A DNA stretch of 64,000 bases from Alphaproteobacteria bacterium (lineage in GTDB: Bacteria > Pseudomonadota > Alphaproteobacteria > Puniceispirillales > Puniceispirillaceae). The stretch spans positions 1-64,000 of the forward strand of contig JAKMFL010000021.1 in the NCBI GenBank assembly GCA_022425485.1, read 5' to 3'. The position numbers were made by a program, and so were the translations under genes. Shown piece after piece: positions 1-64,000 of this stretch (position 1 is the first letter of the stretch; each line of letters begins with the position of its first letter). The notes under the pieces were generated by a model. That model had not been told where the DNA came from. It worked only from the letters and a program-made list of their open reading frames with translations, and ran no database searches.

Positions 1-239
1 ATCACGGAGGTCCCCCAAACCTCTGCCGTTGCTAAGTCTTTGATTTTTAATTTGAGGCCAATAGTGAAAAGTAAAAGTGTCACACCAAGGTCAGCGACGG
101 CTTGCAAACTATCCGGCGCTTCGAAACCCATAAAATTATAAGCGAAGCCTGCTAACAAGAACCCTACCATGGGAGGCAGGCCCACACGGCTGAGAGCGAT
201 ACCAAAAAAGAACGCGAAGCTAATCAGTGTTATTGCCAT
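1..239 (-). CDS. Kef-type monovalent cation:proton antiporter, N-terminal fragment (runs off window)
   Basis: An open frame on the minus strand starts at the ATG at 239 and continues past the window edge; it is missing from the ORF track. The roughly 79 visible residues are hydrophobic. They contain a GLPPMVGFLLAG stretch followed by LGVTLLLFTIGLKLKI, the usual first helices of the CPA2 (KefB/KefC-like) Na+/K+:H+ antiporter family in the inner membrane. Whether it carries a C-terminal RCK/TrkA-N domain cannot be seen. It points the same way as the dehydrogenase and ThDP enzyme upstream of it, 252 bp away, so it may belong to the same acquired block. Family assignment is fairly safe; substrate is not. 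Confidence 0.7.
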   Translation of the reverse strand, partial: MAITLISFAFFFGIALSRVGLPPMVGFLLAGFAYNFMGFEAPDSLQAVADLGVTLLLFTIGLKLKIKDLATAEVWGTSV

Positions 240-491
240 TGTTAAGCTATTCCCACTCAAAAGGTGCTTGAAAAAAGTTTCTAAGGGTTGAGTTTGTGTC
301 TAAACCCAACAAAACACAATACCGACCGCTTGCCAATGTCACAAAAACTCAGATAGGCAGCATTCCAACAGAGTTGATCAACTCGGTCCAGTGCTTTGGG
401 TGAAGGTACACTCGATTGGGAGAGGCAAATGCTCCCTGTGTTAATGGGCTGTTCATTAAATTTAGTGTTTTTATTGCGCCGCGGGATTGTG

Positions 492-1877
492 CTACTGAGA
501 CGAGAATACGGCCATCTTTGATTGCGACATTTCCTCAAGCGTATGGGAAATCCCGCCAACGCCAAGACCAGATCGCTTCCTACCAGCGAACGGCATCCAA
601 TCAACCCTAAATGCCGAATGTTCATTCACCATTATGGCTGATCCGTCGATCCGGTTAACCGCGTCCATAATCTCAGTGTAATCATTTGAGAACACCGATG
701 CTTGAAACGCGAAGGGGAGGCTGTTCGCCTGCTCTATTGCATCATTGAGGCTATTTTTGTCATATACGGAAACAACAGGCCCAAAAATCTCTTGGCTTGA
801 TACCCGACAGGTCTCCGGCGGGTTTAACAGCACAGTAGGAGCGTAACAGGAGGAAGACAGTCTCTTACCACCGCAGATAACCTCAGCACCCGCATCAACA
901 GCTTCATCAACCCACTCCTCCACTCTGTCAACTTCTCTGTTCCTAATCAAAGGCCCACACTGCGTTTCAGCATCAATAGCGTTGCCAACAATTAATTTTG
1001 ATGCGTGATAAGCAATATTTTCAGCAAGCTCTTTTGCCGAAGCGCCAAAGGAAAATACACGTTGAACTGATACGCAGACCTGGCCTGAGTGATAAAAGCC
1101 CCCCTTGACTAAGCTTGGAATGAAAAGTTCCTTTTTGGCTGAAGGACAAATAATAACTGGGGCAACGCCACCATGCTCCAGCGCAACCCTTGTTCCAGGC
1201 GCCACTAGCGAGCGCAGTTTCCACCCGACAGCTGCCGATCCAATAAAGCTGAAAAACGCAACCCTCTCATCAGTAACGAGTTTTTGCGCCACTTCCACGT
1301 TGCAGCAGATGAATTGCGCCCATTCCGGCGCTAGCCCTGCCTGATGCAGTATGTCTATAAACATTTTGCAGCTAAGGGGGGTGTCATCAGCCGGCTTGAC
1401 GATAACAGGATTTCCTGCGGCAACAGCTGGCGCAACCTGATGGACAATCAGATTTAGCGGATGATTAAAGGCCGAAATGGCAACCACAGGACCTATTGGT
1501 TCCTTGATGGTAAAGGCTATTTTGCCATCTCCGGCTGGCGTCAAGTCCATCGGTATTTCATAGCCGGCATTGTTCGCAATATCTGCAGCACAGGTTTCGA
1601 CGCCGTCAATTGCCCGATCCACCTCAACCCTTGCATCAATTAATGGCTTTCCCCCTTCCGATGCAATAAGCAGGGCAAGTTCATCGGTTCTGCCTTTCAT
1701 GAGTACGGCTGCTCTTTTCAGAATGGTGGCTCTTGTGTGTCTTGGAAGCCCCTTTCTATTGGCACTATGCGTTTTTTCAGCAATTTGTAATGCCAAATCC
1801 ACTTCGCTCTCAGAGGAAAGTCGCACCTCACCCACGGGAGAGCCGTCAAAAGGGTTAGTTACATTTAATTGGCCCAT
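492..1877 (-). CDS. NAD(P)-dependent aldehyde dehydrogenase, paired with an acetolactate-synthase-like enzyme
   Basis: An ALDH-superfamily enzyme of about 461 residues oxidising an unknown aldehyde to its acid. The Rossmann part carries the NPLN variant of the usual PWN(F/Y)P segment (AISAFNHPLNL). The general-base glutamate lies in ALEHGG and the catalytic cysteine in GQVCVSVQRV; a C-terminal EIFGPVVSVY motif completes the fold. It resembles the lactaldehyde/sulfo- or phosphonoacetaldehyde dehydrogenase branch. The track starts at a GTG at 1892, but the ATG at 1877 has GTGAGG just upstream and is preferred. It follows the ThDP enzyme by 11 bp, so the two are likely co-transcribed and share a pathway. 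The substrate cannot be told from sequence. Confidence 0.85.
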   Translation of the reverse strand: MGQLNVTNPFDGSPVGEVRLSSESEVDLALQIAEKTHSANRKGLPRHTRATILKRAAVLMKGRTDELALLIASEGGKPLIDARVEVDRAIDGVETCAADIANNAGYEIPMDLTPAGDGKIAFTIKEPIGPVVAISAFNHPLNLIVHQVAPAVAAGNPVIVKPADDTPLSCKMFIDILHQAGLAPEWAQFICCNVEVAQKLVTDERVAFFSFIGSAAVGWKLRSLVAPGTRVALEHGGVAPVIICPSAKKELFIPSLVKGGFYHSGQVCVSVQRVFSFGASAKELAENIAYHASKLIVGNAIDAETQCGPLIRNREVDRVEEWVDEAVDAGAEVICGGKRLSSSCYAPTVLLNPPETCRVSSQEIFGPVVSVYDKNSLNDAIEQANSLPFAFQASVFSNDYTEIMDAVNRIDGSAIMVNEHSAFRVDWMPFAGRKRSGLGVGGISHTLEEMSQSKMAVFSSQ

Positions 1878-1888
1878 AGCGCAAAACC

Positions 1889-3535
1889 TCACACAACCGA
1901 TTGGTGATCTCTGAGATCAGTGATCAATTCCTTTACATTTTGTGAATAATCAACAGGCAGATCTATGAGGTGGACACCACCCTGTCTATAAGCTCTGTCA
2001 ACCGTCTCGATAAACCCGGTTACACTGGTGATACAGTGTCCATGCGCGCCGTATGATTCTGCATATTTAACAAAATTTGGATTGTTATACTCCAAGCCCC
2101 AATCCTTGAATCCAGAGCCCGCTTGTTTCCAACGAATCATTCCGTAGGAGTTGTCATTAAGTATCAGAACAACCAGATTTAAATTTAGCCTAACAGCTGT
2201 TTCAATCTCCTGACTATTCATCATGAACCCGCCATCGCCACAAATTGACATCACCTTGCGGTTTGGATGAATCAGGGCGGCAAGCATCGCCGATGGCAGT
2301 CCTGCACCCATTGTGGCAAGGGCATTGTCGAGGAGAATTGTGTTTGGTTGAAATGCCAAATAATTTCTTGCAAACCAAATTTTGTAAACACCATTATCAA
2401 GGGCAATAATGTCGTGATACCCCATCAGATTACGGATTTCTGATACGATCTCCTGTGGCCGCATTGGGAATGTTGGTTCCTCAGCTATTCGAAAAATGTT
2501 CTCGTTTACATTGTCCCTGACTTTCTCAAAATCACTGAGATCTATATCAAGTTTTGACCCAAGGGCGGCGGCCAGTGCGTCAACTGATAGGGCGATATCA
2601 CCGACCACCTCTATTTGTGGAAAATAAACCTGATCCACCTGGGCTGATTTATAATTTACATGGATTACCTGTGTACCGCCATGTTCCATGAAAAACGGTG
2701 GTTTTTCCACAACATCATGACCAATATTCACTATTAAATCAGATGCCTTGATATAGTCGTGCAGGTAATCTTTGTCTGAAAGAGCAGCGGTTCCGAGGAA
2801 GTAACTGGAGCTCTCATCAACGACGCCCTTTCCCATCTGGGTATTGCAGAATGGCACCCCAATCATACCAATGAGGTCAGATATTGCACGGCGGGCTTCC
2901 TTGCGATTTGCTCCGGCACCGATCAACAGCAATGGGCGCTTTGCATTTTTGATTGTTTCAGCGGCTGTCTGAATAACGTTTGAGCCTGCGATTGCATAAT
3001 GCCGTTCCCCTGGAGGGATCAAATCCACCATGTCCGCAGTTTCCTCGGCTATGTCCTCTGGTAACTCAAGTAACACTGGGCCGGGCTTTTCCTCTTCTGC
3101 GACACGAAAGGCTTCCCTAACAAGGGAGGGGATCGTATTTGCGTTGACAATTTGTTTGGTCATTTTGCAAATCGGTGCAAACAGCTGAACAACGTCAATT
3201 ATCTGAAACTGGCCCTGTTTAGATTTTTTAATGGGTTTTTGCCCAGTGATCATAACAAGGGGAAAACCGCCAAGAAAACCATAGGCTGCAGGAGTGGTAA
3301 AATTTGTTGCACCGGGTCCTAGCGTCGCAAGACATACGCCGGCCTTACCAGTAAGCCTGCCATAGGTTGCGGCCATAAAGGCTGCCCCCTGTTCATGCCT
3401 CGTTAGGATAAGTCTAATTTTCTTGGATTTTCTCAGAGACTCCAGAAGGTCCAAATTTTCTTCTCCAGGAATTCCAAAAATATATTCTACCCCTTCATTC
3501 TCTAACGCTCGGATAAATAAATCTGACGCTTTCAT
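1889..3535 (-). CDS. Thiamine-diphosphate enzyme, acetolactate synthase large-subunit type
   Basis: About 548 residues in the three-domain order of ThDP decarboxylases/ligases. The N-terminal pyrimidine-binding domain carries the catalytic glutamate in LTRHEQGAAFMA and the GPGATN motif. The C-terminal domain holds the ThDP/Mg motif beginning GDGGFMMN and ending LILNDN. No ilvN-type regulatory subunit lies nearby, so a catabolic or pathway-specific role is more likely than valine/isoleucine synthesis. The start was moved from a GTG at 3547 to the ATG at 3535, which has a GGGGG ribosome-binding stretch at good spacing. It forms an operon with the aldehyde dehydrogenase and begins 68 bp after the truncated integrase. 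The exact reaction is unknown; glyoxylate carboligase-like or sulfoacetaldehyde acetyltransferase-like chemistry cannot be excluded. Confidence 0.8.
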   Translation of the reverse strand: MKASDLFIRALENEGVEYIFGIPGEENLDLLESLRKSKKIRLILTRHEQGAAFMAATYGRLTGKAGVCLATLGPGATNFTTPAAYGFLGGFPLVMITGQKPIKKSKQGQFQIIDVVQLFAPICKMTKQIVNANTIPSLVREAFRVAEEEKPGPVLLELPEDIAEETADMVDLIPPGERHYAIAGSNVIQTAAETIKNAKRPLLLIGAGANRKEARRAISDLIGMIGVPFCNTQMGKGVVDESSSYFLGTAALSDKDYLHDYIKASDLIVNIGHDVVEKPPFFMEHGGTQVIHVNYKSAQVDQVYFPQIEVVGDIALSVDALAAALGSKLDIDLSDFEKVRDNVNENIFRIAEEPTFPMRPQEIVSEIRNLMGYHDIIALDNGVYKIWFARNYLAFQPNTILLDNALATMGAGLPSAMLAALIHPNRKVMSICGDGGFMMNSQEIETAVRLNLNLVVLILNDNSYGMIRWKQAGSGFKDWGLEYNNPNFVKYAESYGAHGHCITSVTGFIETVDRAYRQGGVHLIDLPVDYSQNVKELITDLRDHQSVV

Positions 3536-3603
3536 CACAACCCCCACAATGTCGCTTTGGAGTATACCCTAGAACAAACGCCAGACGTTTCATATTTAAA
3601 AGT

Positions 3604-3954
3604 CTAACCTGACCGGCCTCGACAAGTCTTACAATGCTCAAAATGTCTCTGAGTAAGATTAATGAGTTTGTTATCTGCAATTGGATGTTTGGAATAAAGG
3701 TTCAGTTTGTATGTTTCTATCTCTGAACCCTTCAAATGTGACGACACTTCTTTGGCATAAGTCTGTAGAAGTTCTCTTAAAGTTGTATCACCAACATCCA
3801 CCAAAGTAAGGGATGTATTCTTGAGTTGATGTTCTGTTTGTTGAACCCAGCAAACAGCATCCGATTTTGTCTTGAATGATTTGGTAAAACTTCTCCATCC
3901 AGCAATCCTCACTTGAGCATTCCAAGACTTACCTCTTTTACGCACACAACCCAT
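3604..3954 (-). pseudogene. Truncated tyrosine-recombinase integrase (N-terminal part only)
   Basis: This 116-codon frame begins MGCVRKRGKSWNAQVRIAGW, typical of the arm-type DNA-binding N-terminus of phage/island integrases (RxGKSWxAQVR..GWR..TKSF..KSDA). A start of the core-binding helical region follows. The catalytic domain, with its R-H-R-Y residues and about 200-250 further residues, is absent because the frame stops at 3604 and the ThDP gene starts shortly after. It lies 102 bp downstream of the 3' end of tRNA-Arg on the same strand, the classic place for an island integrase. It is probably a remnant of the element that delivered the genes at 1-3535. It may still be translated but cannot be an active recombinase. 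Confidence 0.75.
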
Positions 3955-4056
3955 TGATTTAACCTTTTACTGTGTCAAATCTGTGTCAAAACTGAAGTTC
4001 TCTGAAAACAGACTGAAACCCTAATCTGGTAACTATCTGAATATATTGGGAGGAAA

Positions 4057-4133
4057 TGGCGCGCTCGGGAAGATTCGAACTCCCGACCCCTAGATTCGTA
4101 GTCTAGTGCTCTATCCAGCTGAGCTACGAGCGC
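4057..4133 (-). tRNA. tRNA-Arg (anticodon ACG)
   Basis: The minus strand folds as a full cloverleaf. The acceptor arm is GCGCTCG pairing with CGAGCGC, the D arm contains AGCTCAGCTGGAT, the anticodon stem/loop is CTAGA-CTACGAA-TCTAG with anticodon ACG, and the T arm is GGGAG-TTCGAAT-CTTCC. A discriminator G is followed by an encoded CCA at 4057-4059. The ACG anticodon is normally edited to ICG by TadA and reads CGU/CGC/CGA. Its 3' half is a common att site for tyrosine integrases, and a truncated integrase lies just beyond it. Confidence 0.95.
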
Positions 4134-4417
4134 TTACTTGCTACCTTGCTAATATAATGCAAAGCTTGAGTGAAGCGGACAATAATCCACCCACCTGTCA
4201 ATGTCTAGCCCATTTATCGGGGATGCGTATTTTCGCCGAAAGTGATTCTGCTGGCGTAAACTCCGCGCCTAACCGCTTTGTGGGGGTGCTTGTAGATGGG
4301 AAAGGTTGGACAGCTGGACAAGTTTCGCTATAACAGGTCGCATCAAAGCTGCGCGAAATAGTGGGCTAATCCCGCGCATAATAGAGCTGAGCTATTCAAT
4401 GTAGAGGGGGGTTAATT

Positions 4418-4897
4418 ATGGCCTATGATGAGAATAAAAATTTTCCGGTATCGTGGGAAGAATTACACCGCAACTCCAAAGCGCTGGCATGGCGACTTTT
4501 GGAATTAGGCCCTTTTACAGGCATTGTTGCGGTTACCAGAGGCGGGCTGGTGCCGGCAGCCATTGTCGCAAGAGAGCTGGAAATTCGCCATATTGAAACA
4601 GCGTGTCTTGCTTCTTATCACGCACAAGATCGCGGTGAAGTCGAAATTATCAAAGCCCCTGATAATGCTGGTGATGGCACTGGCTGGCTGATTATTGATG
4701 ATCTTGTTGATACTGGCGAAACTGGAAAAATGCTGCGCCAAATCATGCCAAAAGGTCATTTTGCAACTGTCTATGCCAAGCCTAGAGGCCGGCCTGTGGT
4801 GGACACTTTTATTACTGAGGTATCACAAGATACGTGGATTTTCTTTCCATGGGACCTAGAGCCACGCCCATCAGTGCCCATTGCTGAAACGCGCTAA
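4418..4897 (+). CDS. gpt: Xanthine (xanthine-guanine) phosphoribosyltransferase
   Basis: Salvages xanthine or guanine to XMP/GMP with PRPP. At 159 residues it has the normal length for Gpt. The PRPP-binding loop [13 protein letters not shown] sits near residues 91-103 and an early [14 protein letters not shown] segment matches the family. The C-terminus [10 protein letters not shown] is typical of Gpt rather than of Hpt. A strong AGAGGGGGG ribosome-binding sequence lies before the ATG. It stands alone on the plus strand, followed by a 16-bp tandem repeat and a convergent histidine kinase gene. A separate hpt lies at 53.2 kb, so both purine salvage branches are present in this window. Confidence 0.93.
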
Positions 4898-4901
4898 TTT
4901 G

Positions 4902-4972
4902 GAATTTAATTAGTCTGGAATTTAACTATTCTGGAATAGATCTATTCTGGCATAGGTCTATTAGGGCTCTAA
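4902..4972. repeat. 16-bp tandem repeat, about 4 imperfect copies
   Basis: Consecutive units read TGGAATTTAATTAGTC, TGGAATTTAACTATTC, TGGAATAGATCTATTC and TGGCATAGGTCTATTA, each 16 bp. They fill the short gap between the end of gpt and the end of the convergent histidine kinase gene. There is no coding role. It is one of several locus-specific short tandem repeats at gene boundaries in this window. Confidence 0.75.
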
Positions 4973-5959
4973 TATCGTTGCTGGTAGTTGCAAGCGAAAC
5001 GCGCAGCCCTCATTGGAACTTCGCGCTAGGTTAAGCCTGCCTTCTAGTGCAAGCGCAAGGTCTAGACAAATAGCTAGCCCCAGCCCGATATGCGAGGAAC
5101 GACCAGAGGTAAAGGCAGAGAAAATACGGTCTTTTATCTTGTCATCAATTCCGGGCCCATTATCAGAAATATCGATGACAGCTAGATGGCCAGCTTGCCA
5201 GATATCGATCGCGATATTTTTTGCCCCTGCATCTTGCGCATTGCAAAACAAATTCAAAAAAATCCGGTACAGCATTAGGCGATCCGTGACCAACATTTCT
5301 GGCCCTGAATAATCTAATTTAATATCTGTAGTCGCCGCTAGCTCTTCCATCAGCGCTGGCATATGTAAATTTTCTGGAGATGGCGGTGGTAACTCAGAGA
5401 GATAATCCAGCATGTTCTGGCATAATTTAGTAGCTTGCTCAGTCGCCCTAATCACCACTGGGGCGACTTGGGCAACTTTGGGATCCTCGCTGCTTTCCAG
5501 CTGGTCGGTTACCAGTAGGATAGAAGAAAGCATATTTCGTAAATCATGATTTATTTTGGCAACAGCTTCGCCTGCATCTGCCAGCCTTTGGCGCTGGCGA
5601 ATCGATTGCCTGACTTTGCTATGTAGAACGCGCAGGCGGCTTTGTGCTTCCACAAGGGCAATCGGCGCGTTTAGTTCGGGCGGCGGGGCTAATATCTGGT
5701 CTGGATTTTCAGCAATAATTGTGATCTCTTCTTCCAGAGCTTTTAACGGCTTTAACCAGAATTTCGAATATATCAAAGATGCCATAGCGCTAAGCAGTAA
5801 AACGCTGACCAGAATCAATATTATCGTTTTCCCGCTGCTCAATAGCTGCAGGGAGATATGACTATTGGCATGTAGCTTAAAGCTAATGAATAACAGCGTT
5901 GTTATGAGCAGGGCTGTAACAAGGGCTGTGCGCGTGAAAATTTGAAGTTGCGTTTTCAT
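4961..5959 (-). CDS. Orphan membrane sensor histidine kinase
   Basis: An inner-membrane two-component sensor of about 332 residues. Two hydrophobic segments (ALVTALLITTLLFISF and TIILILVSVLLLSAMASLIY) bracket a very short periplasmic loop. They are followed by a linker and a dimerisation helix with the phospho-acceptor histidine in KINHDLRNMLSS. The ATPase domain shows an N box (FLNLFCNAQDAG), G1 (DISDNGPGID) and G2 (GLGLAICLDLAL). The track extends 33 residues upstream; the ATG at 5959 (MKTQLQIF) gives a conventional topology and is preferred. No response regulator gene is adjacent, so its partner lies elsewhere. The signal sensed is unknown. The tiny extracytoplasmic loop hints at intramembrane or cytoplasmic sensing (inference). 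Confidence 0.85.
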   Translation of the reverse strand: MKTQLQIFTRTALVTALLITTLLFISFKLHANSHISLQLLSSGKTIILILVSVLLLSAMASLIYSKFWLKPLKALEEEITIIAENPDQILAPPPELNAPIALVEAQSRLRVLHSKVRQSIRQRQRLADAGEAVAKINHDLRNMLSSILLVTDQLESSEDPKVAQVAPVVIRATEQATKLCQNMLDYLSELPPPSPENLHMPALMEELAATTDIKLDYSGPEMLVTDRLMLYRIFLNLFCNAQDAGAKNIAIDIWQAGHLAVIDISDNGPGIDDKIKDRIFSAFTSGRSSHIGLGLAICLDLALALEGRLNLARSSNEGCAFRLQLPATILEP

Positions 5960-6132
5960 GTCACTTTCTTGAATAAAACGTGGATAAAAATGGGCAAAAC
6001 CATATGCAAAAACTATAGAAGAGAAGCAGATGGGTGCCTTCAATAAAGACGATATCACAGCCTATCTTAAAGCAATTTAGAATTGCACAAAACCACACTC
6101 AATTTGTGTTTGGTTTTCAAAAGCGAAAAAGA

Positions 6133-6161
6133 TTGACAATTCCAGCCTTTATGCCTAATAA
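6133..6161 (+). promoter_or_regulatory. Sigma70-type promoter for rpmH-rnpA
   Basis: A perfect TTGACA at 6133-6138 is followed after 17 bp by TAATAA at 6156-6161, giving a 5' leader of about 45 bases before rpmH. The location upstream of a highly expressed ribosomal protein gene supports it. Confidence 0.65.
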
Positions 6162-6211
6162 CACAAGCTCATTAAGAGAAGAATTTATCTGATAGAAGAA
6201 AGGGCGCGGTC

Positions 6212-6346
6212 ATGAAACGCACCTATCAGCCTAGTGTTTTGGTTCGTAAGCGCCGTCACGGCTTTAGATCAAGAATGGCAACCGTTGGCGGTCGCCGCGT
6301 GATTCAGGCCAGACGTGCAAAAGGTCGTGCAAAGCTCTCAGCCTAA
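6212..6346 (+). CDS. rpmH: Large ribosomal subunit protein bL34
   Basis: A 44-residue, very basic protein ([21 protein letters not shown], then [12 protein letters not shown] at the end) that matches bL34 over its full length. It is too short for the supplied ORF track. AGAAAGGGC lies upstream as a ribosome-binding region, and a strong promoter is visible at 6133-6161. It is the first gene of the conserved rpmH-rnpA-yidD-yidC-engB order and is followed 53 bp later by rnpA. Confidence 0.97.
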
Positions 6347-6399
6347 TAAGCTTTGAGGCCATCGACACGGCAAAAAACGGCGAGTTCAGTCAGGATTTG

Positions 6400-6813
6400 A
6401 TGGCGAAAGCCCATAAAAAATCATTACAAAATTCGCTTCGTTTAAAAAAACGGAGTGATTTTTTGCGTCTGCAACATAAAGGCGTCCGCCAAGTAATGGC
6501 GCATTTTATTCTGCAAGCAGGCAAAGCCCCAGACCCCATTTCTAGGTCACGCTTTGGATTCACAGCCTCTAAAAAAATTGGTAACGCCGTTTGCCGAAAT
6601 CGTGCAAAACGTCGCCTACGCGCCCTCAGCCATGCTCTGGACGCGCCAGCTTTGCGTGCGTGCACGGATTATGTGCTGATTGCCCGGCAATCGGTTCTAG
6701 GGGCTGAATTTGCTAGCCTAGCAGCCGATTTGCAAAAAGCGATGCAGGCAGTGCATAAAAAATTGGACAATCCATTGCCGCCTAAAAAACACGGGCATAA
6801 GCAGCAGAACTAG
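6400..6813 (+). CDS. rnpA: Ribonuclease P protein component
   Basis: Protein cofactor of RNase P, which trims the 5' leader of tRNA precursors. About 137 residues, with the family signature RNRAKRRLR near residue 67 in the basic RNR motif region, and an early [14 protein letters not shown] segment. The track starts at a TTG at 6397; the ATG immediately after it at 6400 is the more likely start. The C-terminal tail ([11 protein letters not shown]) is an extension rich in basic and polar residues. The gene lies between rpmH and yidD, 8 bp before yidD, in the usual operon. Confidence 0.95.
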
Positions 6814-6821
6814 GTTTTAAA

Positions 6822-7085
6822 ATGGCAGCAGATAAAAACAGCCGCAAACCCCCGCGCCGCTTGGCCCATAGGCTGGCTATCGGTGTTTTGTTGTTACCGA
6901 TTTACTTCTATAGATACTTCATCTCTCCGCTATTGGGGGTCAATTGCCGCTTTTCGCCCTCCTGTTCGGACTATGCAAAGGACGCGATAATCAAGCACGG
7001 GGCATTGCGTGGCGGCTTGTTAACCGTTAAACGTATTTTGAAATGTCATCCGTGGGGGGGGTCTGGTTATGATCCAGTGCCCTAA
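6822..7085 (+). CDS. yidD: Membrane protein insertion efficiency factor YidD
   Basis: A small 87-residue protein that binds the inner membrane and assists YidC-dependent insertion. The diagnostic [23 protein letters not shown] is present, with the conserved cysteines of the family, followed by the C-terminal [14 protein letters not shown] ending. The length is normal. It sits between rnpA and yidC, as in most proteobacteria, with 80 bp before yidC. Confidence 0.96.
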
Positions 7086-7165
7086 GCCGCTAGGGGTGGC
7101 CAACAAAATTTACTGTTGGACGCTTTGTTCCAAAGGGATTTAGTTTAAGGAAGAAGTATAAGATC

Positions 7166-8914
7166 ATGACGCCTGAAACAAAAAATATGATCGCTGCCAT
7201 GTCGCTATCTCTGGCGATTTTGATAGGCTGGCAGATTTATTTCGTCGAACCTGAATTAGAGGCCGAAAAGGCAGCTTTTGAAGCGCAGCAACAGGCGCAG
7301 CAAGATGGGAGCATCCCCCAACCGAAAGCGGGTTCTAGCAGCGGGACTGTTAGTGCTTCCAGCGCTAACCAGTCACTAGCAGCTGTCAGGGATACAGGCA
7401 CACGCCTTGATATTATCGCCCCCCTTGTTACCGGCTCGATTTCGACCCTTGGTGCGCGCATAGATGACCTTATTCTAACAACCTATTATCAAACCCAAGA
7501 GCCTGATTCAGAGCCCATTAGACTATTTACACGGTTTGATTCTCAGCAGCCTTATTTTGCAGAATTTGGCTGGGTAAATGCGGCTGGCCAAACGCTTTCT
7601 CTGCCTAACTCTCAAACCGTTTGGCAGGCTCAAAATGCCAGCCTGACACCTGAAAGCCCACTAGTGCTTCGCCATGATAATGGTGAGGGGTTGGTGTTTG
7701 AGCGCCGGATTGAAATTAATGACGACTATCTTATGACGATTACGCAGTCGGTTACCTCTAATCTGGACATAGAGGCTAGTCTGAACCCTTATGGTCTTAT
7801 TCGGCGCAAAGGCACGCCTGCTACTGCGGGGCTGTATATTTTGCATGAAGGCCCGCTTGGCGTGTTTGATGAAACGCTGAACGAACAGAATTATGATGAT
7901 TTACAGGATGCTGGCACAGACGGGATTGTTATCGACACCGAAGATAAAGGGGGCTGGATAGGGATCACGGATAAATATTGGCTGGCGGCTCTGATGCCAT
8001 CGCAAGACCAGCATGTTTCCTATTCGATGCGTGCGCTTGGTGCAACGCGCGATACCTATCAGACAGATTTGCTTGGGGATACTCAAATTTTGCGCCCGGG
8101 CCAGACGATTAGCTGGCAGACGAATATGTTTGCAGGGGCAAAACAGGTCACGCTTCTAGATAAATATAGCCAAGATCTAAAAATTGCGAATTTCGATTTA
8201 GCGATTGATTTTGGCTGGTTTTATTTTCTAACCAAGCCGTTTTTCTATGCGGTAAATTGGCTGAATAGCTTGCTGGGTAATTTTGGTTTGGCCATTATTG
8301 CCTTTACCATTCTGGTACGTTTGGTGCTGTTTCCTTTGGCGAATAAATCCTATAAATCAATGGCCAGAATGCGCGACCTTGCGCCCAAAGTGAAAAAGAT
8401 GCGCGAAGATATTGGTGACGATAAAACCCGTCTAAACCAAGAAATGATGACGTTATACAAGCGCGAAAAGGTTAATCCAGCGGCTGGCTGTTTGCCAATT
8501 TTACTGCAAATTCCAGTGTTTTTTGCGCTCTATAAGGTGTTGTATGTTTCTATCGAAATGCGGCATGCCCCTTTTTATGGATGGATACAAGATTTATCGG
8601 CGATTGACCCAACCTCTATTTTCAATTTGTTTGGCTTGCTGCCTTATTCTGTTGATTTCATGCCGCAATTTTTGTCAATAGGTATCTGGCCTATATTGAT
8701 GGGGATTAGTATGGCTGTGCAGATGCGCTTGAACCCGCCGCCACCAGATCCTATTCAGGCAAAGATATTCCAATGGATGCCTGTATTTTTCACCTTCTTG
8801 CTAGCAGGCTTCCCAGCTGGATTGGTGATTTACTGGACATGGAACAATACCCTGTCGATTGCGCAGCAATGGTGGATTACCAAAACCATCAAGAAGCAAA
8901 GCCAGCAGAGCTAA
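7166..8914 (+). CDS. yidC: Membrane protein insertase YidC/Oxa1
   Basis: Inserts inner-membrane proteins with or without SecYEG. At 582 residues it is the long Gram-negative form. An N-terminal anchor (residues about 8-26, AAMSLSLAILIGWQIYFV) is followed by a low-complexity Gln/Ser-rich linker, then a periplasmic beta domain, and then the five-helix Oxa1 core from about residue 350. The core contains NKSYKSMARMRDLAPKVK and the GCLPILLQIPVFFALYKVL signature. AAGGAAGAAG provides a ribosome-binding site. It ends 4 bp before engB. Confidence 0.97.
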   Translation: MTPETKNMIAAMSLSLAILIGWQIYFVEPELEAEKAAFEAQQQAQQDGSIPQPKAGSSSGTVSASSANQSLAAVRDTGTRLDIIAPLVTGSISTLGARIDDLILTTYYQTQEPDSEPIRLFTRFDSQQPYFAEFGWVNAAGQTLSLPNSQTVWQAQNASLTPESPLVLRHDNGEGLVFERRIEINDDYLMTITQSVTSNLDIEASLNPYGLIRRKGTPATAGLYILHEGPLGVFDETLNEQNYDDLQDAGTDGIVIDTEDKGGWIGITDKYWLAALMPSQDQHVSYSMRALGATRDTYQTDLLGDTQILRPGQTISWQTNMFAGAKQVTLLDKYSQDLKIANFDLAIDFGWFYFLTKPFFYAVNWLNSLLGNFGLAIIAFTILVRLVLFPLANKSYKSMARMRDLAPKVKKMREDIGDDKTRLNQEMMTLYKREKVNPAAGCLPILLQIPVFFALYKVLYVSIEMRHAPFYGWIQDLSAIDPTSIFNLFGLLPYSVDFMPQFLSIGIWPILMGISMAVQMRLNPPPPDPIQAKIFQWMPVFFTFLLAGFPAGLVIYWTWNNTLSIAQQWWITKTIKKQSQQS

Positions 8915-8918
8915 CGAT

Positions 8919-9593
8919 ATGGAAGAGGCAGCACCGGAAACCAGCGCAAGCGATTTAGGGCTTGATGATTTCAGCCCTGAAGAGCTTGAAAGCGGGCGGT
9001 TATTATTTGCTGGTGAATGCCATTTTATAGCCGCTTCTAATTCGCTAGATAACCTGCCGCCGCTTGACCTGCCTGAAGTCGCCTTTGCGGGTCGGTCTAA
9101 TGTAGGCAAATCTTCGCTGGTGAACGCGTTGACAGGGCGGCGTACACTCGCCAGATCTTCGCAGACGCCGGGGCGCACCCGTCAGCTTATTTTCTTTGCG
9201 CTTGCCCAACGCCTGCAGCTTGTAGATTTGCCGGGCTATGGTTACGCAAAAGCGCCCAAAACCGATATCAAGGCTTGGACTACCCTCACCCGGCAATTTT
9301 TAAGTGGGCGCCAGAGTCTGCAACGTATGTTTTTGCTTATAGATGCGCGGCGCGGGGTTAGTCCAGCTGATGAAGATATGATGAAGCTGATGGATGATGC
9401 GGCTGTGCCATGGGCAGCTATTCTTACAAAGATGGATAAGGTAAAGATGTCTGAGCAAAAAGCCGTGATCGCAAAAACAACTGAAAAAGTCAGTCGGCAT
9501 GTTGCTGCCTATCCTCATGTGTGGGTCACATCATCTGAAACCAAGCTTGGGATTGAAGCGCTTCGGGCGCATCTTGCCAGCTATAGCCTTTAG
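8919..9593 (+). CDS. engB: Ribosome-biogenesis GTP-binding protein EngB (YsxC/YihA)
   Basis: A small GTPase required for large-subunit ribosome assembly and cell division. The P loop GRSNVGKSSLVNAL, switch/G3 region DLPGYGYAKA, and G4 TKMDKV are all present in order. The track begins inside yidC; the ATG at 8919, 4 bp after the yidC stop codon, gives a normal 224-residue protein and is chosen. The close spacing indicates translational coupling with yidC. The acidic N-terminal tail (MEEAAPETSASD) is a lineage-specific extension. Confidence 0.96.
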   Translation: MEEAAPETSASDLGLDDFSPEELESGRLLFAGECHFIAASNSLDNLPPLDLPEVAFAGRSNVGKSSLVNALTGRRTLARSSQTPGRTRQLIFFALAQRLQLVDLPGYGYAKAPKTDIKAWTTLTRQFLSGRQSLQRMFLLIDARRGVSPADEDMMKLMDDAAVPWAAILTKMDKVKMSEQKAVIAKTTEKVSRHVAAYPHVWVTSSETKLGIEALRAHLASYSL

Positions 9594-9726
9594 CCCAATC
9601 GAAAAGCGGTTCTGGCGTTTATCTGACAGCTTTATTATAGTGTGGCGATAAGCAGATGGCAGCGTAGCTGATAGCCACGCCTATCAAAAAAATAGTGAAC
9701 CTATTTAGTAATGCATAGAACGAGAC

Positions 9727-10626
9727 ATGACGATGACATCACAAACCGATGAATGGATGGAAAAGGCTGGCCTACTTATTGAGGCACTGCCCTATATGCG
9801 CCGTTATAGCAATAAGCCGATTGTGGTGAAATTTGGTGGTCATGCTATGGGCGAGCAGGCGTATGTAGATAGCTTTGCTGCGGATATGACTTTGCTACGC
9901 CAAATTGGCGCCCAGCCAGTGGTTGTGCATGGTGGTGGCCCACAAATAGGCGATATGCTTAAGCGGTTAAAAATCGAATCCAATTTTGTAAATGGTTTAC
10001 GGGTAACCGATGCGGCAACTATTTCGGTAGTGGAAATGGTGCTGGCTGGCGCTATAAATAAATCATTAGTGGCAGCTGTAAATATGGCTGGCGGGCGGGC
10101 TGTTGGGCTGTCTGGTAAGGATGGTCATCTTATTACAGCCAGTAAATTAGACAGTCCTGCGGGCCAGAGTGACAGCCAGATAGAAAAGATAGATTTAGGA
10201 TTTGTTGGCAGGCCAGAAACAGTTGACCCAACCGCGCTTTCGGCATTGATGGCTGCAGATATGATCCCGGTTATTGCCCCTATCGGCAGTGGGGTAGATG
10301 GCCAGACCTATAATATTAATGCGGACACGGCCGCCGGGGCGGTTGCTGGCGCTATTGGGGCTAGCAGGTTGCTGATGCTAACGGATGTTGCGGGCGTTAA
10401 GGATAAGGACGGGGGGCATATCTCGCATCTGACAGTTAGCGAAGCGCAACAGCTGATAGAAGATGGCACGGTTCAGGGCGGTATGATCCCAAAGGTAGAA
10501 ACCTGCATTGACGCGGTAGAACAAGGCGCTGAGGCAGCGGTTATTTTGGATGGCCGCGCCCCACATGCTGTCTTGGTGGAACTGTTTACTGAACATGGTA
10601 TTGGCACGCTAATTACCAGAGATTAA
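9727..10626 (+). CDS. argB: Acetylglutamate kinase
   Basis: Second step of arginine synthesis: phosphorylates N-acetylglutamate with ATP. 299 residues, normal for the family. The lysine/glycine motif [10 protein letters not shown], the second loop [11 protein letters not shown] and the N-acetylglutamate-binding NGLRVTD region are all visible. A C-terminal nucleotide-binding stretch [15 protein letters not shown] and [10 protein letters not shown] follow. A second ATG lies two codons downstream. It stands 133 bp after engB. argG is found at 57.7 kb in this same window rather than next to it. Confidence 0.96.
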
Positions 10627-10660
10627 GACGAGACTGACGGAAAAAAAAGAGGAGGACCAG

Positions 10661-11350
10661 ATGAAAACAAATCTGGACAGCTTTGGCTTAGCTGAAATTA
10701 AAGATTGGGTATTTGATTTGGATAATACCATCTATCCCGCCAGCTCTAGCTTATTTCCGCGTGTAGCAGAACGGATGACCAGCTTTATCATGGAGCATTT
10801 CAATTTGGATGCCGAAGCCGCTGCTGAGATGAAAACGCGCCTGTTTCGGAAATATGGCACCACCATGCATGGGCTAATGCGTGAGCATAATATGGCACCA
10901 GATGATTTTTTGGCTTATGTGCATGAAATAGATTTATCTGACGTGCATTATGATGCAGATCTGGATAATTTTATTGCTAGCCTGCCGGGGCGTAAACATA
11001 TCTATACCAACGGCACTACCCGCCATGCGACGCGTATCTTAGAGGCATTTGGCATTCGTCATCATTTTGATTTTATTTTCGATATTGTGGCATCTAGCCA
11101 TATACCAAAGCCAAATCCAGCGCCCTATCAGACCTTTATTGCGCAAAGCAACATTGACCCGCACACCAGTGTTATGGTCGAAGATATGGCGCGTAACCTA
11201 GAACCAGCGGCGGCATTAGGCATGAAAACAGTCTGGCTGGTTAGCGATCATGACTGGGCAGCAAATGGCGCGGATGAAGATTATGTCCATTATATCTCTG
11301 CAGACTTAAAAACATTTCTTGCAGAAATTCATCAAGCTCATACTCTTTAA
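10661..11350 (+). CDS. HAD-superfamily pyrimidine 5'-nucleotidase
   Basis: A 229-residue HAD phosphatase of the SDT1/PYNR-like group that dephosphorylates nucleoside monophosphates. Motif I is VFDLDNTIYP (nucleophile Asp in DxD), motif II is IYTNGT and motif III/IV are KPNPAPYQTF and MVEDMARNL. An alpha-helical cap follows motif I. GAGGAGG is a strong ribosome-binding site. It lies 34 bp after argB and is probably cotranscribed with it. In many alphaproteobacteria this enzyme is found next to argB, supporting the family call; the physiological substrate is an inference. Confidence 0.85.
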   Translation: MKTNLDSFGLAEIKDWVFDLDNTIYPASSSLFPRVAERMTSFIMEHFNLDAEAAAEMKTRLFRKYGTTMHGLMREHNMAPDDFLAYVHEIDLSDVHYDADLDNFIASLPGRKHIYTNGTTRHATRILEAFGIRHHFDFIFDIVASSHIPKPNPAPYQTFIAQSNIDPHTSVMVEDMARNLEPAAALGMKTVWLVSDHDWAANGADEDYVHYISADLKTFLAEIHQAHTL

Positions 11351-11393
11351 GGTGCAATTTTAGGCGCAATTTCCAGAGCAATTTTTAGGCGCT
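11348..11393. repeat. 12-13-bp tandem repeat, 3 imperfect copies
   Basis: Units GTGCAATTTTAG, GCGCAATTTCCAG and AGCAATTTTTAG follow the nucleotidase stop codon directly. Beyond the repeat, the rest of the 179-bp gap before dapD shows only a ribosome-binding site. Confidence 0.55.
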
Positions 11394-11529
11394 CTTTATT
11401 GCAAGGGCTGGTGTGAAATAGAAAACAAAGCGCTATATATGAGATGAGTTTTATTATAGCGGGTTAAATTACGGTCAATTGAAACCTCGAACATAAAAAA
11501 GGGTAAAACCCCGATCTAAGGAGAATCAG

Positions 11530-12390
11530 ATGAGTAGTGCCAATCTCGAACAGGTTATAGATACTGCTTTTGAAAACCGTGACAGCGTGAACGCCTCTAC
11601 CAAAGGCGAAGTAAGGGAAGCAGTCGAAGAAGCGCTAGCGATGCTGGATAGCGGAACGGCGCGGGTGGCTGAGCCCCTTGGCAACCATCAATGGCAGGTC
11701 AATCAGTGGCTGAAAAAAGCGGTTCTATTATCTTTTCGTTTGAACGATATGGTGGTTATGCCCGGTGGCCCAGAACATCCGCAAGCTGGCGCGTCTGTCT
11801 GGTGGGACAAGGTGCCGATGAAGTTTAGCGGCTGGAGTGCTGAAGACTTTGCCAAAGGGGGGTTTCGTGCCGTACCAGGCACGATTGTCAGACATTCTGC
11901 CTTTATTGCGCCATCTGTGGTGCTGATGCCTAGCTTTGTTAATTTGGGCGCTTATGTGGATAGCGGCACGATGGTGGATACGTGGGCAACCGTGGGCTCA
12001 TGTGCGCAGATTGGTAAAAATGTACATCTATCTGGCGGTGCGGGCATAGGCGGTGTGTTAGAGCCGTTGCAGGCAGGCCCGGTTGTTATCGAAGATGATT
12101 GTTTTATTGGCGCCAGATCTGAAGTGGTTGAAGGTGTAGTGGTTGAGCAGGGTGCGGTATTGTCTATGGGCGTATTTATCGGCGCTTCTACGAAAATCAT
12201 TAACCGGGTCACAGGTGAGGTTCATATGGGCCGTGTGCCAGCCTATTCGGTAGTGGTACCAGGCAGCATGCCTGGCAAGCCGCTAGCAGATGGCAGTCCC
12301 GGCCCCTCTTTGTCTTGCGCGGTCATCATCAAACAAGTGGATGAGCGCACGCGCTCTAAAACTTCTGTGAATGATTTGTTGCGCGACTAA
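11530..12390 (+). CDS. dapD: Tetrahydrodipicolinate N-succinyltransferase
   Basis: Succinyl-CoA-dependent step of lysine/meso-diaminopimelate synthesis, feeding both lysine and peptidoglycan. 286 residues. An N-terminal helical domain is followed by a left-handed beta-helix built from hexapeptide repeats (for example [33 protein letters not shown] in consecutive coils) and a C-terminal extension. AAGGAG lies close upstream of the ATG. dapE follows 25 bp later, making a dapDE operon. Confidence 0.97.
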
Positions 12391-12415
12391 TGCTTGGATA
12401 CAGGGTGCTTTTTAG

Positions 12416-13573
12416 ATGACTGCTCTTTCCTACGCTGTCCAGCTAACGCAAGATTTAGTGAAATGTCCGTCTGTAACGCCGGCACAAGGTGGGGCACTTG
12501 ATCTGCTTGAAGAGGTGTTAACAGGACTTGAATTTAAGTGTACGCGTCTGCCCTTTGGTGAGGGCGAGGCGCGTATTGACAATCTGTTTGCAAAGATAGG
12601 CTCAGGCCATCCGCATATCGCATTTGCAGGGCATACGGATGTTGTCCCTGCAGGTGATGTGGCAGCTTGGTCATCTGACCCTTTTGGCGGCGATGTGCGG
12701 GATGGGAAAATATATGGGCGTGGCACCGCAGATATGAAAGGCGGAATAGCCGCCTTTGTAGCGGCGGCGAAAACCTATCTTGAGAGCGGCGCCCTAAAGG
12801 GGAGTATCAGCCTTATCATTACTGGCGATGAAGAGGGCGCGGCACGTTATGGCACGGTTAAGATGGTTGAATGGCTGGAGGAGAAAGGCCTGCAACCTGA
12901 TTTCTGTATTGTGGGTGAGCCAACAAATCCGCATGAGCTAGGCGATATGATAAAAAATGGGCGGCGCGGCTCGCTAAGCTGTCAGTTGCATGTGGAAGGG
13001 GTGCAAGGGCATGTTGCATACCCCCATCTTGCCAATAATCCTATGCCAGCTCTTTTTGCGATGCTGGCGCCGGTTAATTCTACTGAACTGGATGGGGGCA
13101 CTGATTATTTTGATCCCAGCACAGCAGAGGTTACAGATATAAAACAGATTGGCGGGGCAAGTAATGTGATCCCCCAAGCCGCTATGGCTGCTTTTAATAT
13201 CCGCTTTAATACCGAGCATAATGTGGATAGTTTGCAAGGTTGGCTAGAAGAGCATTTTGAGAGGATGGCCAAACAATACAAGGTTAGCTATCGGGCTGAG
13301 TTTGCGTCCAATGCTTCCCCCTTTATTACCGAGCCGGGTGTGCTAACCACAAAAATGCAGGCCGCGATATCCCGCCTGACCAATAAACAGGCAAGCTTGT
13401 CTACAACAGGGGGGACTTCTGATGCGCGGTTCATTTGTAAAATTTGCCCAGTAGCAGAATTTGGTTTAGTGGGGCAAACTATGCATAAAATTGATGAGCA
13501 TGTAGCGACAGATGATATTGACCGGCTTGCAGATATATATGCTGAAATGCTGGCAGAACTGGATAGAAACTAA
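12416..13573 (+). CDS. dapE: Succinyl-diaminopimelate desuccinylase
   Basis: M20-family di-zinc hydrolase that removes succinate from N-succinyl-LL-diaminopimelate. 385 residues. Metal-site motifs are visible in order: FAGHTDVVPAG (His and the following Asp), GRGTADMKGG, GDEEGAA with the catalytic glutamate, and a C-terminal TMHKIDEH. The lid domain lies in the middle. It follows dapD by 25 bp and its stop codon overlaps the next start (TAATG), so the downstream membrane protein is translationally coupled. Confidence 0.96.
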   Translation: MTALSYAVQLTQDLVKCPSVTPAQGGALDLLEEVLTGLEFKCTRLPFGEGEARIDNLFAKIGSGHPHIAFAGHTDVVPAGDVAAWSSDPFGGDVRDGKIYGRGTADMKGGIAAFVAAAKTYLESGALKGSISLIITGDEEGAARYGTVKMVEWLEEKGLQPDFCIVGEPTNPHELGDMIKNGRRGSLSCQLHVEGVQGHVAYPHLANNPMPALFAMLAPVNSTELDGGTDYFDPSTAEVTDIKQIGGASNVIPQAAMAAFNIRFNTEHNVDSLQGWLEEHFERMAKQYKVSYRAEFASNASPFITEPGVLTTKMQAAISRLTNKQASLSTTGGTSDARFICKICPVAEFGLVGQTMHKIDEHVATDDIDRLADIYAEMLAELDRN

Positions 13574-14133
13574 TGGCAGAAACAGAGCCACCAAAGGCAA
13601 GTATTGTCCAAAATCTTATCGCTGCCTTTGATGTGATAGCTAGGCGGGTGACAGTAGAAAACGCTTTCTCCTTTACCCCGACATCCTTCTGGCAAGCGGT
13701 ATTGGCTAGCTGGGGTTTCGGGTTGTTTATGACCCTCCCATTCGTCCATTTAGGCACAGATTTCCTTGCCCTTTATGGTGTGAGCTCACTTGTCTCTTTG
13801 CTCTTATATGCACTGATTGTCTGGCATATGCTGGTTTGGTGGCGGCGTAGTGATAAATACTTACGTTTTGTTATTCCCTTTTTCTGGCTATATGCGTTGC
13901 AAACTGTCCTTTTTGGGCTGGTTACCATCCTGATGTTTATGACCGGTATCGTGTTGCTGCAAATTTTTGTTCTACCTATCGCGATATGGATATTGGTGTG
14001 GCAATTCCGCATTGCCCGCAGCCAGCTAGAGCTTGGTTTTGGCGCGGCAATTGGGCTTGTGCTTGGGCGTTTTGGCGTGGATATGGTTGTCGGCACAATA
14101 GGCGGGTTACAACGCACAATGAGTCTTGGCTAA
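13573..14133 (+). CDS. Uncharacterised multi-pass membrane protein coupled to dapE
   Basis: No family was recognised with confidence. The 186 residues contain about four or five hydrophobic helices (for example LLYALIVWHMLVWW, PFFWLYALQTVLFGLVTILMFMTGIVLLQIF and LPIAIWILVWQFRIA) after a soluble, acidic N-terminal stretch. The start codon overlaps the dapE stop (TAATG), so it is made in step with DapE. A 26-bp tandem repeat begins inside its last codons. The position suggests an envelope role near diaminopimelate/peptidoglycan supply, but that is only an inference from coupling. Confidence 0.75.
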   Translation: MAETEPPKASIVQNLIAAFDVIARRVTVENAFSFTPTSFWQAVLASWGFGLFMTLPFVHLGTDFLALYGVSSLVSLLLYALIVWHMLVWWRRSDKYLRFVIPFFWLYALQTVLFGLVTILMFMTGIVLLQIFVLPIAIWILVWQFRIARSQLELGFGAAIGLVLGRFGVDMVVGTIGGLQRTMSLG

Positions 14134-14186
14134 GCGCCGAAGCTGGGCGTCTTGGCTAAGTGTTTGAGCTAGGCGTCTGATCTGGC
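14123..14186. repeat. 26-bp tandem repeat across two convergent gene ends
   Basis: Two full 26-bp units start with GTCTTGGCTAAG and end with CT(G/A)GGC (14123-14148 and 14149-14174). A partial third unit, GTCTGATCTGGC, continues into truA. The first unit contains the stop codon of the membrane protein gene and the second contains the truA stop codon (minus strand), so the duplication rebuilt the sequence around both termini. Confidence 0.7.
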
Positions 14187-14966
14187 GTCCAATTTTTCCT
14201 TTGGATAGATTATGTCTGTTAGATAAAGCCCGTGCGGCGGAGCTGTAGGGCCAGCTTTAGCCCTATCTTTGGCTTCTAATGCTGTTTTTACATCCTCCGG
14301 CGTCCATTTGCCTGTACCAACTAGCGCTAGCGTGCCAGTGAAATTGCGCACCTGATGATATAAAAAAGAGCGTGCGCGTGCGCGGATATGCACTTCATCT
14401 TCCGCGCGGCTTACGCTCAGGCTATCTAGGGTGCGCATCGGTGAATTGGCCTGACAACCGGTCGCCCGAAAGCTGGTAAAATCATGCTGGCCAACAAGCT
14501 GTTGTGCCGCTTCATTCATCGCCTCAACGTCAAGCTTTCTGCGATGGTGCCAGACATGTTGGCGGCGCAAGGATGCCGGTATAGGCCTGTCTAGGATGCG
14601 ATAGAGATAGCCGCGCTCTGTTGCATCAAAACGCGCATGGAATTCAGACCCAACAGGCTGAGCAGATAAGACGCTAATTTGGCGCGTCTCTAGCCATGCA
14701 TTTAGCCCATTTACGACTGCATAGCTATTAAGGCTAGCGGGCACATCTAGGTGGGCCGCTTGTGCACAAGCATGCACGCCAGCATCCGTGCGTCCAGAAC
14801 CTTGAATAGGGGTAGGCTGGTTAGTCAATTTTTTGGCTGCTGCCTCTAGATAGGCTTGCACGGACGGCCCATTATCCTGTCGTTGCCAGCCAACAAGTCC
14901 AGTGCCATCATATTCGATGGTAATCAGCATGCGTTGCAGGGGCGGTGATGTCTTTGCTTCTACCAT
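14169..14966 (-). CDS. truA: tRNA pseudouridine(38-40) synthase
   Basis: Makes pseudouridine at positions 38-40 in tRNA anticodon arms. 265 residues. The catalytic aspartate lies in the conserved GSGRTDAGVHA motif, and the segments EYDGTGLVGWQRQ and SFLYHQVRNF are typical. It is the last gene of a def-fmt-truA block. Its ATG overlaps the fmt stop codon (ATGA), so it is translationally coupled. The C-terminus ends within a 26-bp tandem repeat. Confidence 0.96.
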   Translation of the reverse strand: MVEAKTSPPLQRMLITIEYDGTGLVGWQRQDNGPSVQAYLEAAAKKLTNQPTPIQGSGRTDAGVHACAQAAHLDVPASLNSYAVVNGLNAWLETRQISVLSAQPVGSEFHARFDATERGYLYRILDRPIPASLRRQHVWHHRRKLDVEAMNEAAQQLVGQHDFTSFRATGCQANSPMRTLDSLSVSRAEDEVHIRARARSFLYHQVRNFTGTLALVGTGKWTPEDVKTALEAKDRAKAGPTAPPHGLYLTDIIYPKEKLDARSDA

Positions 14967-15979
14967 CAGACCCCCCTTGTGGTTTTTTTTATGGCATTTG
15001 CGGCGGTGATGTTCTCGCCCAGCTGCCAGTTCTGCCCATTTAAAAAGGCCGCCCCGCTCATCGGTTTTTTGCCCGCTGGTTGCAGTTTTGTTATTTGAAG
15101 TACGCTATTATCCCCGCAAGCTATTTTTATGCCATCTGCTTGGCTGCGACCCAAATAACTGCCGGGTGCGGCGTCTGTTACGTCATCAGATAGTGCCTCT
15201 GCCGAAAGGAGCTTTAGCCGCCCAGATTTGGTTTCGATAGAGGCGCCCGGATAGGGGCTGAACGCGCAAATTTTGCGCATCAGCGCTGACGCAGGCAAGG
15301 CAAACCCTAGCTGCGTTTCCGAATTACTGATTTTTGTAGCATAGGTTACCCCCATTTCTGGTTGCGGGGTAGCGCGTATATTGCCTGTCATCAGCGCGTC
15401 GATTACTGGCGGCATTAATTCAGCTGTTAGGGCGGCAAGCGCATCATGCAAGGTGCCAGCGTTCATCCCATTATTAATGTTGATTGCCGCATCGCTTAGC
15501 ATTGGCCCTGTATCTAGCCCTTCTTCCATCTGCATAATGGTAACGCCCGTTTGTGCATCGCTTGCCTCTATCGCGCGCTGGATGGGGGCGGCGCCGCGCC
15601 AACGTGGCAATAAAGAGGCATGCCCATTAATACAGCCAAGAGGCGGGATATCTAAAACTGTTTTTGGCAAGATTAATCCATAGGCAATGACCACAAACAA
15701 ATCAGCCTCAAAGCTGGCTAGCCGGGCTTCTTCTTCTGCATTACCGCGCAGGCGAACAGGGGAAAAACATCGAAGGCCAAGCTGGCTGGCACAATTGGCA
15801 ACAGCGGTGGGCTGCAATTTCAACCCGCGCCCAGCTTTGCGCGGCGGCTGGGTATAGACGGCGCAAATCTCAAAAGCCTCATTTAAGACGCGCAGGCTCG
15901 GCACCGAAAAATCTGGACTACCCATAAAAACAAGGCGGGCTTTGCGGGGGCTGCGAGAGGGCTTTTTAGTATCTGTCAT
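14966..15979 (-). CDS. fmt: Methionyl-tRNA formyltransferase
   Basis: Formylates initiator Met-tRNA using 10-formyl-tetrahydrofolate. 337 residues. The N-terminal formyltransferase domain contains VFMGSPDFSVPSL and the catalytic region INGHASLLPRWRGAAPIQRAI with the conserved Asn and His. A C-terminal tRNA-binding domain follows after about residue 220. Both ends overlap neighbours by ATGA junctions, def upstream and truA downstream. The folate donor links it to the gcv operon at 34-39 kb. Confidence 0.97.
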   Translation of the reverse strand: MTDTKKPSRSPRKARLVFMGSPDFSVPSLRVLNEAFEICAVYTQPPRKAGRGLKLQPTAVANCASQLGLRCFSPVRLRGNAEEEARLASFEADLFVVIAYGLILPKTVLDIPPLGCINGHASLLPRWRGAAPIQRAIEASDAQTGVTIMQMEEGLDTGPMLSDAAININNGMNAGTLHDALAALTAELMPPVIDALMTGNIRATPQPEMGVTYATKISNSETQLGFALPASALMRKICAFSPYPGASIETKSGRLKLLSAEALSDDVTDAAPGSYLGRSQADGIKIACGDNSVLQITKLQPAGKKPMSGAAFLNGQNWQLGENITAANAIKKTTRGV

Positions 15980-16488
15980 AGGCGTGCTTTAGCTTCTTTT
16001 AACACTTTGCGCCAGATCATATCACGTTTCAGACGCGAGAGACGGTCAATAAATAAAACCCCGTCTAAATGGTCTATCTCATGTTGTATACAAGCTGCGA
16101 GCAATCCACCTGCCTGCATTTCGTGGATATTGCCATCTGTGCCTAGATAGCGGACTTCCACCTCTGCTGGGCGAACCACGTCACCATGATGTCCGGGGAT
16201 GGATAAACACCCCTCTTCTAATTTTGCTGTTTCCTCAGATGAAGCGATAATCTCTGGGTTAATCATTTTCCATAATTCAGCGGCACTGCCATCCTTGGCG
16301 CAATCCATAACAATAACGCGCTCTAGCCTTCCGATTTGATTAGCTGCTAATCCAATGCCTGGCGCGTCATACATTGTATCAGCCATATCGTCCAATAAGC
16401 CTAGTAGCTCATCTGTTATCGTCTCTACGGGTTGTGCTGTTTCCCGTAAAATAGGCTCCGGCGTTAAAATAATCGGCAATATTGCCAT
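15976..16488 (-). CDS. def: Peptide deformylase
   Basis: Fe2+/Zn2+ metalloprotease that removes the N-formyl group from nascent proteins. 170 residues. All three family motifs are intact: motif 1 GIGLAANQIG, motif 2 EGCLSIPG with the metal-binding cysteine, and motif 3 QHEIDHLDG with two metal-binding histidines and the catalytic glutamate. It overlaps fmt by ATGA. The divergent rmuC starts about 200 bp away. Confidence 0.97.
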   Translation of the reverse strand: MAILPIILTPEPILRETAQPVETITDELLGLLDDMADTMYDAPGIGLAANQIGRLERVIVMDCAKDGSAAELWKMINPEIIASSEETAKLEEGCLSIPGHHGDVVRPAEVEVRYLGTDGNIHEMQAGGLLAACIQHEIDHLDGVLFIDRLSRLKRDMIWRKVLKEAKARL

Positions 16489-16587
16489 CTGAATAACCCT
16501 AACTTTGCTTCTCTATTTACATCTTTAGCTTTTCTGGTGCGGAGTATGAATAAACTGCCGGTTTTTCGCAAGATCTGTTGCCCGAGG

Positions 16588-16610
16588 AATAATTTTCCCG
16601 AGAAATTATT
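16588..16610. promoter_or_regulatory. Inverted repeat in the def/rmuC divergent region
   Basis: An 8-bp perfect inverted repeat, AATAATTT and AAATTATT, is separated by TCCCGAG; CCCGAG also occurs just before the left arm. It sits midway between two divergent genes, so it could be an operator, but no regulator family is recognised. It lacks a T-tract long enough to be a clear terminator. Confidence 0.3.
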
Positions 16611-16689
16611 TTGGGGCTAGTCTGGCGGGATTTTTTGGCCACCCTAATTTGCAGATGAAGTTTTAGTAAAACAATGCTAGTGAAAGGGC

Positions 16690-17835
16690 ATGGATGTAGA
16701 ACTCTCTGTTATCTCTTTACTGCTGGTTTTTGCCGTTGTCGCTGTCCTCTTAGGTGCAGGGCTGGTGCTTATATTGCGCCGGCAAGGGTTGGCAACAGAT
16801 GCTAAACCGCCGCAAGAGCTTATCGAATTACGCGGCCAGCTTAGCCAGCTTACCCAAGCCGCCCAACAACAACAGCAAGGCCATGTTGAACAGATGGCTG
16901 CCCTATCAAAACGGCTAGAAGAATCGCTCGCTGGTATGAGCGCACGTATGGGCAATTCCCTGCAGGAACAAACTGAAAAAACACATAAAAACCTGAGTGA
17001 TCTAGCTGCACGTCTTGCTGTCATTGACGCGGCTAATACCAAAATTGGTGAGCTTACAGGACAGGTTACACAGCTTCATAATATTCTGGCTAATAAAACC
17101 GACAGAGGCGCGTTTGGGGAAGTTCAGCTAGAGAATCTCGTGCGCAATGTATTACCGCCAAATGCCTATGAATTTCAGGCGCAACTATCTAATGGTCGCC
17201 GCGCAGATTGCTTGTTGAAATTACCTAACCCGCCGGGGGACATCATTATTGATGCAAAGTTTCCATTAGAAGCATGGCACCGGATGCAAAATGCAGATGA
17301 TGAAGGGGCACGAAAGGCGGCGCGCAAACAGCTGGGCATGGATGTTTTGAAACATGTCAAAGATATTCAGGAGCGTTATATCATCGCTGGTGAGACAGCC
17401 GAATCAGCTTGTTTGTTTCTGCCTTCCGAAGCGGTTTATGCCGAATTGCATGCAAATATGCTGGATGTGGTAGAAAAATCTTATGATGCGCGGGTTTGGA
17501 TTGTCTCGCCAACGACGATGATGGCAACCTTAAACACGGTACGCGCTATCTTAAAGGATGCACGAATGCGTGAGCAAACTGCCCTTATCCAGAAAGAAAT
17601 TGGCATGCTGGTTGGGGACGTTATGCGTCTGGATAAGCGGGTAGATAATCTTGGCAAGCATTTTGAGCTGGCACAAAGAGATGTTCAGGAGATTAAGACC
17701 TCCACAGGCAAAATCAGTAACCGTGGCCGGCGTATTGAGGATTATGACGTTGCAACAGAAGAGGTAAAACCAGTCGTTGCTGCGCCAAAAGATTTGCTGT
17801 CTGCGGCGAATGAGAAAGCTTCGGAAGTAGACTAG
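16690..17835 (+). CDS. rmuC: DNA recombination protein RmuC
   Basis: Family linked to limiting recombination at short inverted repeats. 381 residues. An N-terminal membrane anchor (about residues 4-28, SVISLLLVFAVVAVLLGAGLVLIL) leads to a Gln-rich coiled coil, then the RmuC domain with GAFGEVQLENLVRNVLP, DIIIDAKFPLEAWHRM and VWIVSPTTMMATLNTVRAILKD. Length is on the short side for the family but complete. It ends 5 bp from the convergent recR, so there is almost no space for separate terminators. Confidence 0.92.
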   Translation: MDVELSVISLLLVFAVVAVLLGAGLVLILRRQGLATDAKPPQELIELRGQLSQLTQAAQQQQQGHVEQMAALSKRLEESLAGMSARMGNSLQEQTEKTHKNLSDLAARLAVIDAANTKIGELTGQVTQLHNILANKTDRGAFGEVQLENLVRNVLPPNAYEFQAQLSNGRRADCLLKLPNPPGDIIIDAKFPLEAWHRMQNADDEGARKAARKQLGMDVLKHVKDIQERYIIAGETAESACLFLPSEAVYAELHANMLDVVEKSYDARVWIVSPTTMMATLNTVRAILKDARMREQTALIQKEIGMLVGDVMRLDKRVDNLGKHFELAQRDVQEIKTSTGKISNRGRRIEDYDVATEEVKPVVAAPKDLLSAANEKASEVD

Positions 17836-17840
17836 TCCGC

Positions 17841-18449
17841 CTATAGGCTTGTGCGGGCCTTCATCGCCTGTGCAAGCGTGCCATCATCTAGATAATTTAG
17901 CTCCCCGCCCACAGGCACCCCATGCGCAAGCCGGGTTATTTTCAAGCTAGCTACCTCTAACCGCTCGGCAATATAATGTGCCGTGGTCTGGCCATCTACG
18001 GTTGCGGAGGTTGCAAGGATAACTTCTGGCTGCCTCTCTGGTAATGTTTGCAGGGTATGTGCACGCGCAACTAGCCGGTCAATGCCAAGTTCTGCTGGAC
18101 CGCGGCCATCGAGTGCGCTCAAGGTGCCGCCGAGCACATGATAAAGGCCAGAAAAAATCCCTGCTCGCTCAATAGCCCATAAATCAGACACATCTTCAAC
18201 CACACAAAGCCGGCTATGATCGCGTCGTCCATCAAGACAAATGCTGCACTTATCTTGTAAATCTAAATTGCCACATTCCACACAGGTGCGAACATGGCGG
18301 GCAACATGGTCCATCTCTTCGGCAAGTGGCAACATCATTTGGTCTCTGTTTTTAAGTAAAAACAAAGCAGTGCGCTGGGCTGAGCGCGGGCCAAGACCGG
18401 GCAGGCGGGATAACCGTTTTATGAGCTGATCAAGAGGGGTCTCTGGCAT
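17841..18449 (-). CDS. recR: Recombination mediator protein RecR
   Basis: Works with RecO/RecF to load RecA on gapped DNA. 202 residues. It shows the helix-hairpin-helix LSRLPGLGPRSAQRTALFLL, a C4 zinc finger (CVECGNLDLQDKCSIC) and a Toprim domain beginning LCVVEDVSDLWAIE. It is the third gene of the conserved dnaX-ybaB-recR order, 81 bp after ybaB. That gap contains a 16-bp tandem repeat. Confidence 0.97.
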   Translation of the reverse strand: MPETPLDQLIKRLSRLPGLGPRSAQRTALFLLKNRDQMMLPLAEEMDHVARHVRTCVECGNLDLQDKCSICLDGRRDHSRLCVVEDVSDLWAIERAGIFSGLYHVLGGTLSALDGRGPAELGIDRLVARAHTLQTLPERQPEVILATSATVDGQTTAHYIAERLEVASLKITRLAHGVPVGGELNYLDDGTLAQAMKARTSL

Positions 18450-18497
18450 CTATCTTATATCGGAGCCTATATGATTAAGGGGTAAATTAGTCTAATC

Positions 18498-18545
18498 GCT
18501 GAAAAGTCTGTCTGCTGAAAAGTCTGGCAGCTAGAAAGGTAGCGA
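18498..18545. repeat. 16-bp tandem repeat, 2 to 3 copies
   Basis: GCTGAAAAGTCTGTCT and GCTGAAAAGTCTGGCA are followed by a decayed third unit starting GCTAGAAAGG, which reaches the end of ybaB. It lies between ybaB and recR. Confidence 0.6.
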
Positions 18546-18863
18546 CATGCCGGGGGGGAGCGGCAACCCACCAGTAAGTTCTTTTAAGGCTTCAGCCTTT
18601 TTTGCCTCAGCATCAGCTCTGGCATTATTTACAGCTAATTTTATCAGATCAGACAGGGTTTCAGTATCGTCTGGGTCTAGCGCCTCTGGACTAATCGCAA
18701 GATCCACGAGTTCACCCTTCCCTGATACCACAGCCACAACCGCGCCGCCGCCAACCGAACAATCAAAGCGGCTGGCTTCCATTTCGGCAGTCATTTCTTG
18801 CATTTTTTCCTGCATCTCTTGAACGCGTTTCATCATGCCGCCAATATTGCGCATTTTATTCAC
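18531..18863 (-). CDS. ybaB: YbaB/EbfC nucleoid-associated protein
   Basis: Small DNA-binding protein of 110 residues found with dnaX and recR in most bacteria. The N-terminal helix (NKMRNIGGMMKRVQEMQEKMQEM) forms the dimeric coiled coil that contacts DNA, followed by the beta sheet with the conserved GGGAVVAVVSGKGE and LPPGMSLPF ending. It starts 6 bp after the dnaX stop codon. Co-transcription with dnaX is almost certain. Confidence 0.95.
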   Translation of the reverse strand: MNKMRNIGGMMKRVQEMQEKMQEMTAEMEASRFDCSVGGGAVVAVVSGKGELVDLAISPEALDPDDTETLSDLIKLAVNNARADAEAKKAEALKELTGGLPLPPGMSLPF

Positions 18864-18869
18864 CCCCCC

Positions 18870-20675
18870 CTAGTTCGATATTTCTCGGGCTAGTTCAATA
18901 TTTTCTGACGCTTGTGGCGCGTCATCCTCGTCGTCATTTTGTTTTATTGCGGTAATCTCTGCCCCTTCAAAAGCCTCTAGAACGCTGGCTACAAGGGGCA
19001 GATCTGCTGCTGCGCTTTTTTCTTTGTTTTGTATTTCTAAATCTTCTTCTGCAAGGGTTTTTCCGCCCCCTGTTTCACAGACTGAAACGAGCCATGGTGC
19101 CCCGGTTGCAGTTGACAAAGATTTGGCTAGTTGCTGGGGCAGATCTTCTGCATTGTCGCCCACTACCACAACTTCAAGCTTGTGCTGACCAAAGCTTACA
19201 ACACGCAAATGCCGCTTAATACGTGCGTTAAGTATCTTCTCATTCTGTGCGTCGAAATAATCAGCGATGTCGCGCAGGCTAGCAAAGGACGGCGCGTCGC
19301 TCTTGGCAGGCATATCGGCGCTAGGGGCAGGGGGCGCAGCCGTCACGGCCTGTTCGTTGTTTGTTGTTTGAAGCGCGGTTTCTGGTGGCGGGGCTGGCGG
19401 CACTTCAGATGAAGAGGATTCTGGAGAAGATGGTACTGGAGAAGATGGTGCCGGAGAAGATGGTGCCGGAGAAGATGGTGCCGGCGAAGATGTTTCCGGC
19501 ACAGCCGGGCTAGCTGGCGCTTTATCTTCTTGCAGGGTTTTGATGATATCTGCCGGGGTTGGCATCGGCGCTAGATGGGCAAGCCGTATTAATACCATTT
19601 GCGCGGCTGCCTTCGGGCTAGGGGCATCTTTTAGCTCACGGTGGCCATGTAGCATCATTTGCCAAGCTCGGCCAAGCTTGGCAATGCCCATATCTGCTAT
19701 CGCGCGAAGCTGGCTTAACTGATCTTCTGGCAGGTCACCTGGGCTGGCACCAGCAGCAATCAAGCTAGCCTGATGCAACAAGTCAAGCATATCTGCAAGC
19801 ATCGTTTCAGCCTCTGCACCACCCGCATCTGCTGAAAGGAATAAATTAACAGCCTCTGCTGTTTGGCCAGCAAAACAAGCCTCTAATATAGCAATGACTT
19901 GGCTTGTTTCAGCTTGACCTAGCATAGTTATGATAGAGGCTTCATCAATCTTGTCTGCGCCCATTGCGGCGGCTTGATCAAGCAAGGATAGCGCATCACG
20001 CACAGAGCCTTCCGAAGCTCTTGAAATTTGGATAAGCGCGCCGTCTTCAGCGCTAATGCCTTCGGCTTTTGCAATGCGTGCAAGATGGGTTGTCATCAGC
20101 TCATTCGGTACACGGCGCAAGTCAAAACGCTGGCATCGTGACAGGATGGTAACCGGCACTTTTCGAATTTCTGTGGTCGCAAAAATAAATTTTACATTGT
20201 CAGGCGGCTCTTCCAGCGTTTTTAGTAATGCGTTAAACGCATTGCGCGAGAGCATATGCACCTCATCAATGATATATATCTTAAATCGCGCAGAAACGGG
20301 GCGATAATTTGCGCCGTCTATAATTTCGCGTACGTCATCCACGCCGGTATTGCTAGCCGCATCCATTTCTAGAACATCAATATGCCGGCTATCCGCAATA
20401 TCGCGGCAATGCTGGCAGACCCCGCATGGGTTTAGGGTTGGCCCGCCTGTTCCGTCTGCGCCCTCACAATTCAGCCCTCTTGCCAGAATACGTGCCGTAG
20501 AAGTTTTGCCAATCCCGCGCACCCCTGTTAGCACAAAGGCATGGGCAAGACGGCCAAGTTCCAGCGCATTACTTAGGGTGCGCACAAGGGCGTCCTGACC
20601 AATTAGCGTCTCAAAACTGTCGGGGCGGTATTTTCGCGCCAGCACACGATAGGCTGTTGTCTGATTGTCACTCAT
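18870..20675 (-). CDS. dnaX: DNA polymerase III subunit gamma/tau
   Basis: Clamp-loader ATPase of the replicative polymerase, 601 residues. The AAA+ part has Walker A GVRGIGKTSTARILA, a four-cysteine zinc module (NCEGADG..NPCGVCQHC), Walker B IYIIDEVHML and sensor/arginine-finger segment TILSRCQRFDLRR. Domain III follows. A flexible linker at about residues 392-421 is made of a Ser/Pro repeat (SSPAP) encoded by six 15-bp units, before the tau-type C-terminal domain. An extended -10 promoter lies about 60 bp upstream, and ffs lies just beyond it. No obvious frameshift slippery site for gamma was identified. Confidence 0.96.
   Translation of the reverse strand: MSDNQTTAYRVLARKYRPDSFETLIGQDALVRTLSNALELGRLAHAFVLTGVRGIGKTSTARILARGLNCEGADGTGGPTLNPCGVCQHCRDIADSRHIDVLEMDAASNTGVDDVREIIDGANYRPVSARFKIYIIDEVHMLSRNAFNALLKTLEEPPDNVKFIFATTEIRKVPVTILSRCQRFDLRRVPNELMTTHLARIAKAEGISAEDGALIQISRASEGSVRDALSLLDQAAAMGADKIDEASIITMLGQAETSQVIAILEACFAGQTAEAVNLFLSADAGGAEAETMLADMLDLLHQASLIAAGASPGDLPEDQLSQLRAIADMGIAKLGRAWQMMLHGHRELKDAPSPKAAAQMVLIRLAHLAPMPTPADIIKTLQEDKAPASPAVPETSSPAPSSPAPSSPAPSSPVPSSPESSSSEVPPAPPPETALQTTNNEQAVTAAPPAPSADMPAKSDAPSFASLRDIADYFDAQNEKILNARIKRHLRVVSFGQHKLEVVVVGDNAEDLPQQLAKSLSTATGAPWLVSVCETGGGKTLAEEDLEIQNKEKSAAADLPLVASVLEAFEGAEITAIKQNDDEDDAPQASENIELAREISN
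19411..19500. repeat. 15-bp in-frame tandem repeat in dnaX, 6 copies
   Basis: Six units based on GAAGATGGTGCCGGA (plus strand) encode repeated Ser-Pro-Ala-Pro-Ser pentapeptides in the tau linker. The inner three are nearly identical and the outer ones have diverged. The unit length is a multiple of three, so copy-number change keeps the frame. Confidence 0.9.
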
Positions 20676-20734
20676 GGAGCTGAAAATAGCATTTTGTACA
20701 AGCTATGACCAGAATTATGACAGCCCAATTTGGA

Positions 20735-20743
20735 ATTATACCA
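20735..20743 (-). promoter_or_regulatory. Extended -10 promoter for dnaX-ybaB-recR
   Basis: On the minus strand TGGTATAAT combines a TGn extension with a perfect TATAAT, and TTGGGA lies 19 bp further up as a weak -35. The predicted start leaves a leader of about 50 bases before dnaX. Confidence 0.5.
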
Positions 20744-20824
20744 GCTGGCATACGCCTCGTCCCAATTGACAAAAACTATTTTTGACATCGCGGCGCATCT
20801 GGGATGGTTTTAGCGGAGATAAAT

Positions 20825-20916
20825 GAAAGACTGGATGACCCGTTCAAACTATGCTTTGGCTGCTTCCTTTCGGATCTCGCCAGGGTGAGCGCAGATAATC
20901 GTCCACCCAGCCTTCC
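20825..20916 (-). ncRNA. ffs: Signal recognition particle 4.5S RNA
   Basis: The minus strand contains the SRP RNA apical core: GATCC, the GAAA tetraloop position and GGAAGCAGCC, which binds Ffh. The RNA ends pair with each other (GAAGG with CTTTC, then CTGG with CCAG, then GTGG with CAUC-type pairs). This gives a single long hairpin of about 92 nt, the usual bacterial short form. A -35/-10 pair places the start at about 20916. It lies directly upstream of dnaX on the same strand. No protein ORF explains this interval. The exact 3' end is not certain. Confidence 0.88.
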
Positions 20917-20923
20917 GGCGCGG

Positions 20924-20952
20924 ATTATGCGCTATCTTCCCAACAGAGACAA
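20924..20952 (-). promoter_or_regulatory. Sigma70-type promoter for ffs
   Basis: TTGTCT at 20947-20952 and CATAAT at 20924-20929 (minus strand) are separated by 17 bp. The start point falls 7-8 bases beyond the -10, exactly at the GGAAGG that opens the SRP RNA helix. Confidence 0.65.
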
Positions 20953-20979
20953 GTTTTTTCAGCTTGGCTGGCGGCATTA

Positions 20980-21047
20980 TCAGCGAAGATATTATCTCAC
21001 CGAAAGGATCATCTCACCAGAAAGATTATCTCACTGAAAGGATCATC
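20980..21047. repeat. 17-bp tandem repeat, 4 copies
   Basis: Units are TCACTGAAAGGATCATC, TCACCAGAAAGATTATC, TCACCGAAAGGATCATC and a diverged TCAGCGAAGATATTATC. They fill the space between the pheA stop codon and the ffs promoter. The unit is unrelated to the other repeats in the window. Confidence 0.85.
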
Positions 21048-21054
21048 TGGCGCT

Positions 21055-21912
21055 TTACGATGCTTTTGAATGGCGTGCTGGGCTGGCAGGATAGGTGCCT
21101 AAAATCTGTACGCCGCCATCCTTGCAATAGAATCGTAATTCTTCGAGGGCCCGCGCCATCGCTGTTGTTTCTATATGCCCTTCACAATCAATATAGAATT
21201 GCGCGGCCTGCATAGACCCGCCTTTCATATAGGATTCAAGCTTGGTCAGATTGATGCCGTTCGTAGCAAAGCCGCCTAAGGCTTTATAAAGCACAGCAGG
21301 CACAGACCGAACTTCAAAAATCAGCGTTGTGATTGCGGGCAAATTAGGGTCGGCTGGAATATCTTCTTCACGCGCCATCACCAAAAAGCGGGTTGTGTTG
21401 GAATTACTGTCCAGAATATCTGCATCTAAAATATCCAGACCATAAATATCTGCTGCGAGAGAAGACGCAATGGCGCCTACATTTTTATCCCCTAGCAGAG
21501 CAATATCTTTGGCTGCCCCTGCTGTGTCGGCATGAATTACTGGCTTTATAGCTAATTTTTCAAGCGATTTTCGGCACTGTGCTAGACCTTGCTCATGGCT
21601 ATGCACTTCGGTGATATCGCTAAGCTGTGCACCCTTTATCGCCAGCAGCTTATGGTTAACAGGCTGGAAATGTTCGCCAATAATGTACAGACCAGATTCT
21701 GGCAGAATGTGATGGATATCAGCAACGCGGCCAGCGGTAGAATTTTCCACTGGCACCATGGCAAAATCGGCCTCGCCCTGTTGCACGCTCAAGACCATTT
21801 CAGAAAAGCTGCTACAGGCCAGTGTTTGCGCTTTTGGCATTACAGAACTACAGGCTAAATGGGAATACGCGCCCGGTACACCTTGGAAAGCTATTATTTT
21901 ATCCATAGCCAT
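21055..21912 (-). CDS. pheA: Prephenate dehydratase
   Basis: Converts prephenate to phenylpyruvate in phenylalanine synthesis. The 285-residue protein is monofunctional, without a chorismate mutase domain. The periplasmic-binding-like catalytic part shows FQGVPGAYSH, VPVENSTAGRV and the SNTTRFLVM motif (the usual catalytic Thr/Arg/Phe). A C-terminal ACT domain for feedback by Phe follows, with GINLTKLESYMKG in the ESRP-like position. It is 133 bp downstream of kdsB on the same strand, an order shared by many alphaproteobacteria. Confidence 0.95.
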   Translation of the reverse strand: MAMDKIIAFQGVPGAYSHLACSSVMPKAQTLACSSFSEMVLSVQQGEADFAMVPVENSTAGRVADIHHILPESGLYIIGEHFQPVNHKLLAIKGAQLSDITEVHSHEQGLAQCRKSLEKLAIKPVIHADTAGAAKDIALLGDKNVGAIASSLAADIYGLDILDADILDSNSNTTRFLVMAREEDIPADPNLPAITTLIFEVRSVPAVLYKALGGFATNGINLTKLESYMKGGSMQAAQFYIDCEGHIETTAMARALEELRFYCKDGGVQILGTYPASPARHSKAS

Positions 21913-22045
21913 GATGGTTATCTTTCTTTATCCAAATCAGAATCTTGTGCAATGCAGGTTGTTTTTCGGCTCTTTTTGCCTGAATTAGAACCTTATTGCA
22001 AATACTGTAAAAACCCTAAAGGCGCGGTGGTAGTAATATCCGGGG

Positions 22046-22798
22046 CTAGGCGCTTTGCGTCCAGCGCTCCCTTACGGCGTCTAAATCTTCTTGTGTGTCT
22101 ACCCCGCCAGGCGCGTTATCAACCACGCCAACACCAATAGACATTCCAGCCTCTAGCGCACGAAGCTGCTCTAATTTTTCAGATTGCTCAAGAGGGGAAG
22201 GGGGCAAAGAGACAAATTTTTTCAAAGCCGAGACGCGCCAACCATAAAGGCCAATATGATGATAGAAATCAGCTTTGCCATCTGGCACCGCAGCACGGCT
22301 GAAATATAAAGCCCGCCCGGTTTTCTCGATCCCTTCTGGAAAGCTGATCACGGCTTTTACGACTTGTGGCTTCTGTGCTTCGGCAACGCTCATCGGGGCA
22401 ACAAGGGTCGTTAAATCCCATCTATGTTCAGCCAAGATTTCTGCTAGCTTATGCAATAGGGCAGGGTCTAGCTCCGGCAAATCCCCTTGCAGGTTAATCA
22501 CCATTTCAGTGTCAGCAAATTCTTGTGAGTGCTGCAAAGCCTGATAGATTCGGTCTGAGCCAGAGGGCAGAGCAGGGTCGGTTAAAATGGCACGCCCGCC
22601 GCTATCCGTAATATAAGCAGCGATTTCCGCGCTATCGGTTGCCACGCAAACAGGGCCAAGTTCAGCGCGTACCGCCTGTTGCCAGACATGCCAGATCATT
22701 GGCTTGCCTTCTATCTCTAACATCGGCTTGCCGGGGAGGCGTGTGGCCTGCATCCGCGCAGGTATCAGGGTCAGTATTTGTTCATTTTTTATCTGCAT
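22046..22798 (-). CDS. kdsB: 3-deoxy-manno-octulosonate cytidylyltransferase
   Basis: Activates Kdo with CTP for lipid A/LPS core synthesis, which shows that this organism makes a Kdo-containing outer membrane. About 250 residues from the ATG at 22798. The track adds 26 upstream residues without similarity. Family motifs IPARMQATRLPGKPM, VCVATDSAEI and NLQGDLPELDP are present, as is the HIGLYGWR segment. It diverges from the cytochrome c gene with 213 bp between them. Confidence 0.95.
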   Translation of the reverse strand: MQIKNEQILTLIPARMQATRLPGKPMLEIEGKPMIWHVWQQAVRAELGPVCVATDSAEIAAYITDSGGRAILTDPALPSGSDRIYQALQHSQEFADTEMVINLQGDLPELDPALLHKLAEILAEHRWDLTTLVAPMSVAEAQKPQVVKAVISFPEGIEKTGRALYFSRAAVPDGKADFYHHIGLYGWRVSALKKFVSLPPSPLEQSEKLEQLRALEAGMSIGVGVVDNAPGGVDTQEDLDAVRERWTQSA

Positions 22799-23011
22799 AA
22801 TTGTGGTTTTTTCACAATTTGAGCGATCAAGCAAAGGAAAAGCTGTGTTTAGGTGTTCTGCAGGGCTTGAGAGCAACGAAAAATTACGCTATCACAAATA
22901 AGCATAAAAATAGTGGGCATAAAAACGGCAAGTCCGTTTCTATCAGATCGATTTTGCGTTCATGGGAATAACAACGCAAAATTACTTATAAACGGTGGGG
23001 ATATTCAAAGA

Positions 23012-23590
23012 ATGGACGATCTCAAATTTAACAAAGTTGCGGCTGGGTTCTTGCTGGCAGCATTGTTGGCGATGGCAGGCTACAAACTCTCAGAAGTTCT
23101 GGTGCCGCATCAGAAGCTTGCGCAAAACGCCTATCCAATTGAGGTGCAGGTAGCAAGCACAACAACCGCCGCACCAGCGGCAGCAAAAGGGCCTGAACCT
23201 ATTCTGGCACTTCTTGCGTCAGCAGATGTAGAAGCAGGCATTAAAACAGCTAAAAAATGTACCGCCTGTCACGTCTTTGATAAGGGCGGCAAAAACAAGG
23301 TTGGCCCGGGTTTGTGGAACATTGTAAATGCCGACAAAGCCAATGTAGATGGCTTTAGCTATTCTGCAGCATTAGCTGAAATGGATGGTGGCTGGGACTA
23401 TCAGGCTCTGAACGCGTTTTTGTATAAGCCAAAGGCATATGTAGCGGGCACAAAGATGAATTTTGCTGGGCTAAAAAAGCCGCAAGATAGAGCCAATATT
23501 ATTGCTTATTTGCGCTCTCTGGCAGACGCCCCGGCTGCCCTGCCATCTGAGGGTGATATAGCAGCTGAGACTAGCGCACAGGCGCAATGA
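23012..23590 (+). CDS. Membrane-anchored class I cytochrome c (CycM/c552-like)
   Basis: An electron carrier tethered to the periplasmic face of the inner membrane. From the ATG at 23012 the protein has 192 residues. An uncleaved N-terminal helix (AAGFLLAALLAMAGYKLSEVL) is followed by an Ala/Pro-rich linker and one haem domain with CTACH (Cys83, Cys86, His87). The distal methionine lies in GTKMNFAGL. GGTGGGG upstream acts as a ribosome-binding site. The family passes electrons from the bc1 complex to cytochrome oxidase. The stop codon overlaps the next start by ATGA. Confidence 0.9.
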   Translation: MDDLKFNKVAAGFLLAALLAMAGYKLSEVLVPHQKLAQNAYPIEVQVASTTTAAPAAAKGPEPILALLASADVEAGIKTAKKCTACHVFDKGGKNKVGPGLWNIVNADKANVDGFSYSAALAEMDGGWDYQALNAFLYKPKAYVAGTKMNFAGLKKPQDRANIIAYLRSLADAPAALPSEGDIAAETSAQAQ

Positions 23591-24387
23591 GCTTAACATC
23601 AAACACGTTTAAAGAGGCGGAGAGATTGCTGGCAAAAATGCCAGAGATTTCTCGGCCTCTTATCACAAAATATTTCCGTCAAGGAACAGACGTCTTGCAA
23701 AAATCAGATGATAGTCCAGTTACTATCGCTGATAAATCGGTAGAAGCCATTTTGCGGCGCACCCTAGAAGCGCATTTTCCAGATCATGCCATCATCGGTG
23801 AGGAAGAAGGCGGTTTAGCCGATAAGCCTTTTTGCTGGGTTATTGACCCTATAGACGGCACCCGGGCCTTTATAACTGGCAAGCCCCTATTTGGAACGCT
23901 GGTCGCACTTGCCCATGATGGGGTGCCTGTTTGCGCGATGATTGATATGCCAGAACTAGATGAATGTTATCTGACCAGAGACGGTGCAGCCTATCTGCGA
24001 AAAGCTGGAAATGAGGAAAAGCTATTAACGCGGCAAACCACCGCCCTTAGCGCAGCACATATAGCAACCACAAGTCCAGATGCCTTTACCAGCCAAGGCT
24101 GGAAAGTCTTTCAGCATCTAAGGGCGCAATGCCTGTCCCCGCATTATGGCGGGGATTGTTATAATTATGCGCTTCTAGCTTCTGGGCATATGGATTTGGT
24201 TGTTGAGCATCAGCTTGCCCCGCACGATATCATGGCGCTCGTGCCGGTAATGGAAGCAGCTGGCGCAGTTGTTACCGATTGGCAAGGCCAGCCGATACGC
24301 CTAAATGGTGATGGCTCTATTCTGGCGGCGGCGAATATGACATTGCATAGATTAGCGCTCTCTGAAATCCAGCAGGTGGCCGGCTAA
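23587..24387 (+). CDS. hisN: Inositol-monophosphatase-family phosphatase, HisN (histidinol-phosphatase) type
   Basis: Mg2+-dependent phosphatase of 266 residues. Metal-site motifs are GEEEGG, WVIDPIDGTRAF and a C-terminal LAPHDIMALVPVMEAAGA, where the usual W-D is H-D. The subgroup resembles the HisN histidinol-phosphatases of alphaproteobacteria and actinobacteria more than CysQ or SuhB. No other his genes are nearby, so the assignment rests on sequence style only. It overlaps the cytochrome gene (ATGA) and the ghrA-like gene (TAATG), indicating a tight three-gene operon of mixed function. Confidence 0.75.
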   Translation: MSLTSNTFKEAERLLAKMPEISRPLITKYFRQGTDVLQKSDDSPVTIADKSVEAILRRTLEAHFPDHAIIGEEEGGLADKPFCWVIDPIDGTRAFITGKPLFGTLVALAHDGVPVCAMIDMPELDECYLTRDGAAYLRKAGNEEKLLTRQTTALSAAHIATTSPDAFTSQGWKVFQHLRAQCLSPHYGGDCYNYALLASGHMDLVVEHQLAPHDIMALVPVMEAAGAVVTDWQGQPIRLNGDGSILAAANMTLHRLALSEIQQVAG

Positions 24388-25343
24388 TGAAGGCAGATGG
24401 CGAAGTCAAAATTGCCTATTTTGATAATAGTGGCCGCGATGATAAACGCCGCTGGTGGCAGGATTGCCTTTCTGAAAGGTTGGGCCCATGCCAGCTAATA
24501 CCCCTAGAAGATAGCGCCGCTTTGGGTTGTGAATTTGCGCTTGTTTGGTATCCCCCGCAAGGCCGGCTGGCGCAGCTAAAAGACCTAAAACTTATTGTCT
24601 CGCTTGGCCAAGGGGTAGATCATCTTATGGCAGATAAAAGCCTGCCAGATGGCCCTGCCATTACCCGTCTGGTAGACCCGGATATGTCGCACGCGCTTAG
24701 CCAGTGGGTGCTATTGAATGTTCTGGATTATTTGCGTGATGGACGCCACTACCGCGAGAATGCAAAAGAAAGGCGATTTGAAGCCCGCGAACAGCGCCAG
24801 ACAAAAAATCTGCCTATTGCGGTATATGGCATGGGGGCTATCGGGCTTGTTATTGCGCAACGCCTAGCCGCCATCGGGTTTGATGTATCTGGCTGGTCTC
24901 GTAGCGAACGAAATTTTCCAGAACCGATAAAATCTGCACATGGCAAGGCTGGGTTTGATGCGCTGCTGGCGAGCTGTGATATCCATATCTGTATTCTGCC
25001 ACTAACCCCCTCAACCACAAATCTGTTTGATGCAACAGCTTTTGCGAGGATGAAAAAGGGGGCATACTTTATTAATGGTGGACGCGGCAAACAGGTGGTG
25101 GAGGCAGATTTGCTAGCTGCACTCCGCGCCCAGCATCTAGATGGTGCCTGTTTGGATGTATTTGCAGAAGAGCCGTTGCCGCCTCAGCATCCTTTTTGGC
25201 AAGAGCCAGCCATTACCATCTGGCCCCATGTAGCAGCCCAAACCAATCCAGATACAGCTGCTGATCAAGTCGCAGCCGCTATAAGAGCCGCAGCAGAGGG
25301 GGCGCCATTGTCCAATCTGGTAGATAAAGGCCGCGGCTATTAA
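24387..25343 (+). CDS. ghrA: Glyoxylate/hydroxypyruvate reductase A-like 2-hydroxyacid dehydrogenase
   Basis: NAD(P)H-dependent reductase of 318 residues with the D-isomer 2-hydroxyacid dehydrogenase fold. The cofactor site is AVYGMGAIGLVIAQRLAAIGFDVSGWSRS. Catalytic positions are in FINGGRGKQVVEADLL (Arg), DVFAEEPLPPQHPFW (Glu) and IWPHVAAQT (His). The layout fits GhrA, which reduces glyoxylate and hydroxypyruvate. That would connect to the glycine cleavage operon in one-carbon metabolism (inference). The start overlaps the hisN-like stop codon. Confidence 0.85.
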   Translation: MKADGEVKIAYFDNSGRDDKRRWWQDCLSERLGPCQLIPLEDSAALGCEFALVWYPPQGRLAQLKDLKLIVSLGQGVDHLMADKSLPDGPAITRLVDPDMSHALSQWVLLNVLDYLRDGRHYRENAKERRFEAREQRQTKNLPIAVYGMGAIGLVIAQRLAAIGFDVSGWSRSERNFPEPIKSAHGKAGFDALLASCDIHICILPLTPSTTNLFDATAFARMKKGAYFINGGRGKQVVEADLLAALRAQHLDGACLDVFAEEPLPPQHPFWQEPAITIWPHVAAQTNPDTAADQVAAAIRAAAEGAPLSNLVDKGRGY

Positions 25344-25355
25344 ATGAGCTAGGTA

Positions 25356-25407
25356 AATAAACCAGTTCAATAAACCAGCTAAAAAAACCAGCTAAACAAA
25401 CTGGGTT
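25356..25407. repeat. 13-bp tandem repeat, about 4 copies
   Basis: AATAAACCAGTTC, AATAAACCAGCTA, AAAAAACCAGCTA and a diverged AACAAACTGGG lie between the convergent ghrA-like and aminopeptidase genes. Confidence 0.7.
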
Positions 25408-25420
25408 TATTTTATTTTTT
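25384..25420 (+). terminator. Possible terminator after the ghrA-like gene
   Basis: AAACCAG can pair with CTGGGTTT (one bulge), followed by ATTTTATTTTTT. It is formed by the last repeat unit and overlaps the end of the convergent aminopeptidase gene. Confidence 0.4.
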
Positions 25421-26821
25421 CGCGCGCGCCTCGATGAAGGCAAATAGCGCACGAAGGCCCATGGCCTCGCCGCCTTTTGGCCGGCCAGGGCGGCTGGACA
25501 GGTTCCATGCCATCACATCAATATGCGCCCAATCTGCCTTCTTGCCAACAAAACGGCGCAGGAATAACGCAGCCGTAATCGCCCCGCCATAGCCAGAATG
25601 GCCTGTGCTAGATAGGCCAGCTTGCCCAGCATCCAAAAATCGCTCATACGCCTCGAATAGCGGCAATTGCCACAAGGGGTCATCAAGCTCGCCGCCAAGC
25701 TGCATCAACGCTTTAGCGGTGTCATCATGGTTGCAAAACAGAGCCGGGCATTCGGTGCCTAACGCGACCCGTGCGGCGCCTGTGAGCGTGGCAAAATCTA
25801 CCACGAAATCAGGGGAAGGGTGATCTTTGTCATTAAAGGCATAATGCAGTGCATCGGCGAGTACAAGCCGGCCTTCTGCATCTGTGTTGCCGACCTCTAC
25901 AGCAATGCCAGCAGCCGTTTCAATTACATCCAGTGGTCGCATAGCACGTTCAGATATCGCATTTTCGGCCGCCGCAACCAGCACCCGCAAGCGTATCTTT
26001 ATCCCTGCTTCCATCAGAGCGGCAGCAAGGCCTAGCACATGTGCAGCGCCGCCCATATCCTTCTTCATCAGTTCCATTGCGCGGGATGGTTTGATATCTA
26101 GCCCCCCTGAATCAAAGCTAATACCCTTGCCAACAAGCGTAATTAACGGGCCTTCATCACCCCAACTCATATCAATAAGACGGGGCGGGATTTCGGCTGC
26201 GCGCCCCACGATATGTAACGCTGGTGCATAGCCTTCCAGCACCTTGCCCTTGGTTACCTTCACCTTAGCTGAATAGGTTTGCGCAATTTCTTTAGCTGCT
26301 GTTTCAATGCCTTGTGGGGTCATTTTGTTCGCAGGCTGATTAATCATTTCACGGGCGATATGTATACCTTTTAGCTGCGCGTGAACGCCTCTATCCTGAT
26401 CTGTTTTAGCCAGCGCGAGTTGGGCTTTGTTATTTGGGTCTTTTTCTGGTCTGTGGGGAGCAAAGTGATATTGTGCCAGTCCCCAGCCAAGCTGAATCTT
26501 GCTAAGATCAACCTCCCCAGCAAAGGTCAAATCAGCCGCCCAGCTACCAGCGGGCAGGCGGCTAGCTGCGCCAGCACTTTCCCAGATAAGGTTTTTGTCG
26601 GTGATTAAGGCTGCGGCACTAATATGGCCGTCAGTGCTTGGCAAGGTGATGCAGGTTCCTGCTTTGGCAGGCAGGGCTGTTTCGCGCACCCAGTTTTGCT
26701 GTGCTTTGGGTAAGCTATCCAGCCACCTATCGAGATTTTTCTGGCAGACAATAAAAAGGGGGCAGGTATCCTTGGCTGGTTCTACAATTCCGGTCTGCGT
26801 TTTTGTGACTGACATCATCAC
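25412..26821 (-). CDS. Leucyl aminopeptidase family (M17) metallopeptidase
   Basis: A cytosolic di-metal exopeptidase of about 469 residues. The C-terminal catalytic domain carries VGKGISFDSGGLDIKPSRAMELMKKDMGGAA and the signature NTDAEGRLVLADAL, which supply the metal-binding Lys, Asp and Glu residues. The N-terminal domain is diverged, as in PepB-like or PA-binding-deficient members. Three consecutive ATGs precede the body, so the exact start may be 26821, 26818 or 26815. It lies 15 bp downstream of the MATE gene and may be cotranscribed with it. Confidence 0.9.
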   Translation of the reverse strand: MMMSVTKTQTGIVEPAKDTCPLFIVCQKNLDRWLDSLPKAQQNWVRETALPAKAGTCITLPSTDGHISAAALITDKNLIWESAGAASRLPAGSWAADLTFAGEVDLSKIQLGWGLAQYHFAPHRPEKDPNNKAQLALAKTDQDRGVHAQLKGIHIAREMINQPANKMTPQGIETAAKEIAQTYSAKVKVTKGKVLEGYAPALHIVGRAAEIPPRLIDMSWGDEGPLITLVGKGISFDSGGLDIKPSRAMELMKKDMGGAAHVLGLAAALMEAGIKIRLRVLVAAAENAISERAMRPLDVIETAAGIAVEVGNTDAEGRLVLADALHYAFNDKDHPSPDFVVDFATLTGAARVALGTECPALFCNHDDTAKALMQLGGELDDPLWQLPLFEAYERFLDAGQAGLSSTGHSGYGGAITAALFLRRFVGKKADWAHIDVMAWNLSSRPGRPKGGEAMGLRALFAFIEARAKK

Positions 26822-26836
26822 TCCATAAAGGTTAAA

Positions 26837-28222
26837 TTAGGTAATTGGGGCGCCGACATATCGGTTGAACATATGGCCTAGATATAGCGCTAAATAAATC
26901 CCTCTAACTAAGAGATAAACAATAAAGGCGAACATCAGCCCGTCAAGCCCTGCCGAGCCGAAGAAAAACACAGCTCCAGCAAATAGCGCAAAAGACACGA
27001 GCATACCATTGCGCATATAATGACTGGCTGCCGCGCCGACATAAACGCCGTCCATTTGAAATGCCAGAAAAGAGAAGGGCGGTATTAGGACGCACCAGAA
27101 CCATAGATCGGCGATAGCTGCCTGCAAAGCTGCCTGACTGGTCATTACCGGAATAATCAGCCCCTCTAATAGATATAAACCTGCTGACATACTAAAGGCA
27201 GCTGCGGCGGCTAAAACAGTGGTGCGTTTGATGATTAATATTAACTTGGCGCGGTTGCCCGCCCCTATGGCAGTGCCGGCTAGCGCTTCGGTTGCATGCG
27301 CAAACCCATCTAATCCAAAGGCAATAAAGCCAAAAATAACCAGCACTATCTGGATCGCGGCAAGGGCGTTATCCCCGCTACTGGCCGCTTGGGATAGGAG
27401 CAGGGCTTCAACCGCCCATAATAACAATGTACGCGCACTTAAATCACGGGCAATTTTCAGCATCGCTAGCCATTTATCGCGGGCAAATAAGAGGCTGGCA
27501 TCTAGGCTGGATAGAGTGAGGGGGAAGCGTTTTGGCTGCGTACGCACAATCGCTATCATCAAGATAAAGCCTGCCCATTCCGAGATAGCAGACGCCGCCG
27601 CTACCCCATCAACATCTAGCCCAAACCCCAGCACAAATAAGAAATTAAAGGCAATATTCAGCGCATTGATAAAGATAAGCTGGGTCATACATAGCCGCAT
27701 GGCTTGCTGGCCAAATAGCCAGCCTATCATCACTGCATTGCCCAATGTTGCTGGCAGACCCCAAATTCGGACACTGAAATAGGTGTCCATATGGAGTGCC
27801 GCTTCTGGTGAGGTTTCAATCCACCTTAACGCCAGCATTAAAATAAAGGGGTGCAACAGAATAAGCAGGATACTACCGACAAGTGCGATAAGCTGGCTGC
27901 GCATAAAAATCTGGCTTATTTCCTGTTTATGACCTGCGCCTGCTGCGCGTGAGGTAAGCCCAGTTGTCCCCATACGCAAAAAGCTAAAGCTAAGAACAAT
28001 AACACCAAAAATAAGGCCGCCAAGCGCGACCCCGCCAACATAAGCTGGGCTTGGCAGATGCCCCATCATCGCTACATCAACTGCCCCTACCATTGGAACA
28101 GACATCGTGGATAACATCACCGGCCAAGATAAAGCCCAAATATGACGATAGCTCGTCTCAGCTTCTTTAAAGCGTTCTGTCTCTGCTGTTCGCTTTGGCT
28201 TCATTTTTTGCGCTTTTTTCAT
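26837..28222 (-). CDS. MATE-family multidrug/cation exporter (DinF-like)
   Basis: An inner-membrane antiporter of 461 residues with about 12 hydrophobic helices in two related halves. The N-terminal helix SWPVMLSTMSVPMVGAVDVAMMGHL and the GTTGLTSRAAGAG segment are typical of the DinF branch of MATE transporters. It may export drugs or other organic cations by H+ or Na+ antiport; the substrate is not predictable. A basic, charged N-terminus (MKKAQKMKPKRTAETERFKEAE) precedes the first helix. The 247 bp upstream to the glycosyltransferase gene show no other gene. Confidence 0.9.
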   Translation of the reverse strand: MKKAQKMKPKRTAETERFKEAETSYRHIWALSWPVMLSTMSVPMVGAVDVAMMGHLPSPAYVGGVALGGLIFGVIVLSFSFLRMGTTGLTSRAAGAGHKQEISQIFMRSQLIALVGSILLILLHPFILMLALRWIETSPEAALHMDTYFSVRIWGLPATLGNAVMIGWLFGQQAMRLCMTQLIFINALNIAFNFLFVLGFGLDVDGVAAASAISEWAGFILMIAIVRTQPKRFPLTLSSLDASLLFARDKWLAMLKIARDLSARTLLLWAVEALLLSQAASSGDNALAAIQIVLVIFGFIAFGLDGFAHATEALAGTAIGAGNRAKLILIIKRTTVLAAAAAFSMSAGLYLLEGLIIPVMTSQAALQAAIADLWFWCVLIPPFSFLAFQMDGVYVGAAASHYMRNGMLVSFALFAGAVFFFGSAGLDGLMFAFIVYLLVRGIYLALYLGHMFNRYVGAPIT

Positions 28223-28469
28223 GTGCGCTTGTACCTCTATTTCAGGGTTTTTTCAAAATACTAATCTGCGGCATAAATTTCAGCTGCGAGGGTTTTTGTT
28301 TTTTATGCAGGTATTTCTGTATCTCTTGACTGGCGGAGCTTGGCGATTTCCGATAGGGTTAGACAATTTATGATGCGCGTTATAGAACACAAAAAAGGTT
28401 CGGGTTTTATAACCCATATTTTCTTGGGCCTGTTCAAACAGAAGCAGGCTAAAATGGCGATTGGCAAAG

Positions 28470-30182
28470 ATGAGCTTATCCACATATTTATCTTCCAGAG
28501 ACTGGCAGCGCATCCTAAGCAAAATAGCGAGCCATCGGGGCTTTTTCTGGGGATTCCTAACGGTGATTTTTATCGCTGTGCTTATGGGGCATCAAAGCCT
28601 TGAAGTGATCGACCGTGATGAAGCCCGTTTTGCACAGGCAAGCAAGCAAATGGTGCTTAGCGGGGATTTAATTACCCCTTATTTTATGGATGAGTTGCGT
28701 GCAAAAAAACCAATAGCTATCTATTGGTTGCAATCTGCCTCAGCGGCCATTTTCGGTCATTTTGACATTGCTAGTTATCGCCTGCCTTCGGCGCTAGGCG
28801 TGCTGGTCGCGCTTTTCCTTACCTTCCGTTTGGCTGCTAGTATGTGGCCCGCAATCCCGCTTCTGCCAACCCTATCGGTGCTGTTGCTTGCCGCTACGCC
28901 AGTGATGATAGGCGAGGCGCATCTTGCCAAGACGGATGCGGTATTATTGGCGGCAATTTTATGTCAGCAATTTTATCTTTGGCGACTTTATCAACGCTTC
29001 CATAACCAAGACCCGCCGCCCACTGGCCTGTTATTTATTGGCTTCTGGGTGTTTATGGCGATTGGTGTTTTGGTTAAAGGCCCGATTGCCCCGCTTATTG
29101 CCCTGACAACGATTTTGACGCTGCTAGCCATAGATCGGCAGATAAAATGGTTGGCTCATCTGGCATTTTTTCGCGGAATTTTGATTTTGGCGGCAATCAC
29201 CCTGCCGTGGATTGTAGCTGTATCCTATCAAACAGATGGTGCCTTTTTGGATATCGCTATTCGGGGCGATTTCCTATCCAAAGTGCGTTCAGGGCAGGAA
29301 TCGCATGGGGCGCCGTTTGGCACCTATTTTGGTCTGGTTGGGCTTTTATTCTGGCCCGGAATTGCCTTTGCTGGTTTCCTATTCCGGCAGGGCCTAGAGA
29401 TATTACAGCACCCTTCTAGCCGGTTTTGTGTCGCTTGGCTTGCAGGGTACTGGTTGGCGATAGAGCTTGTCCCTACCAAACTGCCCCATTATGTTTTGCC
29501 TGTTTTTCCAGCCTTGGCTATGCTTATCGCTGCTACCTTGCTTAGCCCGCTCCCCCCTGCCAGCCGATTTCAGCGCTATCTTGTCCTAGCAGGATACGGC
29601 CTTGCGGCTATTTGGGGCGCGGCGCTTGCGGGGATCTGTTTTTGGCTAGCGATTAGGTATGGTGGCCGGTCAGGGGGATGGGCCTTTGTTTTTGCGGCCC
29701 TCATTGGCCTTTTGGTTGGGTTTGTGTTGTGGCGGCTATGGCAGTGGTATCGCGGCCAGAACCTCAGCGATTTATTGGCTATTTGCGGTGCGGGTTTGGC
29801 CGTGCATATTCTGCTTATTGCTGGTTTGTTTGCCAGTCTCTCGCAAATCCATATTGCACATCGGCTGAAAGACCATATTGCTAGCTTGCCAGATAGGCCA
29901 GCGGCCATTGCGCTGGTAGGCTATCATGAACCATCAGCTGTATTCCATTTGGGTCAGGATATCTTGCTTTTGGATGTTAAGCAGGCAGCCCTTTTTATGG
30001 CCGAAGCCCCAGATGGTCTGGCCGTTATTGAAGCGCGCCACCGCGAGGCATTCCTTCAACTTGCAGAACAGCTTAACCAGCAGTTAGCGGTTACCGATAC
30101 GCTTTTGGGGACAAACCTCTCAAAAGGGCGAGAGATTCAGCTATTTTTCTATCAACACCGCGCTCGAGCAAGCGGCGGCTGA
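28470..30182 (+). CDS. ArnT-like GT39/83 membrane glycosyltransferase
   Basis: An inner-membrane enzyme of about 570 residues that would move a sugar from an undecaprenyl-phosphate carrier onto lipid A or another periplasmic acceptor. The first periplasmic loop has the family DE motif (EVIDRDEARFAQASKQMV) and the AKKPIAIYWLQ segment seen in ArnT. About 12 hydrophobic helices follow, then a soluble C-terminal domain. The track starts at a TTG; the ATG at 28470 is preferred. A GT2 gene and a LAB_N gene follow, forming a carrier-lipid sugar pathway (inference). Confidence 0.85.
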   Translation: MSLSTYLSSRDWQRILSKIASHRGFFWGFLTVIFIAVLMGHQSLEVIDRDEARFAQASKQMVLSGDLITPYFMDELRAKKPIAIYWLQSASAAIFGHFDIASYRLPSALGVLVALFLTFRLAASMWPAIPLLPTLSVLLLAATPVMIGEAHLAKTDAVLLAAILCQQFYLWRLYQRFHNQDPPPTGLLFIGFWVFMAIGVLVKGPIAPLIALTTILTLLAIDRQIKWLAHLAFFRGILILAAITLPWIVAVSYQTDGAFLDIAIRGDFLSKVRSGQESHGAPFGTYFGLVGLLFWPGIAFAGFLFRQGLEILQHPSSRFCVAWLAGYWLAIELVPTKLPHYVLPVFPALAMLIAATLLSPLPPASRFQRYLVLAGYGLAAIWGAALAGICFWLAIRYGGRSGGWAFVFAALIGLLVGFVLWRLWQWYRGQNLSDLLAICGAGLAVHILLIAGLFASLSQIHIAHRLKDHIASLPDRPAAIALVGYHEPSAVFHLGQDILLLDVKQAALFMAEAPDGLAVIEARHREAFLQLAEQLNQQLAVTDTLLGTNLSKGREIQLFFYQHRARASGG

Positions 30183-30275
30183 TTGACACTGGCTAAGCTG
30201 ACAGTCTATAGGGTAGTCATGAAATTTGAACTGGCGAAAACCAGCCGTAAAAAACCAAACAGGTGTTGACGTTAA

Positions 30276-31100
30276 ATGGCTCCTATCACATCTCAGATGC
30301 CTGAAATTTCTGTGCTGGTTCCGGTAATGAATGAGCAGGGTAATATCCGGCCCCTCATCGATGAAATTGTAGCGACATATAGCGGCCGAAAGTTTGAGAT
30401 TATCTATGTAAATGATGCCAGCAATGATGGCACGAAAGATGATTTGCTCGCCGCGCAGAAACAGGTGCCACAATTACGGGTGCTGCATCACGAAAATCGC
30501 TCTGGTCAATCAGCGGCTGTGCGCACGGCGTTGCTTGCATCACATGCGCCGCTCATTGCTGTTCTGGATGGCGATGGCCAGAATATACCCGCTGATTTGC
30601 CAGCCCTAGAAGCAGCATTGCTTGCCGCACGGCCAGCGATGGGAATGGCTGGCGGGGTTCGGGTAACACGCAAAGACACCGCTATACGCCGGCAAGCCTC
30701 GGCAATTGCACGTTGGCTTAGACGTCAGCTTTTAAAGGATGATCATCCTGATAGCGGGTGCGGGTTAAAAGTGGTAGATAGAGAAATTTTTCTCAAACTT
30801 CCGTTTTTTAACCATATGCATCGTTTTATGCCGGCCTTGATTCGGCGTGAGGGAGGCTGTGTTTTGGCGGTGCCCGTTGGCCATAGAATGCGCGAACGTG
30901 GTCTCTCGAAATATGGTATTCTGGATAGGTTGCTGGTTGGTATTTCAGATATGCTAGGGGTTATTTGGCTGCTTAGGCGTATGCCAAAAACCGGGATGAT
31001 TGTTGAGGATGAGGTCAAGGCTCCTAAACCAGCAAAGACAGCACCAAGAAAGACAGCACCAAAAGCCAAAACAAAAGCGAAAACAGGAAGAATGAGATAA
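30276..31100 (+). CDS. GT2-family polyprenyl-phosphate sugar synthase (DPM1/ArnC-like)
   Basis: A cytosolic-face glycosyltransferase of 274 residues. The GT-A fold starts ISVLVPVMNEQGNIRPLIDEI, with YVNDASNDGTKD and the metal-binding VLDGDGQNIPADLP. It ends in a basic tail rich in Lys/Ala/Pro (KPAKTAPRKTAPKAKTKAKTG). It lacks the two C-terminal membrane helices of ArnC, so it resembles soluble dolichyl-phosphate mannose synthases. Likely it charges undecaprenyl phosphate with a sugar for the ArnT-like enzyme 93 bp upstream. Its stop codon is directly followed by the next start. Confidence 0.85.
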   Translation: MAPITSQMPEISVLVPVMNEQGNIRPLIDEIVATYSGRKFEIIYVNDASNDGTKDDLLAAQKQVPQLRVLHHENRSGQSAAVRTALLASHAPLIAVLDGDGQNIPADLPALEAALLAARPAMGMAGGVRVTRKDTAIRRQASAIARWLRRQLLKDDHPDSGCGLKVVDREIFLKLPFFNHMHRFMPALIRREGGCVLAVPVGHRMRERGLSKYGILDRLLVGISDMLGVIWLLRRMPKTGMIVEDEVKAPKPAKTAPRKTAPKAKTKAKTGRMR

Positions 31101-31472
31101 ATGTTAGAGACCATCTCAGGAATTATTGCCAGTGGGGCACTGTCTATTGGCTATCTTCTGACCAGCTTATTTCCGTTTTTACCTGAGTCTCTGGCAACTA
31201 AGCCAGAACAATTGATGCTGATTATTGGTTTTGCTGGGCAAGGGCTGTTTGCCATGCGCTTTATCATCCAATGGCTAAAATCAGAAGGGGAAGGCCGGTC
31301 GGTTATTCCGCTCGCTTTTTGGTATTTTTCTATTGGCGGCGGGTTGGTGTTGTTCTTATACGCGCTCTGGCGGCAAGACCCAGTTATTATCTGTGGGCAG
31401 GGGCTTGGATTATTTATCTATCTTCGCAACCTGTTTCTTATTTTCAAAGAACAGCGCGGTGATAACGCCTAA
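31101..31472 (+). CDS. Lipid A biosynthesis N-terminal (LAB_N) domain membrane protein
   Basis: A 123-residue protein with three or four hydrophobic helices. The hallmark FIIQWLKSEGEGRSVIPLAFWYFSIGGGLVLFLYAL is the LAB_N module, found alone or at the N-terminus of some LpxB proteins and near sugar-lipid transferases. It may flip or handle the lipid-linked sugar (inference). It begins right after the GT2 stop codon (TAA-ATG), so the three genes form one operon. It converges with the EVE-domain gene two bases after its end. Confidence 0.88.
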   Translation: MLETISGIIASGALSIGYLLTSLFPFLPESLATKPEQLMLIIGFAGQGLFAMRFIIQWLKSEGEGRSVIPLAFWYFSIGGGLVLFLYALWRQDPVIICGQGLGLFIYLRNLFLIFKEQRGDNA

Positions 31473-31474
31473 CG

Positions 31475-31894
31475 CTATAGGCGCGTTTGCCCCATCTCCA
31501 TAATCAGGTTCCATTCCGCCTCTCCTACCGGCACAACAGAAAGGCGTGATTGCTTTACCAAAGCTAGCTCGGATAGGCGCGGTTCTGCCTTAATTTCAGC
31601 AAGGCTCACAGGTTTAGTCATGGATTTAATGGCCCGCACTGTTACCATGCCAAAGCGCCCTTGCGGGTCGGTTGGGTCAAGATGCCAAAGCTCGGTTACA
31701 TCAACAATACCAACAATTTGTTTTTCCGAAACGGAATGATAGAAAAATCCCAAATCGCCAATTTGCATGGCCTTCATATTATTGCCAGCTTGATGGTTGC
31801 GCACGCCATCCCATCCCTCGCCAATATCCCCTTTATCGAGCTGGTCTTGCCATGACCAAGTATTCGGTTCTGATTTAAATAGCCAAAATGCCAT
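31475..31894 (-). CDS. EVE-domain protein (thymocyte nuclear protein 1-like)
   Basis: A 139-residue protein with the PUA-like EVE fold. The start MAFWLFKSEPNTWSW and the segments WDGVRNHQAGNNMKAMQIGD and FFYHSVSEKQIVGIVDV are typical. The fold is known to bind modified bases such as 5-methylcytosine in DNA or modified nucleotides in RNA; the function of the stand-alone bacterial form is not settled. It is the gene next downstream of gpsA on this strand, 53 bp away, an order often seen with gpsA/tsaD. Confidence 0.92.
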   Translation of the reverse strand: MAFWLFKSEPNTWSWQDQLDKGDIGEGWDGVRNHQAGNNMKAMQIGDLGFFYHSVSEKQIVGIVDVTELWHLDPTDPQGRFGMVTVRAIKSMTKPVSLAEIKAEPRLSELALVKQSRLSVVPVGEAEWNLIMEMGQTRL

Positions 31895-31947
31895 ATCTGT
31901 TTGCTCCGTTAGGTTTAAATGCCAAATGAAAGGCGTTAAGCACGCGC

Positions 31948-32958
31948 TTATTCACTTCCAGCTTGCCGTGACAATAGCTTGGCAATGGTTGTTTTAATAT
32001 TTGCCTTGTGATTAACAATTTTATCAACAGCCTCACATACGGGCATCTCAATCCCCTCAAAGCGGGCTCTAGCGCAAAGATACGCAGCAGAATGCCGCCC
32101 TTCAGCTAGTTTTTCAGGTATAGTAACACCGCTACCAAGTGCCATGCCAAAGGCCATATTACGAGAATGACTGTTGCTACAAGATAAGATCAGATCGCCA
32201 ATACCAGCCAGTCCGGACATGGTTGCGCGCTGTGCGCCTAGTTTGTCTGCTAGCCGCATTGTTTCGGCCAAACCCCTTGTGATAAGCCCGGCGCGTGCAT
32301 TGTCGCCTAGCTGCTGGCCAGCGCAAATGCCAGCGGCAATGGCAATAACATTTTTCACCGTCCCGCCAAGGGCTGCGCCTATGACGTCGCTTCCTTGATA
32401 AACGCGGAGTTGGCTATTTTCGAATTGTGCGGCCAAGCATGCAGATAGGTCTGTTTGTAGGCTTGCTGCCAGCAAAGCAGTTGGCAGCCCCTTTAGCACT
32501 TCATCTGCAAAAGAAGGGCCAGTAAAAAGCGCTAATGGTCTTTGGCCAAGATGTTTTGCGGCATATTCATGCAAAAAGATGCCGCCCTTTTCGTTGTCGG
32601 GCATCAATCCTTTTGCGCATAGGACAATTGCGCAATTTTGCTTTGTACCTGATTTTATGCGCTCTAGCATTTCTGCATGGGCAGCAACAGGGACCACCAA
32701 ATAAACGATATCCGCTTCTTTCAAACAAGTAAGGTCGGTTGTGGCATTAAAGCCAGATAGCCCTGTAATTTCAGGATGTTGGCGTATATGCCCCTTTTCC
32801 AACGCGTGCACCGTAGAGGAAGCACGTACCAATAGGGTGCTGTTTTGTGCCGCCCCAATTTGTGCCGCACCTAGCCGCAATTGATGGGCAATTGCCGCGC
32901 CCCACGCGCCGCCGCCAATAATGACGGTATTTTTACTAATCTTCATGCTGGTGTTCAT
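31948..32958 (-). CDS. gpsA: NAD(P)+ glycerol-3-phosphate dehydrogenase
   Basis: Makes sn-glycerol-3-phosphate from dihydroxyacetone phosphate for phospholipids. 336 residues. The cofactor motif VIIGGGAWGAAIAHQL, the CAKGL segment, TGPSFADEVLKGLPTA and the substrate lysine in GGTVKNVIAIAAGI are all present. An ATG four codons into the track frame is an alternative start. It follows tsaD by 43 bp on the same strand, as in many alphaproteobacteria. Confidence 0.95.
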   Translation of the reverse strand: MNTSMKISKNTVIIGGGAWGAAIAHQLRLGAAQIGAAQNSTLLVRASSTVHALEKGHIRQHPEITGLSGFNATTDLTCLKEADIVYLVVPVAAHAEMLERIKSGTKQNCAIVLCAKGLMPDNEKGGIFLHEYAAKHLGQRPLALFTGPSFADEVLKGLPTALLAASLQTDLSACLAAQFENSQLRVYQGSDVIGAALGGTVKNVIAIAAGICAGQQLGDNARAGLITRGLAETMRLADKLGAQRATMSGLAGIGDLILSCSNSHSRNMAFGMALGSGVTIPEKLAEGRHSAAYLCARARFEGIEMPVCEAVDKIVNHKANIKTTIAKLLSRQAGSE

Positions 32959-33001
32959 ATCGCTGATTATAATGGGGGCTTAGGGGATGACCAGAAATTA
33001 T

Positions 33002-34084
33002 TTAACTGCGCACGCCGCGCCCGGGCGGAGGCGGTGCGGCACTATCCAGAGGCCAGCGTGGTCGCGGGGCAAAATCTAGAGAATCACTTTTGCCTTGCGC
33101 TAAATATTCATGGCCAACCCATGCGACCATGGCCGCATTGTCGGTGCAAAGGGCAGCAGGCGGTATCGTAAGGGTAAAGGATAAATCACTGGCGAGGGCG
33201 CGTAATCTGCTGCCAATTTCAACATTTGCGGCTACACCGCCAGCGATAACAAGTTGGCGCTGGCCTGTTTCATCTGCAAATAATTCCATGGCGCGTGCCG
33301 TTCTATCTATCAAGCAGTCGGCAATGGCGCTTTGCAGGCTGGCGGCAAAATCAGCACGAGCAGACGCGCTTTTATCTTCTGTCTTTTGCCATTTCTGGGC
33401 TAGGGCTGTTTTCAGACCTGAAAAAGAAAAGTGACAATCTTCTGCCCCTTTACGTGGACGTGGCAGCGCAATTGCACGGCTTTGCCCGGCTTCTGCTGCG
33501 GCTTGTATAGCGGGACCGCCCGGATATCCAAGCCCCAAGACAGCGGCGCCTTTGTCAAAGGCTTCGCCGGCCGCATCATCCATGGTTGTACCCAGCCTTT
33601 TATACTGGCCGGCCCCATAAACGCTCAATAATTGGGTATGCCCACCAGAAACCAAAAGCAATAAAAAGGGAAAGCGCAGCCCATCTGTTAGCCGCGCTGT
33701 TAATGCATGCCCCTCTAGGTGGTTAACCGCAAAGAAAGGAACATCCATAGTATGGGCAATCGCTTTGGCTGTCATGGTACCAACCAACACCCCGCCAATA
33801 AGGCCGGGCCCGCCAGTGGCGGCAACCCCATCAATATCGTTTGGCGTCAATCCAGCTTCATCAAAACTATGTTTTATCACCCTATCAATGATATCTAGAT
33901 GCTGGCGTGCGGCAATCTCTGGCACAACACCGCCATAGCTTGCATGAATTTCAGCTGAAGACGCAATTTGATGCGCGCAGATGGTTCGGTCTGCACGCAC
34001 CAGCGCCGCAGCGGTTTCATCACAACTGCTTTCGATTCCTAAAATGATTTTATCACCTAAAATGATTTTATCAGTAATGCTCAC
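33002..34084 (-). CDS. tsaD: tRNA N6-adenosine threonylcarbamoyltransferase TsaD
   Basis: Transfers threonylcarbamoyl to A37 of ANN-decoding tRNAs with TsaB/TsaE. 360 residues in the ASKHA fold. The metal-binding pair is in NHLEGHALT, the phosphate loop is LLLVSGGHTQL, and ITGGVAANVEIG-type C-terminal motif appears as IAGGVAANVEIG. The start is a GTG at 34084. The N-terminus carries a perfect 18-bp duplication (DKIILGDKIILGIESS) that adds six residues before the normal ILGIESSCDETAAA opening. No in-frame ATG exists nearby, so the duplication is probably translated. Confidence 0.95.
   Translation of the reverse strand: MSITDKIILGDKIILGIESSCDETAAALVRADRTICAHQIASSAEIHASYGGVVPEIAARQHLDIIDRVIKHSFDEAGLTPNDIDGVAATGGPGLIGGVLVGTMTAKAIAHTMDVPFFAVNHLEGHALTARLTDGLRFPFLLLLVSGGHTQLLSVYGAGQYKRLGTTMDDAAGEAFDKGAAVLGLGYPGGPAIQAAAEAGQSRAIALPRPRKGAEDCHFSFSGLKTALAQKWQKTEDKSASARADFAASLQSAIADCLIDRTARAMELFADETGQRQLVIAGGVAANVEIGSRLRALASDLSFTLTIPPAALCTDNAAMVAWVGHEYLAQGKSDSLDFAPRPRWPLDSAAPPPPGRGVRS
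34038..34073. repeat. Perfect 18-bp in-frame duplication at the tsaD N-terminus
   Basis: CCTAAAATGATTTTATCA occurs twice back to back (34038-34055 and 34056-34073). It encodes DKIILG twice. The lack of any difference between the copies suggests a recent event. Confidence 0.9.
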
Positions 34085-34218
34085 AAGCCGGACTTTCTTG
34101 TTTTAAGCTGGCGCTTTATGGCTATCTTTACCGACTTTATAGACGATAACCCATGATTGGTAAATCGCCAGATCTAAGGCAGGGCCTAGAAAGTTGTGCG
34201 CCCTAATCTTACTAGGTG

Positions 34219-34259
34219 AAATCATCGCTGATTCATTTAAAATCATGGTTGATTCATTT
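34219..34259. repeat. 20-21-bp tandem repeat, 2 copies
   Basis: AAATCATCGCTGATTCATTT is followed by AAAATCATGGTTGATTCATTT. It lies in the 299-bp gap between the divergent tsaD and gcvT genes. I searched this gap by eye for a glycine riboswitch and for further genes and saw neither. Confidence 0.6.
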
Positions 34260-34383
34260 GGTTAATTTTATAACACTGTAACATGGGAAGCGATCGCCGC
34301 CGCCAGGGGGAGCTGATTTGTTTTGGTGGCATTAGCGAGTGATAGGCTGATGCGAGAAAAAATTAGGGATCTTAAAACAGCGC

Positions 34384-35526
34384 GTGGCGAGAGAAGAAAA
34401 AACAACTTGTCTTAATGCGTATCATATTGCGCAAGGGGCACGTATGGCCCCTTTTGCTGGCTATATGATGCCGCTAAATTATGGGGATGGTGCGCTAAAA
34501 GAGCATATGGCCTGCCGCGAGGGGGCAGCTATATTTGACGTCTCGCACATGGCGCAGCTAGATATCACCCATGCGTCTGGTACCGCCAGCCCTATTTTAG
34601 CTGCACTAGAAGGCCTTATCCCTGCCAATTTGATAGATTTGCCAGCAGGTAAGCAACGTTATGGTCTGTTTTTGAATGCCCAAGGGGGCATTATTGATGA
34701 CCTGATGGTCATTAATGCTGGGGATTATGTCCGTTTGGTTGTCAATGCAGCTTGTGCAGAAAAAGACCAAAACTGGTTACAAGCGCAGCTATCTGGTTTT
34801 AAGATTACCCGCCTTCAACGCGCCCTTGTCGCTGTGCAAGGCCCCGCCGCCGCAGATGTGGTGGCCGCTCACATTTTGCTGCCAGAAAACATGGCTTTTA
34901 TGGGTGTGGCGACTAGCCAGTTTGCCGAACAAGACATACAGCTATCCAGATCAGGTTACACAGGCGAGGACGGATTTGAGATCAGCTTGCCAGAAGATAT
35001 CGCAGAAGCTTTTGTTACGGCGCTTTGTGATGATGGCCGAGTTAAAATGGCTGGCCTTGTCGCGCGGGATAGCCTGCGTCTGGAGGCAGGTTTATGCCTT
35101 TATGGCCAAGATATGGACGAGAATATTAGCGTGGCTGCGGCTAGCCTTGAATGGGCGATACCTAAAATCAGGCGCATAGGCGGCGCGCGCGCAGGCGGCT
35201 TTATCGGCGCAGAACACACCCTGCCAGAATTACAAGATGGCGCGGCAATGTGCCGGATAGGCGTTCTTGCGCCTAAAGGGGTGCCGCCGCGCAGTGGGGC
35301 GCTAATTTTTGACGCGGAAACAGATGGCAATCAGATAGGTCTTGTAACCTCTGGTGCGCCCTCCCCTTGTGTTGGCCAGCCTGTAGCGATGGTGCGGGTG
35401 GTAGGTGAGGCCGCTATTGATGGGCCCTTATTTGCGGAGGTTCGCGGTAAAAGACTGGCGCTAGAACGTGCCAAAATGCCTTTTGTAGCCCATCGTTTTT
35501 ATCGTGGGGGCGGTAAGGGGGCCTAA
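34384..35526 (+). CDS. gcvT: Glycine cleavage system T protein (aminomethyltransferase)
   Basis: Transfers the C1 unit from aminomethyl-lipoyl-H protein to tetrahydrofolate, releasing ammonia. 380 residues. The N-terminal QGARMAPFAGYMMPLNYGDG and REGAAIFDVSHMAQ, then SRSGYTGEDGFEISLP, and the C-terminal barrel (GVPPRSGALIF, GLVTSGAPSPCVGQPVAMV) fit the family. The start is a GTG with no clear ribosome-binding sequence. It is followed by gcvH after 63 bp and gcvP, a complete gcvTHP operon. Confidence 0.95.
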   Translation: MAREEKTTCLNAYHIAQGARMAPFAGYMMPLNYGDGALKEHMACREGAAIFDVSHMAQLDITHASGTASPILAALEGLIPANLIDLPAGKQRYGLFLNAQGGIIDDLMVINAGDYVRLVVNAACAEKDQNWLQAQLSGFKITRLQRALVAVQGPAAADVVAAHILLPENMAFMGVATSQFAEQDIQLSRSGYTGEDGFEISLPEDIAEAFVTALCDDGRVKMAGLVARDSLRLEAGLCLYGQDMDENISVAAASLEWAIPKIRRIGGARAGGFIGAEHTLPELQDGAAMCRIGVLAPKGVPPRSGALIFDAETDGNQIGLVTSGAPSPCVGQPVAMVRVVGEAAIDGPLFAEVRGKRLALERAKMPFVAHRFYRGGGKGA

Positions 35527-35589
35527 ATTATGGCGCAGTCGAATAAAAAGAGAACAGACTAATATTTATCAAGCTTATGGAGCAATAAG

Positions 35590-35952
35590 ATGGAAAAATT
35601 TACCCAAGAGCATGAATGGATTCGCCTTGATGGAGATATCGCTACTATTGGTATTACCGATCATGCACAAAGCGAGCTTGGTGATATTGTGTTTGTCGAA
35701 TTACCGGAAATCGGCACCAAAGTTAGCTCAGGGGGCGAGATGGCAACCGTTGAAAGCTTTAAAGCTGCCTCTTCGGTTTATGCCCCAGTAACAGGCGAAG
35801 TGGTTGAGGTTAATGAAACGCTTGGGGATGATCCAGCGCAAGTTAACACAGAGCCGATGGGCACAGGCTGGTTTGTAAAAGTGAAGATGGATGATGTAAG
35901 CCAGCTAGATACGCTAATGGATGAAGCTGCCTATTTAGCCTTGGTCAGCTAG
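35590..35952 (+). CDS. gcvH: Glycine cleavage system H protein
   Basis: Lipoyl carrier that shuttles the aminomethyl group from P to T protein. 120 residues, normal length. The lipoylated lysine is Lys58 in VESFKAASSVYAP; the usual motif is ESVKA, here ESFKA. The N-terminus KFTQEHEWIRLDGDIATIGITDHAQSELGDIVFVELP is highly typical. It lies between gcvT and gcvP. Confidence 0.97.
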   Translation: MEKFTQEHEWIRLDGDIATIGITDHAQSELGDIVFVELPEIGTKVSSGGEMATVESFKAASSVYAPVTGEVVEVNETLGDDPAQVNTEPMGTGWFVKVKMDDVSQLDTLMDEAAYLALVS

Positions 35953-35997
35953 AGGCAGAGTTAACGGTAAATCAAAGCAAAGGTAACGAGGGTGACA

Positions 35998-38886
35998 ATG
36001 CGTTATAGTGAGCTAGAGCATCAAAGCGAAGAAGATTTTATTCAGCGCCATATAGGCCCTTCTGACAGCGATATAGCTGAAATGCTGGGCATAGTTGGAT
36101 TTGATACACTAGATCAGATGACCAGCGCCATTTTGCCAAAATCGATTCAAATGCGCGAAGCGATGACGGTTTGTCCGCCTGCTTCTGAAGCTAGTTTACT
36201 GACGATTATGAAGGAATTTGCAGGGCAAAATAAGCGGCTGAAATCGCTGATTGGTCAAGGGTATTATGGCACGCTAATTCCGCCAGTTTTGCAACGCAAT
36301 ATTCTGGAAAATCCAGCATGGTATACAGCCTACACCCCTTATCAGCCTGAGATTAGTCAGGGACGCTTGGAAGCCTTGCTTAATTTCCAAACGATGATTT
36401 GCGATTTGACCGGCTTTGATATGGCAAATGCATCTCTTTTGGATGAAGCCACGGCTGCTGCAGAAGCGATGGCGGTAGCGCGCCGTGTCTCTAAAATTAA
36501 GCATGATGTGTTTTTCGTCGACAGCCAGTGTCATGCACAAGTTATAGAGGTGGTGAAGACACGCGCCGAGCCGCTTGGCTGGCAGATAGTCGTTGGCAAT
36601 CCGCAAACCGACCTTATCGCCGAAGATTGTTTTGGCGTGCTGTTGGCTTACCCCGGAACAGATGGCCACATACCAGATTATGCCGCACCGATAGACGCGG
36701 TGAAGAAGGCGGGTGGTTTTGTGATAATGGCCTGCGATCTGCTTAGTCTGGCGCTGCTGGTGCCGCCGGGTGAACTTGATGCGGATATGGCGATAGGCTC
36801 TGCCCAGCGTTTTGGCGTACCGATGGGATATGGCGGGCCGCATGCGGCTTTTATGGCTACTACAGATGCCTATAAACGGATGTTGCCCGGGCGGATTATT
36901 GGCGTATCTATAGATAAAGAAGGCGCGCCTGCCTACCGATTGGCCTTGCAAACACGCGAGCAACATATCCGGCGGGAAAAGGCGACTTCGAATATTTGTA
37001 CCGCACAAGCTTTGTTGGCTATTATGGCGTCGATGTATGCGGTCTGGCATGGGCCAACAGGTCTGTATCAGATAGCTGCACGCGTGCACCGTCTAGCAGC
37101 TGTTTTTGCCACTGGACTTTCGGATGCGGGTATTGAAGTGGGCAGCAGATTTTTTGACACGGTGCTTGTAAAGACAGATGAGGGGGCGGCCATTTGCGAG
37201 CGTGCTGTGCAAGCAGGCATTAATTTACGCCGTACAGAGGCTGGGGTCAGCCTGTCATTTGATGAGACCTGTAATGCAGATATTGTCACTACCCTCTGGC
37301 AGCTCTTTGCCGTAGAAGCTGATTTTGGCGAGATTGACGCAAAGCTGGGGGGACAAACCCTGCCAGATGCGCTGATGCGCAGGTCTGATTATCTGACCCA
37401 TCCAGTATTTCATCAGCATCATTCAGAGACAGAAATGATGCGCTATTTACGGCGACTTTCTGACCGCGATCTTGCCCTTGACCGGACAATGATACCGCTT
37501 GGCTCCTGTACGATGAAGCTAAATGCGGCGGCTGAAATGATGCCGGTCACATGGCCTGAATTTGCAGACATTCATCCCTTCTGCCCAGCAGATCAGGCGC
37601 AAGGCTATATTAATATGATAGAGGAATTGAAAGACTGGCTCTGCACCATCACGGGCTATGATGCTATCTCAATGCAGCCAAATTCAGGGGCGCAAGGCGA
37701 ATATGCTGGCTTGTTGGCTATTCGAAGTTATTTGAAAAGCAAAGGTCAGGGCAGCCGTACCATATGCCTCATTGCCCAGTCAGCCCATGGCACTAACCCT
37801 GCCTCTGCGCAGATGGCAGGTATGCAGGTTGTGGTTGTAGCCTGTGATGAGGATGGCAATATTGACCTAGCTGATTTGCGTGAAAAAATAGATGCGCATC
37901 AAGAAAATTTAGCAGCAATGATGGTTACCTACCCATCTACCCATGGGGTTTTTGAAAAAGATATCACCACAATCTGTAATTGGGTGCATCAAGCCGGGGG
38001 ACAGGTCTATTTAGATGGCGCTAATCTAAATGCACAGGTAGGTTTGGCACAGCCAGGTCGCTATGGTGCGGATGTTAGCCATCTGAATTTACATAAGACC
38101 TTCTGCATTCCGCATGGCGGCGGCGGGCCCGGTATGGGGCCTATTGGGGTTGGCGCGCATCTAGCGCCGTTCCTGCCGCATCATGGGCAAGCGCCCGAAG
38201 TAAAGGGCGCAAGCGCTAGCGACGGTGCGGTACAAACAGGGCAAATAGCGGCGGCGCCGTTTGGATCGCCCCTGATTTTGCCGATTTCCTATGCCTATAT
38301 TCGCATGATGGGCTCGCAAGGTTTGCGCAAGGCTAGCCAGCTCGCCATCTTGAACGCCAATTACATTGCCAATCAGTTGGCCGAAGACTATACGGTTTTA
38401 TATGCAGGTGAGGGCGGCTATGTGGCGCATGAAGTTATCTTGGATATTCGCCCGTTGAAACAGGCTATAGGCATTGATGCAGAAGATATTGCCAAACGCC
38501 TCATGGATTATGGCTTCCACGCGCCAACGATGAGCTTTCCAGTTGCCGGCACGTTGATGATTGAGCCAACCGAAAGTGAAGCGCGTGCAGAATTAGACCG
38601 GTTTATTCACGCGATGAAATCTATTCGTGCTGAAATAAGACAGGTTGAAAATGGCACGTGGCCAGCTGCGGATAATCCGTTGGTAAATGCCCCGCATACC
38701 GCTGCCATGCTGATGGCGCAAAGCTGGGAGCATCCCTATGAGCGCCAAGTAGCTGGCCGGCCAGATGAAGGGGCTATAACCGATAAATATTGGCCACCTG
38801 TTGCACGGGTTGATAATGTGTTTGGGGATCGCAATTTGGTATGTACCTGTCCGCCGCTTTCTGAATATGCCGAAGTTGCAGAATAA
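35998..38886 (+). CDS. gcvP: Glycine dehydrogenase (decarboxylating), P protein
   Basis: PLP enzyme that decarboxylates glycine and loads the H protein. About 962 residues: the single-chain form that fuses the two halves found separately in some bacteria. The N-terminus [17 protein letters not shown] is typical. The PLP lysine lies in [21 protein letters not shown] in the C-terminal half. GAGGG lies just before the ATG at 35998, which is preferred over the GTG two codons upstream. With gcvTH it would break down glycine to CO2, NH3 and methylene-THF. Confidence 0.97.
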
Positions 38887-38950
38887 GCGAAGGATAGCTG
38901 TCCTAATTCACGCTTTACAGCATTAGCCTAATTGTGAGAAGTAAGGCCGC

Positions 38951-39886
38951 ATGACAGATGCACTGGTTTCCATTTTTAAACCTGCACCATTGGTGCTGGC
39001 CAGCCGTAAATCAGCGTTAGCGATGGTGCAAACACGCGCGGTACAGTCTTTGCTGGCGCCATGCAACACTGAAATATTGGGTTTGTCCACCAAAGGCGAT
39101 GAGGTATTAGACCGCCCGCTAGTAGATGTTGGCGGCAAGGGCGTGTTTGTGAAAACCCTTGAAGCAGCTCTATTATCTGGGAAGGCGGATGCAGCTGTGC
39201 ATTCAATGAAGGATATGGAAACACATATCGCCGAGGGTACCGTTATTGCAGCTGTGCTGCCGCGCGAGGATAGACGCGATGCGCTGGTCGGCCCCTTTGG
39301 CTGTCTTGATGCGCTGCCACAAGGTGCGCATATTGGAACTGCTTCGGTTCGCCGCTCGGCATGTTTGCATCATTACCGTCCGGATTTGCGGATTAGCCTG
39401 TTGCGCGGAAACGTGAATAGCCGCCTTGCGCGGCTTGAGGCTGGTGAGTTTGATGCCATTATTTTGGCGGCTGCGGGTCTGCGCCGGCTAGGCATAAATA
39501 AAGGGTATAGCCTGCTGGATGAGGAAGTGATGCCAGCTGCCGCCGCGCAAGGCGCATTAGCGGTTCAGGTGCGAGAGGGTGATGCGCGAGCTGCCGCCGC
39601 TGCCAGCCTGATTAGACAGTTAAATTGTGCGCAGACACAGATATGTGTGCGTGCTGAACGTGCTATGCTCGCCGAGCTAGATGGTTCCTGCCGCACCCCC
39701 ATTTCGGCGATGGCTGATTTGGAAGCTGACGGCAATTTGCGTTTACGCGGGGCGGTTCTCTCGCTAGATGGCAGGGAATGTTTCCGTGCCGAAGCCCATG
39801 CCTCAAAAGACGAGGCAGCTGCTTTAGGGCAAAGCTTGGCAAAGGAATTGCTGTCAGCCTGCGGCGGGCGCGGATTTCTAGCCTAG
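38951..39886 (+). CDS. hemC: Porphobilinogen deaminase (hydroxymethylbilane synthase)
   Basis: Polymerises four porphobilinogens into hydroxymethylbilane. 311 residues. SRKSALAMVQT, STKGDEVLDRPLVDVGGKGVFVKTLE and GTASVRRSA are conserved. The dipyrromethane-cofactor cysteine lies in ELDGSCRTPISA. It is the first gene of hemC-hemD-HemX-like-HemY-like, a cluster order common in alphaproteobacteria. Confidence 0.96.
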   Translation: MTDALVSIFKPAPLVLASRKSALAMVQTRAVQSLLAPCNTEILGLSTKGDEVLDRPLVDVGGKGVFVKTLEAALLSGKADAAVHSMKDMETHIAEGTVIAAVLPREDRRDALVGPFGCLDALPQGAHIGTASVRRSACLHHYRPDLRISLLRGNVNSRLARLEAGEFDAIILAAAGLRRLGINKGYSLLDEEVMPAAAAQGALAVQVREGDARAAAAASLIRQLNCAQTQICVRAERAMLAELDGSCRTPISAMADLEADGNLRLRGAVLSLDGRECFRAEAHASKDEAAALGQSLAKELLSACGGRGFLA

Positions 39887-39957
39887 CGTTAGGGCTGATA
39901 AAAACATTACGGTTATAAATGCATCACTAGCCGTTAGAACAAAATAAAAGGCATAGC

Positions 39958-40788
39958 ATGTCAAAGCCGCTGATTTTTAGCCTACGCCCAGAGCCAGATT
40001 GTAGCGAAGATGTTGCTTCATTGACAAGGGCGGGATATGAAGCACGCCCCCTGCCTATGATGGCCATTAAAGGGGATTATGCCGCGCTGGACAAAGCGCT
40101 AGAAACGTTTAGCCACACACCGGATACAGAAATAATTATCACCAGCAAACAATCAGGCAGAATGCTGGCAGCCTATTCTAACAGCTCAGCGTTCAGGCAA
40201 TCGCGGATTTGGTGTGTGGGGGCTGGTAGTGCAGAAATATTAAGGCAGGCTGGATTTATACAAGTTGAGGTCGGCAAAGCAGATGCGGCAGAGTTGCTAG
40301 AGGAGATTGACGCGAGCAATGTGGATAAAAAGCCTAGTCTTTTATGGCTTTCAGGCGCCGATATCGCCTTTAACATAGAAAAAGGGCTTAATCTGCGCGG
40401 CCATCGCGCCACCCGCATTATCATCTATCAAACTGTGGGCTATACCCCAGACAGCCAGCACCCAGAAAATCAGGCCCTATTAGATGCGCTTTCTGCTGGA
40501 CGCCCCGTTGCTGCTATCGCTATGTCGGCACGCACCATTACACGCTTTGCCGAAATGCTAGCACACCAAAAGATGCCAGATGGAAAGATGCCAGATGGAA
40601 AGATGCCAGATGGAGAGATACCAGATGGAAAGATATCAGCTAGATCGGCAAACCCTATCCTGATTGTTCAATCGCCAGCGCAAGCAGAAAGGGCAGAGAA
40701 TTTAGGCTTTTCATGTATCTGCGCAGAAGGGTTGGGACGGGAAGCTTTGCTAGCATGCGCGGCTGCGTGGGCACAGCGGCATAGGTGA
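39958..40788 (+). CDS. hemD: Uroporphyrinogen-III synthase
   Basis: Closes hydroxymethylbilane to uroporphyrinogen III. HemD proteins are poorly conserved; the call rests on position after hemC, a length of 276 residues, and a segment of the fold such as IITSKQSGRMLAAY near residue 61, VGAGSAEILRQAG and SARTITRFAEML. An unusual insert, five pentapeptides of the KMPDG type (about residues 205-228), lies in the second domain and is encoded by a 15-bp tandem repeat. The insert may lengthen a surface loop. Confidence 0.85.
   Translation: MSKPLIFSLRPEPDCSEDVASLTRAGYEARPLPMMAIKGDYAALDKALETFSHTPDTEIIITSKQSGRMLAAYSNSSAFRQSRIWCVGAGSAEILRQAGFIQVEVGKADAAELLEEIDASNVDKKPSLLWLSGADIAFNIEKGLNLRGHRATRIIIYQTVGYTPDSQHPENQALLDALSAGRPVAAIAMSARTITRFAEMLAHQKMPDGKMPDGKMPDGEIPDGKISARSANPILIVQSPAQAERAENLGFSCICAEGLGREALLACAAAWAQRHR
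40569..40643. repeat. 15-bp in-frame tandem repeat in hemD, about 5 copies
   Basis: Units of AAAGATGCCAGATGG recur at 15-bp spacing. The first three are identical and the last two have diverged. They encode KMPDG-KMPDG-KMPDG-EIPDG-KIS. Confidence 0.92.
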
Positions 40789-40881
40789 TAAAAAACTGCT
40801 GATAAGATGCAAGCTGAAATTGACCAGATGTGTTAGCTTATAGATACTCAAAAGAAACAGTTAGCCAGAAGCACCCCTCAA

Positions 40882-41682
40882 ATGGTCAAACGCAAAGCAC
40901 AAACTAACAAAACAAAATCTGATGAAAATCAGCAAGCTGATGAAGGTCTATCAGCTGCGGAAACCATCATTGATGCGCAGTTGCAAGCCGATAGCCCTAT
41001 CGCTGGAAAATTAAGCCGGGCAGAGATTATGAGCTGCATTGCGGCAGTTTTGTCGCTTATCGCGGTTGGGCTAGCATTATGGCCAGTTCTGACTACTAAA
41101 GTAGCAAATGAAAGACAGGCTGAATTAAGCGCACGTGTCGATACCCTTTCATCTGCATTGGAAAGCTTAGCTACAGCACAAACAGAACTTGCAAAAACCG
41201 TAGTTGAGCAGCAGGGGTTAAGCGGTGCGCTGAAAACAGACATAGACAAGCTTACTATGCAGGCTACCGAGCAGGCTGAAACACTCGCCGTAAATCTGCG
41301 GGCAGAGCTTGAGAGCCTTGCCCAGAAGGTACAAAAAACCCAGCAGGATGTGCTGGAGAGTTTAAATCTGCGCACGCTTTCTGCGGAAAAAACACCGCAG
41401 ACAGATGATAGCGCCGATATAACCGATAGCGCTGCAAGACAACCAGCTAGCCCTGATGGCCCAGCCAGCCAGCCAGCCAGCCAGCCAAATAAACAGCCGG
41501 ATAGAAAGCCAGATAGCCAGCCGCTGGCTGCTGATGAGGCGTGGTTGCCAAACTGGGTGGGTGCGGCGATGGAACCTGTGGCTGACTGGTTTTCAGGTCT
41601 TGTGACAATACGTAAAACAGAAGATGCGCCTGAAGGTGCCTCACAAAGCACCCAATCCTCTAGCGAAAGCACGTCTCAATAA
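40882..41682 (+). CDS. HemX/mitofilin-like single-pass membrane protein
   Basis: A 266-residue protein of the haem cluster, position equivalent to HemX. It has a polar N-terminus, one membrane helix (IMSCIAAVLSLIAVGLALWPVL, about residues 49-70), and a long periplasmic coiled coil rich in Ala/Glu/Gln. A low-complexity Pro/Ser/Gln region follows (PASQPASQP, encoded by a CCAG tetranucleotide tract), and then a short C-terminal part. The coiled coil resembles COG4223-type proteins and mitochondrial mitofilin. Its stop codon overlaps the HemY-like start (TAATG). The role is uncertain: haem-pathway or inner-membrane organisation. Confidence 0.7.
   Translation: MVKRKAQTNKTKSDENQQADEGLSAAETIIDAQLQADSPIAGKLSRAEIMSCIAAVLSLIAVGLALWPVLTTKVANERQAELSARVDTLSSALESLATAQTELAKTVVEQQGLSGALKTDIDKLTMQATEQAETLAVNLRAELESLAQKVQKTQQDVLESLNLRTLSAEKTPQTDDSADITDSAARQPASPDGPASQPASQPNKQPDRKPDSQPLAADEAWLPNWVGAAMEPVADWFSGLVTIRKTEDAPEGASQSTQSSSESTSQ
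41461..41487. repeat. CCAG tetranucleotide tract, 6.75 copies, inside the HemX-like gene
   Basis: Six consecutive CCAG units plus CCA lie in coding sequence. A change of one unit would shift the frame, unlike the trinucleotide-compatible repeats in dnaX and hemD. Confidence 0.93.
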
Positions 41683-43079
41683 TGGCAAGGCTTGTGCAGT
41701 TCATTTTAGTATGCGGCGGTGCTGCGCTGTTAATAAGTTGGCTTGCCAAACAACCGGGCATGACCCTAATTGCTTGGTCAGGCTGGCAGATAGAATTACG
41801 AACTAGCCTTGTTATTGCGGCATCAGTTTTATTCATTGCCTTGCTATTCCTGGCATACAGAACAGTGCGTGCGTTGATTTTATGGCCGGGGTGGCTAGGC
41901 CATAACTGGCAGATGCGCCGTCACAAAAAAGGCGAGCGTGCCCTTTCGCTTGGTATGGTGGCCTTCGCTGCTGGGGATCACAAAGTTGCGCGTCGCCAAG
42001 CCCGCAAAGCAGAAAAACTCCTAGGCACAGGCTTGCTGCCAGACCTGTTATCTGCGCAAGCTGCCCATGCCGCAGGTGATGCTAAGGCTGCCTTGCGCTA
42101 TTTCACAGCCCTATCGCGCCATGAAGATACCGCCTATTTTGGGCATTTAGGTTTGATGCGCCTCTATCAAGAGCAAGGCAAAGAGGCGCAAAGTCTGGCG
42201 GCAGCGCATAAGGCATTGGCAAGCTCGGACGCCCAGTCACCCGCTGCCATTCGGATTTTCGCGGATGATTTAAGGGCGATGCGCTGGCGTGATGCGCTGG
42301 ATAAATTATCTGGTTTTCTTCGCCAAGATGAAGGCGTGCTTGCTGCTGCTGGAATGCAAGAAGGGCTATCAGCAGGCCAGCTTGTAAAGCCTTCTTTGTT
42401 GGCCGCGCATTTATGTGTTCTTTTATCTGAAGAGGATATAGGGGATAAAAAAGGGTATTTAGAGCGTGCCCTTGATTTTAGTCCCCGCATGATAGAGGCC
42501 AGTCGCCGCCTAGCACTTCTAGCCTCAGATGGGCAGAAAAAATCAGCGCTTAAGCGGCTGGAAAAAGATTTCAAAACTTTTCCGCATGGTCAGCTAGCGG
42601 ATCTGATTGCAAAGCTGTCTGGGGATAATGATGGCCAACTCATAGCTCGTCTGGGGAAATTGGCAGCAGCGTCGACGCATTCTGATGAAGCGCGTCTTAT
42701 CGTGGCAGAACGGGCGTTACGAAGCGGGATATGGGCATCAGCCTCGTCAATGCTGGAAGAGGTAAGCTTAGCTGGGCAAACCAATAAATATTTCCTGCTC
42801 GCATCGGAGCTAGCGGTTAAAAAGCAGTCTATCGATCCAGAAAATAAGGACGCTTCTAGCCTAAAGGGCAAAGATACGAATAATAATCTGGAAAAAGAAG
42901 CCGCATTATTGGCTGCCGCTCATGCTCCCCATGCTGCGCGTTGGCATTGCTTGGCATGCGATGATGCATTGGTGCAGTGGGAGATGGTCTGTCCGTCTTG
43001 CGGTGTTTTAGGGCAGATGGATTGGGTTCAATCACAAAGCCTGTCGCGGTTGGCGCTGGAAAACAAAGAAAGCGTGTAG
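41682..43079 (+). CDS. HemY-like TPR membrane protein with C-terminal zinc ribbon
   Basis: A 465-residue protein. Two N-terminal membrane helices (ILVCGGAALLISWLA and SLVIAASVLFIALLFLAY) are followed by the RRHKKGERALSLGMVAFAAGDHKVARRQARKA segment, typical of HemY_N, and tetratricopeptide-like helices. The end has a four-cysteine ribbon, CLACDDALVQWEMVCPSCG, a feature of alphaproteobacterial HemY. This is the proteobacterial HemY, not the Bacillus oxidase of the same name. It may scaffold haem-pathway enzymes at the membrane (inference). Confidence 0.85.
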   Translation: MARLVQFILVCGGAALLISWLAKQPGMTLIAWSGWQIELRTSLVIAASVLFIALLFLAYRTVRALILWPGWLGHNWQMRRHKKGERALSLGMVAFAAGDHKVARRQARKAEKLLGTGLLPDLLSAQAAHAAGDAKAALRYFTALSRHEDTAYFGHLGLMRLYQEQGKEAQSLAAAHKALASSDAQSPAAIRIFADDLRAMRWRDALDKLSGFLRQDEGVLAAAGMQEGLSAGQLVKPSLLAAHLCVLLSEEDIGDKKGYLERALDFSPRMIEASRRLALLASDGQKKSALKRLEKDFKTFPHGQLADLIAKLSGDNDGQLIARLGKLAAASTHSDEARLIVAERALRSGIWASASSMLEEVSLAGQTNKYFLLASELAVKKQSIDPENKDASSLKGKDTNNNLEKEAALLAAAHAPHAARWHCLACDDALVQWEMVCPSCGVLGQMDWVQSQSLSRLALENKESV

Positions 43080-43205
43080 CCTGCAAAGATTATTGAAAAT
43101 TCCTTAAAAATAAGCTAGCTGTTAAGGAGAAGGCGGTATGCTTTATGGATCAACCAGCCTATCGATCGTTTGAACCCATCTGTAAAAAACAGTTAGGGCG
43201 GTATG

Positions 43206-43214
43206 TGGTATAAG
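43206..43214 (+). promoter_or_regulatory. Possible extended -10 promoter for the liv-type operon
   Basis: TGGTATAAG combines a TGn element with a near-consensus -10. No good -35 is seen. A start near 43221 leaves about 20 bases of leader with a GGGAGGA ribosome-binding site. Confidence 0.4.
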
Positions 43215-43242
43215 CTGTGATCGTTTTTTTGGGAGGAACCCG

Positions 43243-44457
43243 ATGAATAAAAATGTTTTAATACTTGTAGGTGTCGCGGCGCTTGCTGGACTGGCTTATA
43301 TTTTTGTGGCCGGAGATAAAGGCGGTATGCAAACTGCTGAAGGCCCTAAAATTGGTATTATCTTAGGCTATACAGGGCCTATTGAATCGCTCACACCTGA
43401 TATGGCTATGGGGGCGGAGCTTGCTATTGCAGAAGCCAATAATTCTGGTAATTTTGCCCTTGGCGAGGTGACCTCTGTTCGTGCTGATTCAACCTGTATC
43501 GATTCAGCCGCAGCCACTGCAGCAGCAGAACGTCTGGTTACATCAGACAAGGTTAATGCCATCATGGGCGCAGATTGTTCTGGTGTTACAACGGCTATTC
43601 TAGAAAATGTGGCAGTGCCAAATGGGGTGATGATGGTTTCTCCTTCTGCAACCTCGCCTGCGCTATCAACAGTAGCAGATAATGACCTATTTTTCAGAAC
43701 CGCGCCATCAGATGCGCGTCAAGGCGAAGTAGTGGCCGAAATCCTCAAGGATAAGGGCTATAAGACAGCCGCTATGACCTACACTAATAATGATTATGGC
43801 AAGGGTCTGGCTGATTCGATTAAGAGCAATTTTGAAGCTAATGGCGGCGTTATAACTATTTCTACTGCCCATGAAGATGGTAAGGGTGATTATGGCGCAG
43901 AAGTTGCGGCTTTGGCTCAGGCTGGCGGCGAAATTCTGATTGTTGCAGGGTATCTTGATCAGGGCGGTAAAGGTATCATTCAAGCATCGCTAGACGCAGA
44001 CGCCTTCAATATGTTCTATCTGCCAGACGGCATGATAGGCGATGCTCTGCCCGAAGCTATTGGCCCCGGCTTGAACGGATCCATTGGTGATGTACCAGGT
44101 ACAGATAGCCCAGGTGCTGCCAAATTTGCCGAAATGGCAACCGTAGGCGGCTTTAAAGCAGGGCCATTTGCCCCTGAAAGCTATGATGGCGCGGCGCTTA
44201 TCTTGCTGGCTATGCAGGCTGCAAAATCAACAGATAGCGAAGTGTTTAAATCCAAAGTAATGGATGTGGCAAACGCCCCCGGCGAAAAGATTTTCCCGGG
44301 CGATTTAGGCAAGGCACTGAAGCTTATTAGTGAAGGCAAAGACGTTGATTATGTTGGCGCCTCGGCTGTTGAGCTTGTTGGGGCTGGCGAGTCTGCTGGT
44401 AACTATGCCGAGATTGAAATCAAGGGTGGCAAGAATGTCACTGTTGGTTATCGCTAG
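43243..44457 (+). CDS. Branched-chain amino acid-type ABC transporter, substrate-binding protein
   Basis: The periplasmic receptor of a LivKHMGF-like importer. 404 residues with an N-terminal signal or signal-anchor (VLILVGVAALAGLAYIFVAG) but no clear lipobox. The type I binding fold starts KIGIILGYTGPIESLTPDMAMGAELA, with AVPNGVMMVSPSATSPAL and MTYTNNDYGKGLADS. GGGAGGA precedes the ATG at close range. A hairpin terminator after it probably lets only part of transcription continue into the ATPase genes. Ligand may be branched-chain amino acids, urea, amides or other small organics; it cannot be told from sequence. Confidence 0.9.
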   Translation: MNKNVLILVGVAALAGLAYIFVAGDKGGMQTAEGPKIGIILGYTGPIESLTPDMAMGAELAIAEANNSGNFALGEVTSVRADSTCIDSAAATAAAERLVTSDKVNAIMGADCSGVTTAILENVAVPNGVMMVSPSATSPALSTVADNDLFFRTAPSDARQGEVVAEILKDKGYKTAAMTYTNNDYGKGLADSIKSNFEANGGVITISTAHEDGKGDYGAEVAALAQAGGEILIVAGYLDQGGKGIIQASLDADAFNMFYLPDGMIGDALPEAIGPGLNGSIGDVPGTDSPGAAKFAEMATVGGFKAGPFAPESYDGAALILLAMQAAKSTDSEVFKSKVMDVANAPGEKIFPGDLGKALKLISEGKDVDYVGASAVELVGAGESAGNYAEIEIKGGKNVTVGYR

Positions 44458-44476
44458 GCGGATAAGATAATTATTA

Positions 44477-44517
44477 CAAAGCCCGGGTGTAGGATAAAAC
44501 CCCCGGGCTTTGTTTTA
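44477..44517 (+). terminator. Rho-independent terminator/attenuator within the liv-type operon
   Basis: CAAAGCCCGGG (44477-44487) pairs with CCCGGGCTTTG (44502-44512) over 11 bp and is followed by TTTTAT. It lies between the binding-protein gene and the ATPase gene, fitting higher expression of the receptor than of the membrane complex. Confidence 0.8.
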
Positions 44518-44533
44518 TGTATCGTCATTTTTT

Positions 44534-45313
44534 ATGATTAGCGTATCTCATTTAAATAAATCATTTGGCGGCATTCATGCTGTTAATGATGCTTCTTTGA
44601 AAATTGAAACTGGCTCTATCACTGGATTAATTGGTCCAAATGGCGCTGGTAAAACCACTTTGTTCAATATTATTGCTGGGCTTTATAAGCCAGATAGCGG
44701 CACGGTTACGCTGGATGGTAACGATATTACTGGCTTGCCGCCGCATGAACTTTTTCATCGCGGCTTGCTTCGGACGTTTCAGATAGCGCATGAGTTTTCC
44801 ACCCTCACCGTGCGCGATAATCTAAAAATGGTTGTTGCCGGTCAATCTGGCGAGCATTTATTACAGGCGTGGTTTCGTTCCAAAAAAGTACGTGCTGAAG
44901 AAGAGCTTATCTCTGATAAAGCAGAAGAGGTTATAAAATTTTTGCAGCTAGATGCGGTTGCAGATGAGTTGGCAGGACGCCTATCTGGTGGGCAGAAAAA
45001 GCTACTGGAACTTGGCCGCACCATGATGGTCGACGCTAAGATTGTCTTTCTGGATGAGGTGGGCGCAGGCGTAAACCGCACGCTGCTTGGGCATATCGGC
45101 GATGCCATACTCCGGCTGAATGAAGAAAAGAAGTACACTTTTTGCATGATCGAACATGATATGGAATTTATTAGCCGCTTATGTGATCCCGTTATTGTGA
45201 TGGCTGAGGGCGGTGTGCTGGCCACTGGAACAGCAGCAGAAGTTAGAGCCAATGAGGATGTGATCGAAGCCTATCTGGGTACTGGTTTAAAAAATCAGCC
45301 AAAGGGATCTTAA
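44534..45313 (+). CDS. livG: ABC transporter ATP-binding protein, LivG type
   Basis: One of two ATPases of the importer, about 259 residues from the ATG at 44534. The track start at 44510 lies inside the terminator hairpin and is unlikely. Walker A GPNGAGKTTLF, the signature LSGGQKKLLELG, Walker B VFLDEVGAG and the H-loop IEHDME are intact. Walker B reads DEVGAG, where most LivG proteins have DEPxAG. It lies 3 bp before livF. Confidence 0.92.
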   Translation: MISVSHLNKSFGGIHAVNDASLKIETGSITGLIGPNGAGKTTLFNIIAGLYKPDSGTVTLDGNDITGLPPHELFHRGLLRTFQIAHEFSTLTVRDNLKMVVAGQSGEHLLQAWFRSKKVRAEEELISDKAEEVIKFLQLDAVADELAGRLSGGQKKLLELGRTMMVDAKIVFLDEVGAGVNRTLLGHIGDAILRLNEEKKYTFCMIEHDMEFISRLCDPVIVMAEGGVLATGTAAEVRANEDVIEAYLGTGLKNQPKGS

Positions 45314-45316
45314 GAG

Positions 45317-46021
45317 ATGGCCTATTTATCAGGCGAGAATATGACGGGTGGCTATGGTGATGCGGATATCTTGCATCATTGCAGCATTGGCGTTGAAAAG
45401 GGCGAAATAGCCGTTGTGGTGGGGCCAAACGGTGCCGGCAAATCTACCGCCATGAAAGCCGTCTTTGGGATGTTGCATTTACGTGAAGGCGCTGTGATGC
45501 TGGATGGGGAAGATATCACTTCTCTTATGCCACAAGAACGAGTCTTTAAGGGGATGGGATTTGTGCCGCAGACGCAAAATGTATTTCCCGGCTTAAGTGT
45601 TTTGGAAAATCTGGAGATGGGCGCTTTTATCCGTGATGACGATATCTCTGGGACATTGGAACAGGTTTTTCAGCTTTTTCCAGTTCTAGCGGAAAAGGCA
45701 GAACAGCCTGCTGGCGAATTATCAGGCGGTCAGCGCCAACAAGTTGCGGTAGCGCGGGCGCTGATGACCCGCCCAAAAGTCCTTATGCTGGATGAGCCTA
45801 CCGCAGGTGTCTCGCCTATTGTGATGGATGAGCTGTTTGACCGCATCATTGAGGTAGCACGAACAGGTATTGCCATTTTGATGGTTGAGCAGAATGCTAA
45901 ACAAGCCCTATCTATTGCGGATAAAGGCTTTGTCTTGGTCCAAGGGCGGAACCGCTATACCGATACTGGTGCTGCTTTGCTAGCTGACAAAGATGTGCGC
46001 AAAGCGTTTTTAGGGGGATAG
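45317..46021 (+). CDS. livF: ABC transporter ATP-binding protein, LivF type
   Basis: The second ATPase, 234 residues. Walker A GPNGAGKSTAMKAVFGML, a Q-loop region VPQTQNVFPGLSVLENLEMGAF typical of LivF, the signature LSGGQRQQVAVARALM, Walker B VLMLDEPTAGVSP and the H-loop position VEQNAKQAL (Gln in place of His as in LivF) are present. It is packed between livG (3 bp) and livH (7 bp). Confidence 0.94.
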   Translation: MAYLSGENMTGGYGDADILHHCSIGVEKGEIAVVVGPNGAGKSTAMKAVFGMLHLREGAVMLDGEDITSLMPQERVFKGMGFVPQTQNVFPGLSVLENLEMGAFIRDDDISGTLEQVFQLFPVLAEKAEQPAGELSGGQRQQVAVARALMTRPKVLMLDEPTAGVSPIVMDELFDRIIEVARTGIAILMVEQNAKQALSIADKGFVLVQGRNRYTDTGAALLADKDVRKAFLGG

Positions 46022-46028
46022 AGCCGAT

Positions 46029-47042
46029 ATGACAGATATCCTAAATGCGTTTGTATTGCTCGCAAATTTTGTTTTGATACCCGGTCTTGCCTATGGCAGC
46101 CAGCTTGCTCTTGGTGCGCTTGGTGTTACCATGGTCTATTCTGTATTGCGTTTTTCTAATTTTGCGCATGGCGAGCTTATGTCTTTTGGGGCGATGTTCT
46201 GTGTGTTGATAACTTGGGGTTTGCAATCAGCTGGTATAAGTATCACGCCGCTTCCCACCGCGCTTTTAGCGTTGCCTGCGGCGATACTCCTAACTATCGC
46301 GCTTGCACTTATGACCGACAAGCTGGTCTTTTCCTATTATCGGCGTCAGCGTTCAGAGACAGTTACCTATCTGATTGTTTCCGTTGGTGTGATGTTTTTT
46401 ATAGGCGGGCTAATCCGCTTTATTATCGGGCCAGATGACCGTGTGTTTGCGGATGGGCAGCGGTTTTTACTAAAGGCGCGCACCTTTAAAGACGCAACAG
46501 GTCTTAGCGAAGGTTTAGCCATTAAAACATCGCAAGGCGTAACCATTATACTGGCCTTTGTGGTGGTGGCAGCCCTATTTTGGTTTTTAAACCGCACCAA
46601 AACGGGTAAATCTATGCGTGCCTATTCTGATAATGAAGATTTGGCGCTGCTCTCTGGCATTAACCCTGAACGGGTAGTAATGATTACGTGGATTATTACT
46701 GGCGCGTTAGCAGCATTGGCAGGCACTTTATACGGCCTTGATAAAAGCTATAAGCCGTTCACCTATCTATCGTTATTATTGCCGATTTTTGCTTCTGCCA
46801 TTGTTGGCGGTGTTGGCAGCCCCATAGGCGCTATCGCTGGGGGGTATGTGATCGCATTTTCTGAATTGCTGGTTACCTTTGCCTATAAAAAAGTTATTAG
46901 CTATCTAACCTTTGAGCAGGTCGTCCCAGAAGGGCTGGTTCAGCTATTATCAACTGATTATAAAATTGCCGTATCTTTCGTGATTTTATTGATCGTCTTA
47001 TTGATTAGACCGACAGGGTTGTTTTCGGGAAAAACAATTTAG
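46029..47042 (+). CDS. livH: ABC transporter permease, LivH type
   Basis: An inner-membrane channel subunit of 337 residues with about eight helices. The early segment GSQLALGALGVTMVYSVLRFSNFAHGELMSFGA and the late ASAIVGGVGSPIGAIAGGYVIAFSE are family hallmarks, including the EAA-like cytoplasmic loop. It is longer than E. coli LivH by some 30 residues because of a loop around the FIIGPDDRVFADGQ segment. It is followed by livM after 24 bp. Confidence 0.93.
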   Translation: MTDILNAFVLLANFVLIPGLAYGSQLALGALGVTMVYSVLRFSNFAHGELMSFGAMFCVLITWGLQSAGISITPLPTALLALPAAILLTIALALMTDKLVFSYYRRQRSETVTYLIVSVGVMFFIGGLIRFIIGPDDRVFADGQRFLLKARTFKDATGLSEGLAIKTSQGVTIILAFVVVAALFWFLNRTKTGKSMRAYSDNEDLALLSGINPERVVMITWIITGALAALAGTLYGLDKSYKPFTYLSLLLPIFASAIVGGVGSPIGAIAGGYVIAFSELLVTFAYKKVISYLTFEQVVPEGLVQLLSTDYKIAVSFVILLIVLLIRPTGLFSGKTI

Positions 47043-47066
47043 CGGCGAGTAAGTGGAAATACAGGA

Positions 47067-48404
47067 ATGAATACGCCATCTGATGACACAAAAAAAAGAC
47101 AGGAACGCAATCTGACGCTTTTTGGTGTGTTGGTTGTATTATTTGTGTTTGTAGGCATGGCACAAAGCTGGAATGTTTCTCTGGCTATTCTGAATTTATG
47201 TCTGATTTCTGCGATTATGACACTTGGTGTAAATATCCAATGGGGATATGCGGGCATTGTTAATTTCGGTGTGATGGGGTTTGCCGCGCTTGGTGGTCTG
47301 GCAGGTGTGCTGGTATCCATGCCTCCGGTTGCGGCTAGCTGGCAGGCAGGAGGGCCAGAACTATTACTAGGCGGGGCGATTATTATGATCACCATCGTGC
47401 TGGCGGTATTTGCGGCTAGCAAAACCCAACATTTGGGGCGCTGGCGGTTCTGGATAATTGTTGGAGTTAGCCTGACAGGCTATTTCCTATTGCGGCTGCT
47501 GGTAGACCCAGCCATTGAAGCAATCGAATCAATTAATCCGGCAAAGGCTGGGCATATTGGCGGGCTAGGTTTGCCTATTTTGTTATCGTGGGTGGTTGGC
47601 GGCATTTTTGCGGCGGGGGCAGCCTATGTTATTGGCAAGGCATCGCTTGGTTTGCGCTCTGACTACCTCGCTATCGCAACATTAGGTATTTCTGAAATTG
47701 TCGTTTATGTGCTGAAAAATGAAGATTGGCTGGCACGCGGCGTCAAGAACGTAAATGGTTTGCCGCGTCCTGTACCCTATGAGGTAGATTTGCAAGCTAC
47801 CGCTTGGGTTTCCGAGCTTGCCGCAAGGTTAGGTGCAGATGTTAACGAGCTGTCTTCGATAATCGTCAAGCTATGTTATGCTGGGCTATTTATTCTCGTT
47901 CTGGCGATTTTATTCTGGTTGTTTGAAACAGCTTTGCGCTCGCCATGGGGACGGATGATGCGCGCTATTCGCGATAATGAGGTTGCCGCCAATGCTATGG
48001 GCAAGCATGTGACCGCCAAACACTTACAAGTTTTTGTGTTGGGATCAGCTGTAATTGGGGTTGCTGGGGCGATGCTGACAACCCTAGATGGCCAGTTTAC
48101 ACCGCATTCCTATTTGCCCCTTCGCTTTACTTTTTTGATTTGGATTATGGTGATTGTTGGCGGCTCTGGGAATAATTTTGGCTCGGTATTAGGCGGCTTT
48201 ATTATCTGGTTCTTTTGGGTTGAATCTGAGCCCCTTGGCCTCTGGTTAATGGACGTCATTACCATGCCGTTAGACGCCAATAATCCTTTGAAGATGCATC
48301 TTTTGGCGTCAGCAGCGCATATGCGCCTGATGACAATGGGATTATTGATGTTGTTGATGTTGCGTTTCGCACCGCAAGGGTTAATCCCCGAAATAAAGAG
48401 ATAA
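47067..48404 (+). CDS. livM: ABC transporter permease, LivM type
   Basis: The second permease subunit, 445 residues. Hydrophobic helices alternate with the conserved GVNIQWGYAGIVNFGVMGFAALGG and SLGLRSDYLAIATLGISEIV, and the cytoplasmic SPWGRMMRAIRDNEVAANAMGKHV. The C-terminal end GLLMLLMLRFAPQGLIPE is typical. An insert of about 60 residues near residues 90-160 makes it longer than usual. Last gene of the five-gene operon; a dehydrogenase follows after 39 bp. Confidence 0.93.
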   Translation: MNTPSDDTKKRQERNLTLFGVLVVLFVFVGMAQSWNVSLAILNLCLISAIMTLGVNIQWGYAGIVNFGVMGFAALGGLAGVLVSMPPVAASWQAGGPELLLGGAIIMITIVLAVFAASKTQHLGRWRFWIIVGVSLTGYFLLRLLVDPAIEAIESINPAKAGHIGGLGLPILLSWVVGGIFAAGAAYVIGKASLGLRSDYLAIATLGISEIVVYVLKNEDWLARGVKNVNGLPRPVPYEVDLQATAWVSELAARLGADVNELSSIIVKLCYAGLFILVLAILFWLFETALRSPWGRMMRAIRDNEVAANAMGKHVTAKHLQVFVLGSAVIGVAGAMLTTLDGQFTPHSYLPLRFTFLIWIMVIVGGSGNNFGSVLGGFIIWFFWVESEPLGLWLMDVITMPLDANNPLKMHLLASAAHMRLMTMGLLMLLMLRFAPQGLIPEIKR

Positions 48405-48443
48405 CGCTTTAATCGGTAAATTCATAAAATTAGGAGACAAGCG

Positions 48444-49412
48444 ATGACCAGGGCAAAAGAAGATAAAGCGGTTGGTTTCATTGGGCTTGGGAATGTTGGC
48501 GCTAAGCTCGCTGGATCGTTGCTACGCAATGGTGCTGACCTTACCATTCGGGATCTGGATGAGGCCGCAGCGGCCCCCTTGCTAGCGGCAGGGGCTAAAT
48601 GGGGTAAAAGCCCTGCTGAAATGGCATCAGCTTGCGATATAATTATTACGTGTTTGCCTTCGCCTGTGATAAGTGCGGCTGTGCTTGAAGCAGAAGATGG
48701 CCTGCTTGCTGGTTTTAGAAAAGGGTGTATCTGGGCAGAGATGAGCACCACAGATGAGACCGAGATTCACCGATTATCTGCGAAGGTGGCTGCGGTTGGC
48801 GGGCGTGCTGTTGACTGTCCAGTGTCAGGGGGGTGTCACCGCGCAGCAACAGGAAATATTTCTATCTTCGCGGGATGTGAGCGCGAGGTGTTTGATGACA
48901 TGCTGCCGTTCTTGACCAAAATGGGACGACGGATTTTACATACTGGCCCTCTTGGTTCTGCAACAGTGCTTAAAGTCGTAACTAATTATTTGGCAACGGC
49001 TAATCTTCTATCTGTTGCCGAAGCGCTATCTACCTGTAAGGCAGCAGGCATGGATATGCGCACCAGCTATGAAGCCATAGCAATATCTAGCGGGACCAGC
49101 TTTGTACATGAAACCGAAGGGCAGGTTATTTTAAATGGTAGCCGTGATATTAATTTTACGATGGATCTGGTGCTAAAGGATATTAGCCTGTTTCAGGATG
49201 TTGCCATCCGGTCTGGCTTGCAATTGGAGCTTGCCCCCTTTCTGGTAGAAATCTTTAAAGATGGTATTGAAAAATACGGACCGCGTGAATTCTCTCCCAA
49301 CATTATTCGCCGTCTAGAAGAGGCCCACGGTCTGGATGTAAGTGCAGCAGGCTTTCCAAATGAAATCACTGACGATGAGCCTGAAGAATCAGGCTATGAG
49401 GTTATTATATAA
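48444..49412 (+). CDS. NAD(P)-dependent beta-hydroxyacid dehydrogenase (3-hydroxyisobutyrate dehydrogenase family)
   Basis: A 322-residue oxidoreductase. The cofactor motif is GFIGLGNVGAKLAGSLLRNGADL, the substrate loop is DCPVSGGCHRAATGNISIF (family DAPVSGG) and the catalytic lysine lies in LKVVTNYLATANLL. A longer C-terminus than usual ends in acidic residues (DDEPEESGYEV). The short 39-bp gap to livM suggests read-through from the transporter, so it may act on a compound that the transporter brings in (inference). The exact hydroxyacid is unknown. Confidence 0.82.
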   Translation: MTRAKEDKAVGFIGLGNVGAKLAGSLLRNGADLTIRDLDEAAAAPLLAAGAKWGKSPAEMASACDIIITCLPSPVISAAVLEAEDGLLAGFRKGCIWAEMSTTDETEIHRLSAKVAAVGGRAVDCPVSGGCHRAATGNISIFAGCEREVFDDMLPFLTKMGRRILHTGPLGSATVLKVVTNYLATANLLSVAEALSTCKAAGMDMRTSYEAIAISSGTSFVHETEGQVILNGSRDINFTMDLVLKDISLFQDVAIRSGLQLELAPFLVEIFKDGIEKYGPREFSPNIIRRLEEAHGLDVSAAGFPNEITDDEPEESGYEVII

Positions 49413-49413
49413 A

Positions 49414-49434
49414 AAAACCGCTGACGGTTTTATA
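49414..49434. terminator. Rho-independent terminator after the dehydrogenase
   Basis: AAAACCG and CGGTTTT pair around a CTGA tetraloop, with an A-tract before and T residues after. It starts right after the stop codon and can serve the convergent rhodanese gene as well. Confidence 0.75.
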
Positions 49435-49483
49435 CCCGTTTTAACCCCTATGCCGCTGCTGATTTATCTTTGGTGCTCCAGTT

Positions 49484-49888
49484 TTATCTTTGATTCCAGG
49501 GCAACTGGTGATATTTCCACCCATTTGTAAGACTGCGATGATTCTGGCTATCCAAATCCCCTTCAAAACCTTCGCGCACATTGCAGACCTTTTCAAACCC
49601 GTTCTGAACAAGGCTCATACACGCCGCTGCAGAACGTGCGCCAGACCGGCAAATCACAAAAATTTCTGTATCTGCGCTTGCCTGCTCTTGGCACTGATTA
49701 ACAAAATTTAAATTTTGCTGGCCTGTAATATCGCTCCACTCGATAAGAGCAAGCTGTCCCTTGGTTTCGCGAATATCAGGGATACCCACATAGACCCATT
49801 CAGCGCGGGTGCGGCAGTCTATCAGAAGGCTATTTTTGTTTTCTGTGAGCGCGTGATAGACCTCTTTTGGGCTCAATTCGGTAAACAT
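49484..49888 (-). CDS. Rhodanese-domain sulfurtransferase
   Basis: A single rhodanese domain of 134 residues. It begins MFTELSPKEVYHAL and has LLIDCRTRAEWVYVGIPDI; the active-site loop is ICRSGARSAAAC with the catalytic cysteine. Such proteins move sulfane sulfur or may act in cyanide or redox handling. It is divergent from acuI and close to DMSP genes, but no sulfur-specific link can be shown. Confidence 0.9.
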   Translation of the reverse strand: MFTELSPKEVYHALTENKNSLLIDCRTRAEWVYVGIPDIRETKGQLALIEWSDITGQQNLNFVNQCQEQASADTEIFVICRSGARSAAACMSLVQNGFEKVCNVREGFEGDLDSQNHRSLTNGWKYHQLPWNQR

Positions 49889-49987
49889 ATTTGTTCCTGA
49901 CTTTCTTTATGGGTGCGTTTTTTGTAGGGTATAGTCTGGCTAGAGTGCCAGATTTTTTAGCAAACGAAAAGTTTGGGGAGATACTTT

Positions 49988-50989
49988 ATGTTTGATGCGC
50001 TGGTGTTAGAACAGGATGATGCAGGAAAAACACGTGTCGAAATCCGTCAGGTTGATAATGATTTTCTGGGTGAGGATGGCGAGGTTTTGGTCGCGGTAGA
50101 ATATGCCGGCGTGAATTATAAAGACGGTCTGTGCATTAATGGTTTAGGGCGTTTAATCCGTGAATTTCCACGCATTCCCGGTGTTGAATTTTCAGGAGAA
50201 GTTCTGGAAAGTCGTGATGCCCGCTACAAGCAGGGTGATAAGGTTATTGCTACTGGGTGGCGCATTGGTGAGGTAAGCCATGGCGGCTATGCGCAGCGCG
50301 CACGTATTAAGGCTGATCAGCTTGTGCCACTGCCAGCTTCGATGACTACCCGTCAGGCAATGATATTTGGCACACCCGGCCTTACTGCGATGTTTGGATT
50401 GCAAGCGCTAGAGGCGCATGGCTTGACCCCACCAAAAGGAGATGAAGTTCCAGAGGTTTTAGTTACTGGCGCGGCTGGCGGGGTAGGTTCTATCTCTGTT
50501 GCATTGCTATCAGCGCTAGGCTACCGCGTGGCCGCGGTCACTGGCCGGATAGATGCCTCTGGTGACTTTTTACGAAAAATGGGCGCGCATACTCTAATCG
50601 CTCGTGATGAACTTTCTGAGACTTCATCCAGACCATTGGAGAGTGAGCTTTGGCTTTCTTGTATAGATAATGTGGGCGGACAGATGCTTGCGCGTATTTT
50701 AGGCCAGCTTCGGTATGGGGGCTCGGTGGCCGCTATTGGCAATGCAGGTGGCAATGATTTGCCAGCAAATGTGCTGCCCTTTCTGCTGCGCGGTGTGAAT
50801 TTGCTTGGTATTGATTCTGTATTTCAGCCCTATGCAAATAGAGTGACAGCTTGGCAGCGACTTGCGTCGCAATTTCCAATGGAAAAACTGGAGGAAATTG
50901 TTACTGAAATCAACCTAGGGTCGCTTGAGGAAACAAGCAAAGCGATATTGAAAGGAGAGATACAGGGGCGTTGTCTCGTCTGTCTGTAG
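49988..50989 (+). CDS. acuI: Acrylyl-CoA reductase (AcuI/YhdH family)
   Basis: A zinc-free medium-chain reductase of about 333 residues. It matches E. coli YhdH along its length (remembered family pattern): GVNYKDGLCINGLGRLIREFPRIPGVEFSGEV, TGWRIGEVSHGGYAQRARI, the cofactor site VTGAAGGVGSISVALLSALGYRVAAVTG, and IGNAGGNDLPANVLPFLLRGVNLLGIDSV. In DMSP-using bacteria this enzyme reduces acryloyl-CoA to propionyl-CoA with NADPH. The ATG at 49988 follows GGGGAG and is preferred to the upstream start. dddP lies 0.9 kb away on the same strand, supporting the acrylate role. Confidence 0.87.
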   Translation: MFDALVLEQDDAGKTRVEIRQVDNDFLGEDGEVLVAVEYAGVNYKDGLCINGLGRLIREFPRIPGVEFSGEVLESRDARYKQGDKVIATGWRIGEVSHGGYAQRARIKADQLVPLPASMTTRQAMIFGTPGLTAMFGLQALEAHGLTPPKGDEVPEVLVTGAAGGVGSISVALLSALGYRVAAVTGRIDASGDFLRKMGAHTLIARDELSETSSRPLESELWLSCIDNVGGQMLARILGQLRYGGSVAAIGNAGGNDLPANVLPFLLRGVNLLGIDSVFQPYANRVTAWQRLASQFPMEKLEEIVTEINLGSLEETSKAILKGEIQGRCLVCL

Positions 50990-51091
50990 GGTCCGATAGT
51001 CTGATAGGCATGTTTTTAGCGATCATGTGGTAAGGCGGGTCTGGCTCTCGAGTTAAAAAGCGAAAGAAGGGCTAAGCGATAGAAGGCCTAA

Positions 51092-51650
51092 AGACAGCTA
51101 AAAGCAGTTCAGACAAAAGGACAGGCTGAAGTGCGTATTGGCGGGCGCCCTTTTTTGGTAGGGGGCAGGGATGGTGCAGGATCTAAAGGCCCGCATCACA
51201 GCAGAATATATTGCCGATCTTCGCTGCGATTTTCTGGTACTACATAGCCCTATTGATAGCATTGTAGGCATTGAAAATGCAGCTGAAATATTTGCCCATG
51301 CGAAACATCCAAAATCCTTTGTCTCTTTAGATAAGACCAACCATCTGCTAGCCAATGCAGGAGACGCCAATTTTGCCGCAGAGGTTATTTCTAGCTGGGC
51401 GCAAAGTTGCCTGCCGAGGGCGGAAAAACTTAACCCCTCCAAAGAAGGAGACGCGCTGGTAAGTGCAAGCCCTGATAGTGATTTTGCTTATTATATCCTA
51501 GCAGGAAGCTATCTGATGCGTGCAGATGAGCCAGATACGGTTCCGGGCGGTTTGGATGGCAGGCCTCCCCCTTACGACTTTCTGCTAGCTGGGCTTGTTG
51601 CCTGTACCGCAATGACGTTGCGGTTATATGCCTGGTGCATAAATCGCTAG
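51092..51650 (+). pseudogene. Broken alpha/beta-hydrolase-OsmC fusion gene
   Basis: The long frame (51171-51650) encodes the tail of an alpha/beta hydrolase (FLVLHSPIDSIVGIENAAEIF, with a final LDKTNHLL His) joined to the start of an OsmC domain (PPPYDFLLAGLVACTAMTLRLYA). Before it, in another frame, GQAEVRIGGRPFLV fits the residues just upstream in such fusions, so a frameshift lies near the T6/G5 runs at about 51150-51170. Around 200 N-terminal residues and most of the OsmC domain are missing. Intact members are single proteins of about 400 residues. It is therefore a decaying gene between acuI and dddP, not an active enzyme. Confidence 0.8.
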
Positions 51651-51861
51651 AAGCGGGCATTCAGGTCACTACCAGCTTGTCTTAAGCCTCGTTTTTACCT
51701 CTAAAATTGCTTCTTTTTCGACATTTATCTGTAAAACTGTCGCCTCTTGAACTTGTGTTTCGCTAAAAGTTTGTCACCCTAAAAATGGAATGACGCTGAA
51801 GCTGGATGGCGACATTTTTTGAGAAAAAAGCGAGCAGCTTTTTAAGGCAGGAGATTTAATC

Positions 51862-53190
51862 ATGAATTCTTTTGTTATGGGTTCTAACCGAAAAATTGAT
51901 CCCTCACGGCGGGCGCACTTACGGCCCGATGGCACCACTCTTGATAATGACCGGTGTGAAATTGGCCCCACTGGGCTGGCTTTTTCAGAATGGCAGGAGG
52001 CTGGTATCACGCCGCCTGACTTGCCAGCTTTGCGTGAATACCGGTTATCGCGGTTACAAGAACAGATAAAAGCCCATGATTGTGCAGGCTTGCTGCTGTT
52101 TGATCCGCTGAATATCCGCTATGCAACAGATAGCTCGAATATGCAACTTTGGACGGCTCATAATGCGGCACGTGCCTGTTTTGTGCCGCCTTCTGGCAAG
52201 ATGGTATTGTTTGATTTCCATTCCTGTGCACATCTATCTGCGCATTTGCCTCTGGTTGGTGAAGTGCGGGGCGGTGCTTCCTTCTTCTATTTTGAAACGG
52301 GTGATCGCACAGAGGAGCATGCAAATCTCTTTGCTGATCAAATTATGTCTCTTATGGCGATACATGGCGGCAAGAATAAGCGGCTAGCGGTGGATAAGAT
52401 TGAAAATGCGGGCTTTGCAGCCCTGACCCGCAAAGGCGTGCAACTGCTAGATGGCCAGGTGCTAAGCGAACATGCGCGTTCCATAAAGAATGAAAATGAA
52501 GTAAATGCGATGCGCTGCGCTATTCATGCTTGTGAGCGTGCGGTCGATGAAATGCGCAGGGCGGTGGTGCCAGGTGTTACCGAAAATGATGTTTGGGCGG
52601 TTTTGCATGCTGGCAGTATCAAACGCGGCGGTGAATGGATTGAAACGCGGATATTATCCTCTGGGCCGCGCACCAACCCATGGTTTCAGGAATGTGGTCC
52701 CCGAATTATGGAAGCTGGTGATATGCTGGCTTTTGATACGGATTTGGTCTCAACTTATGGCTATTGCTGTGATATTTCGCGCTCATGGGTTGTCGGGGAT
52801 GTCATGCCAACGAATGATCAAAAAACCTTATATAAAATCGCTTATGAGCATGTCATGCATAATATTGCGATGCTAAAGCCCGGGATGGGCTTTTTTGAGG
52901 CGACCCAAAAGGCCCACCGCTTGCCGGAAGCTTACCGCGCACTGCGTTATGGGGTTTTGGCGCATGGGGTAGGGTTATGTGATGAGTATCCTTCCATTCG
53001 CTATCCAGAAGATGTCACGCATTACGGCTATGGCGGCCAGCTAGAGGTTGGCATGATTTTGAGTGTTGAGGCCTATATTGGCGCAGAAGGCGGCAGAGAA
53101 GGCGTTAAGCTAGAAGAACAGGTGGTTATCACTGAAAAGGGCGCAGAAGCTTTATCGTGCTATCCGTATGAAGCAGATTTACTGAGTTAG
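51862..53190 (+). CDS. dddP: DMSP lyase DddP (M24 metallopeptidase-like fold)
   Basis: Cleaves dimethylsulfoniopropionate to dimethyl sulfide and acrylate. 442 residues, the usual DddP length. The N-terminal RKIDPSRRAHL, DNDRCEIGPTGLAF and FDPLNIRYATDSSNMQLWTAHNAAR are DddP-specific, and GGEWIETRILSSGPRTNPWFQECGP matches the active-site region. Metal ligands expected for the family are all present: Asp292, Asp294, Asp304, His368, Glu403 and Glu418 (my count). AGGAG precedes the ATG. It lacks peptidase-type partners, and acuI lies upstream, which supports a DMSP-to-propionyl-CoA route. Confidence 0.9.
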   Translation: MNSFVMGSNRKIDPSRRAHLRPDGTTLDNDRCEIGPTGLAFSEWQEAGITPPDLPALREYRLSRLQEQIKAHDCAGLLLFDPLNIRYATDSSNMQLWTAHNAARACFVPPSGKMVLFDFHSCAHLSAHLPLVGEVRGGASFFYFETGDRTEEHANLFADQIMSLMAIHGGKNKRLAVDKIENAGFAALTRKGVQLLDGQVLSEHARSIKNENEVNAMRCAIHACERAVDEMRRAVVPGVTENDVWAVLHAGSIKRGGEWIETRILSSGPRTNPWFQECGPRIMEAGDMLAFDTDLVSTYGYCCDISRSWVVGDVMPTNDQKTLYKIAYEHVMHNIAMLKPGMGFFEATQKAHRLPEAYRALRYGVLAHGVGLCDEYPSIRYPEDVTHYGYGGQLEVGMILSVEAYIGAEGGREGVKLEEQVVITEKGAEALSCYPYEADLLS

Positions 53191-53201
53191 GAGGTTTGCT
53201 A

Positions 53202-53747
53202 TTACGCGCCTTTTTGCACAAAGCCTATATGCGGCAGATTGCGCCCTTGCTGGGCATAATCAATGCCATAGCCAATAACAAACTCATCTGGAATATCAAA
53301 GCCTGTCCAGCGGATATCCACCTCTATCTCACGCCGCGAGGGCTTATTGAGGAGCGTGCAGACAGACAGGCTAGACGGGCCTCTGGTCTGCATAATCTTC
53401 AGCACCTGCGCCAGAGTATAGCCAGTATCAATGATATCCTCGACGACCAGCACATCACGATTATGGATATTGGTTTCTAAATCTTTTAAGATTTTCACTT
53501 GCCGAGAGGATATAGTGGCGTCGCCATAGCTGGATACCGTCATAAAATCCACCTCAACAGGCAGGTTTAACCGGCGCACCAGATCAGCAATAAAAATAAA
53601 GGATCCGCGCAGAAGGCCCACCACAACAAGCTGTTCTGTATTTGGATAACTTTCCGTTATCTGTTTAGCAAGCTGGTTAACGCGGGCGGTGATTTCCGTC
53701 TCGGAAATTAGGATCTCAACATGATCATCACCGGTAAGAACAGACAT
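53202..53747 (-). CDS. hpt: Hypoxanthine phosphoribosyltransferase
   Basis: Salvages hypoxanthine (and guanine) to IMP/GMP. 181 residues. The early VVVGLLRGSFIFIADLVRRL, the flexible-loop SSYGDATISSRQVKILKDL and the PRPP loop VLVVEDIIDTGYTLAQV are conserved; IPDEFVIGYGIDYAQQGRNLPHIG is the usual C-terminal segment. It converges with dddP, only 11 bp between stops. The 278 bp upstream hold a repeat but no other gene. Confidence 0.95.
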   Translation of the reverse strand: MSVLTGDDHVEILISETEITARVNQLAKQITESYPNTEQLVVVGLLRGSFIFIADLVRRLNLPVEVDFMTVSSYGDATISSRQVKILKDLETNIHNRDVLVVEDIIDTGYTLAQVLKIMQTRGPSSLSVCTLLNKPSRREIEVDIRWTGFDIPDEFVIGYGIDYAQQGRNLPHIGFVQKGA

Positions 53748-53874
53748 GTTTTAACCTCTTGTTCTAGACAACGCCTCTTACGCACTTATCACGCCAATTA
53801 ACAGGCTCGTAATTTTGATAAACTCCGCGCAAGCTAGCATAGCATGACCACGCGCTAGGGACAGAAAAAAATTA

Positions 53875-53922
53875 CCTTAAATCACTTTTGCCTTAAATCA
53901 ATTTTACCTTACATCACTTTTA
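53875..53922. repeat. 16-bp tandem repeat, 3 copies
   Basis: CCTTAAATCACTTTTG, CCTTAAATCAATTTTA and CCTTACATCACTTTTA lie between the divergent hpt and dehydrogenase genes. The rest of this gap shows no clear promoter or gene. Confidence 0.8.
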
Positions 53923-54025
53923 TAAGATGTGCTTGTAAAGCACTGGACTTGCCTGCCCTACCCGCCCTATTCTGTGGTCGGGAATTTTAGATAGTTTAAT
54001 ATGATAGAGCAGATGGAGAGCGAAT

Positions 54026-54898
54026 ATGGCAAAAGCAGCATTTTTAGGCCTTGGGGTTATGGGCTATCCGATGGCGGGGCATCTAGCTTCCGGTGGCCAT
54101 GAGGTTGTTGTTTATAACCGCACTGATGCAAAAGCAGAAAAATGGGTTTCCCAGCATGGCGGCGCCCTTGCGGCTACGCCAGCTGAGGCTGCATCTGGCG
54201 CTGAATTTGTGTTTGCTTGTGTGGGTGATGATGCGGATATTCGTAGCATTACCACAGGCGAGAATGGGGCGTTTGCCACTATGGCCAGCGATGCCGTTTT
54301 TATTGATAACACAACCGCTTCTGCCGATGTTGCAAGAGAGCTATATAGCGCGGCACGTACGCATGGCATGCATTTTATTGATGCCCCTGTTTCCGGCGGT
54401 CAGGCTGGGGCCGAAAATGGTAAGCTGACGGTGATGTGCGGCGGTGATGCCGCTGCATTTGCGCGTGCTGAGCCTTTAATGGCCTGTTATGGGGCAAAGG
54501 TAACACATATGGGGGATGCTGGGGCTGGCCAGCTCACCAAGATGGTAAACCAGATTTGTATTGCTGGATTGGTGCAAGGCTTATCAGAAGCGTTAAATTT
54601 CGGCCAAAATGCGGGGCTGGATATGGATAAGGTGCTGGGGGTTGTTTCCGGAGGCGCTGCGCAATCTTGGCAGATGGAAAATCGGGGCGCAACCATGGTG
54701 CGCGATGAATTTGATTTTGGCTTTGCGGTAGATTGGATGCGCAAAGATTTACGGATATGCATGGCCGAGGCTGCCCAAAATGGCACCGAGCTTCCCGTGA
54801 CCGCATTGGTAGCTCAATTCTATGCTGCGCTCTCGCATCAGGGGTTTGGGCGCAATGATACTTCTAGCCTTATCCGGCTATTAAAGCGTTCAAAATAA
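54026..54898 (+). CDS. NAD(P)-dependent beta-hydroxyacid dehydrogenase (GarR/MmsB-like)
   Basis: A 290-residue oxidoreductase of the 3-hydroxyisobutyrate / tartronate-semialdehyde reductase family. The cofactor site is AFLGLGVMGYPMAGHLASGGHEVVVYNRT, the substrate loop FIDAPVSGGQAGAENGKLTVMCGG and the catalytic lysine in GQLTKMVNQI. It could oxidise 3-hydroxyisobutyrate or reduce tartronate semialdehyde or succinic semialdehyde. The neighbouring semialdehyde dehydrogenase (convergent) makes a hydroxyacid-semialdehyde-acid sequence possible, but the direction and substrate are not fixed by sequence. Confidence 0.85.
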   Translation: MAKAAFLGLGVMGYPMAGHLASGGHEVVVYNRTDAKAEKWVSQHGGALAATPAEAASGAEFVFACVGDDADIRSITTGENGAFATMASDAVFIDNTTASADVARELYSAARTHGMHFIDAPVSGGQAGAENGKLTVMCGGDAAAFARAEPLMACYGAKVTHMGDAGAGQLTKMVNQICIAGLVQGLSEALNFGQNAGLDMDKVLGVVSGGAAQSWQMENRGATMVRDEFDFGFAVDWMRKDLRICMAEAAQNGTELPVTALVAQFYAALSHQGFGRNDTSSLIRLLKRSK

Positions 54899-54927
54899 GC
54901 AGGTAATGCAAAGGCCGACCGCTATTG

Positions 54928-54955
54928 AAAGAGGGGCAAATCGCCCCTCTTTTAT
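54928..54955. terminator. Rho-independent terminator between convergent dehydrogenase genes
   Basis: AAAGAGGGGC pairs with GCCCCTCTTT (10 bp, 5-base loop) followed by TATT. It can act in both directions, since the stem starts with A residues. Confidence 0.85.
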
Positions 54956-54989
54956 TAAGCTTTATTTTGTTGCAAACAATTAGATGCGG

Positions 54990-56447
54990 TTACACACCGC
55001 CAACGACCAACAGTTTGATTTCCAAAAATTCATCAATGCCATATTTTGAGCCCTCGCGTCCAAGCCCAGAGGCTTTTACCCCGCCAAATGGGCCTACTTC
55101 CGATGAATACGCGCCTGTATTGGCAACAGCCATCCCATATTCCAGCGCCTCACCAACGCGGAAAATTCGTCCCACATCCTTGGTAAAATAATAGGCGGCA
55201 AGCCCAAAGATAGTATCATTGGCAGCTTCTATCACTTCTTCTTCGGTTTCGAATTTAAATAAAGCAGCAACCGGGCCAAAGGTCTCTTCTGAGAAGAGTT
55301 GCATATCTTTTGTTGCGCCGGTTAGCACGGTGGGCTGATAAAATGTACCGCCTTTTTCATGTGGGGCGGCGCCTACTGAAACGGCGGCCCCTTTTGCGAG
55401 CGCATCTGCGACATGACGCTCAATTTTATCAAAGCCTTGCTGGTCGATGATAGGGCCTTGCGATACCCCATCTTCAAAGCCATCGCCAACTTTCATTGCC
55501 GCCACTTTTTCAGTTAAAGCGCGGGCGAATTCATCATAAATACCCGCCTGCACAAAAATGCGATTGGCACAAACACATGTCTGTCCAGCATTCCGATATT
55601 TTGAGGCGATTGCGCCTTCTACTGCCTCTTCTAAATCGGCATCATCAAACACAATAAGCGGCGCATTGCCGCCTAACTCTAGGCTAACTTTTTTCACCGT
55701 CTCAGCGGATTGCCGCATTAAGATTCGGCCGACTTCTGTTGATCCGGTAAAGGTGATTTTGCGCACGCGCTCATCCGCGCATAGCGTGTTGCCCATGGCC
55801 GGTGCATCCATGCCGGTAACGATGTTCATCACGCCAGCAGGGAAGCCTGCGCGGTGCGCTAGTTCTGCTAAAGCAAGCGCAGAAAGCGGTGTTTGTTCAG
55901 CTGGTTTCAGCACGCATGTACACCCTGCTGCCAGTCCCGGTGAGACTTTTCGGGTTATCATTGCATTTGGGAAATTCCACGGCGTTATCGCGCCAAAAAC
56001 GCCGACTGGCTGCTTTAGGACAAGGAATTTTTTATCTGGAAAGGGGCTTTCTAGCACATCACCTGATACGCGTTTAGCTTCTTCGGCAAACCATTCAATA
56101 AAGCTGGAGCCATAAAGGATTTCGCCTTTGGCTTCGGCTAGAGGCTTGCCCATTTCAGCTGTCAGGATAGTTGCCAGATCATCTGCATGTTCAATACATA
56201 AATCATACCAGCGCCGCAAAATTCCGGCACGGTCTTTGGCGGTGCGGGCCGCCCATGCATGGCGTGCTGCCTCTGCAGCTTCAATGGCAGCGGCAATGCC
56301 GTCAGCGCCAAAATCAGCCACTTCTGCAATGACATCGCCATTGGCAGGATTGGTCACGCTAAAGCGTTTATCGCTCTGTGCAGAGGTGAATTTGCCATTT
56401 ATAAAGGCGTCCGTCTTTAACAAGCTCGGGTCGTTTAGAGATATCAT
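54990..56447 (-). CDS. gabD: Succinate-semialdehyde dehydrogenase-type aldehyde dehydrogenase (GabD-like)
   Basis: Oxidises succinic semialdehyde (or a close semialdehyde such as malonate or glutarate semialdehyde) with NAD(P)+. 485 residues. TPWNFPNAMITRKVSPGLAAGCT, the base glutamate in ELGGNAPLIVF and the catalytic cysteine in NAGQTCVCANRIF are intact. It ends with VGPFGGVKASGLGREGSKYGIDEFLE, the GabD-type tail. It is 83 bp downstream of sodB, with a terminator between. Confidence 0.9.
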   Translation of the reverse strand: MISLNDPSLLKTDAFINGKFTSAQSDKRFSVTNPANGDVIAEVADFGADGIAAAIEAAEAARHAWAARTAKDRAGILRRWYDLCIEHADDLATILTAEMGKPLAEAKGEILYGSSFIEWFAEEAKRVSGDVLESPFPDKKFLVLKQPVGVFGAITPWNFPNAMITRKVSPGLAAGCTCVLKPAEQTPLSALALAELAHRAGFPAGVMNIVTGMDAPAMGNTLCADERVRKITFTGSTEVGRILMRQSAETVKKVSLELGGNAPLIVFDDADLEEAVEGAIASKYRNAGQTCVCANRIFVQAGIYDEFARALTEKVAAMKVGDGFEDGVSQGPIIDQQGFDKIERHVADALAKGAAVSVGAAPHEKGGTFYQPTVLTGATKDMQLFSEETFGPVAALFKFETEEEVIEAANDTIFGLAAYYFTKDVGRIFRVGEALEYGMAVANTGAYSSEVGPFGGVKASGLGREGSKYGIDEFLEIKLLVVGGV

Positions 56448-56467
56448 AGCAGCTATCGGTTCCTTAT

Positions 56468-56503
56468 AATGAAAAATGAAGCGAATTTAGATATCGCTTC
56501 ATC
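56468..56503 (-). terminator. Rho-independent terminator for sodB
   Basis: On the minus strand ATGAAGCGA pairs with TCGCTTCAT (9 bp, 9-base loop), then TTTTTCATTA follows. It separates sodB from gabD. Confidence 0.6.
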
Positions 56504-56530
56504 TCTTTTGGTTCAGCTGATGGTGCGCTG

Positions 56531-57136
56531 TTAGCCTGCCATTCTGGAGGCAACATTTTCCCAATTCACCAAATTATCTAGGAAATTTTGGATATATACG
56601 GGGCGCTTATTTCTGAAATCAATGTAGTAGGAATGCTCCCACACATCACAGCCCAACAGAGCAGTCTGACCAAAGCAAAGCGGGTTAACGCCATTTTCAG
56701 TCTTGGTTATGCTAAGCTCACCTGCGTTGTTCTGCACTAGCCAACACCAGCCAGCGCCAAACTGGCCAACACCGGCGGCAACAAACTGGGCTTTAAACTC
56801 GTCAACAGACCCGAAAGAAGCGGTTATAGCATTTTCCAACTCGCCGGGCATGGTGCGGCCATTAGGGCCCATCATTTCCCAGAATTGGATATGATTCCAA
56901 TGCTGAGAGGCATTATTAAAAACACCATTTTGGGCAACAGCACCCGCATCATAAGAGCCAGTGATGATATCTTCGAGCGACTTTGTTTCCCACTCTGTGC
57001 CTGCAATTAGCTTATTGCCGTTATCGACATAGGCTTTGTGATGCAGGTCGTGATGAAATTCTAGGGTTTCGCTGCACATGCCATTCTGGGCTAGCGCATC
57101 GTATGCATAAGGCAAATCTGGGAGTTCGAATGACAT
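56531..57136 (-). CDS. sodB: Superoxide dismutase, iron type
   Basis: Detoxifies superoxide in the cytoplasm. 201 residues. The metal ligands are in LEFHHDLHHKAYVDNGN (two of the four), NHIQFWEMMGPNG region and CDVWEHSYYIDFRNKRP (Asp and His). AGWCWLVQN and the shape of the sequence fit FeSOD rather than MnSOD, although cambialistic use is possible. A palindromic AAGAAT-C-ATTCTT about 70 bp upstream may be a Fur/Irr-like site. Confidence 0.94.
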   Translation of the reverse strand: MSFELPDLPYAYDALAQNGMCSETLEFHHDLHHKAYVDNGNKLIAGTEWETKSLEDIITGSYDAGAVAQNGVFNNASQHWNHIQFWEMMGPNGRTMPGELENAITASFGSVDEFKAQFVAAGVGQFGAGWCWLVQNNAGELSITKTENGVNPLCFGQTALLGCDVWEHSYYIDFRNKRPVYIQNFLDNLVNWENVASRMAG

Positions 57137-57207
57137 GGCGGTATCCTTTTAGGCTATGTTGATCGTTCTCTTATTCATATAGAAAGCGAAGCGTGATTTG
57201 AATAAAA

Positions 57208-57220
57208 AAGAATCATTCTT
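57208..57220 (-). promoter_or_regulatory. Possible iron-responsive operator upstream of sodB
   Basis: AAGAAT C ATTCTT is a perfect 6-1-6 palindrome in an A/T-rich stretch, about 70 bases upstream of the sodB start. It partly fits the Fur 7-1-7 pattern. Confidence 0.3.
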
Positions 57221-57374
57221 ATTGCATAATAGCAAACCTTCACAAGCAAAGGGGCTACGGTCCCATTCTTGCCGCTTTTATGCCGTTAAAGCTGCATAAT
57301 TTGAGTACAGAGTTACTTGAAATCATTAACGCGTTGCATAGTGATAAGGCTCGCAAAAAAAAGGATATGAAAAA

Positions 57375-57611
57375 ATGTTGCCTATTATTTTGATTGCTGG
57401 GCTTTTGGTTGGCGTAAGTACCCCCGCTTATCAGGAGTTTGCACGCCATTCAAACGGAAACCCAAGCTATAAGATATCTTATATTGATGATTGCCCCACC
57501 GGTATTCGTCCATCTGGCTATGCATTGGCACCGGGTAAATTTGTTTTATTCAAACAGCGCAGTCTTGACGGCACGGCAGGGGATGTCTGCGTTGCAGAAA
57601 AAGCAAACTAA
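57375..57611 (+). CDS. Small secreted or membrane-anchored protein of unknown function
   Basis: Not recognised. 78 residues: a hydrophobic N-terminal stretch (LPIILIAGLLVGVSTPA) that could be a signal peptide with cleavage after SxPA or an uncleaved anchor, then a short polar domain with two cysteines (DDCPTG and DVCVAE) that may form a disulfide. There is no strong ribosome-binding sequence other than AAAAAAAAGGATATG. It lies between sodB and argG, alone on the plus strand, and is followed by a 14-bp tandem repeat. Confidence 0.55.
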   Translation: MLPIILIAGLLVGVSTPAYQEFARHSNGNPSYKISYIDDCPTGIRPSGYALAPGKFVLFKQRSLDGTAGDVCVAEKAN

Positions 57612-57628
57612 GCCATATTTCATAAAAA

Positions 57629-57710
57629 ATTGTGACCCAAAAATTGCGACTAAAAAATTGTGACCCAAAAATTACAACCCGAAAATTAAGACCCAAAAAT
57701 TACAATTAGG
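57629..57710. repeat. 14-bp tandem repeat, 5.5 to 6 copies
   Basis: Units ATTGTGACCCAAAA, ATTGCGACTAAAAA, ATTGTGACCCAAAA, ATTACAACCCGAAA, ATTAAGACCCAAAA and a partial ATTACAATTAG run from just after the small ORF into the argG stop codon. Confidence 0.88.
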
Positions 57711-58932
57711 GTTTCATGCGGCGGCGTGCCATTTCACTAACGCGCAGGCGCAGGGCATTTAGCCGGATAAATCCGTGTGCATCATGGTGATCATAATCGG
57801 CGGCGCCCTCTTCAAAGGTAACTAAATCCTCTGAATATAATGAATTAGGTGAAGTACGCCCAACGATAATGATGTTACCTTTATAGAGCTTTAATTCAAC
57901 CTCGCCATTCACCATATCTTGGCAGTTATTTATCGCGGCTTGCAACATTTCCCGCTCTGGTGCAAACCAAAAACCATTATAAACCAACTCTGCATAACGG
58001 GGCATTAGCTCATCTTTTAAATGGGCAGCCCCTCTATCAAGCGTGATAGATTCGACAGCTCGTCTAGCGTCTAGCAAAATAGTGCCGCCCGGTGTTTCGT
58101 AGATCCCTCGCGATTTCATGCCAACAAAACGGTTTTCTACTAAATCCAGACGGCCAATACCATGTTTACCGCCAAGCCTGTTTAACTCTGTCAGCAGGGT
58201 GGCAGGTGACATCTCTTTGCCATTAATGGCAACAGGATCGCCGCCAACAAATTGGATTTTAATATGCTCTGGTGTGTTGGGGGCTTCTTCTGGGGCGACG
58301 GTGCGCGAAAATACATATTCTTCTGGTGGCAGGGCGGGGTCTTCTAGCACTTTGCCCTCAGCTGAAATATGAAGCAAATTTGCATCTACACTGAACGGTG
58401 CTTCGCCGCGCTTATCTTTAGGCACGGGTATCTGATTGGCTTCGGCATAGGCGATAAGCTTGGTTCTGGACGCCAAATCCCATTCCCGCCATGGGGCGAT
58501 AACTTTGATATCAGGTTGCAGGGCATAGTAGCCTAGCTCAAAGCGCACCTGATCATTGCCCTTGCCAGTAGCCCCGTGCGATACCGCATCTGCGCCAACT
58601 TCTTTTGCAATTTCTATTTGCCGCTTGGCAATAAGGGGACGCGCAATAGAAGTGCCTAGAAGATATAACCCTTCATAAAGTGCGTTTGCCCGGAACATTG
58701 GAAAGACATAATCTTTGACGAACTCTTCGCGCAAATCTTCGATATAGATGTCCTTGATACCAAGCAGCTTTGCTTTCTCGCGGGCTGGCTCTATATCTTC
58801 TCCCTGACCTAAATCAGCGGTAAAAGTTACAACCTCACAGGCATATTCTTCTTGCAACCATTTCAAGATGACAGAGGTATCTAGACCGCCTGAATAGGCC
58901 AAAACAACCTTATTTACCTGTTGTGTCGTCAT
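57706..58932 (-). CDS. argG: Argininosuccinate synthase
   Basis: Joins citrulline and aspartate with ATP in arginine synthesis. About 408 residues from the ATG at 58932; the track adds ten unsupported residues upstream. The PP-loop motif [19 protein letters not shown] is followed by [19 protein letters not shown] and [21 protein letters not shown]. The last codons end inside a 14-bp tandem repeat. argB lies in the same window at 9.7 kb. Confidence 0.97.
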
Positions 58933-59034
58933 CTGTTTTCTCCTAGCAGCATCGGAAGGCAAAATCTAATTTTATATTCGCTGTTCTATATCAGAAAAAT
59001 CAGCTTAAACGGAAATTGTTTTTTAGGTGCCACC

Positions 59035-61566
59035 TTAGATGGTTTCGCGCAAGAAGGGCGCTGGTTTACTGCCTAAAGTGCGCATCGCCCCAGCTAGGCC
59101 GAGACAGATGGTAGCGCCCGCGCCAGAAAAAGCAGTCAGCGCCACGAGTGGCAAATTAAACATGAACTCTGCACCAATGAAAAAGCTTATGAGCGCATAG
59201 CTGGTTGCACTGCCAATAATAATAGCCACCAGACCAGTGAGAATCGCCAGCAAGCTATATTCTAAAATCCATGCGATGATGATATCTACCCGCCTTGCCC
59301 CCAAAATCTTCAAAATCATTGAATCTGTAAAGCGCTGCGCCTCGGAATTAGCAACACTGCCTGCAAGAACGGCAAGCCCAGATAGCAAGGTGACAATCGC
59401 TGTCATCTGAATGGCTGCTCCTAAAAGGCTCAATATTTTTTCTACCGTTTGTACAGCATCACTTACCGAGACAGCAGAGATATTGTTAAATTCAGCTGTT
59501 ACCTGTTTTTCAATTTGGCTGGCCAAATTTTTGTCTGGAGACCGGGTGGTAGCGAGCCAGCTATGTGGGGCCCCATCTAGGGCGCCCGGCGTCATGATAA
59601 AGACAAAATTTATCCTGAAACTTTCCCACTTAACTTCACGTGCATTGGCAATTTTTGCGGTAATTTCGCGGCCTAAAATGTTTAAGGTTACGCTATCGCC
59701 AATAGCAAGATTGTAATCACGCGCCATATTTTCGGTTATTGACATTAACGGGGGGCCTTTATAATGAGCAGGCCACCATTCCCCTCTGGTAAGTGTTGCG
59801 CCGATGGGCGGCTCTGCTTGCCAAGTTAGCGCGCGGTCACCTCGTAAAATCCAAGCGCTTTCTGCATCCTTGTCTGTTTGGCTAGCTGGAACATCGTTAA
59901 GCGCCGTCACCCGCCCGCGCAACATCGGTGTCTTTTCAATAATGGTATCGCTGGAGATGTTGTCCACTAGAGCCAAGAACGGGTTTATCTGTTGCGGTTG
60001 GATATCAATGAAAAACCAGTCTGGGGCATCTTCTGCTGCACGGCTACTTAACTGAGCCATCAAATTATGCTGGCTAGATATCACGGCCACCAATACAGAC
60101 AGCCCTAACCCAAAGGCGATCATAATAGATTGAAGGGGGGAGCCCTTGCGCGTTATTGCAGATAAGGCAAGGTGGGCAGGTACATATCGCGGCGGCTTCA
60201 TCCGGCGCAATCCAAACAACACCGCACCTGCAAGCAGGTATAAAAGCCCCATAGAGATAAGGGCCGCGACCATAAAGCTTAAGGAAAGAAAAAGATTGCC
60301 TGTGGCCAATACGGCTAGTGCAAGCAAGCCTATTACACCGCCCATAACCGCGATAAAGGCAGCAGGAGATGGCCTGCCGCTAGGCATTTGCATTAAGGAG
60401 CGGAACAGATGGGCGGCGCGAATATGGCGGGTACGTGAAAGGGGCCAAACGGCAAAAACAAAAGTCGTTAGCATGCCAAACCCAGCCGCTAGCAATAAAG
60501 GCCGAGCATAGAGATCTGTCATTATGGGCACATTTACGTAAGCAGCAAAGAAATTGGCCGTAAGAAAGGGCGTTAATCCAGCTATTAAAACGCCTGCACC
60601 AACACCAAGGCTAGCAATCACCATAACTTGTAGAATGTAAACGCGGAAAATCAGCTTTGATGAAGCGCCTAAGCATTTCAAGGTGGCAATGACATTCATC
60701 CGGCTAAGCAGCCATGCGCGTACAGCGCCGCTTACCCCTAGCCCACCTATTAAAAGAGCGGTTAGCCCAACCAGCATTAAAAATAATTCTGCACGTTCTA
60801 CAAAACGCTCAAATCCAGCGCCAGCAGAAGCTAGGGTGCGCAGGCGCACATAACTGCCCTCTACCCGTTCAGCCAAACCCGCTTCTATGGCCGGAATGCG
60901 GGAGGTGTCTTGAAGGCGTAAACGCGTTTTATACGATATAAATGCCCCTTCTTGTTGCAGGCCAGAGGCTTTTAGGGTTTCTGCGCCAATAATAAGCCGC
61001 GGCCCGAACCCAACAAAGCTTATAGACTGGTCAGGCTCTGCTGTCAGGCTGGCACGAATAGTAACCGTTATCTCGCCCAGCGTTGCCGTGTCACCAATGT
61101 TAAGATCAAGCGCAGCGAGTAAGGCAGGGGCAGCGATAGCACCTTTATCCGCTAGCGCATTTGCAAGCCCCATATCTGGGGATAGGGTAACTTCGCCAAC
61201 CAATGGATAGGCTGTATCAACGGCTTTTAGCTCTACTAACTTGCGGGCAGCTGGTTGGTTTTGTGTCTGTTTTCGCCCCAGCATCGCGCGCATTTGTATA
61301 ATATCGGATCGCGCCCCCGCCGCGCTGGCAAACTCCAGCAGATTTTCCGCTGGCGGTATATGCAGGCTAGAAAGCTCAAAATCACCGCCCAGCAGGCTGC
61401 GTGCATTATTGTCAATGCCCGCCCGCATCGCTTCGGCAACAGATCCAACCGCGCCAATAGCGGCAACTCCCAGCATGAGGGCGGCTAAAAAAACACGAAA
61501 ACGCGCTACCGAGCCTCTGATCTCGCAGCGTGCGAAATGCCAAGCAAGTGACCAGCTATTCCCCAT
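59035..61566 (-). CDS. ABC transporter permease, YbbP/FtsX-type
   Basis: An 843-residue inner-membrane permease. It has an N-terminal helix (FRVFLAALMLGVAAIGAVGSVAEAM), a large periplasmic domain, then two FtsX-type four-helix blocks separated by another periplasmic domain. Segments such as GLTALLIGGLGVSGAVRAWLLSRMNVIATLKCLGAS and SEAQRFTDSMILKILGARRVDIIIAWI are family hallmarks. With the YbbA-like ATPase directly upstream (adjacent codons) it forms the YbbA-YbbP complex, perhaps in lipid/lipoprotein or toxic-compound handling. tesA divergent to it is a conserved arrangement in proteobacteria. Confidence 0.88.
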   Translation of the reverse strand: MGNSWSLAWHFARCEIRGSVARFRVFLAALMLGVAAIGAVGSVAEAMRAGIDNNARSLLGGDFELSSLHIPPAENLLEFASAAGARSDIIQMRAMLGRKQTQNQPAARKLVELKAVDTAYPLVGEVTLSPDMGLANALADKGAIAAPALLAALDLNIGDTATLGEITVTIRASLTAEPDQSISFVGFGPRLIIGAETLKASGLQQEGAFISYKTRLRLQDTSRIPAIEAGLAERVEGSYVRLRTLASAGAGFERFVERAELFLMLVGLTALLIGGLGVSGAVRAWLLSRMNVIATLKCLGASSKLIFRVYILQVMVIASLGVGAGVLIAGLTPFLTANFFAAYVNVPIMTDLYARPLLLAAGFGMLTTFVFAVWPLSRTRHIRAAHLFRSLMQMPSGRPSPAAFIAVMGGVIGLLALAVLATGNLFLSLSFMVAALISMGLLYLLAGAVLFGLRRMKPPRYVPAHLALSAITRKGSPLQSIMIAFGLGLSVLVAVISSQHNLMAQLSSRAAEDAPDWFFIDIQPQQINPFLALVDNISSDTIIEKTPMLRGRVTALNDVPASQTDKDAESAWILRGDRALTWQAEPPIGATLTRGEWWPAHYKGPPLMSITENMARDYNLAIGDSVTLNILGREITAKIANAREVKWESFRINFVFIMTPGALDGAPHSWLATTRSPDKNLASQIEKQVTAEFNNISAVSVSDAVQTVEKILSLLGAAIQMTAIVTLLSGLAVLAGSVANSEAQRFTDSMILKILGARRVDIIIAWILEYSLLAILTGLVAIIIGSATSYALISFFIGAEFMFNLPLVALTAFSGAGATICLGLAGAMRTLGSKPAPFLRETI

Positions 61567-62295
61567 TTAAGCACCTGCCTTTATCTGCTGGTCGGTGGCA
61601 AGCTTGCCATCTTCGATACGCAGCAAACGCTGGCAGCGTGTGGCTAGCCCCTCATCATGGGTAATCAGCACCAGGGCTGCATTTACAGAAGCGGCCGCTG
61701 CAAATAATTCTTTGATAACAGATGCCCCCGTGGCGCTATCCAGATTGCCGGTTGGCTCATCAGCTAGCAAGATATCTGGGCGGGTAACAATCGCTCTGGC
61801 AATAGCAACACGCTGCTGCTCCCCCCCTGATAGCTGGTCAGGCAAATGCCCCATACGGTGACCTAGGCCAAGGCTCTTTAGCGCATCTGCAGCTTTTTCA
61901 TTTGCTGCGGTATCACTGGCTAGCTCTAGCGGCACGGCTACATTCTGCAAGGCTGTCATGGACGGAATTAGCCGAAAGGCCTGAAACACAATGCCGACAT
62001 GGTCGCGGCGAAGTTGGGCAAGGCTATCTTCATCCATGGTGGTAATATCTTGGCCTGCTAGCACAGCTTTGCCAGCGCTTAGCGTTTCCAGCCCGGAAAT
62101 CAGCATCAAAAGGCTGGTTTTTCCCGCCCCGCTTGGGCCTAGAATCGCAACAGATTGGCCAGCTGGTATATCTAGATTAATATCTTTAAGGATATCAACT
62201 TGGCCAGTGTTGCTAGCGAAGGACAGGCTAGCATCCTTTAATGAAATGACCGTATTTTCTGTGCCTGTGGGAGAGATGGTTTCTTGAACTGGCAT
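61567..62295 (-). CDS. ABC transporter ATP-binding protein, YbbA/LolD-type
   Basis: The ATPase partner of the permease, about 242 residues from the ATG at 62295. The track start at 62331 adds 12 residues of no family similarity. Walker [17 protein letters not shown], the signature [15 protein letters not shown], Walker [17 protein letters not shown] and the H-loop ITHDEGLA are present. Its stop codon lies directly against the permease start, so the two are coupled. The 3' neighbour on the other strand is tesA. Confidence 0.92.
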
Positions 62296-62409
62296 GCCGG
62301 CAACCTTATATGTAGCATAACAAATGGGCACATTGCCCGTTTGAACTAGGCGTGCGGCGCAACAGCTATTCTGTTACGCTCATAGACCTCATATGGGATA
62401 TGTTTTCTG

Positions 62410-63081
62410 ATGTGCCAAGCATTCAACCTAAAAAAAGTTTTTCTTCTTTTTTTTAGCCGCCCTTTTTTTCGCAGGCTTTTTGTTCTGGGACTATTGGCGA
62501 GTTTTTTTGCTGCATCTGGCCATGCTTATGCGGACACAAAGCGCCTGATGATATTTGGTGATTCGTTAGTAGCTGGATATGGCCTGTCAGCTGAAGAGGG
62601 ATTTACCGGCCAGCTTCAAGCGAGATTAGAAGATGAAGCTATGGCTATTGAGGTTATAAATGCCGGTGTATCAGGCGATACCAGTGCTGGCGGTCTGGCG
62701 CGTCTTAACTGGTCTCTTGCTGAAAAGCCAGATTATATCCTTATAGTGCTGGGCGGAAATGACTTGTTGCGCGGTATAAATCCGGCCGATACGCGCCAAA
62801 ATTTAGATCAGATTCTAACTAGGTTGCAGGCGTTGGGGGTGCAAACCTTCCTAGCGGGGATGTTGGCGCCAGTGAATTTAGGCGCTGAATATGGCGCTGA
62901 ATTTAATCCGATTTATCCTGAAATGGCGAAAAAATATGATACTGGCTTTTATCCTTTTTTTCTAAAAGATGTTGCGCTTGTTCCAAAATTGAATCAACGC
63001 GATGGTCTCCACCCAAATGCAGAAGGTGTGGCTAAAATTATTGACGAGATGATGCCTATCTTGCGTCCGTTCCTAAGCTAG
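62410..63081 (+). CDS. tesA: SGNH arylesterase / acyl-CoA thioesterase I-like (TesA)
   Basis: A periplasmic lipolytic enzyme of 223 residues. A basic N-terminus and a hydrophobic stretch (LFVLGLLASFFAASGHAYA) form a likely signal peptide. The block I serine is in IFGDSLVAGYGLSAEEGF, block III is GGNDLLRGI and the catalytic Asp/His pair is in RDGLHPNAEGV. The order tesA beside ybbA-ybbP is conserved. The sequence near the start is T-rich; an internal start after the first 20 residues is possible. A DUF3429 gene follows 14 bp later. Confidence 0.9.
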   Translation: MCQAFNLKKVFLLFFSRPFFRRLFVLGLLASFFAASGHAYADTKRLMIFGDSLVAGYGLSAEEGFTGQLQARLEDEAMAIEVINAGVSGDTSAGGLARLNWSLAEKPDYILIVLGGNDLLRGINPADTRQNLDQILTRLQALGVQTFLAGMLAPVNLGAEYGAEFNPIYPEMAKKYDTGFYPFFLKDVALVPKLNQRDGLHPNAEGVAKIIDEMMPILRPFLS

Positions 63082-63095
63082 GTGAGGGTAGAAAG

Positions 63096-63587
63096 ATGCA
63101 TTCAAAGCGTTCATTAATTTTTCTCGCTAGATGGCTTGGCTATGCTGGTGCGCTGCCTTTTTTAGCGCTGGGGCTATTGGTTTTGTGGCCAGAATTTATT
63201 AGATTGCGAATAAGCTCAATAATGCGCTTTTCAGAGGCGAGCATCGCCTTTGCGCTGCTTTCTTATGGCGCCATTATTTTAAGTTTTCTGGGCGGGTTGC
63301 ATTGGGGAAGGGCGGTTACAATTCCATCAGACCAGCAAATCATATCCATGCGCACTGCCCTGTTATGGTCAGTTAGCTTGTCTCTGATCGCATGGTTTGC
63401 GTTGATTTTACAGGGGATGTTTTTGCCAATGCGCTATGCGGCCAGCTTGCTGATTGCCGGGTTTGCAGCAGCGCTAATCGCTGATTTAAAGCTTCTGGAA
63501 AAAGGGTATTGGCCAGCATGGATGCGCACCTTACGCTTGCATTTAACTCTGACCGCTATGGCAAGCTTGCTTGCGCTATCGATCTAG
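63096..63587 (+). CDS. DUF3429-family membrane protein
   Basis: 163 residues with four or five hydrophobic helices (for example LGYAGALPFLALGLLVLW and ALLSYGAIILSFLGGLHWGRAV). The GAIILSFLGGLHWGRA motif is the hallmark of DUF3429. No biochemical function is known to me. It lies 14 bp after tesA and is likely cotranscribed with it. Confidence 0.85.
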   Translation: MHSKRSLIFLARWLGYAGALPFLALGLLVLWPEFIRLRISSIMRFSEASIAFALLSYGAIILSFLGGLHWGRAVTIPSDQQIISMRTALLWSVSLSLIAWFALILQGMFLPMRYAASLLIAGFAAALIADLKLLEKGYWPAWMRTLRLHLTLTAMASLLALSI

Positions 63588-63599
63588 CTGGTTTGCGGC

Positions 63600-63642
63600 T
63601 GTATCTTTGGCAAGTGATTAATTGACGGGTGATTAATTGACG
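63600..63642. repeat. 14-bp direct repeat at the cupin gene end
   Basis: GTGATTAATTGACG occurs twice in succession (around 63614-63642), reaching into the cupin stop codon. Confidence 0.55.
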
Positions 63643-64000
63643 AGCAGATTTAAAACGCGCCCAATCGGCCCGGTCAGCCGGATATCGCCCTGATTAATGG
63701 CAAAAACCAAACATTCGCCATCATTATCGGCAACAGGTTTATGCTCACATCCCTCTTCTTGGACAGCAATATCGCCAGGCCCATAAGAGCCTGTCTCATC
63801 CGTAAAGCCCCCTTCTAGAACAAGGGTAACTTCGGTGCCAGAATGGGTGTGGGACGGAACAGCGGTGCCGGGCGCAATACGGTAAAATTTTGCCCGCCCT
63901 TGGTCGCCATCAAACACAACGTCACATTCAAACAGGCCAAGACCAATGCGCCGCCATGATGCATGGTCAGCATTAGGAATATAATCAGATATAGGACGCG
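63633..64000 (-). CDS. ChrR-like cupin-domain protein, 5' end beyond the window
   Basis: The track begins at an internal GTG (63917), but the frame is open to the window edge with matching residues (PNADHASWRRIGLGLFECDV), so it is a partial gene. The cupin motif RIAPGTAVPSHTHSGTEVTLVLEGGFTDETGSYGPGDIAV has the metal-binding HxH and Glu, and EEGCEHKPVA supplies the third His. It resembles the C-terminal cupin of anti-sigma factor ChrR, which responds to singlet oxygen or peroxides. Whether an N-terminal zinc anti-sigma domain is present is not visible. Confidence 0.75.
   Translation of the reverse strand, partial: RPISDYIPNADHASWRRIGLGLFECDVVFDGDQGRAKFYRIAPGTAVPSHTHSGTEVTLVLEGGFTDETGSYGPGDIAVQEEGCEHKPVADNDGECLVFAINQGDIRLTGPIGRVLNLLVN

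Follow-up and report, generated by a model that had tools for sequence, protein, structure and literature searches.

A published cut-off for candidate phase-variable loci, as given in the relevant passage of PMC6321876, is five tetranucleotide repeats. In Haemophilus influenzae a glycosyltransferase gene carries a GACA tract of about 10 to 26 units that varies between strains, according to the section of PMC2651432 dealing with that locus. The CCAG tract analysed here, like the H. influenzae tetranucleotide loci (PMC2651432), is a perfect repeat inside an ORF where a change of one unit shifts the frame; exceeding the five-unit cut-off, it is on sequence a candidate phase-variable locus. In contrast to the GACA tract, as far as the same section describes it, the tract has 6.75 units and is species-specific, and the gene that carries it belongs to the haem cluster of a marine bacterium that is probably free-living. 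The candidates for C-terminal phase variation in Helicobacter canadensis, in the part of PMC2823697 devoted to them, resemble the present locus in having a late repeat at which a frame change affects only the C-terminal part of the protein. Those candidates are homopolymeric tracts with length variation in read data, whereas ours is a tetranucleotide tract known from assembled sequence. In-frame coding VNTRs in disordered linkers provide a further parallel, sharing with the CCAG tract a four-residue protein period, fast divergence and a position between more constrained parts, and a 15-nt in-frame array in hemD offers such a parallel next door. Unlike these VNTRs, the 12-nt unit here is itself 4-periodic, and slippage by single units is also possible.

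The tract lies in a reading frame that we refer to as ORF X, within the window (the whole 64,000-nt stretch of DNA analysed) and in the plus-strand gene order gcvP-like (named by eye), hemC, hemD, ORF X, hemY (Table 1). ORF X consists of an N-terminal segment, one predicted membrane helix, a coiled coil, a long Pro/Gln-rich linker predicted to be disordered and containing the tract, and a short C-terminal helix with the motif GLVTIRKTED. Residues 165-231 have pLDDT values below 50 in a model that is of low confidence as a whole (mean pLDDT 47). The TAA of ORF X (41680-41682) shares one base with the ATG of hemY (41682) in the sequence TAATG, as expected from the coupling of the tract-bearing gene to a HemY-like start described in the initial annotation, and the HemY_N domain was confirmed. 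The same annotation called the tract-bearing gene HemX-like. Neither ORF X nor nine relatives matched Pfam HemX (PF04375), HemX membership by Pfam was therefore rejected, and the label reflects genomic position between hemD and hemY. Mitofilin/Mic60 (PF09731) was likewise rejected, with no match in ORF X or the nine relatives; position, membrane helix and coiled coil do no more than recall that family. All Pfam matches of these proteins were weak and below cut-off, mostly to coiled-coil families. A haem-operon context of alphaproteobacterial Mic60 may be a lead for ORF X; no passage describing it was found in the literature checked.

Table 1 Features of the ORF X locus, in window coordinates
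Feature	Position	Strand	Basis
hemC (porphobilinogen deaminase)	38951..39886	+	PF01379 E=2e-71
hemD (uroporphyrinogen-III synthase)	39958..40788	+	PF02602 E=5e-20
Probable promoter of the X-hemY pair, TTGACC-17-GATACT	40820..40848	+	Conservation in same-genus genomes
ORF X, 266 aa, between hemD and hemY	40882..41682	+	ORF list, predicted features
Linker-coding region, fast-evolving, residues 161-217 of ORF X	41362..41532	+	pN, pLDDT
CCAG x 6.75 perfect tetranucleotide tract, PASQPASQP	41461..41487	+	Sequence, frame
Imperfect 12-nt (four-codon) periodic region, holds most of the tract	41467..41522	+	Tandem Repeats Finder
First stop after +1 (or -2) units, TAA, directly past the tract	41490..41492	+	Frame computation
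First stop after -1 (or +2) units	41603..41605	+	Frame computation
HemY-family gene, 465 aa	41682..43079	+	PF07219 HemY_N E=1e-22

ORF X is about 230-270 aa long within the genus, and its counterparts elsewhere in the family reach about 350-430 residues, measured from stop to stop. These longer, more distant versions continue past a similar 'L-x-x-R/K' motif into a further helical part at the C-terminus, which indicates on sequence comparison that this genus has a shortened form. Pfam recognises neither the short nor the long version. An ORF antisense to ORF X (40929-41672, minus strand) was set aside, as it looks like the shadow of ORF X itself. The hemD array (40569-40634, KMPDG x 4.4, 94 % matches) is a second species-specific coding repeat within the same gene cluster, the closest relative having a degenerate KMLSNQTMSNQVVSGQ there. 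More tandem arrays occur in the window, one of 15/30 nt (GGAGAAGATGGTGCC) and an A-rich one of 14/28 nt, at 19411-19499 and 57623-57705. In front of ORF X, each of the eight same-genus genomes has TTGACC followed after 17 nt by GATACT or AATAAT, an element kept though the surrounding DNA has diverged. Between this genome and a San Francisco Bay MAG of the genus (G002), positions 40816-40848 are 97 % identical over 33 nt while the adjoining coding DNA is too diverged for BLAST alignment. As the promoter-like element is shared, ORF X and hemY probably form a two-gene transcription unit.

The tract itself, CCAGCCAGCCAGCCAGCCAGCCAGCCA, comprises 27 nt or 6.75 CCAG units (six full units and three bases) with 100 % matches, and is read in frame as P-A-S-Q-P-A-S-Q-P. 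Both the sequence and the repeat finding thus bear out the coding CCAG tract of the initial annotation, as well as its late placement; the fraction of two thirds given there needs correcting, since the tract starts 579 nt into an 801-nt ORF, at 72 % and closer to three quarters. The four-residue pattern extends beyond the perfect repeat in the codon listing (QPAS-QPNK-QPDR-KPDS-QP), and Tandem Repeats Finder reports the wider region with period 12, 4.7 copies and 72 % matches. A chance origin of the tract is excluded, because the next longest period-4 runs in a survey of 472,615 bases (24 % of the genome) were 16 and 14 nt, the longest in 226,643-base sequences simulated ten times with an order-3 Markov model were 12-15 nt, and the peptide PASQPASQP with the codon usage of the window yields the perfect 27-nt tract at p ~ 6e-5. 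Given that probability, codon choice alone is insufficient and a process at the DNA level, slippage or short duplication, acted on the tract. Of the 33 period-4 runs of at least 11 nt in the sample, 6 belong to the AGCC/CCAG class, more than to any other motif. No second CCAG run reaching 16 nt was found anywhere in this genome, and no other tetranucleotide tract of at least five units in the 24 % sample, the remaining genome having been scanned for CCAG only. The genome encodes MutS.

Frame computation confirmed that gain or loss of one unit shifts the frame, changes of one or two units in either direction truncating ORF X and uncoupling its stop from the hemY start. One unit more gives a protein of 204 aa and two units fewer one of 200 aa, ending right past the tract, while one unit fewer (239 aa) or two more (243 aa) adds a foreign tail. 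A gain or loss of three units (12 nt) leaves the frame intact and makes the protein four residues longer or shorter. Both the predicted membrane helix and the coiled coil would remain in the truncated forms, from which the C-terminal helix with the GLVTIRKTED motif would be missing. The shifted stops fall 190 nt (+1) or 77 nt (-1) upstream of the hemY start, and no strong ribosome-binding site is evident in the sequence that precedes the hemY ATG (AGCGAAAGCACGTCTCAATAATGG), making a polar effect of an ORF X frameshift on HemY plausible. Of the initial suggestion that a shift could alter both proteins, the half concerning ORF X is thereby upheld by computation and the half concerning HemY is plausible. 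These properties could be those of a contingency locus, in which CCAG slippage would reversibly switch ORF X between the full-length form and two C-terminal truncations and lost coupling would lower HemY. Such a reading draws on the uninterrupted 4-nt unit, in frame and in more than five copies, on the consequences of adding or removing one unit and on the position of the shifted stops before a start lacking an evident strong ribosome-binding site. It also has a precedent in the late-repeat C-terminal phase variation proposed for H. canadensis in the part of PMC2823697 cited above. The placement of the tract late in its gene speaks against a switch, as do its surroundings, which are those of core haem synthesis and not of surface or restriction genes.

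Named relatives place the organism among the SAR116-type alphaproteobacteria. Comparison of the same locus in seven other same-genus genomes, with one genome per species, gave a different picture from that expected of a conserved switch. A search with the ORF X protein for strain-level copies among genome contigs found none, and the whole-genome search of the eight same-genus genomes gave a DNA-level match in the closest relative alone, a Black Sea MAG (G001, contig JADHLI010000008.1) with protein identities of 71 % for ORF X and 89 % for HemY. At the same place its linker has a 12-nt in-frame repeat, Q-P-A-N/Q-L-G-N/Q-Q-A-N, without the CCAG tract. In G002 and five further same-genus genomes the linker has neither the CCAG tract nor a four-residue repeat, and CCAG runs of 16 nt are absent from all seven genomes. 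The linker frame is preserved in this genome, G001 and G002, all indels being in-frame. In the comparison with G001 no part of ORF X evolves faster than the linker, at a pN of 0.33 compared with 0.053 for the coiled coil; dN/dS is 0.06 for the coiled coil, which is thus constrained, and 0.085 for hemY. Linker sequence and length are poorly conserved among the relatives.

Elsewhere in the order, eight genomes have a single CCAG run of 16-20 nt each, several of these runs lying in housekeeping-type reading frames that by eye are cobT-like, permease-like and uracil-DNA-glycosylase-like. Among 61 genomes the 27-nt tract is the longest such run, the next being 20 nt. In L077 and L078, two species that belong to another genus, the uracil-DNA-glycosylase-like gene carries a 20-nt CCAG tract of identical length and sequence, which encodes a PASQPANQ linker in proteins that are 95 % identical. 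Since this tract, shorter at 20 nt than the one of 27 nt, is the same in both species, the comparison speaks against short CCAG runs of the order being highly mutable in themselves.

We therefore consider the tract likely to be a coding microsatellite of recent origin that expands a disordered Pro-Ala-Ser-Gln linker, rather than an evolved switch, because it is neither conserved in relatives nor accompanied by other such tracts in the genome as sampled. A four-residue (12-nt) repeat would have existed or arisen in the disordered Pro/Gln-rich linker of ORF X, and in this species the 12-nt unit CAGCCAGCCAGC (Q-P-A-S) would have turned perfectly 4-periodic. The tract would then have lengthened by replication slippage or by short in-frame duplication. 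Steps of 12 nt, or three units, would change only the length of the linker by PASQ and would presumably be tolerated, single-unit changes would truncate ORF X and be mostly purged, and the tract would act as a spacer with a somewhat higher risk of frameshift. Against a young microsatellite counts the number of units, which at 6.75 is above the five-unit cut-off, some instability being expected. Its length, beyond that of every other CCAG run in the 61 genomes, and the improbability of its codons given the peptide count on the same side.

The contingency locus of the initial annotation survives best among the alternatives and is nonetheless improbable, given that the tract is kept in 0 of 7 same-genus genomes, that the 24 % sample held no further tract of at least five tetranucleotide units, that MutS is encoded and that the order contains a shorter CCAG tract which has passed unchanged between species. 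In its full form, in which the species-specific tract would switch how a haem-cluster protein of the inner membrane ends at its C-terminus and, through coupled translation, how much HemY is made, we regard it as very doubtful. Selection on the peptide is similarly hard to credit. The linker would need a PASQ-type repeat of set length and the DNA periodicity would be a by-product of codon choice, and indeed four-residue periodicity is present in this genome and G001 alike and CCA, GCC, AGC and CAG are reasonably common codons (0.34, 0.26, 0.29 and 0.51). What nevertheless tells against it is that the peptide would rarely be encoded by exactly this tract (p ~ 6e-5) and that the linker is poorly conserved in sequence and length. 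An assembly artefact, with a real copy number other than 6.75, is conceivable in a 90-contig draft and most improbable, as 27 nt is far below ordinary read length and the assembled length leaves ORF X in frame, with its conserved C-terminal motif and with the stop/start overlap found in relatives.

A coding microsatellite of this kind calls for caution, in that an in-frame tetranucleotide run can be the 4-periodic face of a four-residue linker repeat, and relatives tell the switch and linker-repeat readings apart cheaply. Were the tract variable, the contingency locus would be an unusual one, lying among core biosynthetic genes of an ocean bacterium that is probably free-living, in contrast to the surface genes of host-adapted bacteria. 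A true switch would mean stochastic variation in tetrapyrrole-related membrane functions of a marine bacterium of the SAR116 clade.

Follow-up and report, generated by a model that had tools for sequence, protein, structure and literature searches.

The window analysed here, the whole stretch of 64,000 nucleotides, carries an acuI gene and a dddP gene on the plus strand, with acuI upstream and 872 bp between the two. An earlier note on this DNA had placed an AcuI-type gene at 49988-50989 and a DddP gene at 51862-53190 on the same strand, about 0.9 kb apart, and a check of the open reading frames in the window confirms that both frames are open at these positions, intact and without internal stops. 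The gap between them holds the relic of a third gene, which that note did not mention. The features of the locus are as follows:

49484..49888, minus strand: gene for a rhodanese-domain protein (PF00581, 42 bits), divergent from acuI and found at the same position in many SAR116 loci
49988..50989, plus strand: acuI, predicted acrylyl-CoA reductase of the AcuI/YhdH family, 333 aa (ATG at 49988, stop at 50987-50989)
51119..51685, plus strand: hydrolase-OsmC relic (pseudogene), the remains of a gene for an alpha/beta-hydrolase-OsmC fusion of ~405 aa, recognised by alignment to the related genome G001
51862..53190, plus strand: dddP, predicted DMSP lyase of the DddP family, 442 aa (ATG at 51862, stop at 53188-53190)
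53202..53747, minus strand: hpt, hypoxanthine phosphoribosyltransferase (named from sequence reading), convergent with dddP and bounding the conserved SAR116 locus on its downstream side

Immediately before the locus, 43243-49412 holds ABC transporter genes of the branched-chain-amino-acid type and, after them, a 3-hydroxyisobutyrate-dehydrogenase-like gene; this set is kept in G001 and only partly in other genera. On the downstream side, a second 3-hydroxyisobutyrate-dehydrogenase-like gene (54026-54898) and a succinate-semialdehyde-dehydrogenase-like gene (54990-56447) are retained beside dddP-hpt throughout SAR116. No riboswitches or other RNA elements were found in 43000-57500, and a crude scan gave no match to a sigma-70-like promoter.

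The best solved-structure matches to AcuI are PDB 5gxe and 5gxf (E 1e-119), the former of which we take to be Ruegeria pomeroyi AcuI. The protein is 57% identical to R. pomeroyi AcuI and 47% identical to E. coli YhdH, and it scores 397 bits against TIGR02823, the model for the acrylyl-CoA reductase family (AcuI/YhdH), above the cut-off of 297. For DddP the best solved structure is RlDddP (4rzy, E 6e-146), with residues 8-441 covered. Both proteins fall slightly under the NCBIfam equivalog cut-offs: AcuI scores 367 bits against NF051456 (cut-off 440), and DddP scores 581.5 bits (E 1e-174) against NF043017, just missing the cut-off of 600. The proteins of the SAR116 strain IMCC1322, Candidatus Puniceispirillum marinum, whose genome is presumably our G013 (locus L108), are under them too, at 392 bits for AcuI and 572 bits for DddP; another SAR116 DddP (L006) scores 588 bits, so SAR116 DddPs as a group seem to lie beneath the NF043017 cut-off. 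Comparison with the nearest relative, G001 (DddP 92% identical), gives dN 0.034 and dS 0.546 for acuI and dN 0.043 and dS 0.532 for dddP, or dN/dS of about 0.06-0.08. With dN this low relative to dS, the two genes are not chance open reading frames and are kept by purifying selection.

Among genomes of the same family (f1) in which both genes were found, acuI and dddP lie within 1.6 kb of each other in 24 of 27, with gaps of 79-1590 bp; the corresponding figure for other families in the order is 0 of 12. In one unlinked case (G025) a contig break may explain the separation. The linkage is not due to chance, and the gene order acuI-dddP-hpt-hibd2-ssadh-sodB-argG recurs across SAR116 loci. The position of acuI upstream of dddP in IMCC1322 was reported by Todd 2012, when no other case of the two genes lying close together was known (PMC3338564). 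The locus is therefore already known in kind, and the window provides another member; what changes is that the linkage is typical of the family, and not the lone case recorded in 2012.

Conservation of the two proteins differs across this family: against their counterparts at the same position in some other genera, AcuI shows just 46-51% identity and DddP 72-77%. In-place replacement of acuI was considered and rejected: the AcuI tree, the deep branches of which are weakly supported, groups the window's genus with the other f1 sequences, and there is one AcuI per genome, so fast divergence suffices. In a second family, f2 (L112, L115 and L060), the same slot order of hydrolase-OsmC, dddP, hpt and hibd2 is seen, and the DddP in that slot groups with Roseobacter DddPs, not with those of f1, reflecting either in-place replacement or old paralogues. 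In two relatives the dddP copy is interrupted by stops or by a break in the frame (G031:C55:42209-43522 and G028:C6:11267-12588), from either gene decay to a pseudogene or errors of sequencing.

Base-by-base alignment with the intact G001 gene locates three lesions in the relic between acuI and dddP. The first, a 490-bp deletion at 51118/51119 bounded by a GGAC repeat, has taken the start and the N-terminal part. The second is a 1-bp insertion near 51159, and the third a 175-bp deletion at 51631/51632, through which most of the OsmC end is lost and the remainder is out of frame. The open reading frame listed at 51171-51650 is only a remnant of this relic and not a working gene. Two sister species have an intact gene at this place, G001 (L105) with an open reading frame of 405 aa and G002 (L006/L106) with a version at 80% identity, and the intact protein carries the Pfam domains Hydrolase_4 and OsmC. 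At the same place in G007 about 50 N-terminal codons are left, so decay there was separate from that in the window. The distance from acuI to dddP, measured between match ends and hence up to one stop codon above the true gap, is 1502-1590 bp in genomes that retain most of the gene, 875 bp in the window and 457 bp in G007; for the remaining genomes it is 79-203 bp. Since the distance shrinks stepwise with gene loss, tight acuI-dddP pairs could have arisen by deletion.

The company that the hydrolase-OsmC gene keeps elsewhere bears on what its loss might mean. In two SAR116 families (f1 and f2) it lies upstream of dddP on the same strand, at 84-245 bp; one Neomegalonema locus and nine from Rhodobacterales also have it on the strand of dddP, but downstream, at 108-2450 bp. 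In Roseovarius nubinhibens ISM an intact copy sits 0.75 kb beyond dddP on the downstream side. Clear homologues among 61 SAR116-order genomes are confined to those that bear dddP, mostly adjoining it. This distribution could indicate that the protein is a functional partner of DddP and AcuI, for example in acrylate or peroxide detoxification, and that its decay marks a changed handling of DMSP here; such a role would add to that of the gene pair, not compete with it. However, the family is widespread in bacteria without a DMSP link (669 plasmid records, mostly from Enterobacterales and Sinorhizobium), and most genomes with an acuI-dddP pair, that of IMCC1322 among them, have either decayed remains of the gene or none, which makes it dispensable for DMS production; its linkage to dddP may simply be an inherited neighbourhood. 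On balance we regard a partnership of this kind as unlikely. Equally doubtful is the broader proposition that the protein encoded next to dddP in several Rhodobacterales and both of these SAR116 families is an unrecognised accessory to DMSP cleavage, for instance against damage derived from acrylate or peroxides, which is going in the SAR116 lineages where acuI adjoins dddP and which the window captures in mid-loss. A literature search for an OsmC-dddP link found nothing relevant.

The dddP-like gene could also be read differently, as coding for an M24-fold peptidase or for a DddP-like enzyme whose natural substrate is not DMSP, in which case the adjacency of acuI would be coincidence. The six metal ligands on which the earlier note relied are all present, Asp292, Asp294, Asp304, His368, Glu403 and Glu418 aligning one to one with the RdDddP ligands Asp295, Asp297, Asp307, His371, Glu406 and Glu421 (PMC4108388). 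They are a weak discriminator, because the M24 fold and most of the metal ligands are common to DddP and M24 peptidases (PMC4108388), and the score just under the NF043017 cut-off also leans towards this alternative. The proposed catalytic residues of RdDddP, Tyr366 and Asp377 (PMC4108388), correspond in the alignment to Tyr363 and Asp374 of the window DddP; all eight residues are invariant across 91 DddP sequences, and the columns of Asp294, Tyr363 and Asp374, which are non-M24 residues, are not so occupied in 11 M24 proteins of the same order. The earlier note had asked whether the protein would place among plain M24 peptidases in a tree; instead, a single branch (support 100/99) splits the 11 M24 proteins from 39 DddPs, and on this branch and those three residues a plain M24 peptidase is rejected. 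Moreover, the IMCC1322 orthologue scores lower still on NF043017, yet that strain makes DMS without another known lyase and with no PF16867 cupin lyase found in its genome, and the acuI-dddP linkage is kept across genera. A peptidase, or an unrelated substrate with acuI alongside by accident, is thus highly improbable. Hardly better placed is the possibility that the enzyme mainly converts DMSOP to DMSO and acrylate, and not DMSP to DMS, which would leave the downstream role of AcuI unchanged. All tested DMSP lyases, DddP included, cleave DMSOP too, and Roseovarius nubinhibens DddP in E. coli shows a slight DMSOP preference, but DMSP is the favoured substrate of most DddPs and of the purified enzyme (PMC10686828), and IMCC1322 makes DMS when DMSP is added (PMC4304780). 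As DddP enzymes yield DMSO from DMSOP as well (PMC10686828), some DMSO output is possible.

We therefore hold with high confidence that the locus is a SAR116-family DMSP-cleavage pair, acuI-dddP, which would convert the algal compound DMSP to the gas dimethyl sulfide (DMS) and acrylate, and acryloyl-CoA to propionyl-CoA, in agreement with the reactions suggested by the earlier note. The first step is assigned to DddP and the last to AcuI because of homology, conserved active-site residues and DMS production by IMCC1322, so that the reactions and the DMS output of the host are predicted from characterised relatives. DddP would be a homodimeric two-metal lyase of the M24 fold that takes a proton from DMSP, with Asp374 probably the catalytic base, and would release DMS and acrylate. 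A CoA ligase whose gene lies elsewhere, and which in relatives is of the PrpE type, would turn acrylate into acryloyl-CoA, and AcuI would reduce the toxic acryloyl-CoA to propionyl-CoA with NADPH. This would follow the PrpE-AcuI route, in which a CoA ligase makes acryloyl-CoA and AcuI reduces it to propionyl-CoA (PMC5651017). The propionyl-CoA could join central metabolism through propionyl-CoA carboxylase. IMCC1322, which belongs to the same family and has the same acuI-dddP arrangement and a DddP 72% identical to that of the window, produces DMS from DMSP and increases its expression of dddP (Choi 2015; PMC4304780), and this makes the suggestion that the host is a likely marine DMS producer a strong one.

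The host is SAR116-like, and its assembly (G000) amounts to 1.99 Mb in 90 contigs at 99.9% estimated completeness. No acrylate-activating CoA ligase or transferase was recognised in the annotated part of the window (about 28-61 kb), as had been noted earlier. When prpE-type genes were sought elsewhere in the genome, as then recommended, family and protein searches of the assembly gave no PrpE-type ligase; an acetate-CoA ligase is present. The PrpE-type ligase is present in relatives (G001, G003, G005, G007, G013 and G020). In G001 it shares a 5.8-kb contig (C17; L165) with purE and purK, both named from reading of the open reading frames, and a search of this whole contig against G000 gave no matching stretch. 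Because purE and purK are missing too, a gap in the assembly is the more likely cause, and true loss of PrpE in the host was not accepted; the ligase possibly falls in such a gap, and the acetate-CoA ligase is a possible stand-in. Two PF01039 carboxylases of the PccB type are present (655 and 515 bits), an assignment that does not distinguish them from methylcrotonyl-CoA carboxylase.

Other genes for DMSP use lie outside the window. DmdA is coded on contig C5 (L162:737-1873; NF009133, 503 bits, cut-off 410), followed by an acyl-CoA ligase (L162:1942-3582) that could act as DmdB; both demethylation and cleavage of DMSP are probable in the host. GcvT in the window (34384-35526) was rejected as a DmdA, since it scores as GcvT. 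Contig C65 carries a candidate second DMSP lyase, a DddQ-like cupin (L163:7644-8276; PF16867, 105 bits) that matches DddQ structures. With DmdA and this candidate in the genome, some of the DMSP may bypass DddP, and DddP may not be the main source of DMS. An apparent second DddP at C65:70456 was dismissed as a 265-aa methionine-aminopeptidase-like open reading frame, judged by length and sequence reading.

Apart from the decayed third gene, the locus is ordinary for SAR116. The new elements are the breadth of acuI-dddP linkage within the family, the decayed gene that separates the pair, and a second lyase candidate in the host; the rest is known in kind. One more genome, from another SAR116 genus, is added to the DMS-producing locus known from IMCC1322; the staged loss of the intervening gene offers a possible origin of the tight pair; and the extra DddQ-like candidate together with DmdA suggests that DMSP fluxes in SAR116 are more complex than in IMCC1322.

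Comparison with known systems places the window closest to IMCC1322, where the genes (SAR116_1428/1427; PMC3338564, PMC4304780) have the same order and strand, with acuI upstream of dddP, and where hpt, hibd2, ssadh, sodB and argG are shared downstream. The two loci differ in that AcuI is only 54% identical, against 72% for DddP, and in that the gap between the genes is 102 bp in IMCC1322 but 872 bp in the window, where the hydrolase-OsmC relic persists; furthermore, neither a candidate DddQ-like cupin lyase nor PccB-type carboxylases were found in the IMCC1322 genome, whereas both are present in that of the window. Of the intact bifunctional alpha/beta hydrolase/OsmC protein of G001, the relic retains counterparts to residues ~165-330 and to the final ~15, and it lacks the start, the N-terminal part and most of the OsmC second half. 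The window AcuI belongs to the same acrylyl-CoA reductase family as those of R. pomeroyi and E. coli, but in R. pomeroyi acuI is located downstream of dmdA (PMC3338564), whereas in the window's genome dmdA is on a different contig from acuI. The DddPs of Roseobacter denitrificans, Ruegeria lacuscaerulensis and Roseovarius nubinhibens align with the window DddP over the full length and have in common with it the six ligands and the equivalents of Tyr366 and Asp377. The Roseobacter DddPs nevertheless form a different subclade, that of R. nubinhibens being about 53% identical to the window's, and in Roseobacters, unlike in the window, dddP is unlinked to acuI (PMC3338564).
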